This document shows positions 1 to 64,000 of a stretch of DNA of 64,000 bases, piece by piece. The first letter of the stretch is position 1. Each line of letters begins with the position of its first letter. A model generated the notes under the pieces. That model did no database searches. It saw nothing but the letters and a program-made list of their open reading frames with translations, and was not told the DNA's origin. The position numbers and the translations under genes were made by a program. The stretch spans positions 3,943,647 to 4,007,646 of the forward strand of contig JAJEKV010000093.1 in NCBI GenBank assembly GCA_021234155.1. The letters run 5' to 3'. The DNA is from Isoetes taiwanensis. Its lineage: Eukaryota; Streptophyta; Lycopodiopsida; Isoetales; Isoetaceae.

Positions 1-3000
1 TCCCATTGGAATGTATAGATGGAGGTTTTGATATTTCCATTGGACACGTCGGGATGGAGGTCGTTTCAGGTAAATATTAGACAATTTTATATTTATGGCT
101 ATTTGGTTGTTTCGAGTATTCTTTAGTACCTTAAAGGTCATTTCAATTTCATGAAACCTTTGTAACAGGATCTCTTCTCTTTTTTCCGCATCGCTTTGAG
201 TGTTTTATGGTTCTTTATGTCTTCTCTGTCTGGCGAAGATAGTTTCCACATTCGCCTTTTATAGAAACATAGTGATGTCACATTTGCATTTTCTGCTGCT
301 AATCGGGTTCTTTCTACCGGTTTATTTTCTCTGTTTGGTTGGTTGGACTCCACTTTGTCTTTTTCTTGGAGGTTATTGCCATATTTTGGTGCTAGTATTT
401 GGCATGGTTGTTTTTCATTCCATTCTAGCTTTGCTGGTCATCTCCCATATTTACATGCAGTTTGTTTGTAGATCCGATTTGCTATGCATTTGGTGCTGAC
501 ATTTGGCGTAGTATTTTAACACCTTTAATATGTCAACTACAGGTCTTGCCCCATAGATGACTGTTTGTCATTTTCCAATTTTTCGTATTTCATAGTGTGA
601 TTCCATTTGTTGATTTCGTTGGAAGTATTGAAGAGCCTAGTGCTTTTGCAATTTTCCTATACGTTATGAACTTTTATTTATATTGTTATTCGTCTTGGCC
701 ACTCATGGTACATCTTGATGATTAGTTCTTCCACGTATTCATGGTGGGTTGGTCGTCCACATTTGGTCACCCATACTTGGTAGATGTTGTTCCATTGTTA
801 GACATTCTTCATATTTTCATTTAATACGTGCATTTGGCTATGTTGGTTTGCTCTTGGACATTACATCCTTGTTTCTCTAGTTCATATTTTCGATTGGTTG
901 TGAGTACTTTCCATTGTTCAAGTTCCATTATTCCTTCCATTATTCTGGTTCAAGATTGTTTTTTGATTGTACTATTCTTTTATTGTTTGATGTGTTATGT
1001 AGCGATGTTTCCTAGTTCCCGTAATGGGCTGGATGTTTGACTATGTGTTTGTTGGCCATGTTACCTGCTCCACTTTTTATGCTCACGTTCTTCCTCCATC
1101 AATCACTCCTTTGCTCCACTTTATGTTTGTTAGGCCACTTTGTCTAATCATTATCGTGATGAGAAGCTAGCAAGCGAATCCTATCTTCGTCAAGATAATG
1201 ATTCTCGTCATTCTCATTATCTGGTTGTCTTTTGCCACTTTGTCATTTAGCCTTTTTGAGGACTGCATCCATCACTGCATCTGGTCCCATTTTTGTTCCG
1301 GTCTTTGTTGTGGATATTGATAATTTCTTCATTTTTACATGTTGGCCTATTATTGCACTGACGTTCTTGTTGTGTTCGCTCTGCACACGTTGTTTGATGA
1401 TCTATATTAGGCACATGGTTCATTTTATTTTTGCATATATTTCACATTCTCCAGCATGAAATGATGCATTTTGGATTTTGGTTTCGCTAGACATTTGCAT
1501 TCTTTGGTAATCTTGGCATTCTGGTTGCATCTTGCATGGGTTTGCAAATTTTAATCTTTGTTTTAGCTTTTTGCTGCTCGCTACTTGGACTTTTCGATTG
1601 TTTCTATAGGAATTGAAAATTAGTTTGTGCACCTTTGGGCTATTATGCATCGTAGAGGATATCTTTGCTTCCGCTGGCTTATCTCAGTTCCGTGGTATTT
1701 CCTTTAGTTATTTTTCCTACTATCTTGGCTCTTCTCTTTCTTAGTGTTCTATTATTGCATTTGCACCTCCAAGATCTTTAGTTCCAGTTGGCTCCTTTAG
1801 GTCTTTGCCACATTAGTCCTTTCCCTCTATTCCTCTCTATCTTCTTGGTTTTTTGTACTTCACATGCCCCATTCCCTTCCTTCTATTATTGTTTTATTCC
1901 ATTGCTTCTTGTGGTCCATTATATATTCTATTAGCCCTTCGCTTCCCATTGTTTCTTTCTACTAACATGTTTATTGCAGTTGCTCCTTCAATCTTGTTTA
2001 TGAAATATTCCATTTGCTTTATGGGCCATATTTGTACTCAATTTTGTTCATCTGGTTTGCTTATTTGCACCCTTGGCCTTTTTACGCCTAATTTGCTGGA
2101 GTCTTATCTTCTCCCTTTCTTGCTTCAGCGTAGCTCGATTTTAGTGTCTAGTTAGTTTCATAAGCATTTTAGCATCTATCTATTTTGGTAAGTAGTTGTC
2201 TTGCTTTCTCCCATTTTTCTTCTGTTCCTACTCGCTCTAGTTACTTGGTTATTTCATGAATTTTTTCATATCTATCTAGGTTTTAGTTAGCTCTTTATTT
2301 CATGAGTTCCATCCCTTCTTGAGCTTTTCTTATCCAGGACTGTCTCATCCATGACTCTCCTTTTTAGGCACCTTTTAGTCATGCTTGATATCCTTTAGAG
2401 GTTCTTTGTGATCAGCTTTTAGATTAATTTTTTGTTGGGGGGACGCATTGGTTGCCCTTGTACGCAATTAGATGATTGTTTTTGTCTAGCGATACGATTG
2501 TCTTGCCTCTATCTTTGTTCGTCCTTCTTCAGTAGTTTGGATGTGCTTTATATTCAGTTTGCTTCTGTTGGCCTTGGTGCTCTCATTTAATATGCATTAT
2601 TTGGCATTTTTTAAAGTTATAGCTACGATTCATCTAGCACATATTATTGCTGTCCTTACAAGTTAGGTGTAGCTCTTTGTTCATGTGTGCTTGATGTTAG
2701 CTATAGTAGCAGTTGTTATCATCACTTTTTGTGTTGCAGTCATTGATTATCATTATTTTTTGCAATTTATGGTTACTATTTTTGTCTGTTTTCTCTGTTG
2801 TCGTCTCATCATCTCCTGCAACCTCATTTCTTACTGCATTATCTTTTCCCTTATGGGTTCCTTTTGTTTCAGGTGTTATATCGGTTGGCCATTTAGTTTC
2901 AATTGACCCATTTGCTCGATCTAACCTTTGCCTCGTTGCTTTTTATGTTTTATTCTCCATCTCAATTCTCCCTGGAGCCCCATTGACTTCTATATTTCCA

Positions 3001-4275
3001 TCCTCTATTCCACTAATCCCTTTGGCTTCTATCTTTTATATTTTAGAGCCCTTCTTCATTGCATCCATTCTATCTTAGTGTTTGCATCTTTCTTCTCCTT
3101 TCATTCTATTATTCTTTGGTGCTCTTTGGTTTCATAGTTGATTACTAGTTATGCTTTGTTGCTTTTTGTGGTCTTATCTCATGTAACTTGGCTCTGTTAA
3201 GTTTATATTCAGTTTGTTCTGTCATTATTCGTTTGCGAGGTTCTTCTCATTGCCGTGGTAACCCTTTAGCTTTCTTGCTCAGTTCAATCTGTTTGCCATG
3301 CTCCATCCAAGTTCTTCTTGTCGATTTTTGGTCCAAATTTTTCCCTTTAGCCTCCTATTGCTTTAGCACTTTCACTTGTTTTTTATCCCACTTAGTTTTG
3401 GTCATATCTTCAGGTTTATCTCATATGCCTTTAGGCTGTGTCTTTTTCTTCGCATCTTGTCCCCTGTTCTTCGTTTCCTTTTTCTTATTTGCTCCTTTAA
3501 TCTATTCTCTGTTTTGCTCTATTACCCCCTTTTATTCTCTTCGTTTTGTCTTTTCGGACGACATCATGTTTGCATCGTTTTTCTCCATTCATTCCTTTTA
3601 TTCTTTGGCGCTCTTTCGTTTGTATGCTTGGTTGCCAGATATGCTTGCAGCTTTGGGGTCTTATCTCATGTAAGTTGGCTTCGTTAGGTTATACTCAATC
3701 TACTTTGTCATTATTTGCTGAGTTTGTCTGTGACGTTCTCATTGCCTCGGTAACCCGTTAGCTTTCTTACTCAGTTCAACTTGTTTGTCATGTTTGATCC
3801 GAGTTTTTCTTGTCATTTTTTGTTTCAAATTTGTACCTTCAACTCCCTATTGCTTTAGCATTTCTTGTTGGTCTTTTCTAATCTTTCGTCCCACTTATTT
3901 TACGTTTCTACTCTGTGTATTTGGTTTGTTCAGTCGTGTTTTTCTCCTTTTCTCTCCTATTATTTGTTCTTTTACTCTTCTCTAGGTTGTTCCGTTTTGC
4001 CTTCTCTTTTACTTGTTCACTTAGCCCTTTGTTTTATTTTAGTTCTTCCGCTTCTTATTTGTCATTTCTCCCTAACCTCTTGTTTTGCCTGGGGTTTTCC
4101 CTTGGCTCTAATTATCCCTGGTCACTCCATCAGTCTTGCTTAGCCTTTTTGTTTGTCCCATTCTTCTGATCTATTGTAGCCATCCTATTCTGCCACTTTC
4201 TCTCTTCATTTTGTTTTCTCCTTGTTCCTCCCGTCGGCGTAGTTTGCTCTATTCTTTTTAGGGATATTCCTCTTC
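1..4275. other. Pyrimidine-rich non-coding region
   Basis: The plus strand is strongly enriched in T and C for more than 4 kb. The open frames present are short, hydrophobic and overlapping, as expected from T-rich DNA, and none resembles a known protein. I see no RNA gene. It may be the interior or 3' part of a large non-autonomous retroelement, because it leads into the repeat-rich block at 4.3-5.4 kb, but no boundary is visible. It contains one diverged internal duplication, listed separately. Confidence 0.5.
3105..3885. repeat. Diverged tandem duplication, period about 485 bp
   Basis: About 290 bp starting near 3105 recur starting near 3590. Shared anchors in the same order include TTATTCTTTGG, GGTCTTATCTCATGTAA, TTAGCTTTCTT, CTCAGTTCAA and CTCCTATTGCTTTAGCA (second copy CTCCCTATTGCTTTAGCA). 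The copies differ by many substitutions and small indels, so the duplication is old. Confidence 0.7.
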
Positions 4276-4315
4276 TATCGGCCACTTGATATGCTATAGG
4301 ACCCATCCTAGGAAT
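4276..4315 (+). repeat. 40-bp direct repeat, copy 1
   Basis: A 40-bp block beginning TATCGGCCACTTGATATGCT and ending CATCCTAGGAAT is repeated without mismatch at 5363-5402, 1087 bp downstream. Its last 13 bases form the start of the foldback at 4303-4362. Confidence 0.85.
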
Positions 4316-4362
4316 GCCACGGTTCTATTGCGATAGCAATAGAACCGACATTCCTTGGATGG
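4303..4362. repeat. 60-nt foldback (hairpin)
   Basis: The left arm (4303-4331) and right arm (4336-4362) are nearly perfect reverse complements around a GATA loop. The innermost 11 bp, GGTTCTATTGC against GCAATAGAACC, pair perfectly. The outer part pairs CCATCC with GGATGG and AGGAATG with CATTCCT, with a few mismatches and one bulge. It could be a transposon terminus or a precursor-like RNA hairpin; no family was recognised. Confidence 0.7.
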
Positions 4363-4661
4363 GGACGTCTCTCCTCACATCGCCTATTTATTTCGACTTT
4401 TTCTTTCATTTTCATTCATCGGCGTTCTCTTGAGCTAGTTTTTCTCCTCCTTCTTTATCCTACAAGTTTCCCTCATCCTCCCTCCCTTGATGAATCATCT
4501 GCAGTAGGTCATGTCGTTTTCTTGTGTTCCATTATTCCGTTCCTTTGTTGCAGTTGCTCGTTTCTTATTTGTCAGCCCTCCATTGTTTCTTTGCGATGTA
4601 TCCTCCATTGTTTCTTTGCGATGTTCTTTGCAAATACATGTGTTCTTATTTTTCATTTTTT

Positions 4662-4890
4662 CTCGGCGTGGCACTGTGGCCTCCGAGGTTATTGTTTCAT
4701 TTTCATTCTCTCTCGGCGTGGCGTTGTAGCCTCCGAGATTGTACTTGTTATTTAATTTCTTCTCGACGTGGCACTGTAGCCTCTGAGGCAGCACTAGTCG
4801 GATGTTCTTTCCCGCGATGGTCTTTTCCCGCGGACGGTTCCCGACTGGTCGGCTGTGTTTCTTCCTCGGCGTGGCCCGGGAGCCTCCGAG
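4662..4890 (+). repeat. 50-bp periodic repeats with a CTCGGCGTGGC core
   Basis: A 26-bp unit starting CTCGGCGTGGC and ending GCCTCCGAG occurs at 4662, 4712 and 4762 (spacing exactly 50 bp) and again at 4865, about two periods later. Each unit can fold on itself because CTCGG pairs with CCGAG. The third unit carries small changes (CTCGACGTGGC, CTCTGAG). The function is unknown; arrays like this occur in LTR or leader regions of retroelements. Confidence 0.75.
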
Positions 4891-5106
4891 TGCTATTATC
4901 TTCTTGAAAATTGTGCTTTGATGCGTGCCTATGCCTGTAGCTTCTAACTTTCTAATGGGTTATTCTTCTTTTCAGACTTTTCATTGCAGGTCATTTTCTC
5001 GCAGTTCTCTCAGTTGTCAGAGCCATCTTGTTGTATTATCGCCTCACTTCTCGGCAGACGTATGCTAGTGGCATTCTTCGAGAGCGTTGACGACCGTTTC
5101 TCATTA

Positions 5107-5142
5107 GGGTTTTCCTCGAAAACCCGAAAGGGCGGGGTTTTT
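5107..5142. repeat. G/T-rich foldback shared with 55.7 kb
   Basis: Contains GGTTTTCCTCGAAAACC, a short hairpin, followed by a GGCGGGGTTTTT stretch. A similar block lies in reverse orientation at 55682-55716, so this is part of a dispersed repeat, probably a retroelement leader or LTR piece. Confidence 0.5.
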
Positions 5143-5362
5143 CATCCCGGTGAGAAGCGGTCGCCAATTTTTCTCATTGTTGCATAGACCAAGCGGTGGA
5201 TGAATCATCTTTTATCGTGTGGTCCTTAGTTCGTTGTGCTCTCGATGATTGTCTAGTTTCGGAGCACTCAAATTTCAAGTTTTTTCAGAAGTTCTACCCC
5301 GAATAGGGGAATCATTTTGTACTCAACGATTTTACAAAGCTCAATGAGAACACCACTTCACT

Positions 5363-5402
5363 TATCGGCCACTTGATATGCTATAGGACCCATCCTAGGA
5401 AT
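5363..5402 (+). repeat. 40-bp direct repeat, copy 2
   Basis: Identical to 4276-4315. After this copy the sequence changes to AT-rich DNA and the foldback's right arm is missing, so only the left half of that hairpin is present here. Confidence 0.85.
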
Positions 5403-5955
5403 TTAATGATACATAAGTTTACCTCATTTTCTGCAGTTTACTTCATCATTTTGTGCAGTGATACTTGATGGATTTTTTTATTTTGTTAATAGTTTTGTGT
5501 TTTTACTTCTTATAAAATGCACATATAAAAATGGAAGAGGGGTACAATTTTTCTAAAATTATGGAATTGTATATGAGGGTCTCTTTTCAAGTATATACTT
5601 ATATGGGGGGTTTAACTACTTCTATGCATGCATATGGCATTTTATTAGTAGTGCACCCCGAGGAGGGTGAGGCCATGTATAGCTTTTCAACCAACACTAA
5701 CAAACACTATTGTGAAAACCATCACAAAATAAGATCATTTATTATTTTAAACATGATTGGTCAAAGAAATTAGTGTCTTATTTTATGGCAAGGGAAGTCC
5801 CCAGGTATAAAATAAGACTGCATTTACCTTAAAAGTAGGAAGCAAACCTATTCGAACCTACCCAAGCCTAAATTAGATATGTACTTTTAATAATGTGGAC
5901 CGTCGTCGCGTAAGTGGCATATTTCTATTGAATGTTTCTAAAAATAACACAGTTG
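5403..5955. other. AT-rich stretch without a gene
   Basis: No coding sequence is recognisable. It contains one clear hairpin, listed at 5775-5818, and probably the 3' non-coding part of the minus-strand LINE fragment that follows. Confidence 0.5.
5775..5818. repeat. Hairpin with perfect 12-bp arms
   Basis: GTCTTATTTTAT at 5775-5786 is the exact reverse complement of ATAAAATAAGAC at 5807-5818, with a 20-nt loop. It could be a MITE terminus or a structured 3' region of the adjacent LINE remnant. Confidence 0.6.
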
Positions 5956-5959
5956 TGTG

Positions 5960-6843
5960 AAAAGGGCCTTAGATGTTTGCATGCAAATAATCTTGTTCCA
6001 CATAAACCAATATTGGATTCATTTCATTCCAATAAAACTCCATCTTAACTCTTGTTTGACTCCATAATTTTTTCTGTGTTCTATCCATTACCAGATCTCG
6101 TATACTCACATTAGTATCTGGCAAATCTGTAAGACTAATGCCTTATCATGAAACAAGTTGTTGGTACCATCCATTATGACCAATTACTGACTGTGATTCT
6201 AACAAGGCTTGATGCAGCAAATGGGCTTCATCCATATGTATCAATTCATTGTAATAAACAAGTGTTTGGTATTGTGCTTCAGTTTCAACTGGAATCATAC
6301 CCACTTCAGCTAACATCATTGCATATGGTATTTGAACCTTCATGCCATTCTTTCAATAAGAACCTTTTTTGTACTTTCTCAATCTTAACCCATTTATTTC
6401 TTGCTAAACTTGGCCCGTAAACTGGACATCTATATAATACCACTGGCTGTACCGAGGTTCTGAACACGAGTTTTTGCATGAACCACTACCGTACTTCCAT
6501 ATTTCTCCACATACTAAAACATTGTATAGAACTCGCAAACCTCTAGTTACTCTTTTTTCAACCCCCCATTCCATTTGTAATCATTGGTAAATTCTACTCC
6601 AAGATACTTATACTGATGCACTTGTTCCAATTCTTGTCCTTCAAATATCATATGTATCAAATTTCTCTTTACTACCACCATAGTTTTAGTATTACTCTCG
6701 TTTACCTTCATTCCTGTTTCATAGCAAAAAGATTCTAGAGCATTTAACAACCGTCGAATACCTTCCGAATACCTTCCGAATACCTTCTTTTGTTCTTGAA
6801 AGGAAGACATCATCATCAACGTAGAGCAATGCCTTAATTATAC
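5960..6843 (-). pseudogene. LINE reverse transcriptase C-terminal fragment
   Basis: Read on the minus strand from about 6843, the DNA encodes a YVDDD box (the RT catalytic YxDD motif), then ALESFCYETGMKVNESNTKT and YKYLGVEF. These match the RT palm-to-thumb order seen in the intact LINE at 59.4-60.6 kb. Next comes a segment with MKVQIPYAMMLAEVGMIP and, near 6040, a piece with an FYW-NEMNP pattern, equivalent to the post-RT region of the other LINEs. Several frameshifts separate the pieces. The 5' two-thirds of the element, including the endonuclease and the first RT motifs, is missing. This copy is more diverged than the cluster at 45-61 kb and lies in the opposite orientation. Confidence 0.75.
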
Positions 6844-6886
6844 AAGAAATTTATCGCGGCAGCCAAGGCCGCCGCGAACATTTCTT
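6844..6886. repeat. GC-rich foldback at a LINE boundary
   Basis: AAGAAAT, TTA, TCGCGGC, a 10-nt spacer, GCCGCGA, AC, ATTTCTT: both paired blocks are perfect reverse complements. It abuts the 5' end of the LINE fragment and may be a terminus of another element. Confidence 0.55.
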
Positions 6887-7850
6887 TTGCTCTACTTGTG
6901 GCAAAGGAGGGTTTGTATTAAGTCGAAAGGAACTCAAGTATGGACCTGTGAAATTGAATTAATTGTGTCTAACTTGGAGAACATTAACCTCCATATTGAA
7001 AGGAATGCAACTAACAACTAATAGCTTGCTAATAGAAGAAGAAAACTTAATGTGGTTCAGATTGCAAACTATGACCAACAGGATTCACGTGGAATACTAT
7101 AAACCTTGGGAACTGCAGAGATACTCATATTAATGAAACGTGAGGCAGCGCATGACAGCGGATGTAGTGCTCTACAGGGTCGAAGCATATAGGTGGGGGA
7201 CACTTTTGGTGTCAGCGACACTTGGTGCTTACCGGGTGCTTGGTAGAAAGCCATTGAAATTTCTGACCCGTCAAGAACTGTGGTTTGACAGGTTCTTCAT
7301 AGCGCGCGAAGGAGGAAAGTTTGGAATTCGCGCCAGTGGCTAGTTCTCCCACTCTTTGGTCGGATCTACCAATTTCAAGTAAAAAATCAAAGGCGGAAGA
7401 ACAATTCTGGATGAACACCAGACATATTTTATATCCGTCTCCTTCCTTTATTCCTACGTTTTGGTGGCTCATATCCGGCGGGGCTACTTCATCAAATTTC
7501 TGTTGAGCTCCATCACGTTTTAGGCGCATTTGTGGTGCATTATCATCAAATTCCAGCTATTAGGGCAAGTCTGAGGTTCGAAAATTATTTTTCTCTTTGT
7601 CCTTTTCCTTGCGAAGAGTAGTTCCCTAGGCAATGCAATGCAATGGAGGTGGTTAGTTCTGATCGGGCATCTGGGAATTTTGATCGCTTTTATGGATGAG
7701 AAATTACGCATTGCTTAGGCTAATTGTTTTCAGTCAAATGGCAGTGACTATATATTGAAAATTCAAGAACTGGTTTGTAACTTGATGTATAACCTGTCAG
7801 TTATATAGCAGTTTGTTTTACAGCCAACGTACTATAGGAAGTGCAATGGC
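6887..7850. other. No recognisable gene
   Basis: A 105-codon frame on the minus strand (7212-7529) is the longest one here. It matches no family I know and has no supporting splice signals or neighbours, so I do not call it a gene. The region is the left flank of the Copia insertion. Confidence 0.4.
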
Positions 7851-7855
7851 ACAAT

Positions 7856-8161
7856 TGTTAGAATTCAAGCTGTACATTAGAGTACATTTAGAGTACATTG
7901 ATCTACATTAGATACATTGATGTACATTAGAGTACATTAGAAGTACGTCATGTACATCTCTGGCCTTTGGCCTTCTGTTTCCGGCTGTTGGCCTTTCAGT
8001 GCCATTCATTCCATGTACTTATAGATTACATGCAATACATAGAACATCCAGATTGTTCCTATTCTATTCTTATTGTGTCTCTTCCGATCTTGCTTCCGCT
8101 TTGGCTCACTCTCAGTCTTTGCGAGGTTTGTATCGATCCATAGGCGATCGTTTTTCCAACA
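7856..8161 (+). repeat. Copia 5' LTR
   Basis: Starts TGTTAGAATTC and ends TTTTCCAACA. It is nearly identical to the 3' LTR over its first 250 bp, with one substitution at GATGTACATT. The last 55 bp differ at several CAG/CTG positions. A series of GTACATTAG-type short repeats fills the first 120 bp. Confidence 0.93.
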
Positions 8162-8173
8162 TGGTATCGAGCC
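8162..8173 (+). promoter_or_regulatory. Primer binding site (initiator Met tRNA type)
   Basis: TGGTATCGAGCC immediately follows the 5' LTR. The usual plant Copia site complementary to initiator tRNA-Met is TGGTATCAGAGC, so this copy lacks the A of CAG or carries a local error. Confidence 0.8.
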
Positions 8174-8256
8174 TATTGGCATGTGAAGGGAAGTTTGACA
8201 ATAGAGGAACTTCGGAGAACAATTATGGTAGAATACTTATCGAAAGGGAGAAGGCC

Positions 8257-9070
8257 ATGGAGACCAGATCTATCAACAATTACAAGCCACCTATGTTTGA
8301 TGGCAAAGGGTTTCAAGGCTGGAAGAAATCCATGAAGTTATATCTAATGGCGAGAGGATATGCGGGATATAGTGGATGGAGTCTGAAACTAAACCCGAGA
8401 GAATCTTTGGGACAGCAGCTCAAATCAAGCTTCAAAAGGATTGGCGTGGCCCGTGATAATAGAGCAATGGCTTGCATATGTATGTGTCTTTCGAGCCATA
8501 GTCATGCAAGTAGATGTGGATCGAGGGGCAGCTATTCTCTTTGGATTTGGCTTGAAGATAAGTATGGCACCAAAATGGAAGGTGAAGTTATGCATTTGTA
8601 TACAGTTAGGAATTGCAAGTATGTGGAAGGAGCTGATCTGAATACACACATAAATCAAATGAAGGAGATGTTTGATATGTTGGCGGCAGATTCCAAGTAT
8701 CTCGGTTCGGAGGGGCAACAAAAGCTCGATTTATATGCTTCTCTTCCCAATTCATGGGAAAACTTTGTTGATTTCTTGATTACTCAAAGTAGTCTTTCAT
8801 GGGATGACGCCGTCTCTAAGCTTTTTTGCAGAAAGAGATGCGTTTGAAAGACAAAATGGAGGATTCAAGCCATCACAAGCCATGCTTGCACGGGGAGGCA
8901 AGATAAGAAGTCTCATTACAAAAAGCAATCAGATGGGAAGGTGGAAGGATCAAAAGGAGCATGTCCAGAAAAGTTTATGCCAAGAGAGGGCAATCAGAAG
9001 GCTGCTTTTGAATATGGCCATTATGCAGTCGATTGTCCGGAGGGAAAGAACAAATCAGAAAAAGCACACC
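8257..9070 (+). pseudogene. Copia gag, frameshifted
   Basis: Encodes the capsid-like polyprotein that packages the element's RNA. The first ATG giving a gag-like N-terminus is at 8257, followed by NYKPPMFDGKGFQGWKKSMK, typical of Copia gag. The conserved WLEDKYGTKMEGEV block and a later SLPNSWENFVDFL block are present. A frame change near 8800-8850 separates the zinc-knuckle part, which reads EYGHYAVDCPEGK: the C-terminal GHxxxxC half is kept but an expected cysteine is a tyrosine. The stretch between codons for LMARGY and LGQQ is also out of frame. Confidence 0.85.
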
Positions 9071-9099
9071 TAGTTGAGGCACAAGTCATCAAAGGAGAG

Positions 9100-10330
9100 G
9101 CTTCTCTTGTTATCCAATCAGACCGGAGTCTCAGAATTAAAGGGAGGCTTACATTTGTGGAAACAAGTGCATGTCTTCTGCTTTGGAAAGAAGGTTCTTC
9201 TTCAGGTGGATTTTGCATGCACATCGGTGATGTTGAAGGATAGGGATCTATTCTCAAGTTATCAAAATGACAAAAGTCTGGTGCAATTGGGAGATTACAG
9301 TGAAATTCAAGTACAAGGAAGTGGTCAATATAATTTCACGCTATTGAATGGTGAAAGTATAGTGCTTCCAGAAACCTTACATGTCCCGGAATTGCGAAAA
9401 AACCTTTTGTCGGTTGCATGTCACGGCAGATCTTTGATGCAAGTTTTCTTTGATGATAAGGAAGTTCTTTTCTTGAAGAATGCATGATTGAAGGGGATAT
9501 AGTGGCCAAGGGCTCAAGACATGGCAATTTGTATGAGCTGGAGGTGTCGATCCAAATCAGGGCCCTAGTTGTATCGACAAAAGAGAAGGAGAAAGTGCTA
9601 CTTTGGCACAAAAGGTGCAGTCACGCTAATGTTCAAGCTTTAAAAATAATGTGAAGAAGAACATGGTTCATGGCATGAAGATAACTATGAAGGCGGACCG
9701 GATCTTTGTGAAGCATGCATCCTTGGTAAGCACCCTCGCAGATCATTTGCAAGTGTAGGCAGCAGAGCTAAGCAAGTCTTTGGAGCTTATCCACTCGGAT
9801 CTTTGTGGACCAACGAGAGGTGTCACTTGCGCCTTGGTAAGGCAGTATATTTCATCACGTTTATTGATGATTTTAGTTGGAAAAACAATTGTCTATTTTC
9901 TAACCAAGAAAAGTGATGCTCTTGAGGCTTTTAAATTGTATAAAGCATGTGTAGAAAATCGGGCGAGGGGAAGAAGATTAAGCAATTACGCACCGATGGT
10001 GGTGGAGAGTATCTTAGTGATCTCTTTCATGATACATGTGATCGAGGGGGATTCAGCGTCAATGCACAACGAGGGCTACTCCTCAACAAAAGCGGTGTTG
10101 CGGAGAGGAAGAATCGCACTTTATGCAATGCGGCAAGAAGTATGCTTGCCGAAAGTCATTTTGCCAAAGTATTTTTGGGCTGATGCAATTCTTTGCGGCG
10201 GTTCATGTGCAAAAGCAGTTGACCACAGTTGCCTTGGATAATGAGATGACTCGAGAAGAAGCTTGGTGCGGAGAGAACCGGATGTTTCTCATTTAGCACA
10301 TTTGGATGTCACATGTACATGTTCCCTGAG
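9100..10330 (+). pseudogene. Copia protease-integrase region, broken
   Basis: The aspartic protease active site (normally DSGA or DSGS) is not readable at about 9200, but the following part is: LFSSYQ, VQLGDYSEIQVQGSG and ETLHVPELRKNLLSV, the usual Copia protease C-terminal block. The pre-integrase motif WHKRCSHAN lies near 9604, then ELIHSDLCGP, RTDGGGEYLSD and GVAERKNRTLCNAARSML, which hold integrase catalytic-core residues (D, D, E). At least four frame changes and several stops separate the blocks. The enzyme would cleave the polyprotein and join the cDNA to the host DNA, but this copy cannot make it. Confidence 0.85.
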
Positions 10331-10404
10331 CATTTCGCGAAAAATTTGATGCCCGTAGCACCAAATGCACTTTCATTGGCTATGCACCTAATCATAAAGC
10401 ATAC

Positions 10405-11697
10405 TTGTTGTGGGATCAAGAGTGGAAAAAGGTATATACCAGCTCAGAAGTAGTTTTTGATGAGTCAAAATCTATGTGTATTGATCCACTTGCAGATGGA
10501 AACTTCATTCAAGACAAATATCTTGTTCTTGATGATCCTCCACTCGTTGAGCTTCAAGATTTGAGGCTGGACCAGCAGCAAGATGTGCCTTTGCCAGTGG
10601 ATGTGCAGCAACCCATCAATGATGATCCACCTCATAATCAAGTTCTTATTGATCCTCGGCTCATTGGAATGCCCCCTCCTCCTGATCAACCGTTGTCACC
10701 ACGTAGCAGAGCACCTTCTCGTAAAGTTCTTGAAAATGCTGAACTTAGTTTGGTTGAATGGTGTTGTTTGGCAGTGCAAGGTGAACCAGCAAGCATTGAG
10801 GAAGCATGGGCTTCATCCGAAGCTCCACATTGGAAACGGGCAGCTGAGGTAGAGCTCGCATCCATGGATGCAAACCAGGTATGGGAACTTGCTGATTTGC
10901 CCATTGGGCGTAAAGCAGTGGATTGCAAATGGCTATTCACGAAAAAGTACAAGGCTGATGGCAGCCTTGATAAGTATAAGGCTAGGCTGGTTGCTCGAGG
11001 TTTCAGCCAAGTCAAAGGTCTTGATTATGATGAGACATTTTCACCGGTCGTGAGAATGAATAGCTTGCGTATTTTGCTTGCCTTAGGAGCCCAATTGGAT
11101 TGGGAAATTCATCAAATGGATGTGGATACGGCATTTCTGAATGGAGATCTTCTTGAGGACATCTATATGCTGCAACCTCCAGGTTTTGAAGTACCCGGCC
11201 AGGAAAACAAGGTATGTAAACTCCGGAAGGCCATGTATGGCTTAAAGCAGGCATCTCGAGTTTGGTACAAGAAGTTTGATGATGCACTTAAGCATGAAGG
11301 ATTTCTGGTTGCTACAACAGATTCTAATGTCTACATCAAGTGCATGAGAGGTATGTATTTGATTTTAGTGCTATATGTGGATGATATGCTTGCAATGGGC
11401 AGCAATCTTCTTGATGTTCAAGCACTTAAATCTAAACTAGCTAGCAGGTTTAAGATGAAAGATTTGGGTGCAGCTAGCTCTTTCTTAGGTATGCAGATAC
11501 ATCGTGATATGAAGAAGAGGCTAATTCATATCAGCCAACCTCGGTATGCTGAATTTCTGCTTGAGCAATTTCGCATGGCAGATTTAAGCCTGTTTCAACG
11601 CCAATGGAAGCTGGCCTCAAATTGTTTGAAGATGAACCTGTTTGTGATAATGTGCAGTCATCTTCTCTACCATATCGGCAGCTTGTTGGGAGTTTGA
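10405..11697 (+). CDS. Copia reverse transcriptase (RVT_2) open frame
   Basis: A 430-codon open frame carries the C-terminal end of integrase, a proline-rich linker and the reverse transcriptase that copies element RNA into cDNA. Diagnostic blocks are WELADLPIGRKAVDCKWLF, KYKARLVARGFSQVKGLDY, QMDVDTAFLNGDL, MYGLKQASRVWYKKF and the catalytic LYVDDML. The frame breaks after the LEQFRMADLS block, where the connection to RNase H normally continues. It is by far the longest frame in the element. Confidence 0.9.
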   Translation: MLWDQEWKKVYTSSEVVFDESKSMCIDPLADGNFIQDKYLVLDDPPLVELQDLRLDQQQDVPLPVDVQQPINDDPPHNQVLIDPRLIGMPPPPDQPLSPRSRAPSRKVLENAELSLVEWCCLAVQGEPASIEEAWASSEAPHWKRAAEVELASMDANQVWELADLPIGRKAVDCKWLFTKKYKADGSLDKYKARLVARGFSQVKGLDYDETFSPVVRMNSLRILLALGAQLDWEIHQMDVDTAFLNGDLLEDIYMLQPPGFEVPGQENKVCKLRKAMYGLKQASRVWYKKFDDALKHEGFLVATTDSNVYIKCMRGMYLILVLYVDDMLAMGSNLLDVQALKSKLASRFKMKDLGAASSFLGMQIHRDMKKRLIHISQPRYAEFLLEQFRMADLSLFQRQWKLASNCLKMNLFVIMCSHLLYHIGSLLGV

Positions 11698-12306
11698 TGT
11701 ATCTCATGACCATAACCGCGACGATCTTTGCTTTCTTTGTGATTGCATTGAGTCGGTTTAACCAACATTATGAGTTAAAGCATTGGCGACTAGCAAAGCG
11801 TGTTCTTCGCTATTTGCAAGGAACCAAAGAGTATGGAATCATTATTGTGATAACGGATCAGCAAGTCTTCATGCATTTACTGATGCAAGTTGGGGCAACA
11901 ATAGGGATTCTCATTCCACTACGGGGTAGCACATGCATGTTTTATGGAGGTGCCGGTAAAGAACGGATAAGCAAAAAGCAATCTGTTGTAGCCCGATCTT
12001 CGCAGAGGCGAATACATTGCCTTATCTATCGGAGTTGCAAATCTTATTTGGTATGATCACTTGCTTAATGATGTTGGTATTTCTCGCGACAACCTATTCA
12101 TGTTTATGTGGACAACCAAAGTTGCATGAAAATGGCGGAGCGACCCGGGACATCATCCTCGGACAAAGCACATTCCAATTCATTATCATTATGTCCGTGA
12201 TCCGGTGGAGAAAGCAATCATCTCATTAATCTATTAAGCCCTTTGGTGCAATGGTTGCGAGATATCTTTACTAAGCCACCGGGCACACAAAAGTTTATGC
12301 AGGTTT
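11604..12306 (+). pseudogene. Copia RNase H region, broken
   Basis: YRQLVGSLMYLM, RLAKRVLRYLQGTKEYGI and KKQSVVARSS are recognisable Copia connection and RNase H blocks. The segment expected to hold the first RNase H aspartates is out of frame around 11860-11960, and further frameshifts follow the serine block. RNase H would degrade the RNA template during cDNA synthesis. Confidence 0.8.
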
Positions 12307-12357
12307 AGATCGGCACTTGGTGTTATACCCGCTGCGGTAACCCCGGATTATCCAGCT

Positions 12358-12368
12358 TGAAAGGGGAG
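12358..12368 (+). promoter_or_regulatory. Polypurine tract
   Basis: GAAAGGGGAG directly precedes the TG of the 3' LTR. This is the usual primer for plus-strand cDNA synthesis. Confidence 0.85.
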
Positions 12369-12670
12369 TGTTAGAATTCAAGCTGTACATTAGAGTACAT
12401 TTAGAGTACATTGATCTACATTAGATACATTGATGTGCATTAGAGTACATTAGAAGTACGTCATGTACATCTCTGGCCTTTGGCCTTCTGTTTCCGGCTG
12501 TTGGCCTTTCAGTGCCATTCATTCCATGTACTTATAGATTACATGCAATACATAGAACATCCAGATTGTTCCTATTCTATTCTTATTGTGTCTCTTCCGA
12601 TCTTGCTTCTGCTTTGGCTCACTCTGTGCTGCAGGTTTGTATCAGTCCATAGCTGATACGTTTTCCAACA
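12369..12670 (+). repeat. Copia 3' LTR
   Basis: Starts TGTTAGAATTC and ends TTTTCCAACA, then the target duplication ACAAT. Here the terminal part keeps CTG and CAG triplets (GTGCTGCAGG, TATCAGTCC, TAGCTGATAC) that are altered in the 5' LTR. Confidence 0.93.
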
Positions 12671-12773
12671 ACAATGCACTGCACATTTGTACTGGTGGCA
12701 TGCCAATGTGCATCAGCATGTCAATATTTTGTGCAAAAAAGATGATTTATTTCTTACTTATTCCATTGTTCAG

Positions 12774-13345
12774 TGGAAAAACAGACGATTAGAAGATGCC
12801 AAACAGAAAGCAAGAACGATTTTCCAGAGAAGTTGCTACGATGTCAAAAGTTAAGCACAAGCATTTGGTGAAGGTAATAACACAACCTATTGAATAATAC
12901 AATCACAGTAGTAGTCTCCTATACAATGTACAAGCAAGGATTGAATTCATTAACAGGCATATTTATAAGTTTTCTTAAGAAGATGAGCAGGAGATTTTTC
13001 AATAATGATATGATCATTGAATAGAAAATACAAATCCACAAAGCATGCTTGTTTCTTCTTATATAACCATGCATTTTAAGTTTTGGTTTGTCACTTGACA
13101 CGCTGGGTTTTATGGTACAGTTCACTGGTGCATGGGAAGAACCAATGGCCTTGATGATAGAACGTTTAAGTGGCCAGTGGTTGTGCATTATCTTTTGTGC
13201 CAGCAAGTCCAACAGATGCATATTGCCTTGGCAGCCAGTCTTGCCCTTGACATTGCACATCTGATGGATTGCTTGCATGCAAATCCTATGCACATGGAAT
13301 AACTCATCGCGCCCTGAAGCTGGGTAAAGATCTTTCAACCAGGAT
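12774..13345 (+). pseudogene. Raf-like/STY protein kinase relic (two exons)
   Basis: The first piece ends RFSREVATMSKVKHKHLVK at a GT donor (12873/12874). The second begins after an AG acceptor (13120) with FTGAWEEPMALMIE, then in another frame ALAASLALDIAHLMDCLHAN and HRALK. In plant Raf-like dual-specificity kinases these are helix C, strands 4-5, helix E and the HRDLK catalytic loop. Splice junction and phase are preserved. However, a frameshift lies between strand 5 and helix E, the catalytic aspartate of HRD is replaced by alanine, and the exons with the glycine loop, the lysine, DFG and the C-lobe are not found nearby. I read it as a dead gene remnant. Confidence 0.7.
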
Positions 13346-16100
13346 TAAAAAAAGAATCTATTTGGACATTTCACTGCTTGTGGTATTTTCATGGGGCCAA
13401 GTTATTTCTGGGTCAATTCTTTGCTCGTTGTTCAACCAATAATAGTTCTAACTAGAGTTTTGGTATTTTATGTTGTCTAGCTTATTTTCTTACCTAATTG
13501 TATGATACAATGATTACAAGCAAACCAGAATACTTTGCGCAAAAGATTTTGAACTAGTTTTGGATTTGAAATGAAATGATTATCAATTTTGTAATGTACA
13601 TCAGATTCTATTTCATGAATGAAACCCTATGATGTAGCTTTAGTTTAAATGCAATGCCATTAAAATGCAAATGTTCAAAGTTCCCTCTAGCATGTAAATT
13701 GAAATTGATGTTAGTTGCTGTTGCACAGGTTATGATTGTAAATTATAGTGATAATTGCCAATGTTTGTTTGTCAGGATTTATTGCCAACTGATCTTGGTC
13801 GCTGGAATAGAAGAGACCTGACAAGCTCTTCTCAGGTATTCTCAAAAGTGTTTGGAACGCTTTTCTTTTTGTCTCACTTCTTGCTTGCTCCTCCTAGGAG
13901 AGGTTCAAAATGTTGTATTTACTTTCTTTCTTTATACCCTACAGATCTTTAGTACAGTAGATATTAGTAAGTCTGTGTATGACTTCCTTCCTTTGCTCAG
14001 TCCTGGTCTTTGATAGATGCTAAGAAATCCTTTACCCCCAAAACTTTTTGATGTTTCTGCTATGGAAATATGTCTTATTATCTAAAACAGCCTAAATTGC
14101 CCAATTCAAAAGTGGAGAAAAATTGTATAGTGATCCAAAGCATGTTTTTAGATCATGAGGTTTTTAGACCAGGGATCATGTTGTCCAGTTTAAATACATT
14201 TGGAGGTGTAGCTCAGTTGACTATGTATGTGAGTGGACAGAGGTGGAGAGATGTAAAAAGTAAAGCAGTAAGTGATATTCATGCAGGGTGGCATTAGTAT
14301 CTAGTCATTCTTGAGAAGCAAAATTCCACCTGTATTTGTGTTACATGCATTGGCAACAAGAAAAACAAGGCAGTTTCTTATAGAATCGTACTTTTGAATT
14401 GTTGGATATGCTCAGCTTTTAGTAGCATCTCCTCTAATGGCGATCATTCTCCTGCCAATTTCAATTAGCTTTTCCATTTTTGAGAACTCTTATTTCATAT
14501 GGTTTGTAGCACGAGATGAATGTTTGTTTGATTTTCACTACAGAAGCTGAGACATTTGATACAGATTTGCAAAAGGCTTTATATTTTTCATGTGCAACAA
14601 GTGATTGGGTACTGAAAAATGTATTTTTAATCTTTAAAAAATGACTTTGTCTGTAGTTTTGCAGGATTCTGGTTTTAATTTACACCCATTTTGGGAGCTG
14701 GCATCGTGCATAAAGTTGAGAATTGTAGGTGTAGCACGTGATGCATCATTATGCTAAAACTTAAATTATGATTGTTCTTTAACTTGTGTAAATATGCATG
14801 AAAGTAGGAGTTCACTTGACTATAGCAATTAGCAAAGAACGTATTGCTCCTGAATGCATCTACAGATACTTGGAATGAAGAATGGTTTTACTAATGTGCT
14901 ATCCCAACATAAAGTTAGTACAAAAGGAGGGGATCATATCTGAAGTTGAATAGGATGAATTATAAATAACCTGCTTTGTGCATTCAAAGTTCTCAATCAG
15001 TGGTTCAAACCTTGAAACGTTGAAATGGCAATTTGCCAATGAGATCGAGAACCAAATGGATCAAGACTTTTCTTAATGTCTGAAAGACGGAATAATGGTA
15101 AGTTATGAGCTTTTCCTTGTATCAAATTTGGGATCTTTGTGCTTGTTCAGATTTGGGAACTTTTTTTCAGTGACAGGAAAACATCCTAATTCATTCTCTT
15201 CATTTGTTAGGCACTCAAGAGATACACCCAAACTTAGAGTTTCTAGATCTCTACCGTCATGGGGAAGTCTTTCGTAAGCATGGAATTCCAGAACAGTTTG
15301 TAAACCTCATTTCCTAAAGTCAAATAAGCAAATGCATTACGAAATAAAAGCAAAACAGTTAAAATCAGAGCAAAACAAAGTTGAACGCATACTTTTCACT
15401 TCTCCGATGTCCACTGAGTAGTCACAGCTCAAAAAATAGATTGAGAAAGCTCGTCGAAATCATGGCGATTTTATGAATCACGCCGAATACTTCGTAAAAT
15501 GATCTAGGGTCAAAGCATCTAGGGTCGCAGCAGCTAGAGCAAGCTGCATCAAAAAAGAAGAAGGGCAATGACGGGTAAACAGTTAAAAAAATTATTTAAA
15601 AAAAATGACATGAAGGGTGCTTATGGGGTGCTTGGCTGGCGCAAAAGTGTCCCTCAGCTACGTGCTTTGACCCCACATTATATCTATATCTAAGAGAGGT
15701 TCATTTTTTGTGTCATAAGTTCTGCCTTAGGTCGTTATCAGAGAGAAAATGTGAGTTTCTTAGATTCTAGCAGTTCGAGAGAGTACAGGGCATCCTTATT
15801 CTTCATTAGCCTAACTATCTTGAATCGACAGGATGATACGCACAAAAAGCATCAGCAGCTAAATATTTGGGACTTTGAACATACTGGAAAAATAGATGTG
15901 TAATAATCTTGCACTGTTAGCGTGCTGTCATGGAAGAAGGCATCCTACACCCAATACCCAGCATACCATATAGGCTGCAAGTCTGCCCTGCAAAACAAAA
16001 ACAGAACAAAGAAACACTCTCAAGATCAGAACAATGCAAAATTTGATGCTGCCATTCCTTTTTTCATCCTAGCCTATCTACGACTCTGCATATGCTAAAA
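13346..16100. other. Intergenic, no gene recognised
   Basis: AT-rich single-copy-looking DNA. A possible small exon between an AG at about 13775 and a GT at about 13836 may belong to the kinase relic, but its translation is not convincing. A tRNA-like A box is listed at 14203. Nothing else is supported. Confidence 0.4.
14203..14222 (+). other. tRNA-like A box, possible SINE relic
   Basis: GGAGGTGTAGCTCAGTTGAC closely resembles the 5' end and A box of tRNAs. No matching B box or acceptor stem is visible downstream, so it is not a tRNA gene. A decayed SINE head or chance similarity are the options. Confidence 0.3.
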
Positions 16101-16111
16101 ATTTTTGCCTG

Positions 16112-16829
16112 CATGTGTTCATATTCTTAACATTTTATACAATAGCAATGCCTCATTCTAACTTGTTTTCAGAGATCAAGAAAATGCACCGATTCATGTT
16201 CCCCTTGCTTAAAATGATCCCACTGTCTTTTAAGATCAGGATAATAATTTGCATGCAAGTTATGCGATTCGAATGCTTTTCTAAAAGTTGCCCATGTTTT
16301 TATCTGAGGTAACAATTTCTTCTGCCCTTGCCACCATATTCTGGCGACGTCAGTTAAATATTTGTCTATGGCTTGCAATTTCTACTCCTCCGTATCTTTG
16401 ACTCTTTCAAAGAAACTTTCCCAACTTATCAGGAATCCCAGAACTGCTGGCGGACTCCGTTTATCTCCTGTATATGACGGCATTCCTTCTACCTTCTCCA
16501 ACCATTTAATTCGACCGGTTCTGACATTGGAGGCCGCAGTAGAAGAATCAGGTGGTGGTGGAGTAACTGGTGGCGCACTTGCAGGCAAAGGAGGCTGTTG
16601 GAATATATCTGGCAAATACCCATACAGAATTGCTATATATTCAAGTTTCCTTTGATTTTCCTCAAAACTGGCAGATGTAGGCATGCCAATCTGAACGGCA
16701 ATCTGCGCAGCAACATTCATGGCCTGATTATACTGAGCTACAGGAAGATTAAATTTGTTCTGGGCCATTTCACAGAATCTTAGGATGTCACAGCTGTGAT
16801 TGATACAAACGGTCTTTCCTGTCTGCAAA
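16112..16829 (-). pseudogene. Ty3/Gypsy gag fragment
   Basis: On the minus strand an N-terminal piece (16829-16382) has a proline-rich segment and then IKWLEKVEGMPSYTGD. After a stop or frame break a second piece (to about 16169) reads DKYLTDVARIWWQGQKKLLP followed by TWATFRKAF. The W-x-x-F pattern is the core of the Retrotrans_gag capsid family of Gypsy elements. The zinc knuckle, protease and polymerase are absent and no LTRs were found, so this is an isolated remnant. Confidence 0.7.
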
Positions 16830-18420
16830 ACTATTAAACTCGATTAATCAAAACAACCTGGAAACTCCAGATCAAGTTCTTTCGGCACAACTTCTGCACC
16901 CAACTGGGCTCTGGTTTGCAAACACGGCAAAACTAGGCTTAGATTCCTCCCAATTCTGAGAGTCTGCTAACCAGCTGGATAGCCTCTCTGGGATTCTCTG
17001 GAATACTCCAAAACTAAGGAAGGCACTCAATTCGACCACAGATTATCAGAAGTTCTACAGAGCAATCAAACTTCTATCACAGCAAACACTTCCGGCTTCC
17101 CTCAATTCTGCGGATCGATTGCTACTTATCCTATTCTAAAAAGGTGTTGTAATCTAAATCTGGATTTCCCTTTACCTTTTTGCTAAATCCGGCGCCCTTT
17201 TCTGCAATCAAAACAATCGCCTTTGCATTCCAAATAGTTTGTTAGCTCAGGAACTAATTCCGGACTCATACGTTTCTGTTTTTATCTTCTACGATGTATT
17301 CATGTTTAACAATTTCGTTCTTTGCTAGTTTTTTTAAGATTTCAATAGTTCCTTTATTTTAATTATACTTCGAACAATCAATCAAAATTACAAAATATTT
17401 ATCTAAAAGCCCTTGCCTCTGTGTTTGTCTCTGCAAATCCTTCCTCTGAGCCACGCCTCCAAGCTAGTGCCGTAACACGCCTAGTTGGTTCTAATACACC
17501 TAACTCGGAATTCTCCAGCAGTGATACAATTGAGGACGAGTGTACAACTAGTTCAAGCGACGATAATATCAGTGACAAAAATGCTATCGAGATGAACACT
17601 AGTCATAACAATCATGCCAGTGGGTTTGATGTAAGAAATATCCTTATGGACATTTTTGGGGTTCATCTCATAACATCAGCATTTTATAGGTCATGAAGAG
17701 TTTAACATGATCAGAGAATATGATGCTGAGAATCTACAAATGCAACAATGATATTAAAGGTGAATAAAGCATAGACATGTAGTTATGATGGTAAATGCCT
17801 ACAAAATGTAGATGGATAGATTTACAGAACATGGGAGAGAATGTATGCATCATACAATTTTATTGCACATCATGGAAGGGTGAATATTCAGTGGTTGAAT
17901 ATATGGTTCAATGGTTGAATATAAAAAGTGCAATGGTTCAAATGAACCATAAAAGGCAGTACACGAATGAAATAATCCTAAATATATACAACTATTGTTT
18001 AGGATTCTCGGCCCACAAAGATGAGCCATTTCTTAATTAAACTTCGGTCCAATCCGTAGTGTGCATAGAAAGAATACAGATAGAACCTTCAAATGAACTT
18101 CCAATTGGTACTAAAAGAACAACCCCAAAGGCAAAGCCGAGCGAAAAACTAGCAAGTAAGTAAATTTTGCCGAATATGAAGCAACCAAAACAAGGAACTT
18201 AATGATATTAGAAAGCAAGGAGAAACTTACTAATATTTCCTACAAAAGCAAAGAAAAGAACTTAGGGTGAGATTCAACTACGGCATTTACAACTTAACTT
18301 TTAATTACAAGTAAATAAAGTTTTGACACGTCTGAAAATTAAGAGGCTTGATATATTCCACTTTGCCTGGTCTTTATATGCATATGCCAAAGTGTCATTA
18401 TTTTAACTATTTTTTAATTG
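16830..18420. other. Intergenic, no gene recognised
   Basis: It contains a serine-rich open frame (17421-17696) with no known domain, and otherwise AT-rich DNA. Part near 16.8-17.4 kb may be the leader of the Gypsy remnant on the minus strand. Nothing here is supported as a gene. Confidence 0.4.
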
Positions 18421-19404
18421 TCAGCCAATAATCTCTGTCTTTTTTAGAAAAAAAAAAATAACCACCTATCTCTTATTGCCACGTGGGAGGAAATAACATC
18501 TGTTGTTGATGTGTTTTTTTTTTTCAAAAGTACGTGCATGAACGTGGAATCATCTCATGCGCAAACAGTCGATTTTAATATGGACTTTTAGTGCCACGTG
18601 AATAAAACCTTATTTTGCAACCCACCAAAAGAATCGGATTGATTTGCGCCATTCCGCATCACCAGTCTGAGGACTCCCGATTGTGATATAAATTCCTTGG
18701 TTTGCCCGTGAGCTGCTCTCGGCCTGATTGAAAAAAATTCTTTCTACGATTGTGATATCCCAGTTAGCAGCTCTTGGCTAACGCCATTACATCCCAATCA
18801 GGTTACCATTACCATTCTACAACTTCATTTACATAATCCACGAAAATCTAGTTCTTCTGTTCTATGGCTGGGAACCTATTTATGAGCAAGGAGCATCCGT
18901 ACAGTAATTGCTTCCTGTTTCACATGTGCATTGCATTGCATTGCATTTGTTAGCACATGTGCATCAACCATGAATGCCTATCATAGTCTGTCTGTATACC
19001 AACCAATTTACCTATTTGCTTCCTGTTTCATCACATGTGCATTGCATTGCATTTGTTAGCACATGTGCATCAACCATGAATGCCTATCATAGTCTGTCTG
19101 TATACCAACCAATTTACCTATTTGCTTCCTGTTTCATTCCAATAATAACATATCTCTTCTGTTTTGTTGCATTGCATTTGTTAAATTTTACTTCATACAT
19201 GTGCATCACCATGAATGCCTATCATAGTCTGTGTACTAACCAATTTACCTATTAGTATGACTGAGGGCTGTGCGATGCAGTTATCTTTCTACAATTTATC
19301 CAGAATCTGATATGCCATTCAAATTGAGACACGTTCTAACAGATTGAAGACTTCAATTATATTTCTTATATGCATTGCAGTTCTGATAATATCGTTTAGA
19401 GCCG
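18421..19404 (+). promoter_or_regulatory. Probable promoter and 5' UTR of the ABCC gene
   Basis: Two G-box cores (CACGTG, 18480-18485 and 18595-18600) lie upstream of a TATA-like TATAAAT at 18687-18693. An acceptor-like TGCATTGCAG ending at 19380 suggests a 5' UTR intron. The assignment is inferred from position and motifs only. G-boxes are typical binding sites of bZIP and bHLH factors in plants. Confidence 0.4.
18909..19255 (+). repeat. Three tandem repeats of about 107 bp
   Basis: Units start with TGCTTCCTGTTTC at 18909, 19017 and 19123 and include GCATTGCATTG, CATGAATGCCTATCATAG and ACCAATTTACCTATT. The first two units differ mainly by the number of GCATT copies. The third has an inserted segment. 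The array lies in the leader region of the ABCC gene. Confidence 0.85.
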
Positions 19405-22400
19405 ATGGCTTCGCAGCAAGAGATCCTTCAAGAACCATTACTGAATGAGTGCAATCCTATATGCAGTAACCCGTTATACACATCAAATGCTTTTAGCCAA
19501 CTTTCTTTTGGCTGGTTGAATCCACTTCTAGCTCAGGGCTCTGTGAAAAATTTAGAGTCAACAGATATCCCTCCTGTAGAAGAACAAGACAAGGCAGATG
19601 CTGCCTACAAGCAATTTGTGATTGCCTGGAATGCTCAAAAACAAGGTGATCCATCGAAGCCTCAGTCAGTTGCCCTTGCATTAGCGAGGTGCCATTGGAA
19701 AGCCTTAATCTGGACCGGGTGTTGTGCTCTGTTTCGAACAATCAGTATATCTTGTTCTCCCTGGATCCTCTATTTTTTTATAAACTTTGAAGCTGGAATT
19801 CAGGACTTCAAATATGAGGGATATCTTTTGGTTTCTGTTCTTTTCCTATCTAAGGTATTTGAGAGCGTATTACAAAGGCAGTGGTTCTTTGGCGCTAGAA
19901 GAATTGGTCTACAAATCAGATCAGCTCTTGCTGCAGCCATATACCAGAAGGAGTTGCTCTTATCAGGTTTATCAAGGCAAAGTCATTCAGGAGGGGACAT
20001 TGTGAGCCATATTTCAGTTGACATCAATCAGCTAGGAGAATTTCCATGGTGGTTCCATCAAATATGGGCAGCACCCCTGCAAATTATAATTGCAGTTATT
20101 ACTTTATTTTTTATTGTGGGATGGGCTGCTTTACCTGGTCTGCTAGTTATCATCATAACTGCATTTATACAAGCACCGTTTGCAAGGGCACAACAAAAGT
20201 TTCAAGCTAGTCTTATGAAGAATCAAGATGCACGTTTGAGAACTTCAACTACCATTTTTAACAGCATGAAAATTGTAAAGATGCAGGCATGGGAAAGTAA
20301 GTTCAAGTCAACCATAGAGTCCTTGCGTGTAGTTGAACTCAAATGGGTGGCTAATCTGAAGGGCATGTGGGTATATGGAAGTCTCTTCTATTGGATGTCA
20401 CCTATCTTGACAGCATCAATAGTTTTTGGGTCGTGTATCATATTCAATATTCATCTCACTGCCACAGTCCTATTCACTGTTCTTACAACATTCCGTGTCA
20501 TTCAGGAGCCTGTGCGTAATGTTCCGGATGTGCTTCTGGCAATGATACAAGCTCAGGTTGCACTGGCACGTTTAAAAGGTTTCTTACATGCAGAAGAGCT
20601 AGAGGAGGATGCTCTAAACAGGGGCCCTAAGGAAACATCTGATTATGCAGTTCATGTAGATGCAGGTTTCTTTTCTTGGGATCCTGCTGCACCAAAACAT
20701 TCACTGGAAAACATAAACCTAACCGTAAAGCACGAAGAATTTGTTGCCATATGTGGTTCAGTTGGTTCAGGCAAGTCGACGCTTCTGCATTCCATCCTAG
20801 GAGAAGTGCCGAAAGTTTCAGGATCTGTAAGTGTGATTACCATGGAGTGTTATGCTGCTTGTGATTGCTATATCAAACTTTTGTTTCAACTTCTTGACAT
20901 TATTGCAGGTTGATGTGCATGGAAGCATAGCCTATGTTGGGCAAGTAGCCTGGATACAAAGTGGCACAGTCAGGGAAAATATTTTGTTTGGGAATCCTAT
21001 GCATGCCTCTCGCTATGACAAAGTCCTGGAGGCATGTGCACTTAAGGAAGACTTAGTTGCCTTTACTCATGGGGATCTTACTGAGATTGGACAAAAAGGA
21101 GTTAATTTAAGTGGGGGGCAGAAGCAACGGCTACAACTAGCTCGTGCTTTGTATAGTGACTCTGATATTTATATACTGGATGATCCCTTCAGTGCTGTGG
21201 ATGCTCAAACTGCTGCTTTGTTGTTCAAGGTATCCTGACATCTTCTACATTAAGGTTACATGTCGAAGGGCCAGTGATTTACTCGACCTTTTGTACTCTG
21301 CAGAAATGTATTTCAGGAATGCTATTGACAAAAACTGTCATCTTAGTGACACATCAGGTGGAGTTTTTGACGAAGGCAGACAAAATTCTGGTAAGTGTTG
21401 CATGATATTTATATCTATGTCTTGACATGCGGACGAAACATAGCATTCATTTAGACTTATAAACCGAGGTGAGTTGACTTTGTTGTCAAACCATAATGGC
21501 AGCACATGTTTGGAGTTATAGTCGTCACGAACTATGCTGATCAATGTAGAAAGATAAAACTAGATTAAGTTACAAAAAGAAGTGCCAAGCTTTGACAACC
21601 TTAGATGTACCTAAACAACACGTTTTGGTAAATTTTAATTTTGAAGAACAATGTCCTGCATGAACATCCTGAACTTATCTATTTGAATTCTAGGTGATGC
21701 AAGCTGGAAAAATAAAACAGGCCAGCAAATACGATGAGTTGTTGACGGCTGGCAATATGTTTGTGACATTTCTGAATGCGCATAATGATGCAATGGGGCA
21801 TGCATCTTTGACCGAAAACAATTTAAAGCCAACGGATGCCTTTTATGATGCAGAAGGCATGTCCAAGAAAGTGCACAATACTACAGTTGATGTTAGTCAA
21901 TTAACAAAGGACGAGGAAAAAGAAGTGGGTAACTTGGGCATCAGACCACTTATGAGTTATGTACGAATAAGCAAGGGAGAGGTAGTTTTTACTCTAGCCT
22001 TGGCAGCACAAATCATATTTGTAATTGGGCAGACAGTTAGCAACTTTTGGTTGGCCACCGAAGTCTCGAACTCAAGAATAAGTCCAAGCATGTTAGTAAT
22101 TGTTTATGCAGTGATTTCTTTAAGTTCTGGAGGGTTGGTCTACGTGCGCGGTAAATTGTATAGATCACTTGGTCTCAAAGCATCAAAGGCTTTCTTTACT
22201 GGCTTTATGGATTCTTTGTTCAGTGCACCTATGTCTGTATTTGATTCTACACCTATTGGCAGAATCCTAAGCCGGGTATGTTATTTTTCATTTAATGTTC
22301 ATGATGCTAGAATGTAGAATATTATTGACAAATGGATGTAATTTTCAGGCTTCATTAGACATGAGCATATTGGATATAGATATTCCAGGATGCCTTGCAT

Positions 22401-24796
22401 TTGTATTTGCAGGACTATTTGATGTTCTTACTATTCTGATTGCAATGTCGATTGTGACGTGGCAAGTGTTAGTGATTGGCATTCCGATGATTGGTGTTGC
22501 TTATTGGCTACAGGTACATGGCTACTAATGTTAATACTCTTTTTATTCAAGCAAAAGGAGGTATGTCTAGTCTAAAACTCGTTAAAAGTTCACTTTCAGT
22601 AAATAGCCTTTTATATATTTGTCTCTTCATAATTGCCTTTTAGATACAGTCAAGTAGCTATAACGTGCTGGCAGGATTAACTTCCAGAGAACACTGCAGT
22701 AGTCATTTTTAACCTTACCATAAAGTATGGAGAAATTCAGCCACAATGCGTTAAGCTTTGCATGGCAGGTCTATTATGCAAAGTCTGCTCGAGAATTGAT
22801 GAGAATCAATGGCATCACAAAAGCACCAATTGTAAATTATGCTAATGAAATAGCCTCTGGCGTGACAACAATCCGGGCTTTTGAAAAGCAAAAATATATT
22901 TGTGCTAAGGCTTTACGAGCTGTGGACATTGACGGTTCCGTAAATCTTCACACTTTCACAGCTTATGAGTGGGTGGCACTTCGTGTTGAATTTCTGGGAA
23001 CTGTTATATTATCTGCTGCAGCACTGTTTGTGGTTCTGCAATCTGGGAGCGTGATCCCTGCAGGTAAGGCAAATAAAGTATTTATTTCTTCCTACCATCC
23101 TTATTTTTCTATTTCAATTGTTTTTAACTCTTAACAATTTTGAAGGGCTTGCTGGGCTCTCCCTGTCTTATGCCCTCTCGTTAAATGGCTCACAGATTTT
23201 CTTACTTCAGTGGTTAACATTTGCCGCAAAATACGTGGTGTCAGTAGAACGGATATACAAGTACATGCATCTGCCTCAAGAAGCACCTGCTATAATTGAC
23301 AGCAACCGGCCACTTTGCACATGGCCTTATAAAGGCACGGTGGATCTGCAAAATCTGCAGGTATATAATCTCTTACTAGTTATTGAAACCAAGGCGTTCA
23401 AGTTCAAGATTGAGATATACCGTGTAACATGTGACATGATTTACCAATGTTCATCCGCACATCTGCATTTCCAATGAGGGAGTGGGCACTTATTGTCATG
23501 AGCTTCTGAATTCATGTTTCTCTTTAGATTGTTATCATGCCGAAAATGGTTACTGCTGTGGCTTGTTTTTCAACTTAGGAATCATCATTACTAACCACCT
23601 GGGAACTAATAAATTTTCATCTCTTTTCATAACTCTTAGATTAACTGAAAAGATGCCAGTGTTGATGTAGAAGCCGTGAACTCAGTGCTTGCCAGGGTTA
23701 GAATAGATATTGGAGGATGGTTATGTATCTGGAGCATGATCTAAATGATTAGTGGAAATTATATTGGTACTTTCCTTCTCATACTATAAAGACACTGATA
23801 ATAACATGATATTTCATGCTTATAATATAGGTTCGGTATCGAGAAACAGCTCCATTAATTCTCAAGGGCATCACATGCACTTTTCGTGGTGGGCAAAGAA
23901 TTGGAATTGTTGGACGGACAGGAAGTGGGAAGAGCACACTTATAAGTTGCTTATTTCGCCTTGTGGAACCTACAAGAGGAAGAATTCTTATTGATGATAT
24001 TGATATAATCTCCATTGGACTCCATGATTTGCGGTCTCGATTGGGTATCATTCCTCAAGAGCCCTTCATGTTCCGTGGAACTGTGCGCACTAATATAGAT
24101 CCTCTTGGAATATATAGTGACCATGAGATCTGGGAGGTATTTGTCACATGACCTCAACCTTTACATTCTAGATATAATGAAGAATAATGTCACCCTTTCA
24201 TCTGCAAACAGGTACTAGAAAAATGCTTGCTGAAGGAGATCGTTAGCAAGTCTGATGGGCTTGATAGCTATGGTTTGTATACACATGGTTTGCAACTAAG
24301 GTTTTGAAAAGAAAAATCTTACATCTTTTGTTGAATCTGTATCACAGTGGCCGACGATGGTGAAAATTGGAGTGTGGGTCAAAGACAACTCTTCTGCCTT
24401 GCACGAGTTTTACTAAAACGGACTCGTATTTTGATATTAGATGAAGCAACAGCATCTATAGATTCATCTAGTGACTCTATTATTCAGAAAGTTATCAGAA
24501 AAGAGTTCTCCAACTGCACTGTTGTAACAGTGGCGCATCGAATACCGTCAGTCATTGATAGCGATATGATTTTAAGTCTCAAAGATGGTAAGCGGATAGG
24601 CTATGTTTCTTTCTGTTTTGTTTAAACAGTAACTCTTCTAAGGTGCTGTTGAGCTGCTATATTTTCAGGTGTAATGGTGGAATACGATACCCCATCTACG
24701 CTTTTGGAATGTAAGACCTCATTGTTTGGAATGCTGGTAGCAGAATACTGGTCTAGCCATGAGGGAGTTGACTATGAAAGCCAACTTGAGCATTGA
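19405..24796 (+). CDS. ABCC-type (MRP) ABC transporter, 11 exons
   Basis: A full ABC exporter of the MRP subfamily, expected to move glutathione or other conjugates across the vacuolar or plasma membrane using ATP. Exons by GT-AG sites and phase: 19405-20826, 20909-21229, 21304-21390, 21694-22275, 22349-22513, 22769-23063, 23146-23360, 23831-24136, 24212-24272, 24348-24587, 24669-24796; about 1273 residues. The start ATG has an in-frame TAA 18 bases upstream. Transmembrane domain 1 is about residues 90-390. NBD1 has Walker [10 protein letters not shown] near 450, LSGGQKQR near 541 and ILDD near 561. Transmembrane domain 2 is about 700-1000. NBD2 has GRTGSGKST near 1058, SVGQRQ near 1159, ILDEATA near 1179 and the H-loop AHR. 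The family's N-terminal TMD0 (about 200 residues) is absent. The 3' half is duplicated downstream. Confidence 0.93.
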
Positions 24797-24989
24797 TTTT
24801 CCTATTTGCTTAACATTTGCAAATGTAAGACCAACCGCTAGAAAAGATGGACTCTTTATGTCCAACAAAGAGGTGCAAGGTGACAAACCTAACTTGAGTA
24901 GAGCCCCTAAAATAAAGTGCCAATACAAGAAATCTACACCATGAAGGTTTTGAGATCTCTAGTGGAGGAAAGTGGCCAATATCGGATGG

Positions 24990-25150
24990 CCATATTAACC
25001 ATATTAACCAGTGGTTAATCTAGCCAGGTTAATCTTGCTGGCCTGATTAAACACTGGTTCATATGGTTATCCAATATCAATCAAGTGGTTAATCTGGCCA
25101 AAACTGTGGTTAATTTGGCCCAAAAATGGTTAATTCGGTCAAAAAAACTA
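24990..25150 (+). repeat. Degenerate GGTTAATCTGGCC repeats
   Basis: GGTTAAT followed by CTAGCC, CTGGCC, TTGGCC or CGGTC recurs about seven times in 160 bp, mixed with ACCATATTAACCA and other inverted versions. The second copy lies near 31300-31460. Confidence 0.65.
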
Positions 25151-26759
25151 GGTTTAAAACTGCGCGGGGAGGGTGGAAATTTGATCGGTTGACTCTTGCT
25201 AGTCCATGAGCAGCTTGATCTGCTTTAAAAAGCATGCCAATTGCTTTGTATGCCTCTTTTATGTTAGATTGATGAAGAAAGGTCAAATAGAGTCGGATTA
25301 ATGAATAGTTTTTGGGCTTTAAACTGTGTTTCTATTCATGGGGCTGATATAGAGTGGCCACATTAACCACATCCACCTGAAAAACATGGCATTCCAATTT
25401 CTTGCCGATAGATCAAAGTCAGGTCCAAGACCTGACCGCCAAGAAATAGTGATGCAATACATTCTGTCTAGGTCTCAGAACTTGAATCTGTTGGAATAGC
25501 CATCATCGAGACTGGAGAAAACCTTTCATCTGAAAGCCCCCTTTGGGTCAAGGTAATTCTAGCTGGGAGCTAAATTTACAGGGCCTGAGATTCTCTAACC
25601 CTCCCCAAAGGGATCTGTGCTCTCTGCTCGTGTCATCTAACCGATACTTGTAGGTAAATCCTAGCCTTCTGTGGCAATCGTTGCACTGGGTAGATGCCAT
25701 TGGTTCTCCCCCTCCTTCCTTCCTGTAAACCAAATTTCTTTCATAAGAAACGAGCTTTTTTTTTTAAATAAAAGAAGAAAAACAGCCTGTGCACTCCACC
25801 TATAAAAAAAATCCAACTTTTGTATCGCACTAAAGGGTCGACCGTTTTGACTTCCTCATATACCAGACACATGATGCCCTTGTAACATGTCTGTAATCTA
25901 TACCTAGTGAACTACATCTACTCCTTCATTAGCCACATGAACATCATGCATTCCTTTCGTCTTTCCAATTCACTCTATAACCACTAGTTCCGTTGCCTCA
26001 AACCAGCAACCTATTATCATACTTCCTTGAATAACAATATCCATGGAATCAACTTCAACCCCATGTCATTGACACAAATTTACTTTTTTGAGGATTGAGT
26101 CCATCTATGCATACAAGTAAACTGCATGTTGACTAGGCACAAAAGCATGTGCTTGAAAAATTGGCACGAAGGGAACCATTTGTGAATTCCAAACCATTTG
26201 CAACATGATTACCACTTCTGATAATATATATGTGTAAGTCAGTTTCTCCAATAGATATGACTACTTCCTCTAGCTTATAGGCATAGGCCCTTTCGATGAA
26301 TCCTCACAAGTCAGGACACCAGTTAGCGGTCTACCACTCTCCCAACAATTCCAACATGAGCAGATGCTATGGTACTCTAGGTCAATATTCCTGAGTGTCA
26401 TATCCATGTCGCATGCCCAAATGGGTGGTTCCATGTTATATGTTTTGGCTCATCTTTTAAGGAACTATACTAAAGAGGATTGTTCCCCCTTTTTCAACTC
26501 TTACAGGTTTGCCCGCAGAGCGCGACAACAAGCAACAATTCATTAGTTAGAGAAATTTGAAATTCTCGTTTAGTATGAAATAGGTTGTTGGTTGTTCAAA
26601 AAGCGCCGAAAGTTGTTGGTACTGACCAGAAGTTGTCGGCTATTATTGAGGAATTCGCGCAAGAATGACGGTGTATTATAAATTCAATTTTCTGAGGCCA
26701 TCTCGAGGTCATGTCTGAGTACATGCCAACCTGTAGAAATAAGAAAAGTGTTCATGAAG

Positions 26760-26773
26760 ATCGCGGCCGCGAT
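26760..26773. other. CpG-rich palindrome, site 1
   Basis: ATCGCGGCCGCGAT is a perfect 14-bp palindrome. Its reverse-strand flank CTTCATGA resembles the flank of site 3 (CTTCGTGA). In unit 2 the equivalent site is disrupted near 33063. Confidence 0.7.
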
Positions 26774-26909
26774 TCTTTTTAGCTGAAGATAGTATTGTTA
26801 GGGGTTGTTTATGGATTTTCACCGATAGGAACATATGTTCGAGTAGAGGCCTATGGAGTCAAAGAACACGAATATTAACTACTTTAGAGAAAGGTGTTTG
26901 CTGCAAACA

Positions 26910-26923
26910 ATCGCGACCGCGAT
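26910..26923. other. CpG-rich near-palindrome, site 2
   Basis: ATCGCGACCGCGAT, preceded by AACA exactly as at site 3. The equivalent site is deleted in unit 2 near 33213. Confidence 0.7.
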
Positions 26924-27043
26924 GTTCTGGAGAGGAAAACATATTGCATATGACAATAAATACACAAACGTGTAGATGAAGACATCCCAAAGTTATGTAT
27001 TTCATAATATATTAATGTAAAACTAGGCGCCAAAGCGACCACA

Positions 27044-27539
27044 TCATTGTGTTTCTAAAACAGTATCTAGTATCACACCGAGTTCCTTGGCTATTCGATT
27101 AATGTGTGCTTGCCCAGCTCCTATGACCTCGTTAGTGTCCATCTCTGTGTAGCCTGTTGCATCTGGAATTTCTAAGCCCATGGCATCTGCAAGTTGTTTG
27201 ACATGTTCAGCAGCTTCCTGTGTATTAAACTGATCTGCGCTGCTGTCACCCAGTAATTCGTTTTCCAGTTCAGTGGACTCGTTTGTTGGATATAAAATTT
27301 TCATCCTCTTTGCTGGAACCTGATGTTCTTGTGTGTCAGTATTCTCGGGCTCTTGATTTTCCAGGTCCTGACTGCTTCCCATGTACTCGAAAGTAGACCC
27401 GCCTGTTATAAAAGAAACATAACCATCGAGAGGATTAGTTAGAGTTTCCAAGTTCTTCAATGTGTGGTATATGGATTTGTTACCTATTTGAGTAGATTCT
27501 AGCATTCTTTTCGTCTTCTACATTCTTTCTTCATAGCCC
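27044..27539 (-). pseudogene. Orphan 3' end of the ParB/methyltransferase-like gene
   Basis: A 153-codon open frame on the minus strand (27505-27044) continues upstream, across AAGACGAAAAGA, to the duplication junction at 27540. It encodes an acidic C-terminal tail with the basic patch VPAKRMK (a possible nuclear localisation signal) and a helical segment QEAAEHVKQLADAMGLEIPD, with no known catalytic domain. It is the same tail that ends the gene at 33.3-36.2 kb. Here the frame is undamaged, whereas the version attached to the rest of the gene has frame breaks. Left alone it lacks any upstream exons. Confidence 0.75.
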
Positions 27540-27540
27540 G

Positions 27541-30500
27541 CTGCTTTGTTGTTCAAGGTATCCTGACATCTTCTACATTAAGGTTACATGTCGAAGGGCC
27601 AGTGATTTACTCGACCTTTTGTACTCTGCAGAAATGTATTTCAGGAATGCTATTGACAAAAACTGTCATCTTAGTGACACACATGGGAGTTTTTGACGGC
27701 GGCGCATAAAATTCGTAAGTGTTGCATGATATTTATATCTATGTCTTGACATGCGACGAAACATAGCATTCATTTAGACTTATAAACCGAGGTGAGTTGA
27801 CTTTGTTGTCAAACCATAATGGCGAAGACATGTTTGGAGTTATAGTCGCCACGAACTATGCCGATCAATGTAGAAAGATAAAACTAGATTAAGTTACAAA
27901 AAAGAAGTGCCAAGCTTTGACAACCTTAGATGTACCTAAACAACACGTTTTGGTAAATTTTAATTTTGAAGAACAATGTCCCGATGAACATCCCGAACTT
28001 ATCTATTTGAATTCTAGGTGATGCAAGCTGGAAAAATAAAACAGGCCAGCAAATACGATGAGTTGTTGACGGCCGGCAATATGTTTGTGACATTTACGAA
28101 TGCGCATAATGATGCAATGGGGCATGCATCTTTGACCGAAAACAATTTAAAGCCAACGGATGCCTTTTATGATGCGTAAGGCATGTCCAAGAAAGTGCAC
28201 AATACTACAAATTGATGTTAGTCAATTAACAAAGGACGAGGAAAAAGAAGTGGGTAACTTGGGCATCGACCACTTATGAGTTATGTACCTAATAAGCAAG
28301 GGAGAGGTAGTTTTACTCTAGCCTTGGCAAAGACAAATCATATTTGTAATTGGGCGCATTGGTTAGCAACTTTTGGTTGGCCAATCGTCTCGAACTCAAG
28401 AATAAGTCCAAGCATGTTAGTAATTGTTTATGCAAAGATTTCTTTAAGTTCGAGGGTTGGTCTACGTCTTGTGTAAATTGTATAGATCACTTGGTCTCAA
28501 AGCATCAAAGGCTTTCTTTACGGGCTTTATGGATTCTTTTGTTCGCTGCACCTATGTCCAGATTTGATTCTACACCTATTGGCGTAATCCTAAGCCGGGT
28601 ATGTTATTTTTCATTTAATGTTCATGATGCTAGAATGTAGAATATTATTGACAAATGGATGTAATTTTCGTGCTTCATTAGACATGAGCATATTGGATAT
28701 AGATATTCCGGGATGCCTTGCATTTGTATTTGCGTGACTATTTGATGTTCTTACTATTCTCATTGCAATGTCGATTGTGGCGTGGCAAGTGTTAGTGATT
28801 GGCATTCCGATGATTGGTGTTGCTTATTGGCTACGTGTACATGGCTACTAATGTTAATACTCTTTTATTCAAGCAAAAGGAGGTATGTCTAGTCTAAAAC
28901 TCGTTAAAAGTTCACTTTCAAGAAATAGCCTTTTATATATTTGTCTCTTCATAATTGCCTTTTAGATACAATCAAGTAGCTATAACGTCTTCGGCGAGGA
29001 TTAACTTCCGTGAGAACACCGCAGTAGTCATTTTTAACCTTACCATAAAGTATGGAGAAATTCAGCCACAATGCGTTAAGCTTTGCATGGCGTGTCTATT
29101 ATGCAAAGTCCGCCGAGAATTGATGAGAATCAATGGCATCACAAAAGCACCAATTGTAAATTATGCTAATGAAATAGCCTCCGGGCGTGACAACAATCCG
29201 GGCTTTTGAAAAGCAAAATATATTTGTGCTAAGGCTTTACGAGCCGTGGACATTGACGGTTCCAGTAAATCTTCACACTTTCACAGCCTTTATGAGTGGG
29301 TGGCACCGTGTTGAATTTCGAACTGTTATATTATCTGGCCGCAAAGATCGCTTGTGGTTCTCGCAATGGGGGGCGTGATCCCCGCAGGTAAGGCAAATAA
29401 AGTATTTATTTCTTCCTACCATCCTTATTTTTCTATTTCAATTGTTTTTAACTCTTAACAATTTTGAAGGGCTTCTTTGGGCTCTCCCCGCCTTATGCCC
29501 TCTCGTTAAATGGCTCACGATTTTCTTACTTCCGGTGGTTAACATTTGCCGCAAAATACGTGGTGTCAGAGAACGGATATACAAGTACATGCATCCGCCT
29601 TCAAGAAGCACCTCGCTATAATTGACAAAGAACCGCCACTTTGCACATGGCCTTATAAAGGCACGGTGGATCCGCAAAATCTGCAGTATATAATCTCTTA
29701 CTAGTTATTGAAACCAAGGCGCTCAAGTTCAAGATTGAGATATACCGTGTAACATGTGACATGACTTACCAATGTTCATCCGCACATCCGCATTTCCAAT
29801 GAGGGAGAGGGCACTTATTGTCATGAGCTTCAATTCATGTTTCTTTTAGATTGTTATCATGCCGAAAATGGTTATTCTTGTGGCTTGTTTTTCAACTTAG
29901 GAATCATCATTACTAACCACCGGGAACTAATAAATTTTCATCTCTTTTCATAACTCTTAGATTAACCGAAAAGATGCCGGTGTTGATGTAGAAGCCGTGA
30001 ACTCGGTGCTTGCCGGGTTAGAATAGATATTGGAGGATGGTTATGTATCCGGAGCATGATCTAAATGATTAGTGGAAATTATATTGGTACTTTCCTTCTC
30101 ATACTATAAAGACACCGATAATAACATGATATTTCATGCTTATAATATAGGTTCTAGTATCGAAAACAGCTCCATTAATTCTCAAGGGCATCACATGCAC
30201 TTTTCGTGGTGGGCAAAGAATTGGAATTGTTGGACCCGACAGAAGTGGGAAGAGCACACTTATAAGTTGCTTATTTCGCCTTTGTGGAACCTACAAGAGG
30301 AAGAATTCTTATTGATGATATTGATATAATCTCCATTGGACTCCATGATTTTAGGTCTCGATTGGGTATCATTCCTCAAGAGCCCTTCATGTTCCGGTGG
30401 AACTGTAAGCGCACTAATATAGATCCTCTTGGAATATATAGTGACCATGAGATCCGGAGGTATTTGTCACATGACCTCAACCTTTACATTCTAGATATAA

Positions 30501-31121
30501 TGAAGAATAATGTCACCCTTTCATCCAAAACGGTACTAGAAAAATGCTTGTCAAGGAGATCGTTAGCAAGTCCGATGGGCTTGATAGCTATGGTTTGTAT
30601 ACACATGGTTTGCAACTAAGGTTTTGAAAAGAAAAATCTTACATCTTTTGTTGAATCAGATCACAAAGGGGTCAATTGATGGTGAAAATTGGAGTGTGGG
30701 TCAAAGACAACTCTTACGCCTTGCACGAGTTTTACTAAAACGGACTCGATTTTGATATTAGATGAAGCAACAAAGATCATCTATAGATTCATCTAGTGAC
30801 TCTATTATTCGTAAAGTTATCGGAAAAGAGTTCTCCAACCGCTTTGTTGTAACAAAAGGCGATCGAATACCATCAATCATTGATAGCGATATGATTTTAA
30901 GTCTCAAAGATGGTAAGCGGATAGGCTATGTTTCTTTCTGCTTTGTTTAAACAAGAACTCTTCTAAGGTGCCGTTGAGCTGCTATATTTTCAGGTGTAAT
31001 GGTGGAATACGATACCCCATCTACGCTTTTGGAATGTAAGACCTCATTGTTTGGAATGCCGGTAGCGTAATCTTGGTCTAGCCATGAGGGAGTTGACTAT
31101 GAAAGCCAACTTGAGCATTGA
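27541..31121 (+). pseudogene. Partial second copy of the ABCC transporter gene
   Basis: Starts inside exon 2, 17 bp before its donor, so it has no promoter, start codon, first transmembrane domain or NBD1. Equivalents of exons 3 to 11 follow in order with recognisable splice sites, ending at a TGA at 31119-31121. Almost every exon carries frameshifts or stops, mostly where unit 1 has CAG or CTG. For example, the NBD2 Walker A region and the SVGQRQ region are both disturbed. As written it cannot encode a transporter. If the changes are consensus errors, it would be an undamaged but still 5'-truncated copy, or not exist as a separate locus. Confidence 0.88.
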
Positions 31122-33340
31122 TTTTCCTATTTGCTTAACATTTGCAAATGTAAGACCAACCGCTAGAAAAGATGGACTCTTTATGTCCAACAAAGAGGTG
31201 CAAGGTGACAACCCCTAAAATAAAGTGCCAATACAAGAAATCTACACCATGAAGGTTTTGAGATCTCTAGTGGAGGAAAGTGGCCAATATCGGATGGCCA
31301 TATTAACCATATTAACCAGTGGTTAATCTAGCCAGGTTAATCTTGCTGGCCTAATTAAACACTGGTTCATATGGTTATCCAATATCAATCAAGTGGTTAA
31401 TCTGGCCAAAACTGTGGTTAATTTGGCCCAAAAATGGTTAATTCGGTCAAAAAAACTAGGTTTAAAATCCGCTACGGGTGGGGGAAATTTGATCTATTGA
31501 CTCTTGCTAGTCCATGAGCAGCTTTTGATCTCGCTTTTAAAAAGCATGCCAATTGCTTTGTATGCCTCTTTTATGTTAGATTGATGAAGAAAGGTCAAAT
31601 AGAGTCGGATTAATGAATAGTTTTTGGGCTTTAAACTGTGTTTCTATTCATGGGGCTGATATAGAGTGGCCACATTAACCACATCCACCTGAAAAACATG
31701 GCATTCCAATTTCTTGCCGATAGATCAAAGTCAGGTCCAAGACCTGACCGCCAAGAAATAGTGATGCAATACATTCTGTCTAGGTCTCAGAACTTGAATC
31801 AGTTGGAATAGCCATCATCGAGACTGGAGAAAACCTTTCATCTGAAAGCCCCCTTTGGGTCAAGGTAATTCTAGCTGGGAGCTAAATTTACAGGGCCTGA
31901 GATTCTCTAACCCTCCCCAAAGGGATCTGTGGCTGTGCTCTCTGCTTGTGTCATCTAACCGATACTTGTAGGTAAATCCTAGCCTTCTGTGGCAATCGTT
32001 GCACTGGGTAGATGCCATTGGTTCTCCCCCTCCTTCCTTCCTCTAAACCAAATTTCTTTCATAAGAAACGAGCTTTTTTTTTTAAATAAAAGAAGAAAAA
32101 CAGCCTGTGCACTCCACCTATAAAAAAAATCCAACTTTTGTATCGCACTAAAGGGTCGACCGTTTTGACTTCCTCATATACCAGACACATGATGCCCTTG
32201 TAACATGTCTGTAATCTATACCTAGTGAACTACATCTACTCCTTCATTAGCCACATGAACATCATGCATTCCTTTCGTCTTTCCAATTCACTCTATAACC
32301 ACTAGTTCCGTTGCCTCAAACCAGCAACCTATTATCATACTTCCTTGAATAACAATATCCATGGAATCAACTTCAACCCCATGTCATTGACACAAATTTA
32401 CTTTTTTGAGGATTGAGTCCATCTATGCATACAAGTAAACTGCATGTTGACTAGGCACAAAAGCATGTGCTTGAAAAATTGGCACGAAGGGAACCATTTG
32501 TGAATTCCAAACCATTTGCAACATGATTACCACTTCTGATAATATATATGTGTAAGTCAGTTTCTACTACTTCCTCTAGCTTATAGGCATAGGCCCTTTC
32601 GATGAATCCTCACAAGTCAGGACACCAGTTAGTGGTCTACCACTCTCCCAACAATTCCAACATGAGCAGATGCTATGGTACTCTAGGTCAATATTCCTGA
32701 GTGTCATATCCATGTCGCATGCCCAAATGGGTGGTTCCATGTTATATGTTTTGGCTCATCTTTTAAGGAACTATACTAAAGAGGATTGTTCCCCCTTTTT
32801 CAACTCTTACAGGTTTGCCCGCAGAGCGCGACAACAAGCAACAATTCATTAGTTAGAGAAATTTGAAATTCTCGTTTAGTATGAAATAGGTTGTTGGTTG
32901 TTCAAAAAGCGCCGAAAGTTGTTGGTACTGACCAGAAGTTGTCGGCTATTATTGAGGAATTCGCGCAAGAATGACGGTGTATTATAAATTCAATTTTCTG
33001 AGGCCATCTCGAGGTCATGTCTGAGTACATGCCAACCCAGAGAAATAAGAAAAGTGTTCATGAAGATCCCGGTACGCGATTCTTTTAGTCAAGATAGTAT
33101 TGTTAGGGGTTGTTTATGGATTTTCACCGATAGGAACATATGTTCGAAAGAGAGGCCTATGGAATCAAAGAACACGAATATTAACTACTTTAGAGAAAGG
33201 TGTTTGCTGCAAACGTTCTGGAGAGGAAAACATATTGCATATGACAATAAACACACAAATGTGTAGATGAAGACATCCCAAAGTTATGTATTTCATAATA
33301 TATTAATGTAAAACTAGGCGCCAAAGCGACCACATCATTG
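31122..33340. other. Second copy of the intergenic region
   Basis: Same content as 24797-27043, including the GGTTAAT repeats near 31300-31460. No gene is recognised. Confidence 0.5.
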
Positions 33341-36177
33341 TGTTTCTAAAACAGTATCTAGTATCACACCGAGTTCCTTGGCTATTCGATTAATGTGTGC
33401 TTGCCCAGCTCCTATGACCTCGTTAGTGTCCATCTCTGTGTAGCCTGTTGCATCTGGAATTTCTAAGCCCATGGCATCTGCAAGTTGTTTGACATGTTCA
33501 GCAGCTTCCTGTGTATTAAACTGATCTGACTGCCACGTCACCCAAGAATTGTTTTCGATTCGATGGACTCGTTTGTTGGATATAAAATTTTCATCCTCTT
33601 TGCCGGAACCCGATGTTCTTGTGTGTCAAGATTCTCGGCTCTTGATTTTCCGTGTCCCGATCGCTTCCCATGTACTTTCGAAAGTAGACCTCACATTATA
33701 AAAAGAAACATAACCATCGAGAGGATTAGTTAGAGTTTCCAAGTTCTTCAATGTGTGGTATATGGATTTGTTACCTATTTGAGTAGATTCTAGCATTCTT
33801 TTCGTCTTCTACATTCTTTCTTCATAGCCCGCAGCATCCAGATGATCTAAGATTTCATCAATCCCAGATATATCTGTTGTCTGGGTGATTTTGATGTTGG
33901 GCCTGCTAGAATCGTCTACTTCTTTTTCTATGTCCCTTTTGTCTTCTTCTTCTGATATCCCGGTACTCTGCCGTGCCATTTTCTCAAGTGTTTCAAGGAA
34001 GGATCTGAGAAATCGACATACCTTTCCTTGATTTTCGAATGCCACACTTTTCTTGCCTTGCATCAGTGCGACACGAGAAGCTGTACCTGCTGAGAAGAAA
34101 TCTACAACATAGCCATCTTTGAGCACCAGCTGATCAACGATGTAAGAGGCATAGGAGGTCTTACGCTGACATTGGAGAACAAAATCACCTTCCATAGCAG
34201 CCCATTTGTATCTTGGCTTACCAATGAAATAGGTCTGAAACTTCTTTTTTATTTTTTCATCCGTTTCTTCATTCCCAGTAAGAGGCATGGGGGGCAAGGG
34301 GGTGTTCTTCGGTGCGTTGTTCACCGGTGTGAGTTTAAGCTCCAAAAAAGGTAACAGAGGCAGCACACTGGCGTCACTTCTGTTTATGCACATATGACTG
34401 ATGTAATACTGGTATTCCTTCACCTTCCGCTTGCTCACCCATCCTGGTTCCTCATATGACCCTAAAGAAATATGCCCCCCAAAACCCATTTACATCAGAT
34501 AGACAATCCGCAAGTTTATGGAACGCATGAGAATAACCAAGTGATAAACTTTTGCCGTTGTCATGGTGGCAACCCGGATGAATAGTTCCATGTATTTCTT
34601 GGAATCCCAAATCTTGGAGAAGCCACGCATGTCTATAAAAACCAAAGTTGTGTTCTCGGAAACCGGTGTGGAGGTTGGAATGCCTTCCTTTGTTACTGCG
34701 TGAACAACATTTCTTTTCTCTTTTATCTTTCTTGCATCCTCGTGCTTTAAAATAGCCCTTATCTGTTCTAGAAATGCTACAAGCAAGTTACCTAAAACAT
34801 GTTCCTTGTTGTAATTGCCTTTCAGGAAAGTTCTGTAAAATCTAAAACATGTTCTAAAACATGTTCTGTAAAATCAGGAAAGTCTGCAAGTAGGTCTTCG
34901 AAACTCTTGTATTCTTTTTGTAGCAAGCTAGACGCATAAGATAATATTTCTCTCTGCATGAATGTCAAGCTTCTAATGTCAACCGCTCGCTATTTGCAGT
35001 CAAACCTACCGTGATAACCGGATTGGACCTTCAGGAATGTCCTACCCTCCAAAATTTCGTCTAGCATCTGGGAAACCTCTGCGTTGGACATACCTCTCAG
35101 GTGTCTTAACCATGTCTTGTTGAAGAAGTCTTTGCTCGGCCTATCCGGGAGTTCCCCTTGATCATCACAAAGTTTACGGGCCACCCATTTCCCGGCTACA
35201 TCCATAAGCTTTTTGAAGACGCTATCTTCCATGAAGATGAATTGTTTCTCGTCTTTTAACTCCTTCACTTTTAGTGTGGTGGTGGCTATGTCGTGAAAGT
35301 CCTGTGAAGAAAATAGTCAGAACAATCGCGACCGCGATCTTCGTGAGTTGAAATAAGGTTTGTACCTTCCATGCCGAGGTCGTAGCCGTACCAATAGGGC
35401 CCTGTGGAGGACAACCGTAGGCCTTGTACTGATGACGTAGCTGTTGCAGCTTTTCAAGCAGGGGTTCTCTCTACACAGTATTTGCTATCACGTCGTTGCA
35501 CTGGATGCTCAATTCAATGTACTCCTTATCCGTCAAATTGTCGTTCAGCACCCGGCTTCTTCTTCTGGCATATGCTTTTGCGAATTCCAATTATTGTTCC
35601 AGTGAACCGACAACACTGCAGAGCAGCTGTGCAGCGCAGATACTATGGTTACCGGAAATGATATAAAATTTTGCGCCCACCAGATCAGCAGGCATGGTCC
35701 ATATCACTTTCTTCGTGATATTTTCCATTTAAACTAAGTTAGATGACAATAGAATAGGATTATATACCGAAGATGAAAAACAGGTACCTTGTGATGGGGT
35801 CGAAAGGGACAAGGTCTGCATGTGTGAGCACTTCCGTAGGATAAGTCTTGAAGCTCTTGACTAGTGTCTGTACATGGTCGTTTGAGCGCATCCTGTGGGT
35901 TAGATTTGCTGGTGCAGGCTCGCAATCAAAAATTGAAACCTTTGTGAACCAGTTGACGCCCATAACTGCTAGTCGATAACCCGGTGACAGAAGGAGGCAT
36001 GAAGGATCCTGAGGGCTCTGCACTGTCAGATGTGTTCAGTCCACGGAGATTTATCTTCAATGTAGTGATTTTTCTTGGTGCCATGTTTTCACCAGCTGAG
36101 ACTACTGGACCCATTATAGGATAATTTCTGGCCTGGAAACGTGACCGACGTGCGGCGCGTGCAGGCCACCTTGACAA
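33341..36177 (-). CDS. ParB-like domain plus amino-methyltransferase-like protein, probably damaged
   Basis: Minus-strand multi-exon gene. Likely start ATG at 36084 (MAPRKITT); another ATG in the same frame is at 36177. Part 1 (36084-35790) has VSIFDCEPAPANLTHRM and VQTLVKSF. Part 2, after an intron, begins near 35674 with KFYIISGNHSICAAQ. Together these fit the ParB/sulfiredoxin-like order (PxN, R, L..S, then GxHR..AA). Part 3 (35296-34985) is a helical linker. Parts 4-5 (34786-33809) show TTLVFIDMRGFSKIWD in the place of motif IV and KTSYASYIVDQLVL-KDGYVVDFFSAGTASR, matching motifs X and I of beta-class N4/N6 DNA methyltransferases. The acidic tail follows after an in-frame TAG. Other breaks are a frame change near 35970, a TAG near 35480 and a TAA at 34490. 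It could be a pseudogene or mis-sequenced. Its 3' end faces the ABCC gene. Confidence 0.6.
35325..35338. other. CpG-rich near-palindrome, site 3
   Basis: ATCGCGACCGCGAT lies inside an intron of the ParB/methyltransferase-like gene, close to its 3' splice site. The same 14-mer occurs at 26910 and a one-base variant at 26760. Confidence 0.7.
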
Positions 36178-37201
36178 GTCAAAGATCAGCCTTTGGCATA
36201 ACGTAGAGGACGGCTAGGCCCAATCCAGTCGTGCCACGTATCGTGCAAGAAAGCAGAATGCAAGTAAAAACAACGAGCTGGCAAAGTGAAAGAAAGGCAG
36301 GTAAAAAAAGCAAAATGGCGGACAATTTTGGCACCTGTTTTTTCAGAGATTGAAACAGCAACACGTGTCGTGCTCACATTAGATAAGACGGCTGGATTAG
36401 GCCCAACAATCCTTTACGTAGCCAAACATTGCCATTAATGTCATTTCAATACCTCCAAAACATAGCTGTTCTTAATAACATATTGAACTTCGTATACTTC
36501 CCTGGCCAGAAAGCTGATACAAGCAGCAAAAACTGAATATTTTAACTTGTTCTATCTTTACACAGATTTCTATCTATATCTAATCAAATAATATGAGCTT
36601 CGGGAGCATCTCCATTCTAAAGAATGTTTTCAATTAGTTTGACTTGCAGATCATCCTTGTAGAATTAGGCCAGTTAATTGAATAAGATACATAGGTTTAC
36701 CAAAAGTGACTTTGTTAGCAAGACATTAATTGATTATCAAGAAATTACATACTCCAGTATTTAGTCTATACAATTGAACGAAAAATGGGGACAAACAAAC
36801 TGGCCTCACCAGGCTAATAACTAAACAAGGCCCAATAATGCTGATAAGTGAAGAGCAAGGCTCATTCTGCCCCAGAAGTATTGCAGTGTGAGCTTCATAA
36901 TTTAAAGGCACATGACAAGATGCTAGGAACTACAAAATCTTCTTCCATAATTCCCGGGGAACAATATGTTTTAGGCTTGACTGGAACAAGAAAATGGGCA
37001 TACTCCCAGGATGACAGCTAAAATTCTGTCTCACCGGGCAACCATGTTCCTGAAGCATAACAATAGCATGCTAAAGTGCATATTGACTTGCTTGCTGCTC
37101 ACCATATGTGATAAAACATGGTCGTTCCCCCAATCAAACCATCTTCATTCATTCACGCATCCAATCAAAAACCCATTGAGCACAGCATGGTAGATAATCT
37201 G
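36178..37201. other. Intergenic, no gene recognised
   Basis: This separates the 3' end of the B56 gene from the 5' end of the methyltransferase-like gene on the same strand. It would contain the latter's promoter, but I see no clear TATA box or repeat. Confidence 0.4.
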
Positions 37202-40200
37202 CTACATTCCTACTATTGCCCTGGGAGCTTGCTGAGTAATAGGATTCTTGTGAGAATTTGCATCTGGATTTAGCATTCTAGCAGCACCAACGGCTTCCAG
37301 CCGTTTCCAAGTATATTCTCTTCTCTCCTCAGAACCTTTGGCCTTCGCTTCATCTTCCTGAGCTTTCCGCAGGCACTCCTGGAAAAGCTCTTGATCCATT
37401 TCAAGAAACATCTTTCTAACATTTAAAGTTAGCCCGTGCACCGTCTGATTCCAATGAGTTTTGGTATTCTTCTCTAATGCACCAATTACAAGTGGCAAAA
37501 TAACCTGTTTATTTTGTGTAACCAGACTAACAACGTGATCATTATTCCACAGGAACAAAGCTCGCTCTGCAACCTGCAGAAAGCACTTAGAGTCACTCAT
37601 CAAAGCCAATATAATCCAGCAGAAACAAATATATCTTTTTTATGAACCTGACAAGCCCATACAATAAGTTTATCTGCCTAAAGCAATTGCATTATGCAGG
37701 AACAAGAAAGCAGTCTAGCACATCAGTTAATCCAAGATATCCAGCAGCAAAACTCTTATCGGGGGTTCACATGAACAAATAGCGATGTGAAACTTGCTGC
37801 CCCGTTGCTGAGCTCAAAATTTCAGCCCCGTTTAGCAGCCTCACTCCCACGCCATGGACGACGCGTTGCAGGGAGGGAGAGAGCCGAAATAGAACCCTGT
37901 GCTGTTTCATCACAGGGCCAAAAAAGTACCATGTGAATCGCCCATTAACATATGTCATGTTGTTTGTCTGGTGGCTGAGTCAAGCAGCTCTATTTTCTAT
38001 TTTATGTAGCTTCTTTAACATTATGCAAACTTTATGCACCAGACACAATACAGCCTATATCTATATGTGGCCATGGTGAAGAATATTCTTTATTTGAAAA
38101 GAAATCTATAATTGGTAACTGAAAATTGCAGGTTTAACTAGTGATTCTACTGATTCCAAAGATTTCTGCACTGGCCTAGCCCAAGAAACATTTGTCTTTC
38201 CGTATTGGGTTTTAGTGCCTTCGTGGAATGCTTGCCATAATGAACCATATCGCATATGCAATACTAATATGCATCTGACCGCTGTAGCTAACATCCAAAT
38301 CTTTGTGATGAGAGCCTCTTGGACGAAGTATAAGGTCATTGTCTTGCGCATTGCAACATTATTTCTGCTCCAGCACAACAGCACATCTAGCACCTTTAGT
38401 TCCAGTGGTAAGGGCACAAGCCCCACACGCAAGAAGCAACTGCTACACTTTGAGTTTGAGTATCCTCTTTATACAGGTGAATTCTTGGCTGATACTACAA
38501 TACTCCATCTTTGAGATTACAGGTATGCAAATATCAGTGTCCACCCAAGAGTTGAGAACAATCAGGAAATAATGGTTCTTTTGAGGCTAGTGTCCAGCAA
38601 TCAATACTGATGACTCCGGGCAAATAAACACACATTTGGGCAAAGTGCCATACATTTCCATTAGCAATTCAGTTTCCGCAGTCAAAACGAAATTGTAACT
38701 TTGATTACCAAAAATAGTCATGCACTTAAGCAACCCCATAAATAAATGTTCTAAGTTCTAGTAATCATTATTGATTGCACAGCAATGCTTCATCCAGCTA
38801 TAAATAAGATATATATCAGCCTGAATTTAGACAGCTTGCCATCATTTTCCATTAGCACTTGAATTGCAACAGCCATATTAAGAATCTGTAAGTTTGATCA
38901 CCAAACAGAATCTCACTTCAGCCAAAACAATCTGATTGCCACTCAGGTTCTAGTGTGTCTACTAGGAGATACACTTAAAGGGTCACAGCCCGAATTAACA
39001 AAGGTTATATGGAACATATAAATGATAATTTCTTACCATATCTTAGAGGAGTGTTTTAAAGCGTCACAGCAATACTAAGTTTGAGGTTTAACGGTCTCTA
39101 CTGGTGAAAATGGAACTGATGCTGAAGTTCAGTTAACTGTTGCAACCAACAATGTCAAGCTGATGGTTCCTTGCCACCCCAAAATGATTTTAGGCAAGGA
39201 TGTTAACATCCAGCACCCCTCTGCTGGCATAATCTGCATGTCTTGCACAACTACACGTCCATTGCAGATCTTTCCTTTTTTCCAATGTAAGCAATCTTAG
39301 TCACACATATAGACAGTAAGCAAGATCACTTATATGGACTTGACTCTGGCCAAATAGTCATGTTGTCAGCTAAATCTTTAAAGAAATCCGCAACTTTCTC
39401 TTGTTACAAGCATCCACCTCATTGCATTTTCCCCATTAGGAATGCACGGTCGCTCAAATCAAGATCTTTCCCTAAAACGATAAAAAAAAATTCGAAGCTC
39501 TGATGCTCAATGTCCCTGGGCATCTGCCAGAATAAAGTTCTGAACATTTTCTTTTTTACTGTTCCTTATGGTGCTCTAAAATGTACTATGGCATAATGAA
39601 CACATGTATTGGTTTATAGCAAAGCTTAGCATGGTAAATCTCCAAGTATTTTATGTACAAAAGAAATAAGATGGAGCACCTTCATTTAGAATGGCGTACC
39701 CTAATTTTAGACTAAAATACTGAGTCGGTTGTTAATCAAACGACCAACAGTTATCATTTTCCTAAATGTATTGGTTCTTCATGGAAACTGCACTTTTGCT
39801 GCAAGAGAAGTTTTGGGAAGAGAAACTGCAGTTCTGCATGTTATTGAAAAACTTTAAGTTCAATTAGTGGCAAAGCCACAAACGCAAACGATATTTTGCA
39901 AATAGTACAACCTGAAGTTGATAGGAGAGGTTAGAAATGTTCAGATTCTAAGAGCCAAAAAACATCTCTGCCTACATGTCTATGCAATGTTTTGGGAAGA
40001 TAAATATAACTGAGAAAGATGGATTAGCGGCAAAGTAAAAGAGTTTTTGCATATAGCACAACCTTAAGAAAGGTAAGTTAGAAGTTCTCAATTTGAGGGG
40101 GGCAAGAGCAAAAAACATCTCTCCATCTAGAACTTTTTCTAGATCTCAGATCCTCTCAAATCTGCAAAAGCAGATCTCTGGGGCCTCCTGCCAATAAAGA

Positions 40201-42944
40201 GTAATGAAGTGGAGATTATACTATCTCTTGAGAAACTCTAAAATGATGATTTCACATGCATACCACCCCTGCATGTTTCGTACAATAGATACAAACACGT
40301 AGATGGTATGACAGATCTCACATGGGACAATACAGAGAAGAGATCAGTGTCCAAATTTGGGCAAGTATCAAGATGTCGCATGCATCAACTTGGCAGGCAA
40401 TGATGCCAGAGAACCAAATAACCTCAGTCAGCGAAATCACATGCACATTAAATTCTGCATACGCTATGCAAAAGCGATGGCAAACAATATAATCGTACTC
40501 CCTGGAGACACGTAAAACACATGGTTCTGCTATGTTGACATCAGGAGGAGAACTAAATGTGGATCTTTTGCTCCAATAAAATGTCATGAATCCCTGTTTA
40601 CCTCAACTAAATTTAATTCAAGGAATGATAATACGATTTGACAACAACGCAGCAGTTGTCATCAATAAGGAGAGAAATCAATCTATCTTCTTATGTAAGA
40701 AAATCCAAGAAATTTATTGTGCGCTTGCTGCATAACATGTTTGCAATCAGTAACAAAAATATAGCCCACTGCACTGCTATATTTTTGTTACTGGGTTCAG
40801 TTCATAGAGTCTGTGGAAGAAATTCATGTCATTAAAATAATTGAACACGTCAATCCTGATGGTTCTGCTAGCATCCTTCTCTTCAAAATTTTCTTCACAA
40901 TAACTACAACTTTCTTTTCCTTCATCCATGGGCCTTTTACACCTTGACCTGTTGCGACTTTGGTCAAGTCAAGCTAGATCATTGTCTACACACGATGTAG
41001 GCCATGGATTTTGCTGCTTAGGATATGATCCATCCTTGGTTTATGAAACCGGCCAAACCTAGTTCTTTATACAAGGACAGAAGAAATCAAAACTCCTGTC
41101 TCCACCACCACCCTTTATGATCCAAGGAAGACCTGTTTGGGCTTGTTGTCTCCTAAACCTAACCCACGTTTATAGGATTCAATAAATGCAAGAAATAACA
41201 TAATAGAATAGATATCAACATAAAGAGCCTCAGTTTATTGCCTTACTGGATCTTTCATAGGCAAACGCCTTACCGGCCTACAATAAGCACGTATTTACGC
41301 CCTCAAAACTTACTAAATAGACGGCATATGGAGACTGTAGAAAAAACTAAGCAGCATTCTGTGTGAATTCGGCGTTGACCATGTATCTCATCTGTACAAC
41401 GGCAAGAGGTTCTTGCAGCCAAATGTATCTTAAAGTGTTATATACTTCATGTATCAGTATTGAAAGTGCACAATCATTATTTGGTCCAAAATCCAACCGT
41501 CTTAGAAGCATTGTTGAAAATACACTGCTGCTCAAGTCTATCACAATGCTGGGGCTTGGTCGGTGCAGAAAGGCGCAAGCAATACAAGAGTATAAAACAA
41601 TAGCAAACAGTTGAAATGCAAAACATAAAGATAAAATCGCCTAAAGTAACTTAACATCAATTAAAAGCATGGCAAAACCAAATGCATCAAGAACCTCACC
41701 TGAAAATGTGAGCTGTTTAAGCATCGACTAATTTGCCGGAAAAGAGGAACCATGCAACGCTGAAACTCTGCTGGCTGTGTGGCCTCCAATACCTCCTCTA
41801 GCTCACTCAGGAAAAGGACCTCCTTCTGACTATTGGTAACAGGCCAGTACTTAAGAAGACCTCTTATCACTGTGTCAGCAAGCTTGAAGTCTTTCTCAAC
41901 AAACTGTGTAATGCAGTATGAAAGCTGTTGATGGTAGATGGAAACGCATTTAGGTTTATGCAGAGGGATGAGTGCCCTCACCAAAAACAGTTTGTGCTCC
42001 TCCTTTAGTGGCAAAGCAAAGCCATTGATAATACTTCCTAAAATTTCTAGCAGTTCTGCGATGCCATTATGCTTCTCAGTCTCAAAAATAAAACGATAAA
42101 AGATATTATTTATTGCTTTGCGGATGAATGGGCGATGAACCATGAATTTTCCATAGATACGATGAAGAATGGTCTTCAAATATTCTCGTTCCCGTGGATC
42201 TTCAGAGTCAAAGAGGTCCAAGAGCCTAAGCACAAAGGCATGATCAATATACTTCTTTGCTACTTTTGCATCTGTATCAGGAGACATAACATATCGTAGA
42301 AGAATCTCATATACAAATTGTAGATGTGGCCATGCAGGTTCCATGGTCGGCTCCTCTTCCTCTGGGTCCAAGCTTTCCGAGCCTGAGTTTCCATGGGCAG
42401 AAGGAGGAAGTGAACGGAAAATATTTGTACTAACCATCTTCACAATATCTTCATAAGCAGCTTCATATATTTTCCCTGGTGACACTGTTATATATTCTAC
42501 AAGTTCATTAAGATTTTGTTTCTTTATCTCTTTTTCCTTTGCATTCTTTGTTGGATCTGTGAAGTCAAAAACGTTGGTACAGAGCTTGACCTTTTTGATG
42601 AAAAGCATTTGCCGATCCGAACTAGGAACGTCTTTGAATAAGGGCAACTGTTCAAAGTTTGACCCATTTGCAGCAGACACTGGCTTATCCTTTATCTGGC
42701 TTGCTCCATATCCTGGCTGTGCCCCAACATTTTGTCTCGCAGAGGTGTCATTAGCAGGTGCCAATCTGGTTGTTGCTGATGCTCCAGAGTTTACAGGGCG
42801 TCCATTCATGGACGATGCCCCACCCAAATTGTTCCCTGTTCCATGGTATCCCTTATCACCTCCTGTTGAATCTTGTTCCTGTTTTGATTGGGATGGCTTC
42901 ATATTCATAGACAAAAAGCGTGTCCATTTCTTTTTCATGTTCAT
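37202..42944 (-). CDS. PP2A regulatory subunit B' (B56 family), 2 coding exons
   Basis: B56 subunits direct protein phosphatase 2A to its substrates through a curved HEAT-like repeat fold; in plants they act in hormone and stress signalling. Coding exons are 42944-41700 and 37573-37202, joined in phase at [15 protein letters not shown] with consensus GT and AG sites; total 538 residues, normal for the family. Hallmarks include [21 protein letters not shown], the [13 protein letters not shown] loop and [20 protein letters not shown]. The last exon holds [21 protein letters not shown]. The variable N-terminus (about 120 residues) is rich in G, S and N. The frame stays open upstream to 43013, but TAA precedes it and the first ATG is at 42944 (a second at 42938). 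A 5' UTR intron acceptor lies at about 43021. The frame is clean. Confidence 0.95.
39868..40140. repeat. Imperfect tandem duplication, about 120-bp units
   Basis: Segments beginning near 39868 and 40030 share GGCAAAG, a TTTTGCAWATAG-like block, ACAACCT, TTAGAA and AAAAAACATCTCT in the same order. It lies in the B56 intron. Confidence 0.5.
40748..40793. repeat. Hairpin with perfect 18-bp arms
   Basis: CAGTAACAAAAATATAGC (40748-40765) and its exact reverse complement (40776-40793) surround a 10-nt loop. It lies inside the B56 intron and would be transcribed. Confidence 0.85.
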
Positions 42945-45105
42945 GTCTAGACCAATAAATCTTTTTAGCAAGTTCCACTCTAACACATATTCTGAATCCG
43001 CCTTCACCAACACTTAAAGCCCTGCAATTGGAAAACAAATGGCGAAGAGACCTCTAATGGATCAAACACAAATCGGCTGATTCAATACTTGTAGAAATTC
43101 CGACCAACATCAGACTCAGCACTTCCTAGGTCAATAGTCACTGTGTAAGGTTAGCTTACCTTCCCCTCTACCAGCTCTTGGCCCTGCAGAAACCCACCTT
43201 GACATGTTCAGAAATTTTCCTTACTTCATATTAACCCAATAAAGCTGAAAATATGCACATTTTTTTACCCAGGCATTCATAACAAGAACGGCACTTTGCC
43301 TCGAAGCAGAAGACAGAAACCCCTTGATTAAAGTCTCCTTAGACCTCTTTGTTTCCGCTATCAATGCTCATAAACCAAAGCTATCGCGGCATGCAGTATG
43401 GACCAGAGATAATGAGATGCAATGCTAAAGTGAAGCGACCGTATCAAAAAACCTGTCAGAATCCACTTCTAGCTGAAGCCGTCACATGGCCATTGGCGAC
43501 TATTTCTTTCCTGATCCGTGCCCAAAAATAGAATGCGCCCTTATCAGATGATTAAAAAGAAATACGAAGTTCTTAGATTAAACCGGAAAGACCGATTTCT
43601 TCGATCAGGGAGCTAAGATAGCAGATCTTTGGGAACAAGACGGATCTGCGGGCATTTAGACGGCTGGAAAACGCCTGCACACAAGTGCCCACGAGAGGAG
43701 GAATGGGTAAAATGGACTGGGAACGGAAAATAGCAGGCGCCCACAAGCAGGCTTCAAGCGAGGCTGTGAAAAACGACAAGAAATAAAAAGAAGTTCGATC
43801 TACTCGAGCTCCGTTCCGTAGAAAGAGTTTTAGGAAGAAGTGGGTCCAAAATTGTATGGGCAAAAAGGAAGAACAGAAGCTCTGAAGCTTCCTGTGGCGC
43901 AGGCGGCTTGGCCAAGTCTAAACTCTTACCTTGCTTCCGATAGGATTGTTCCTGGCCCAAATTTAGTGCCTGGCTTTTTGGTCCACGGTTCTGTCTGTGT
44001 CCTTTTTTGTGGTCCAAATTCTATACATCCTTTAGTGTAAAATAAAATAAAATGCCTTTCTACATCTTGAGGGTCCCCTCCTCTCCTTCCTCTTCTCTTC
44101 TTCCTTGCAATACATTTGTTCATTGTTGTTTGGGTCGTCAGTCGGCCCCTGACGAGAACACTGTGAAGTATGCGGATTCCCTTTACTAGTTAATCCCCTC
44201 TGCCAATCATCCTCTATCTTAATCTCCCCCTTGGCCGGCCTGACGAGAACACTGTATAGTATGTGGATTCTCTTGATAAAGTTCAATCCAATTCTTTATT
44301 AGTTAATCCCCTCTCGTTTTGTCTTAATCTCATCTTGAATGATCCCTTACACTATCGCATAACATGTTGTTTTTCTGTTCTTTTTCTTCTTCTTTGTGCT
44401 CGTTTTTATAACATCTATACTCGTGCCTTTGATCTGGTCTTTGTCCTATATTCCTTATGCATTTGGTCCAATTGCACACCTCTTAAGATTCTTCCTTCAC
44501 CTCATTACCATGTGAACATATTAATTTGTTCTTCTATAACTTTTAGCATTTTCACAATCCAAGTTTTGTTGTGTGCAAGTGTTGGTTATCCTTATCTCTT
44601 ATTTGCAAATTATGCGTGTCCAACAAACATATGTCAACTTAATCCTTCTCTTTCCTTTTTATAAAATATGTATGTGGGACCGTGATCACTCCTTTATTCA
44701 TAGGGGATTTTAACTTTTGCAACAAATCCATCTACATGGCAGATTGTAACTTGGTCAAAGGTGTAGAGAGTATCATTTTTCAATCTACCTTTATGATTGT
44801 GTTTACTTTTTTAGGTTGACTTTCCATAATCCAAATTGGTTCTAGGATCTTGTAAAATGGGACGCGGTCATGGTCAAACCCTAACCCTTGGTATATCTGG
44901 GTTGTTTGTCATGTTCATCAACCCACATAAAAGAAAAATATTTGGCATTTTTAAAATGAAACATTACTTATAGTTTCAAATTAAAATACATATTGGAAAA
45001 CATTGTTCGTAGTTTCCAACAACATATATATTGAATTGATATTTCTAAATAATAAATAAGAATGAAAGCTCTATAAGACGAGTGTTACCTTCCTTTCACA
45101 ACCTA
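42945..45105. other. 5' region of B56 gene and intergenic DNA
   Basis: 42945-43020 is 5' UTR. The first non-coding exon and promoter probably lie between 43.6 and 44.0 kb on the minus strand, but no site is certain. From 44.3 kb on the DNA is AT-rich without genes. It contains an imperfect repeat at 44142-44313. Confidence 0.4.
44142..44313 (+). repeat. Imperfect tandem repeat, about 92-bp offset
   Basis: CTGACGAGAACACTGT, GGATTC and TTAGTTAATCCCCTCT occur twice in the same order, starting near 44148 and 44240. The second copy has an insertion. Confidence 0.65.
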
Positions 45106-47676
45106 AAGCAATATTGAAGTTATCGGTGGATATCTTCTCGCCTTCTCTTGGACCAACCACCAATTTGGCAGGGTCTTTTAGTGTACGGATCAGCCGTCCA
45201 GGGGTTGTTTCCCCCATTGTGCAAAAGTCTTATGTGTTAAGGCCATTGTTACATGACAACTATCAAGCATGTATTGAATTGAAAGTATCTTACTTGCTTT
45301 GGGATGGGGATTTTGCCACTATAAGTAAGCAATTGCACACAGTATTGGAAGAGGCAGCACAAGAGACTTTCACATCTCACAGAGTCAGGAAGGGGTTACA
45401 ATGAAATCTTGGTTTAACCGGGAATACCGTGAGGCAAAATTCAGATGAATAGAATAGAATAGAAAAAGTGGTTTGAGTTATAAAGACTCGTTTAAACATC
45501 AGTATAAGTGCATTCTGTGGTTGAAGAAGCGACAATTCATTAAAAATCAGCAACAACTCTTATGCCTGGGATACTTAGAAGAGCCGTAGCTCTTTTGGAA
45601 TGCTCTAAGAAAGAACAAACAGGCTAATATCCCTCTTTCCGCAAATGATATTTGGAGATCTGTTATTAATCTACATCATAGTGTAGACATTCCCATTGAT
45701 GAAGAGAGTATAAGGTCAGAACTGGTCATTACAGATCAGGAGGTAGCAGAGAGCATAGCTTATTTGGCTCATGGTAAAGCACGTGATGTTTTTGGATTAA
45801 GCGTAGGGCATGATTTGTATCCATCCTTTAGTTGCAAAATGTTTATAATGGCTATGAGACAAGGGTTTCCACTTGATTGATGTCAAAACAGAATGGTTCT
45901 CATATATAAAGACGGGGCGAGGCATGATGCAAACAATTATTGAACCATTATGGTAAGGAGTCTATTTTCTATGCTTTTTGCCACTATCTTAGAAAAAAAG
46001 TTAAGTATTTGGGTAGAGCATAATCAAAATCATGCAGAATTACAAGCAAGTTTTAGAGCTGGAAGGGCTACTTTAGACTATCTATTAGTGTTAAAAAACC
46101 ATATTTGACATGGTTAAAGGTACTAAAAAATCAGTTTACATGGCATTTGTAGACTTTAAGAAAGCATTTGATAAGGTGCCGCGTGACCAATTGTGGAAAA
46201 GGTGGGATAAGTTGAAGGTGCCCAAGGAGCTTAGAGATGTAGTCTGAGTTTTGTATGAAAAAGTGCTTGTGCAATTATCTTTACCATTTTCATTAGATAT
46301 CTAGGACTATGTCGAAAGCAATCTTGGGGTGAAACAGGGATGTTCGCTATCCCCCACATTGTTTGGACTTTGTATTGATGGTTTAGAGGATTGGTTGCTT
46401 AAGAATTGCCCGGGGGGAATGCAAATATGGATATGTGATCCAGTTGCTAATGTATGCAGATGATGTAGTCATTTTTGGACGCTCTAAGGATCATATGCAA
46501 AAACACTTGGAAGTGTTAGCTGATTTTTGTGATCAAACAGGTATGTAGGTGAACCTTAAAAAAAGAGCATTATGACTGTAGGAGTGCTTAAACAAGAACC
46601 TATCTTCAGATATAAGGAGAGTGTGGTAAGTATGTATGATTCATACAAATATTTGGCCCTTTGTATTTTGCAGGAATCATAGATGGAATGCATGCATCAC
46701 ACAACGAATTGATGGTGGACAAAGGGCTTCATATATATTGCAGAGCATGTGTAGGAAAACACACCTTTGGTCATGGAATCTTAAGGTGAGACTCTCAATC
46801 ACTTGTGCGGAGTGTAGTCTTATATGGATGTGAAATTTGAGGACCAAGTTTGCCACAATACTTATGGGATGATATTGAGCAGGTCTTAAAAAAATTTGAG
46901 ACTGGAATTAGGAGTTAAAGCCCAAATACCTTACTCTATGAGTTAACAGAATGTGGTCACATGCCTCTGGAAGGGAAAGCGATCCTTAGATGCATTACGT
47001 ATTTTAAGAAGGTGTTACTCATGGATGACACTAGAATTACATGCAGGGCTTTGTTAGCCAATAAAGAGAATGGTTTGTTTCAAGATGTCAAGAAGTGGCT
47101 CAATAAATGGGATATACAATGGGATGAAGTCATCTTAGTAAAATCTGATTCAAGACAATGGATATCCAAGAAGATAGATAAGAAGATGTGGTCGCAACCC
47201 AAGACCAAAATGATTTGTATAAGCAGAATATTAACCCCACGTTAGAAATGGCGGAGCAACTGAGGGGAAATATTTCTATCCAAAAAAGACATGCTATTTG
47301 CAGGATTCGGCTTAGTTCACATCATTTAGGTGTGGAAGTGGGTAGATGGAAACATAATATTCCTAGAGATCAAAGATACTGTAAAATATGTGTAGAAGAT
47401 AAAATAGAGAATGACGACCATACATTGCTTCGATATACGACATACAATGTATTATGTGATAAGTTTGGAATACACTACGAAGATCTGCCAACCTTTTTCA
47501 CCCTAAATGTGGATATATTAGGGAAGTATTTGATTGAGCTTTTACAGTATAGAGAAGTTTGTATGCGTAATCATAATATTGATGATAATGACAGTTTGAG
47601 TGAGAGTGAAGAGCTAGATGGGGACTCAGAAACTCATCTGTTGTTTTACGATGACATTTAAAATTGTCATCTAATA

Positions 47677-47689
47677 GGCCTTCGAGGCC
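47677..47689 (+). other. LINE A 3' stem-loop
   Basis: GGCCT-TCG-AGGCC, 18 bases before the (CT)n tail. See the finding on the conserved 3' stem-loop. Confidence 0.7.
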
Positions 47690-47702
47690 CCCCATAGATG
47701 TA

Positions 47703-47706
<4 letters not shown>

Positions 47707-47786
<80 letters not shown>
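47707..47786 (+). repeat. (CT)n microsatellite tail of LINE A
   Basis: Uninterrupted TC/CT dinucleotides, about 40 units. It occupies the position of a LINE 3' tail. Confidence 0.95.
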
Positions 47787-47787
<1 letters not shown>

Positions 47788-49310
47788 AAAGCCTCCTCTC
47801 TCTCCCAAACTTCTATGGGCATCTAGGGCCGACTAAAAAAGCTCCAAAACTGGCACGATCAGTCCTAGTTCCAGCTCGATCATGATTTATGAGTCTGTTG
47901 ATGTTGATGCAGTCGATGTGAACAAGAAGAAGCCGGGGAAAAAAGGTGTCGATGCTGTCGATGTCGATGCTGGGCACAAGAAGAAGCTGGAAAAGAAAGG
48001 GGATTATGACAAATCTACTGAGCCATGCATAGTAACAAGGGATTGCGGCACTGTAGAAATAGGGGATTTGATGGCCGAAAATGACAAAATAGTAACAATA
48101 GTGCAAAATAAAACCAATATAGAATCCTCTGCTATAACCAAGGCTGCGAAATCTGGCAAAACAGGGGACGCTGAGACTGCTTGGGGGCAAAACATTGTAA
48201 TTAGGGCTGCGAAATCTATCATTGTTATAAGCAAAAACAACTCTGATGCAACTGAATTAGACTCCGATGATACTCTGAGTCATGCTGGGGTCACCAAATA
48301 TGACCTGTTGGATGCAGTTGGGCAAATGCGGGCAGCAATGGAAGTTTCAACCTTATCCATGAAAATATCAATGGAAACTTATGTCCAAAACATGATCAGT
48401 GACCTCAAATCTTTCTTGCTTGCCCTTGTACAATCAGAAATAGAGAAACGTCAAAGCAAGTTGATGGCAGAGCGGAAGCAATTTAAACAGAGTATTCAAA
48501 CAAAACTGGAAATTTTTAAGCAGGATGCTATGAGAGGAGATAGCGATAGTGAAGATGATACAGAATCAGAAAATCATAATAAAAATATATCAGACATCCA
48601 AAATCAGTTAGCATCTTTTATGGAGGAGCAAGAAAGAAAGGAAAAAGCTTTGAAGATTCGCTTAGTTGGAATACCAGAGCAAATTAAAGAAAGAACCGAA
48701 GAAATTGTACAAGCTTTCTGTCAGAATTATCTTGAGCTAATGGATACAAGCATTACAGATGCATTTCGTATTGGTAAGCAGAATGGCAGAGACAGACACA
48801 TTATTGTTAAGTTTCGCTCACCAGAAGATAAACTTAATGTATTGAAAAAGAAATCCATGCTCAAAGGGAAGAAAATTTGGATCAATGACGACCTTACAAA
48901 AACCCAACTACAAGAACACAAAACTCAATTACAGGTACTCAAGGAAGCAAGGCAAATGGGGAAAACAAGCATTCTGGAGGCGCAGCAAAGTTGTGGTGGA
49001 AGACCAAGATGATGCATAGGTATTTGAGACCACCAGAATAAATGTTGGAACATTAATAGTCTTAGCCAGTATAAAGTAGATGTAATGGGTGAATTATTTG
49101 AAAATGTAGATGTTTTATTCTTTCTAGAAACTTGTGAGAATGAGGAAAAACGTTTACCGAACATTCATGGTTTTGTCTTGTTACATTCTGTTTGGTATAA
49201 TAAAGGATAGCATTTAAAGGGTCACGGTGGAATAGCATGTACGGTCTAGATCGAGGAATAAAGGGCATATATGCTTATCCAACAGCTCTCGCTGCCCTAC
49301 GTCACCCCCC
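47787..49310 (+). mobile_element. LINE copy B, 3'-truncated (ORF1 plus start of endonuclease)
   Basis: Directly follows the tail of copy A. It has about 95 bp of leader, an intact ORF1 (47882-49012) and the start of ORF2. ORF2 is readable from about 49033 as CWNINSLSQYKVDVMGELF, the N-terminal strand of the AP-type endonuclease. A stop at about 49208 and loss of similarity after about 49310 show that the RT part is gone. Loss of the 3' rather than the 5' end is unusual for a LINE insertion, so a later deletion is likely. Confidence 0.8.
47882..49012 (+). CDS. LINE ORF1 protein with coiled coil and RRM-like domain
   Basis: 376 residues. ORF1 proteins of this kind bind element RNA and act as nucleic-acid chaperones in the ribonucleoprotein. 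The N-terminal 110 residues are lysine- and valine-rich with repeated VDAVDV. Residues about 140-240 are charged and helical with heptad-like spacing, probably a coiled coil. Residues about 255-365 carry KIRLVGIPEQIKERTEEIV, DAFRIGKQNGRDRHIIVKF, then LKGKKIWINDDLT. This is the order of the L1-type ORF1 RRM and C-terminal domain (Transposase_22-like). The frame is undamaged, unlike the other LINE pieces. The start is the first ATG after the leader. Confidence 0.85.
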   Translation: MIYESVDVDAVDVNKKKPGKKGVDAVDVDAGHKKKLEKKGDYDKSTEPCIVTRDCGTVEIGDLMAENDKIVTIVQNKTNIESSAITKAAKSGKTGDAETAWGQNIVIRAAKSIIVISKNNSDATELDSDDTLSHAGVTKYDLLDAVGQMRAAMEVSTLSMKISMETYVQNMISDLKSFLLALVQSEIEKRQSKLMAERKQFKQSIQTKLEIFKQDAMRGDSDSEDDTESENHNKNISDIQNQLASFMEEQERKEKALKIRLVGIPEQIKERTEEIVQAFCQNYLELMDTSITDAFRIGKQNGRDRHIIVKFRSPEDKLNVLKKKSMLKGKKIWINDDLTKTQLQEHKTQLQVLKEARQMGKTSILEAQQSCGGRPR

Positions 49311-51345
49311 GTGTGAATATGCACCAAAACCAAATGGGGTTTAAGGGGGAATTTTATTTTTAAGTGTGGAATGTAATGGTTTGTGTTATACCTAAAAAAA
49401 ATTTGGCCCCTTGGGGGCCTTCAACAAACCGAAGGGTTCGAATGTAATGAATTGTAGTTATTTTAAAAAAATTTGGATCTTAGTTGCTTATTATAGACCA
49501 AGTCGTTGGCATATCTTTTTGAACATGCACACAACATGGTTTGTATCCTAGGACCTCTTCAACACATTTACAACCTCTTATACACATTTACAAGCAGTAA
49601 AGATCTCCCGGGAATCGAACCTGGAGTAACCTAACTGATGATGCATGTTGCTTCTAGCTCCAAATTTTGGCCCACAAAGCTACAAGTATATTACCTTGCA
49701 CATATATTACCCACAAAGCTTCATATAATTACGCACAAAAATTATATGTAAATAGCCTGCGGCATATTCCTTTGTAAGAAGTTTGCCAATACTGCTAAAA
49801 TGCTTATACCTAAAACTGAGATTGAAGACAATGTTTATGAATCTTTAACAATACGCATGTAATGCCTTTGCATGTCAAACATGACGTACAAACAATGATG
49901 CATAATCATCCATCCGTACACATAATTTGCTTAGAGTTCTAAATATCTATGCGAAAGAGCTGGAAAAACAGCACACATTCCATTCCAGTTAGAATTGAAT
50001 TGAATAGTTAATAGGATTCTATAGATCCTGATAAAAAATAATCAGCATGGTGGATTATGCTTTCTTCTGCTTTGCATGTCATCTGTATTTGCTCAACACT
50101 AGTGCAACAAGCAGTTCTAAGCGTGCATAATTCATTCACTACATACCAAAATCTTGGCACAAATCATCTTCATGATGTGCCTATATGGTATGTAAGAACA
50201 TCCACAACTTCCAACACATCTTTAACTGATCCACACTTAGACTACATGCTAGATATTCAATATGTTGCTAACAACAACAAACAAACATGGCCTCATTTGG
50301 TAATATTTCTAGCATTTGCATCTTCTCAAAGTATTTCAATGCTTCCACGGGAAGCTCATGTTCTATATAACCTGAAATGCTAGCATGCCCCTAGAAGTGA
50401 GCCACATCTGGCATACATATGGCAATCAAGCTACTATGCAAATGTGGATTTTATTCAACCCCTCTCGTTTGATCTGAGCCACACAGGCACCAATACTGCT
50501 ACATGCATTTAAAACTGAAAATGTGTGGCACTATTTGCAGATACATCCTGTAGTTGCATCTGTCTAAAGCATGTAAGAGCCTTTAAACCTAGTCCATTTT
50601 TTGGCACTTCCTGCAACTAATATATTCCAGATACCACATCTTCAACTGGTATTTTACCGAAGGCTTTCTGCATCTTATGAAATAAACCAGACTTGGCATT
50701 CACAATAGAAACTAGCATTGAATTACCTCATCTTTGTAATAAGGCAGCTCATTTTCGTTGGGATTTTCAGAAACATCATCCAGACATCCGGAGCTTGCTA
50801 ATGTGCCAGTCGGATTAATAGCTGAGATCACTGCTAGTCGGATTCCTATAATTGGCATATTCCTTTAAAGGGAGAGCAGGCATGACATCCGTTTGGCATC
50901 TCCCTTCTGATCCTAGCCCTGCCCAAAAAGAACAATAGTGTTACAGAAGGAAAGAACCCTAAAATCTATTCGGGGTTTCGGTTTCATCCATCTATCAGAG
51001 GCACCCGAGCCATCATGCATAAATCCGAGCACAGCCAAGCAAGAATCGGACTTTCAAGCTTTGTAAACATTACCTCTGCAACAGTTACCAGACAAACAAG
51101 GATTTCTCCCCATAAAAAATCATCGTTGCTCTGTTCTCTTGAGAGATATGACTAAACCCTAAAATCCTTTCTTCCATGAAACCTAAAGTAAAGGGTCTCG
51201 ATACTTGCATGTATTTTTGGGAGTAAAAGAGATAAGTTATTTGTGAAGGAATAAATATGCAATGCAAAACCATTGTAAAACCATAGATTATGCCATTGAA
51301 ATATGCATGCACTCTAGATATACTGATTAGTATGCCTCGTGCAAT
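49311..51345. other. Gap without a gene
   Basis: AT-rich DNA. A short SINE-like segment is listed at 49605. No coding potential is recognised. Confidence 0.4.
49605..49660 (-). other. tRNA-like B box, possible SINE relic
   Basis: On the minus strand GGTTCGATTCCCGGGAGA matches the T-arm/B box of tRNAs, preceded by TTACTCCA. An A-box-like AGCTAGAAG region lies about 40 bases upstream, but no cloverleaf forms. A tRNA-derived SINE fragment is the best reading. Confidence 0.35.
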
Positions 51346-51920
51346 ACGCCCATGAAATCATATGAAAACCATGCCAAAAAGGGTATAAAATCACAGAAAA
51401 GAAACCCTGTTATAATGCTAGATATTGTCAAAACAAATATGAGACATTTGATAAAACTAGTGACAGGAATGAGTTCAATGCAACACATTTGGATTGAAAT
51501 GCTTGGCCAGAAAGGGAAGATTTTTGTAGCAGGTTGTTACTTTCCGTCGAGAGAATTCCCAGTTTATAATACAGAGCATCTAGACAGAGATGATTCCTTT
51601 TTTAATCTGGAGCAGGATGTGCTTTTCTTAATGCTAGCAGGTGATGTTCTTCTATTGGAGAATTTTAATGGGTGAATCGCTAACAAGCAGGCAGCTATAG
51701 CTAGTATGGAGGGAGATCTGATATGGGTTGAAATGCTTGATGATACGGAATTGGACCAAAATGGTTGGAATAGGGTTACTGCAAACAGAATAAGGTGGCC
51801 TACACCTCAAGGTAATCACGTACTCAATATGTATAGTGGTTTGGATTTAGTGATATATAATGGTACACAAATGTTTCCTGACACAGGTAGATGTACATAT
51901 AGAAATGCAAATGAAGAGTC

Positions 51921-53270
51921 AAACATGACCAGGAAAAAATTATTATCTTTATCCAAAACTTTTAGAGACACATAGTGAGGAAGGCCCAGTCTCTGAAGGT
52001 GATGTTTTAGCCAGAATCCAACTCTCCTGAGATCCAAAAACTGTCCAGTGAAATGGCAAACAACTGCATGAGACACAAGGTTTTGAACACACTGCAAATG
52101 AGCATTATGATCAATTTCAACAACTAATAGGCCAGCCTGAGTAAAAGCATTTGAACACTGCTGTGTCTCATAGAATACACCCTCAGGAGGGAACTGAACA
52201 TCCATATGATCATCTTGTGCTTGTAACTCATTTAGATACGAGCTCAGTTCTTTCTTGTTATTCTGTACCATAATATTCAATGCAGCAGATACACGAGCAG
52301 ATTGCACACTGGAGCGTGGAGCGTGGTGTTGATCCTCTTTTGGGACCCTTAAAGGATTTTCCACTAGAACTGCAAGTGTATGATTTTATGATTGCTATTG
52401 CCAATGGATTGGGTATGCATCTTGCCCATTCTATTGTTAATGGTCATCGAATTTGTGTATCTCTTCCTACTTGTGTTTCTATTCCTCAGTCAGTAGTGGT
52501 CAAAAGTGGCCCACTTTTTTTCAAGTACAAACTACGTCTGCTTAATGGACCTGAGCTTGCCAAGATGTTTCCCAATGTTGAGGCTTTCGCTACTTACAGG
52601 TCTAGGCATACTTTTGTCTCTACCTCCCCAACTGCTCCTATCCCCTGTCACATAGCAGCCACTTCACTCGAATGTCGTGTTGTATCATCTTCTTCCTCAT
52701 CTGCCTCTGCACTCCTTATTCTCTAGCTACTTCTGCACCATCGCCTTCTTCGAGTGCATCTCCGTCTCAGTCTATATCAGTAGACCCTCTTAATGAGGAT
52801 CAACACTCTCGTCTTCTGGACATTGCTCACAAGCAAGAATTATTGGAAGAATGATGGTCTACTCCATGCTTAAAGAAGCTTGCACGTCACAAAAATAGCT
52901 CGGCTCCTCAATCTACATTAGTTCACTCTGTAGCTCCAGTATCCGCTACGATTGTTACAGTGGATGTCCCTGATTCAGTGGCATTGAGACACCAGGGAGC
53001 AGATCAAGTTGTTGTTAATGATTCTATGGATGTGGAAGTTCGACCTGGTTAGAGTAACTTTTCTATAAATATGATTATATATTATTCTTCTCTTTGTAGG
53101 AGAGGAAAATAGTGTGAATTGCATTATACTGTCATGCTTAGATGGGTGGCCCTGCTTAGTTGGATGTGATTGTCCACTGGGTTTTTTATTCCTGTCTCTG
53201 CATTGTATTATGTATTATGATGGAGTGTGATTAATAAAGTCTGACGTCCTTCAAAGTCTTTCCTCTACGT
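51921..53270. pseudogene. DUF4283-like gene fragment, split head-to-head
   Basis: On the minus strand, 52270-51925 encodes AVVCHFTGQFLDLRRVGFWL and then VSLKVLDKDNNFFLVMF. On the plus strand, 52340-52560 encodes KDFPLELQVYDFMIAIANGL followed by ICVSLPT. In DUF4283 proteins (the ORF1 of many plant L1-type LINEs) these blocks are consecutive on one strand. Here the first half is inverted relative to the second, with the junction near 52290-52340. The plus-strand part continues, with breaks, through a serine-rich stretch to a stop near 53050. The family assignment rests on pattern resemblance only. Confidence 0.45.
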
Positions 53271-53274
53271 ACAG

Positions 53275-54646
53275 GAGTGCATAGAAGTAGTGGAGAGCAA
53301 TATCGGAGTTAAGCAAGGGTGTCCTTTGTCACCCACCCCAAGTTTGGATGGCAGAATATGGTGGGGATGGAACCCCTTTATTTGGTTATGTAGTTTTATT
53401 GCTCCTTTATGCTGATGATGTGGTTCTTTTATCATGCTCTATTGCAGGCATGCAGAATCACTTAGATGCTTTGGCCTACTTCTGTGATCAGAAAGGTATG
53501 CGGGTGAATATGACAAAGACTAAGATGATGGTTTTTGGAGCTAATAACGTAGAGCATCTTAGATTTTATTTTAAGGAGGAGCCTGTGGAGATTGTAATCT
53601 CATATAAATATTTGGGGATACATGTGGACAAAGGGCCTAGTTTGAATCTTGCTGTTGAACATAGAGTAAATGGAGGGCTCAACGCACGATACAGTATGCA
53701 GCGTAAAAGTGGAAAAGCAGAAATATGGGATTTCAGTTTGAAAAGGACTTTGTTTCGTGTCTTGGTACAACCAGTTCTATTATATGGATGTGAGGTATGG
53801 GGTCCAGGTTTGTCTGCAGATTCTTGGAAAAATTGAGAAAGTGCAAAAAAAATCTTGAGAACTGAATTGGAAACTAAGGCTCAAACCCCATATGACATGA
53901 TGCTTGTAGAATGTGGTATGATGCCTATGGAGGCTAAAGCTTTATGCAGGATGCTCACATATCTTTGTAAGGTACAATTTGATATGGCAAAAGAAAGCTT
54001 ACCGAGACGTGCATTGAAGGAGACGAGGGATACGGGTTGGTATGCAGACATTGTAGAATGGACGAGGAAATGGAGTTTAGATATTCATTGCCTGCGAGAG
54101 AATAGATCGAATATTTGGGGGGTACATCAACATCTTATTAGAAGAAACTGGAGGGTTCCAGAAACAAAAAAGGAATTCTACAGAAAATATATGAATCCCA
54201 TGCTTCAAGAGGCCAAGTATCTTAAAGAAGGTGTATCTTTAAGAACGAGACACATGATAAGCAGGATGCGGCTTAGCTCGCATAGATTGGGGGTTGAGGT
54301 AGGGCGCTGGAGTGATATTCCGCATGAGTTGAGGTTGTGCAAGGTATGTGATATGCAGGAGGTTGAAGATGAAGCGCATGTGATCATAAGATGTCCGTCA
54401 TACAATGGGGCTCGCCACAAGCATGACATTCATTCAAACTCATTGCTGAAATTTTTTGACTTATCTAGGAAACAAGTTGGGAAGTATTTGAAAGAGGTAT
54501 TAGCACAGAGAGAACAGTTATTACATGATAAAGAAGGTAATGTTGTAATTGATGAGGGATGGGGAGAGACTAATGCATTTATGTCAGAGGATGCATTAGA
54601 AGGCATGTTCTATAATGTTGAGTGTACATATTTGAACGTCTCATAG
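53275..54646 (+). pseudogene. LINE C reverse transcriptase C-terminal half
   Basis: Starts with GVKQGCPLSPT (RT motif B), shifts frame, then LLYADDVVLL (catalytic motif) at about 53403, YFCDQKGMRVN, YKYLGIHVDK and LVQPVLLYGCEVWGPG. After a stop at 53836 the second long frame (53855-54646) holds the post-RT region, SHRLGVEVGRW, and a zinc-like CKVCDMQEVEDEAHVIIRC (C-x2-C ... H ... C). Only two frame breaks are present, so this copy is younger than A and D. Confidence 0.85.
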
Positions 54647-54658
54647 ACCTGGTGGTCT
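54645..54658 (+). other. LINE C 3' stem-loop
   Basis: AGACC-TGGT-GGTCT overlaps the last codons and lies 21 bases before the (ATTTC)n tail. Confidence 0.75.
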
Positions 54659-54679
54659 GCAGGCATATTAAAATACAAC

Positions 54680-54732
54680 ATTTCATTTCATTTCATTTCA
54701 TTTCATTTCATTTCATTTCATTTCATTTCATT
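54680..54732 (+). repeat. (ATTTC)n tail of LINE C
   Basis: About ten perfect pentanucleotide units in the 3' tail position. Confidence 0.95.
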
Positions 54733-54830
54733 CTGCGCTTCTTTATGGCGCAAAAGACCAAGAGATGCTAAGGCTAAAAATCCGAAACCTATCACACTAG
54801 AAGGGGCCGTTTTCCTAGGACCCCGATGTT

Positions 54831-55560
54831 GTGAAAGTGTCCTCCTCCAAGGGAGGGTCGTATGCTGCAAAAGTTGACAAGGCTAAAAAGCTTGTTCCAA
54901 AGAAAGATGATGCTGATAACGATTCCTCTAGGTCTGAGGAGGAGGAACCGGTTGCAGGGTTTCTGGCACCAGGTGGACAAATGTATCAGGCCTTTCCTCC
55001 ACCGATGGCACAACCATGTGTGATGGTACCATTAGATACTGTTTTACAGATTTTGAACTAGAATCACCTGAGCATGATGAAGTTAATTAAAAATACAATG
55101 AATAGATGATGGCAAAGATTTGAAACTAAGATTTCTAAGATCCGTGCTCGCTTTGGTCTCGACAACCGAATTCGAAAAGGGGATGAACTTAGAAAGTGCG
55201 GCACAACTTGAAGACAAGGATGCGACATTGATAGAGAATCAGGAAAGGAAAAATAATTTGAGAATTGTTGGATTAGGTGAAGTAGATGATGAGGATACAT
55301 ATGTTATGGTGGAAAACTTCCTGCATAATAATCTTAAAATCAGTTAAATATATCTAATTCTTACCGAGTTGGGAGAAAATGTGAGAAGGCTAGGCATATT
55401 ATAAAATGTGACAACAAAGGGGACCGAATGTGAGTTCTACGATGGATTAAAATGTTAAAAGATCTGGATTAATGAAGACCTAACTAAGGAGCAAATTTTG
55501 AGGACAAGAAGAAAGAGATACAAAAATATAAAGATGCACCCGCAAATGGTCAAAAAGCTT
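54831..55560 (+). pseudogene. LINE D ORF1 remnant
   Basis: 54831-55061 is the N-terminal part with a charged AKKLVPKKDDAD stretch. 55120-55347 has QERKNNLRIVGLGEVDDED, the start of the RRM-like domain seen intact in LINE B, then a stop. 55455-55500 has IWINEDLTKEQIL, matching IWINDDLTKTQLQ in LINE B. The pieces are in different frames. Confidence 0.7.
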
Positions 55561-55681
55561 ACTGGAGGAATGGAAAGGTAATCGTTATATAATGAGAATG
55601 AGAATGATTTTTTATCGTCCACTGAGGCCAATCGGCCTATGGGACCCACAAGGAGCGCAGCAAACTTATTATCGTCCCGTT

Positions 55682-55716
55682 AAAAACCCCACCGGAAGGG
55701 TTTTCGAGGGAAAACC
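55682..55716. repeat. Foldback shared with 5.1 kb (reverse orientation)
   Basis: AAAAACCCCACCGGAAGGG followed by TTTTCGAGGGAAAACC resembles the reverse complement of 5107-5142. It sits between ORF1 and the endonuclease of LINE D, with GGCCAATCGGCC (a palindrome) about 55 bp upstream, so a small foreign insertion is likely. Confidence 0.5.
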
Positions 55717-55759
55717 GTGGCGAAGAATAAGAATGATGTCAAACTCGAGGCCTTCGATG

Positions 55760-58700
55760 GGTTGTATGGATTATTACTAAATTGTATATAGAAAAAGCTT
55801 TGGCTATGGAGCCCATACTAGATCAGTTAGATGCAATTTTCTTTGTGGAGATACATGAGCATGATGAACCTCCTTATCAGAATTAGAAAGGACTGTCATA
55901 ATCAATACATTTGGTTTGAAGTGTTAGGTACTGAAAAGAGAGTATTTCTTATTGTTTGTTACTTTGCACCCCTTGATAAGAAAGCTTACAAAAGAATGGA
56001 TCTGGATTCTAGTGACCCTTTATTTCATCTTGAGCAGGACATAATTAGATATCAATCTGTGGGGGAAGTAATGCTTATGGTGATTCCAATGGAAGGATAA
56101 ATAATTTGCAAGCATGCATACTTAAAAGGGAAGGCGAATCCCTGGGAGCGAGTAAAGAAGAATTACATATGCTTGGTTGGGCAAGAACAACAAAAGATGA
56201 GGATGATGTGACTTCTGTGGGTAGACATCTCTTAGCTGTACATTCTAGTTTTGATTTACGAATTTGTAATAGCATAAGTAAGTTCCCAGGCACGAACATT
56301 TGTACGTGTAAAGGGAGAAGTGTTGTTGATTATTTAATATTGTAATGAGAATAATGTGCGCAGAATCAAGGAATTCAGAATCCTAGACTCGTAGGGAGAA
56401 TCGGACCATCACTCTTTACTAGTCTCTCTTGAGGTTATACTCTCACATACCCAAGAGAAGAAAAGATTGCCAACCATTGTCATGGATTACAGAAAAATGA
56501 CTGCTTTTAGGAATTACTTGAGCAACATACACGTACCGGTACAGAATATAGGGGCACAGATGAGCACATTGATGGCAGATGCACTATTAAAGGTTTCTAA
56601 GGAGTGTTTTCAGTATAATAGGGTGCACAAAGGATTACTGTGTAACTCATGGTATGACTCAAATTGCAAAGCATCACGCCAAAGATATTTGGATGCATCA
56701 GACGAAGATAAATTATTGCGGCATAAGCTTTATAGATAAATGACTAGAAAGAATAAGCGTGTATACCTTCGTCATAAGCAAACCTTGCTTTCTAATGAAT
56801 GGGTACAAGACACGTAGAAGTTCTGGAATAAATTGAAAAGGAAAATGCAACCATGCACAGACCTGCCAGAGGATCTCTTCTTTGAACATGTAGCCGCACT
56901 ATACTTTAGGGAAGGACTTATAAAGGAAATCCATTTGCCACAGGCACATGTTGAAAACTCTTTTACAGATGAAGATATAAGCGCTGGGATAGGGCGCTCA
57001 GCAAATGGAAAAGTTGTTGATAATTGTGGTTTAGTAGCTGAGATGCTCAAATGGGCACAAGAAGAATGGGTGTCACATATTAGAATGATGTTCAATAAGA
57101 TATTGGCGGAGGGATTCCCACCCGCTTAACAATCTAACAGGGTTGTCCCAGTCCATAAAGACGGCGATGAAGAGACAATGAGCAATTACAGAACTATTAT
57201 GGTAAACAATTTATGGGCTAAGCTCTTTGCAAACATAGTCAAATCTAAACTTACCACCTGGGCTGCAGCAAATGGAGTCAAAGCACATGGGCAAGCTGGG
57301 TTTAGACCTAAACATTCTACCATATACTAGCTGGTGACATTGAGAACAATAGTGGAAAGTGTCAAAGGTAAAAAGAAGTCTGTCTTTATTGCATTTGTGC
57401 CTAGAAAAAAGTTGTGGGATAGGATGGAAGCATTAAATGTCCCAATTGCCATTAGATATGCTGTTAAAGTTTTGTATGAAAGAGTATAGGTAGAGCTTTT
57501 CGATCTCCTCGATCGTAATGTGCAAGTGGAAAAAGAGAAAGCAATATTGGCATGAAGCAGGGCTGCCCGTTGTTTCCCATCCTATTTGGGATTTTTATTG
57601 ATAAATTAGAAGGATCGTTTTCCATGGCGATGCTGGATCCCCACTGCGTCATATGTTATTGCCATCCTTCTATATGCAGATGATGTGGCTTTGTTTGCGT
57701 GAAGGAAGATGGATTTAGAAAGATATCTTGGGCTCACGATTTTTGTTCAAAAATACGTATGATGGCTAAATAGTGCAAAGACCAAGGTTATGATTGTGGG
57801 CACAAGGAGCAAGAACGATTTCACTTACAAAGATATGCCATTCAAATGGTAACATCTTTTAAGTACTTGGGAGTTATTTTTAGCAAAGAATTATTTGTAG
57901 GATCAATGCATAAAGCAATGATAGCATAATGCGCACAAAGCACTATATGCAATGCAAAAGCAATGCCATAAAATACATCTTTGGAAGTGGAATTTGCGGC
58001 TCTATAGATCACTTGTACAAACAATTATACTATATGGCTGCGAAGAATGAGCTCCAAGCTTAACGGCCAGGTTATGGAAAATGGTAGAGAATTTGCCAAA
58101 AAAGAAAAAATGTGTGCTGAGCTAGGGGTGAAAGTGCAAATGTCGTATGCCATGATGCTTGCAGAAGTGGGGATGCTACCTCTTGAGGGGGAAGCAATGA
58201 TTTAAACTGCATCATACTTGCTTAAGGCCAATACGTTGAGTGAAGATTGCCTTCCTATTATAGCTAATATGGCTTCTGCAGAGAAAGGTTGGTGCCATGA
58301 CGTAATATGTTGGTTGCAGAAGTGGAACATCAATGTGGCTGAGTTGGTGGGCAATAGGAATAAAATATGAGATTTGGTTTGTCAGAAGTTTCAAACTAAA
58401 ATATAGAGCTCAGTCAAAGAGGTAAAGATGCCTTTCTACTAGCAATCTATTAACCCATCTCTACAGGCAGCAAAATACTTGTCAGAAAATATATCTATCT
58501 CAAATAAGCATATGATTTCTCGCATGCGCCTAAGATCATATTATTTGAAAATCGAGACTGGAAGGTGGCAGAGGATACAAAGGGCAGATCGTATATGTGC
58601 ATTGTGTCCAGATGGCAGGATTGAAGATGAAATACATACCTTGTTAAACTGTAAGTGTTATGAGGACGTTAGAACTCGAGTACTCTATACATGAAAGCTC

Positions 58701-58857
58701 GTTAGTCAGCTCTTTTGGACTCTCAACAAAACACTTTTGTTCTTATATGCATGAGGTGCTACAAGAAAGGATGTATTTGCTTACAAGTAGAAGAGCCCAG
58801 CATGGAAAAGATGCGAAGAGTGAGGAGTTGGAGGTTGATTATGGTGATATACTATAG
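55760..58857 (+). pseudogene. LINE D endonuclease-RT-C-terminal remnant (ORF2)
   Basis: Endonuclease pieces lie at 55831-56345. The spacer and the RT start are in the frames 56467-56739 and 56833-57129, which contain DISAGIGRSANGKVVDN and MLKWAQEEW. Then come RVVPVHKDGDEETMSNYRT, QAGFRPKHST, KQGCPLFPILFG and LYADDVALF in changing frames. The C-terminal piece 58479-58857 has RICALCPDGRIEDEIHTLLNC, the zinc-like C-x2-C-H-C motif. At least ten frame breaks make it inactive. Confidence 0.8.
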
Positions 58858-58877
58858 TTTGTACATTCTCGTTCTAT

Positions 58878-58892
58878 AGACCTGATAGGTCT
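58878..58892 (+). other. LINE D 3' stem-loop
   Basis: AGACCT-GAT-AGGTCT, a perfect 6-bp stem, followed by ACATTTCAT and then the (CT)n tail. Confidence 0.75.
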
Positions 58893-58914
58893 CTAAAGGA
58901 CATAATAAAACATT

Positions 58915-58918
<4 letters not shown>

Positions 58919-58973
<55 letters not shown>
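58919..58973 (+). repeat. (CT)n tail of LINE D
   Basis: Uninterrupted CT repeat of about 27 units, preceded by CATTTCAT. Confidence 0.95.
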
Positions 58974-58978
<5 letters not shown>

Positions 58979-59270
58979 GGGCTGCTAGGGTAATGTCCCT
59001 CATGAGCATCTTAAAAGGAGCATGCACTAGACGTAAGCATGGTATTTTGGTTGGGGATTTGATACGCTTTTTGAGCTTCCTCGCAGCTTTAGTTGGAAAA
59101 ATTTCGCTGAGATAGATAAGAGAGATGAGTATTCGAAATTAAGGATGACAACAATAGATGAAAATTAATGAAAAATTATGGCAATATATTCTAGATGAAC
59201 TAATTTACATGCAAATTATGGAACGCTTCTAGACCTGATGGTCTCACAGACAGATTTTCATTTCATTTCA
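58974..59270 (+). mobile_element. LINE 3' end fragment, short (ATTTC) tail
   Basis: About 300 bp without coding sequence, ending with AGACC-TGAT-GGTCT (59231-59244) and TTTTCATTTCATTTC (59255-59269). By its hairpin and tail it is the extreme 3' end of a copy-C-like LINE. Heavy 5' truncation is common for LINE insertions. Confidence 0.6.
59231..59244 (+). other. 3' stem-loop of the short LINE fragment
   Basis: AGACC-TGAT-GGTCT, 10 bases before a short (ATTTC) tail. Confidence 0.7.
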
Positions 59271-59403
59271 AAGATATCTTAAAATGCACTATAAACAAAT
59301 AGCTATAAGCGTGTTATAAGGTGTAAGAAAAGGCAATATATCAAGCAAAGCCTTTTAAAAGATATCTTTTTTCTGGAATGGCCTCAAGAAAACTAAAAAA
59401 GCA

Positions 59404-60627
59404 ATGATATTCCACTTGAGGCGAGGGGAGCTATGGCAATATGTAATGGCTCTCTACCATAATGCAAAGACCAACACAAACATTGTGAGATCGACATTGG
59501 TAATTAAAGAGGAGGAGGTAAAGGATGGCATTACATCATTATCAAATGGTAAAGCACCAGATCTGAATTCTCTTAGTGCTGAACATCTAAAATGGGCAGG
59601 TCCAAGTGTTGTTCCTATCATTACTCACATGTTTAACCTTGCATTAGCACAAGGCTTCCCGTTTGATTGGTGCAGAAACAGAGTGGTGCCGATATTCAAA
59701 GGGGGATCTAGACAAGATGTAAGTAACTATAGGACAATTCTGGTAAGCAATTTGTTCTTAAAACTTTTTGCATCTATTCTGGAGAAAAAATTGAGCTTGT
59801 GGGCACAAGTCAATCACAAAAGGGCAGTAACGCAAGCTGGTTTTAGGCCGGGCAGATCCACATTGGACCACTTGTTGGTGTTGAAAACGGTCTTTGATAA
59901 TGTTAAAGGAACAAAAAAACCAGTGTATGTGGCATTCGTTGACTTTAAGAAAGCCTTTGATAAGGTCCCACGGGTGCAATTATGGGAAAGATTAGAAACG
60001 CTTAATGTGCCACTTGAGCTTAGAACTGCAGTACAGGTGCTCTATGAGAAAGTGCTTGTAGAATTATCACAACCTTTTTCATTAGAGGTTTCAGCCCATG
60101 TGGAAAGTGACATTGGAGTGAAACAGGGTTGCCCGATGTCTCCCACCTTATTTGGCTTGTTCATTGATGGTCTAGAAGCTTGGCTACATAATAATTGCTC
60201 AGGAGGTACTGAAGTGCATGGCTACATTGTGCAGTTACTGATGTATGCCGATGATGTTGTTATATTTGCAAGATCAAAAGAACACATGCAAAAACACCTA
60301 GATGGATTGGCTGCATTTTGTGATCAAACAGGCATGCAAGTGAACTTAGACAAGACAAGTGTTATGACGGTTGGTGCTCTCAAACAAGAACCTATTTTCA
60401 GATATAAAGGGAGTATTGTGAGTATGTGCGATTCCTATAAATATTTGGGTCTTATTTTCAGCAAGAATCATAGATGGAATATGTGTATTTCACAACGAAT
60501 TGATGGAGGGCAAAGAGCCTTATATGCATTGCATAGCATGTGTAGGAGGTCTCATTTATGGTCTTGGAACCTTAAAAGTAAAGTCATGATCACCACTTGT
60601 GCAAAGTGTAGTCCTATATGGATCTGA
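59404..60627 (+). CDS. LINE E reverse transcriptase (RVT_1) open frame
   Basis: 407 codons. Enzyme role: target-primed reverse transcription of element RNA. RT blocks in order: NGKAPDLNSLSAEHLKWAG, RVVPIFKGG with NYRTI, QAGFRPGRSTLDHLL, VAFVDFKKAFDKVPR (first catalytic Asp, about residue 180), GVKQGCPMSPTLFG, LLMYADDVVIF (catalytic Asp pair, about residue 281), FCDQTGMQVNLDKT and YKYLGLIFSK. A one-base frameshift near 60600 shifts the LYGSEIRGPS block out of frame. There is no RNase H. I cannot assign the clade with certainty; the overall form is of the L1/Jockey/CR1-like group with a C-terminal zinc motif. Confidence 0.88.
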   Translation: MIFHLRRGELWQYVMALYHNAKTNTNIVRSTLVIKEEEVKDGITSLSNGKAPDLNSLSAEHLKWAGPSVVPIITHMFNLALAQGFPFDWCRNRVVPIFKGGSRQDVSNYRTILVSNLFLKLFASILEKKLSLWAQVNHKRAVTQAGFRPGRSTLDHLLVLKTVFDNVKGTKKPVYVAFVDFKKAFDKVPRVQLWERLETLNVPLELRTAVQVLYEKVLVELSQPFSLEVSAHVESDIGVKQGCPMSPTLFGLFIDGLEAWLHNNCSGGTEVHGYIVQLLMYADDVVIFARSKEHMQKHLDGLAAFCDQTGMQVNLDKTSVMTVGALKQEPIFRYKGSIVSMCDSYKYLGLIFSKNHRWNMCISQRIDGGQRALYALHSMCRRSHLWSWNLKSKVMITTCAKCSPIWI

Positions 60628-61475
60628 AATCAGGGGCCAAGCATTCCACAATGTCTTTGGGATGATATAGAACAAGTCTTGAAGAAGTTCTTAAGGCTTG
60701 AGTTGGGAGTGAAAGCTCAAACACCTTACCCTATGATGTTGACTTTAAAGTGGGCTCATGCCACTTGATCTGAGAGAAGCTATTTTGAGGTGTATTATGT
60801 ACCTCAAGAAGGTGTTAGCATTGGATGAATCTCTCGCTTGCTCACAAAGCTTTGGTATCAAGTAAAGAGAAAGGATTATTACATGATGTAAATCTAAAAT
60901 GGCTCCAAAAATGGGATATCCAATGGGATGAAGTGATCTTGGTTGACTCGGATCTAAGACAATGGATCTCTAAGAAGATACTTATGAAGATGTGGAGGCA
61001 GCCCAAAACTAAGATGATCTTATACAAGCAAAGCATAAATCCGGATTTGATGCCATCTACACACTTACAGGAAAATATTTCAATACAAAAGAGACATTCT
61101 ATCTGCAGGATCCGTCTTAGCTCCCACCATTTGGGGGTAGAAGTGGGGAGATGGGGGCATATCATACCACGAGATCAAAGATACTGCAAGGTATGTGATT
61201 CAAACCAGGTTGAGGATGAAGATCATACATTGCTTCGATGTAGGGCCTATGGAGCAATTCGAGATAAACATGGTATTCATTATAATGATCTACCCACCCA
61301 TTTTACACTTAATAGTGATATGTTGGGGAAGTATTTGACTGAACTTCTTCAACATAGGGATACTTGTTTAAGTTCTCACACTGCTGTTAATGTTGATAAT
61401 TCAGATAGTTTGAGTGAGAGTGATGAGCTAGATGAGGATTCAGAAATTCATCTATTATTTTATGAAGATGTTTAA
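60628..61475 (+). pseudogene. LINE E post-RT and zinc-knuckle region
   Basis: 60628-60820 is readable with frameshifts (IEQVLKKFLRLELGVKAQTP). 60825-61475 is a 216-codon open frame with HHLGVEVGRW and RYCKVCDSNQVEDEDHTLLRC (C-x2-C ... H ... C), probably nucleic-acid binding, and an acidic SLSESDELDEDSEI end. The stop is at the end of LLFYEDV. Confidence 0.8.
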
Positions 61476-61490
61476 GTGGTTTTGTCTAAT

Positions 61491-61505
61491 AGGCCTTTGA
61501 GGCCT
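61491..61505 (+). other. LINE E 3' stem-loop
   Basis: AGGCCT-TTG-AGGCCT, a perfect 6-bp stem, 17 bases before the (CT)n tail. Confidence 0.75.
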
Positions 61506-61519
61506 CCCATAGACATAAT

Positions 61520-61522
<3 letters not shown>

Positions 61523-61613
<91 letters not shown>
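61523..61613 (+). repeat. (CT)n tail of LINE E
   Basis: Uninterrupted CT dinucleotides, about 45 units. Confidence 0.95.
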
Positions 61614-61615
<2 letters not shown>

Positions 61616-61940
61616 GTTTCCCACATGATCGAAATTTTTTCTCTCTCTATATCTCTGGCGAGATATTTTTTTATCTGATAGCTCCTCTCGAGCTCGAGAG
61701 GAGCTCTTCTCTCGGGCCTTAACAGCGGCCATTTTGCTGAGTTACCGAAAATCGAAGGCGCCAAAATCCACCGGCATGCCGGAATTCAATTTGTTGGCGC
61801 GAACCAATCTTGGAATCATGAAATGGCTTTGTTTCTTTCATTTTCCCCAAAGCTCTGCTTCAGTCCGACCTCAGTGGGTTTTATTTTCCTCCATTTCTTC
61901 CCAAATCGCTGCTATAGTCCGGCATTAAGAAGATTTTAAT

Positions 61941-63284
61941 ATGGATCCTGTGATTTTGGGGATGATTGCCATGGTTTTACACACTATTATGCTCGGCATT
62001 GCATTGCAGCAGTTCTGCCTAAACCTCATGGATTCATATCACGATTCCGAGCTCTTAGACTTAGCTACGGAGACCGAATCCATAGAATGCAGCCGACTCA
62101 TGACTTACTGTCAATTCACCTTGATTCTGTTGGGGACAGCCATATTAAAGAGGCCTTCAAGAAGATTTTGGGTTGCACCGAGACAAACCACATAGTGGGA
62201 TAGCATTGACAACCATGCCTGGAATTGCTTGCCCTCTTATGAGGATGATATGTGGAGACAATGTTACAGGATGTCAAGATCATCATTCGAAAAGCTGGTA
62301 GGTCTTCTGGCCCCATATTTTGTAAAACCTGGCAGGAAAGTAAGGGCTCCTATAGAGCCAAGAAGGGCTGTAGCTATGGTAGTTTACTTCCTTGCTCATG
62401 GGGAATCTCCTCTGCATGTTGGAAGGAGATTTTATGCTGGTCAGTCCACAGTACAGAAATATGTGAGGAAGATCACACTTGCTTTGGCTTCCAAGAACAT
62501 GTTGTACAAGAGATTTGTAGCTATTCCATCAGGACAGAGATTACTCGACATTATAGCAGAATTTAAGGAGGCAACTGGTCTGCCAAACGTGTTTGCTGCA
62601 GTTGATGGCAGCCATATATATTTGTACAGAAAACCCAAGAAAAAAGATCATGCAAATGACTACTACAGCAAGAATAAAAGACATTCTATTTTGTTTCAAG
62701 GCTGTGTTACTCATAGTAAATTGTTTGTGAATGTCTGTTGTATTAGAGTAGGATCTGTACATGATTCTGGACATTTCAGGAAAAGCAACATTTATAACAG
62801 GTTGGCCTCTAAATCCATATTGCAGGAACCTATTGTTAGATTACAAGGGAAGAAGATCAAGAAAGGAATGCCTACTGAGGAAGATGTAGTTGTAAATATA
62901 CCTCCTCAATTGCTTGGAGATTCTGCATATCCTAGCAGGCCATTTATGTTAAAGGTTTTTCCAGACCATGATAACAAAAAAAATCGATTCAACAAGAGAA
63001 TCTACAGAGGTAGAGTTGTAATTGAGAATGGATTTGATATTGCGACGGAGAAATGGAGAATTTTGAAGAGTCTTACTGTTCAAGCATCACAAGCTAGCAA
63101 AATCGTGCATGCTTGTGATGTACTATGGAACTTCTGTATTTTTGAGAGAAAGGGATTGGATTTGCTGCCACTAACTCCAGAATGCCCTCATGTCGAGTAT
63201 TATGAGACTCAAGACATGAACAGGAAGCTGAAAAAGGAGGGAGATCAGATCAGGCACATCCTCCTCCAAAATATGAAAAAATAA
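61941..63284 (+). CDS. PIF/Harbinger-type transposase (DDE_Tnp_4), one in-frame stop
   Basis: Transposases of this family cut and paste PIF/Harbinger DNA elements, usually at TTA-like targets with a Myb-like partner; related proteins (HARBI1, ALP1) are domesticated. The frame runs from ATG 61941 to 63284 (about 447 codons) with a single TAG at 62193. The part after it has its first ATG at 62250. In that downstream part the catalytic residues are AVDGSHI (D about 126), SVHDSGHF (D about 179), LLGDSAYPSRPF (D about 231) and VVIENGFD (E about 266), so the triad is intact. The N-terminal 84 codons are hydrophobic. No Myb-like gene and no terminal inverted repeats were found in the window. The TAG could be a mutation, a sequence error or lie in an unrecognised intron. 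Confidence 0.85.
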
Positions 63285-63362
63285 ATGATTTGGCCTTCAT
63301 TTCATTTGGCCATGGTATTGTGAAACCTTGATGTGTTTGGAATGATACATTGAATGAAAGTT

Positions 63363-63482
63363 CTTTGCATTGTTTGTATCAGCAACTTTATTTTATTTGC
63401 ATTGTTTGTATCAGAAACTTTCTTTGCATTGTTTGTATCTGAAACTTTCTTTGCATGACTTTATTTGCTTATCAGAAACTTA
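63363..63482 (+). repeat. Four tandem units around CTTTGCATTGTTTGTATC
   Basis: TTTGCATTGTTTGTATC followed by AGAAACTTT, AGCAACTTT or TGAAACTTT recurs with a period of about 28-34 bp; the last unit is degenerate. Confidence 0.8.
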
Positions 63483-63693
63483 ACATATATAATGCATACA
63501 TGAATGTAGAGAACTCAATACAACAGATATCACTTAAACGAAAAAACTCAATTGTATTCATTAGAATCAGGTTTACAAAGGTATGCATGCACTCAAATGT
63601 AGTGCTAATGAATGAAACAATCTTCAACAAAGAAAACCAAGTTCATGTACTTAAGAAAAAAAAAGGTATATCAGCGACCCCTCTTCAAAGCTT

Positions 63694-63747
63694 CAGATTC
63701 AAGCTCATTTGTCCCTGTTACAGATCCAAGCTCATTTGTCCCTGTCA
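63694..63747 (+). repeat. Two tandem 27-bp units
   Basis: CAGATTCAAGCTCATTTG and CAGATCCAAGCTCATTTG, each followed by TCCCTGTTA or TCCCTGTCA. Two differences in 27 bp. Confidence 0.85.
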
Positions 63748-64000
63748 CAGAATCTGTTAGTGAAAAAAATAAATGAAGATACTACAAAACAATTTACTTC
63801 CACAGTGTAGTAGGCCATCGTTTATGTTTGATTTATAATCCTTAATTATATTTAAGTTCTAAACATATTAGAAAATATTGATACCAAGGTCTTATTAGAA
63901 CCAAGATCAAAGCCAACATTTTGCATTCACCTCAGCTTAGTTTCTACTCTTGACTAAACAACTTCTTGTCTACACAATGGTAGTATAGTCAAACCTTTTT

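Follow-up and report, generated by a model that had tools for sequence, protein, structure and literature searches.

The window analysed here is a 64,000-nucleotide stretch of the Isoetes taiwanensis genome (contig JAJEKV010000093.1). On its minus strand, positions 32836-36117 hold a transposon fragment, delimited by blastn, which comprises the 3' part of an element (the second gene and the 3' end) and lacks the 5' part and the DUF7869 gene. The nearest copy, L021, matches at 92% over 3171 bases and 97% over 153 bases, together spanning 36117-32836, and a further relative, L022, matches at 93% from 35964 to 32833. Since the homology to L021 stops at 36117, no more than the element's 3' part is present in the window. 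With two DUF7869 proteins as queries, the best match in the window was at E 0.94, and the end of a B56 phosphatase gene lies about 1.1 kb beyond the fragment. A decayed right terminal inverted repeat ending in AAATTTCTCTAACTAATGAATTGTTGCTT was read by eye at 32836-32880 (minus strand), the same place as the right ends of the relatives, which end in CTCTAATTAATGAAATCATGCTT.

The gene in this fragment has three coding blocks, as read in two complete relatives (X and Y, below), and a splice donor can be read in the window itself, which bears out the introns proposed in an earlier note on this DNA. All of its parts lie on the minus strand. The exon at 35788-35963 encodes the first half of a ParB-like region (MGVNWFTKVSIFDCEPAPANL...DPIT), ends at the donor AG/GTACCT (splice site by eye), and is 81% identical to L038 over 59 amino acids. 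The next exon, at 35366-35712 (borders by eye, the left one approximate), encodes the second half (KFYIISGNHSICAAQ), including a ParB-like signature, IISGNHSICAAQLLC, at 35618-35662. The last exon, at 33335-35301, encodes a helical middle region, the methyltransferase-like domain, and a C-terminal tail. Within it, SENTTLVFIDMRGFSKIWDSKK (34595-34660) occupies the position of catalytic motif IV, with DMRG replacing DPPY, and DFFSAGTASRVALMQGKKS (34046-34102) forms the motif I (AdoMet-binding) region. The peptide strings quoted in the earlier note are all present in the window translation: the frame at 35760-36035 holds VSIFDCEPAPANLTHRM and VQTLVKSF, the one at 35591-35728 holds KFYIISGNHSICAAQ, and the one at 33809-34489 holds KTSYASYIVDQLVL, VVDFFSAGTASR, and VAFEN. 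They are not chance readings, since they recur in 20 genomic relatives, with the motif I string in 20/20, the string at the motif IV position in 19/20, and an IISGN string in 16/20; these relatives were picked by similarity, and several are close to one another.

The window gene is interrupted by six stops, two in the second exon (35591-35593 and 35471-35473) and four in the last (34990-34992, 34490-34492, 33809-33811, and 33626-33628), and by a frame change near 34.87 kb. The same last exon is open over 671-697 amino acids in L004, L017, and X. With six stops and the truncation, a working gene at this locus is not supported. The window copy reads instead as a dead, 5'-truncated second gene of a transposon, from which no full protein would be made.

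Part of the fragment lies in a 6.3-kb tandem duplication (21212-33832) that contains the 3' half of an ABCC-like transporter gene and the 3' end of the transposon. Unit A (21212-27541) is 95% identical to unit B (27540-33832) and carries a second copy of the last ~1 kb of the element (26530-27541, minus strand), with a tail ORF open over 27044-27517. The units differ in 127 clusters, 87 of them touching CAG or CTG in unit A, and the differences of unit B at these sites look like errors. At 21212-24800, 84/107 CAG/CTG sites are altered in unit B against 10/72 GAC/GTC sites; the corresponding counts are 5/44 against 1/40 at 24801-26680 and 14/29 against 3/17 at 26681-27541. When the comparison is reversed, 10/87 CAG/CTG sites across the whole of unit B are altered in unit A. 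Many of the changes in unit B are not C-to-T, which led us to reject ordinary decay of methyl-cytosine as the source of these CAG/CTG differences. The assembly is described as based on Nanopore R9.4.1 reads (PMC8566536), and the differences presumably arose as nanopore miscalls where CHG sites are methylated, in a unit that had not been polished; unit B is possibly a spurious duplicate from gap filling. Among CAG/CTG sites common to both relatives, 13/62 are altered in the gene (33840-36000) against 5/44 controls, and 15/29 at 33000-33839 against 4/12 controls. Some of the stops could therefore be miscalls, while the 5' truncation stands. C-to-T is the commonest window-only change in the gene (28 cases), so real decay has occurred there too. 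The ABCC-type transporter gene (19390-31000, plus strand, by eye) has its 3' half present twice, and the transposon 3' end lies antisense to it within the duplicated span.

The window copy belongs to a large family. Using a 226-amino-acid methylase-like piece of the window as query against the genome (1,658,258,908 bases in 1110 contigs), we found 3182 first-look candidates, and all 150 that were scored, the window included, match at E 3.5e-75 or lower with 55-100% identity and open frames of up to 697 amino acids. Stretches of 10 kb were read around 20 copies, and the adjoining 8 kb was added for two. The complete relatives X (L041 and L038) and Y (L042 and L039) are ~10.2 kb each and 94% identical to one another over about 10 kb. 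Both are bounded by inverted repeats of the type AAGCATGATTTC...GAAATCATGCTT, which match ungapped at 26/30 bases in X and 22/30 in Y, and this type of right end was also seen in nine other copies. Gene 1 of X and Y lies on the minus strand and has a frame of 849-1019 amino acids with a DUF7869 domain (E 7e-43 in X, 9e-42 in Y); gene 2, which is the gene seen in the window, lies on the plus strand. Sola elements have a 4-bp target-site duplication. The duplications read by eye here are of 4 bp, AATT/AATT in X and AAAG/AAAG in Y, in a register chosen to fit both, and none was recognised in a third element, L053. A long minisatellite-like array (L039 8902-10000) adjoins element Y.

The pairing of the two genes is not confined to X and Y. 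Among the places listed (149 window-family places, which are the 150 listed less the window's own, and 62 Y-type DUF7869 genes, from 65 rows with three second fragments left out), 17 pairs lie within 15 kb of one another where ~0.17 would be expected, and all 17 are divergent. In each of the three elements read over that gene (X, Y, and L053), the DUF7869 gene lies inside the same inverted repeats as gene 2 and divergent to it. The DUF7869 protein is the presumed transposase. We also considered a captured host gene family of the ParB-methyltransferase type, not borne by a transposon and expanded by ordinary duplication. Such a family is compatible with the introns and with the several copies that combine long open frames with purifying selection. 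However, the copies are dispersed over many contigs, every pair near a listed DUF7869 gene shares one divergent arrangement, and the ends are inverted repeats. Because of the co-location and the inverted repeats, we set this explanation aside as very unlikely. A single captured host gene, one of the options in the earlier note, is not supported. The note had also offered part of a large mobile element, and the copy number, inverted repeats, and DUF7869 co-location support that alternative.

The genome also contains sister elements with a recognisable methyltransferase. The Pfam profile N6_N4_Mtase gave 1443 candidates, and it exceeds its curated cut-off in all 150 places scored, with matches covering mostly profile positions 133-220. 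Among 150 listed DUF7869 places, 24 pairs with N6_N4_Mtase lie within 15 kb (~0.41 expected), 22 of which are divergent. Searching the genome with a DNA pattern that encodes IADLPYG gave 379 occurrences (180 + 199), compared with one for the reversed control. One such element, L053, has 34-bp inverted repeats (88%) about 8.1 kb apart and a DUF7869 gene (E 1e-52). Its methylase gene contains IADLPYG; the piece that follows holds WVLDAFSGSGTT and matches N6_N4_Mtase at E 2.3e-18. The motifs ADLPYG and DAFSGSGTT are both carried. Among the places listed, no pairs within 15 kb were found between the window family and N6_N4_Mtase, between the window family and the 150 best DUF7869 places, or between N6_N4_Mtase and the Y-type transposases; no element with both the window-family gene and N6_N4_Mtase is therefore known. 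Related arrays of short palindromic repeats occur in L053 at 4849-4960 and 6880-7155, in the interval separating the two genes and in the one separating the ParB-like part from the methylase part. These arrays are possible candidate binding sites for the accessory protein.

The earlier note had staked its domain assignments on profile searches, and a direct Pfam search found neither a ParB nor a methyltransferase domain in the window copy or the scanned window-family proteins. Window pieces matched only weak, unrelated names in Pfam, PHROGs, and NCBIfam, and N6_N4_Mtase was found neither in these pieces nor in three window-family last exons. A sequence search of solved structures gave nothing taken as meaningful (best E 0.93 in one search); cytochrome c peroxidase at 0.027 was likewise not taken as meaningful, and a Cas9_PI match in L038 (E 0.0025), which is under the cut-off of that profile, was put down to chance. 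In profile-to-profile comparison, the window-family profile (18 rows, 6 retained by the program) aligned with 37 E. coli and viral methylases at hhalign 74%, with a score of 41.1 over 201 columns, and the best of 60 column shuffles reached 21.8. That methylase set consisted of 36 of 57 hits plus YhdJ, with near-duplicates and sequences containing X left out. Against these 37 methylases, the homology follows the fold through motifs IV, X, and I, in that order. Against the L053 protein the score was 28.9 over 234 columns (shuffle maximum 25.9). A second set, of 20 phage ParB-methylase fusions, gave only 0.63% with the window family, whereas the L053 enzyme gave 95.5% with the same set. We consider it well supported, mainly through the sister elements, that the second protein derives from a beta-class DNA amino-methyltransferase; one of the three profile sets failed. 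The methyltransferase resemblance proposed earlier thus holds as descent; the direct Pfam match is absent, and the degeneracy of motif IV had been overlooked.

In the profile alignments, the family strings FIDIRG and FIDMRS align at the DPPY-type motif. D[IMVF]R[GS] stands at motif IV in the window and in all 19 relatives with the site found, among 20 read, and a (D/N/S)PP(Y/F/W)-like catalytic motif is present in none of these. Motif I reads DFFS[AG]GTAS in the window and in all 20 relatives. We determined dN/dS over the methyltransferase-like region in the 8 of 20 relatives with the longest open last exon. Five close pairs span 0.15-0.48 (L038/L039 0.27, L034/L023 0.27, L034/L033 0.15, L023/L033 0.21, and L036/L037 0.48), and the distant pair L034/L037 gave 0.06. 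The remaining 22 of 28 pairs have saturated synonymous differences (0.76-0.88) and non-synonymous differences of 0.11-0.26. In the 8 copies compared, the changed protein of the window branch is under purifying selection. A conserved protein with this activity lost or changed would look like this, and the window branch is probably an inactive methyltransferase variant. Alternatively, the protein could be an unusual enzyme that is still active on DNA or RNA, an amino-methyltransferase with a non-canonical D-x-R-G/S motif. In favor of this reading, the window and 19 relatives share motif IV with its aspartate, the window and 20 relatives share motif I, and the region is under purifying selection. 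Against it, motif IV has lost its proline and aromatic positions, and motif I has FSAGTAS in place of SGSGT. We know of no active beta-class enzyme with a D-x-R-G/S-type motif, and we consider continued activity unlikely.

The ParB-like part is a plausible assignment that draws on motif strings. The strings of the window family and their order look ParB-like (KKYYIISGNHSIFAAQ; in L053, MHYVLGGNHSFKARRQL), and a GNHS string, by eye, is common to the family and L053. ParB_N (PF02195) matched neither the window pieces nor three joined exon pairs, and a genome search with ParB_N gave 0 places over the cut-off, with 2 candidates and 1 place at E 1.49. Against ParB sets, the family's ParB-like part scored 16.0, within the range of 60 shuffles (maximum 16.9), while two known ParB sets compared with one another as a positive control gave 71%. 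L024 was left out of the 13 ParB-like rows because its string differs (INWF). The score against the ParB-like piece of L053 was 20.7, with a shuffle maximum of 20.6. That L053 piece itself gave weak hits only, DUF6551 at 0.0023, under the cut-off, and the ParB-like phrog_723 at 0.29. A position-specific ParB score was too weak to use, since the positive control YbdM (-52.7) fell below all 11 family rows scored; L053 was lower still. Of the ParB-like domain proposed in the earlier note, the strings and their order are present, and profiles gave no confirmation.

ParB-methylase fusions also occur in phages, and the earlier note had raised a viral element. These fusions speak for an endogenised virus or large viral element with a phage-like ParB-methylase: from 120 stretches, 80 viral loci were listed, 79 of them with a motif-bearing ORF, and 20 of these 79 ORFs also carry methylase motifs. 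However, the methylase piece of the window had no match in phage records (tblastn) or viral contigs, and no viral gene was found among those ORFs of X, Y, and L053 scanned against Pfam. A viral origin of this kind is not borne out, and we regard it as exceedingly improbable. In searches with pieces of L053, the ParB-like piece drew no match in phages or plasmids, the N-terminal piece of the methylase drew 37 Mycobacterium phage records (best E 3e-3), and the C-terminal piece drew one viral contig.

As a joint reading, it is quite likely that the window family is the second gene of a high-copy terminal-inverted-repeat DNA transposon in this lycophyte genome, descended from a methyltransferase, with its catalytic motif replaced, kept under purifying selection, and with an accessory role. 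The gene 2 product may be an element-encoded DNA-binding accessory factor, marking or protecting the element. Where the motifs are intact, as in sister elements, the protein probably marks the DNA of its own element with N6-methyladenine or N4-methylcytosine, and such self-marking would aid transposition or counter host silencing. In the window branch, DNA binding (and perhaps AdoMet binding) is most likely retained without methyl transfer, and the protein would act as a structural or anti-silencing cofactor. A more tentative proposal, to which we give less than even weight, is that in one transposon lineage a methyltransferase has turned into a catalytically dead, conserved element-recognition or anti-silencing protein, beside sister lineages whose intact enzymes would write 6mA or 4mC in the same nucleus.

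Plant proteins of the VANDAL/VANC and CACTA TnpA-like kinds are element-encoded, DNA-binding anti-silencing or transposition cofactors. Their likeness to Isoetes gene 2 is a functional analogy, with no homology claimed. The methyltransferases of DIRS, dinoflagellate, and charophyte elements are of the cytosine-C5 or Dam-like class, not beta-class PF01555. As described in passages of PMC5890265, these enzymes (Dam-like ones from DIRS, and Dnmt from elements of dinoflagellates and charophytes) resemble the Isoetes family in being transposon-encoded, and some are under purifying selection; they differ in belonging to retrotransposons, and the charophyte enzyme retains its key residues. N4CMT of bdelloid rotifers resembles the Isoetes family as an intron-containing eukaryotic gene for a bacterial-type N6_N4_Mtase (PF01555), but it is a host gene that silences transposons, whereas the Isoetes gene is transposon-borne (PMC8885841). 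The same source describes the bdelloid enzyme, in the passages concerned, as without eukaryotic homologs, a wording that the transposon-borne PF01555 genes predicted in the Isoetes genome qualify.

The kind of protein found here is already known from Sola1-1_Ec32 of the brown alga Ectocarpus and from cited algal cases, which makes the Isoetes family a land-plant branch of that kind. Sola1-1_Ec32 encodes a ParB-like and N4/N6-methyltransferase protein on the strand opposite the transposase, and such proteins are suggested to bind and epigenetically modify their own transposon (PMC12477816). That paper names the ParB-like domain in the corresponding algal proteins and cites Iyer, Abhiman and Aravind 2011 and Petroll et al. 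2025 for proteins of the ParB-methyltransferase type in transposons of green and red algae. The latter are, as cited there, like the Isoetes family in domain pair and transposon setting, and the citing passage does not name land plants. Sola1-1_Ec32 is 21.5 kb long with a 1104-amino-acid protein, compared with about 8-10 kb for the Isoetes elements, and Ectocarpus has one Sola-1 family (table row "1, 1989, 2, 0.17%") where Isoetes has thousands of candidates (PMC12477816). The likeness to Sola1 is by description only, and the passages on Sola1-1_Ec32 do not mention a changed catalytic motif (PMC12477816). As far as the open-access literature can tell, the vascular plant host, DUF7869 as partner, the scale of the family, and the variant catalytic site are new.

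With these elements, amino-methyltransferases carried by transposons reach beyond algae into a vascular plant, where their copy number is very high. One genome offers natural motif-intact and motif-changed versions of one accessory protein, so the service of such proteins to the transposon is directly testable. The family also bears on disputed reports of 6mA and 4mC in plants, since the genome may encode hundreds of bacterial-type methyltransferase genes.

Other mobile-element features were seen by eye in the window. These are a Harbinger-like ORF of 362 amino acids at 62196-63284 (plus strand), LINE reverse-transcriptase ORFs at 53291-54646 and 59359-61475, and a copia-like region at 7921-12056.
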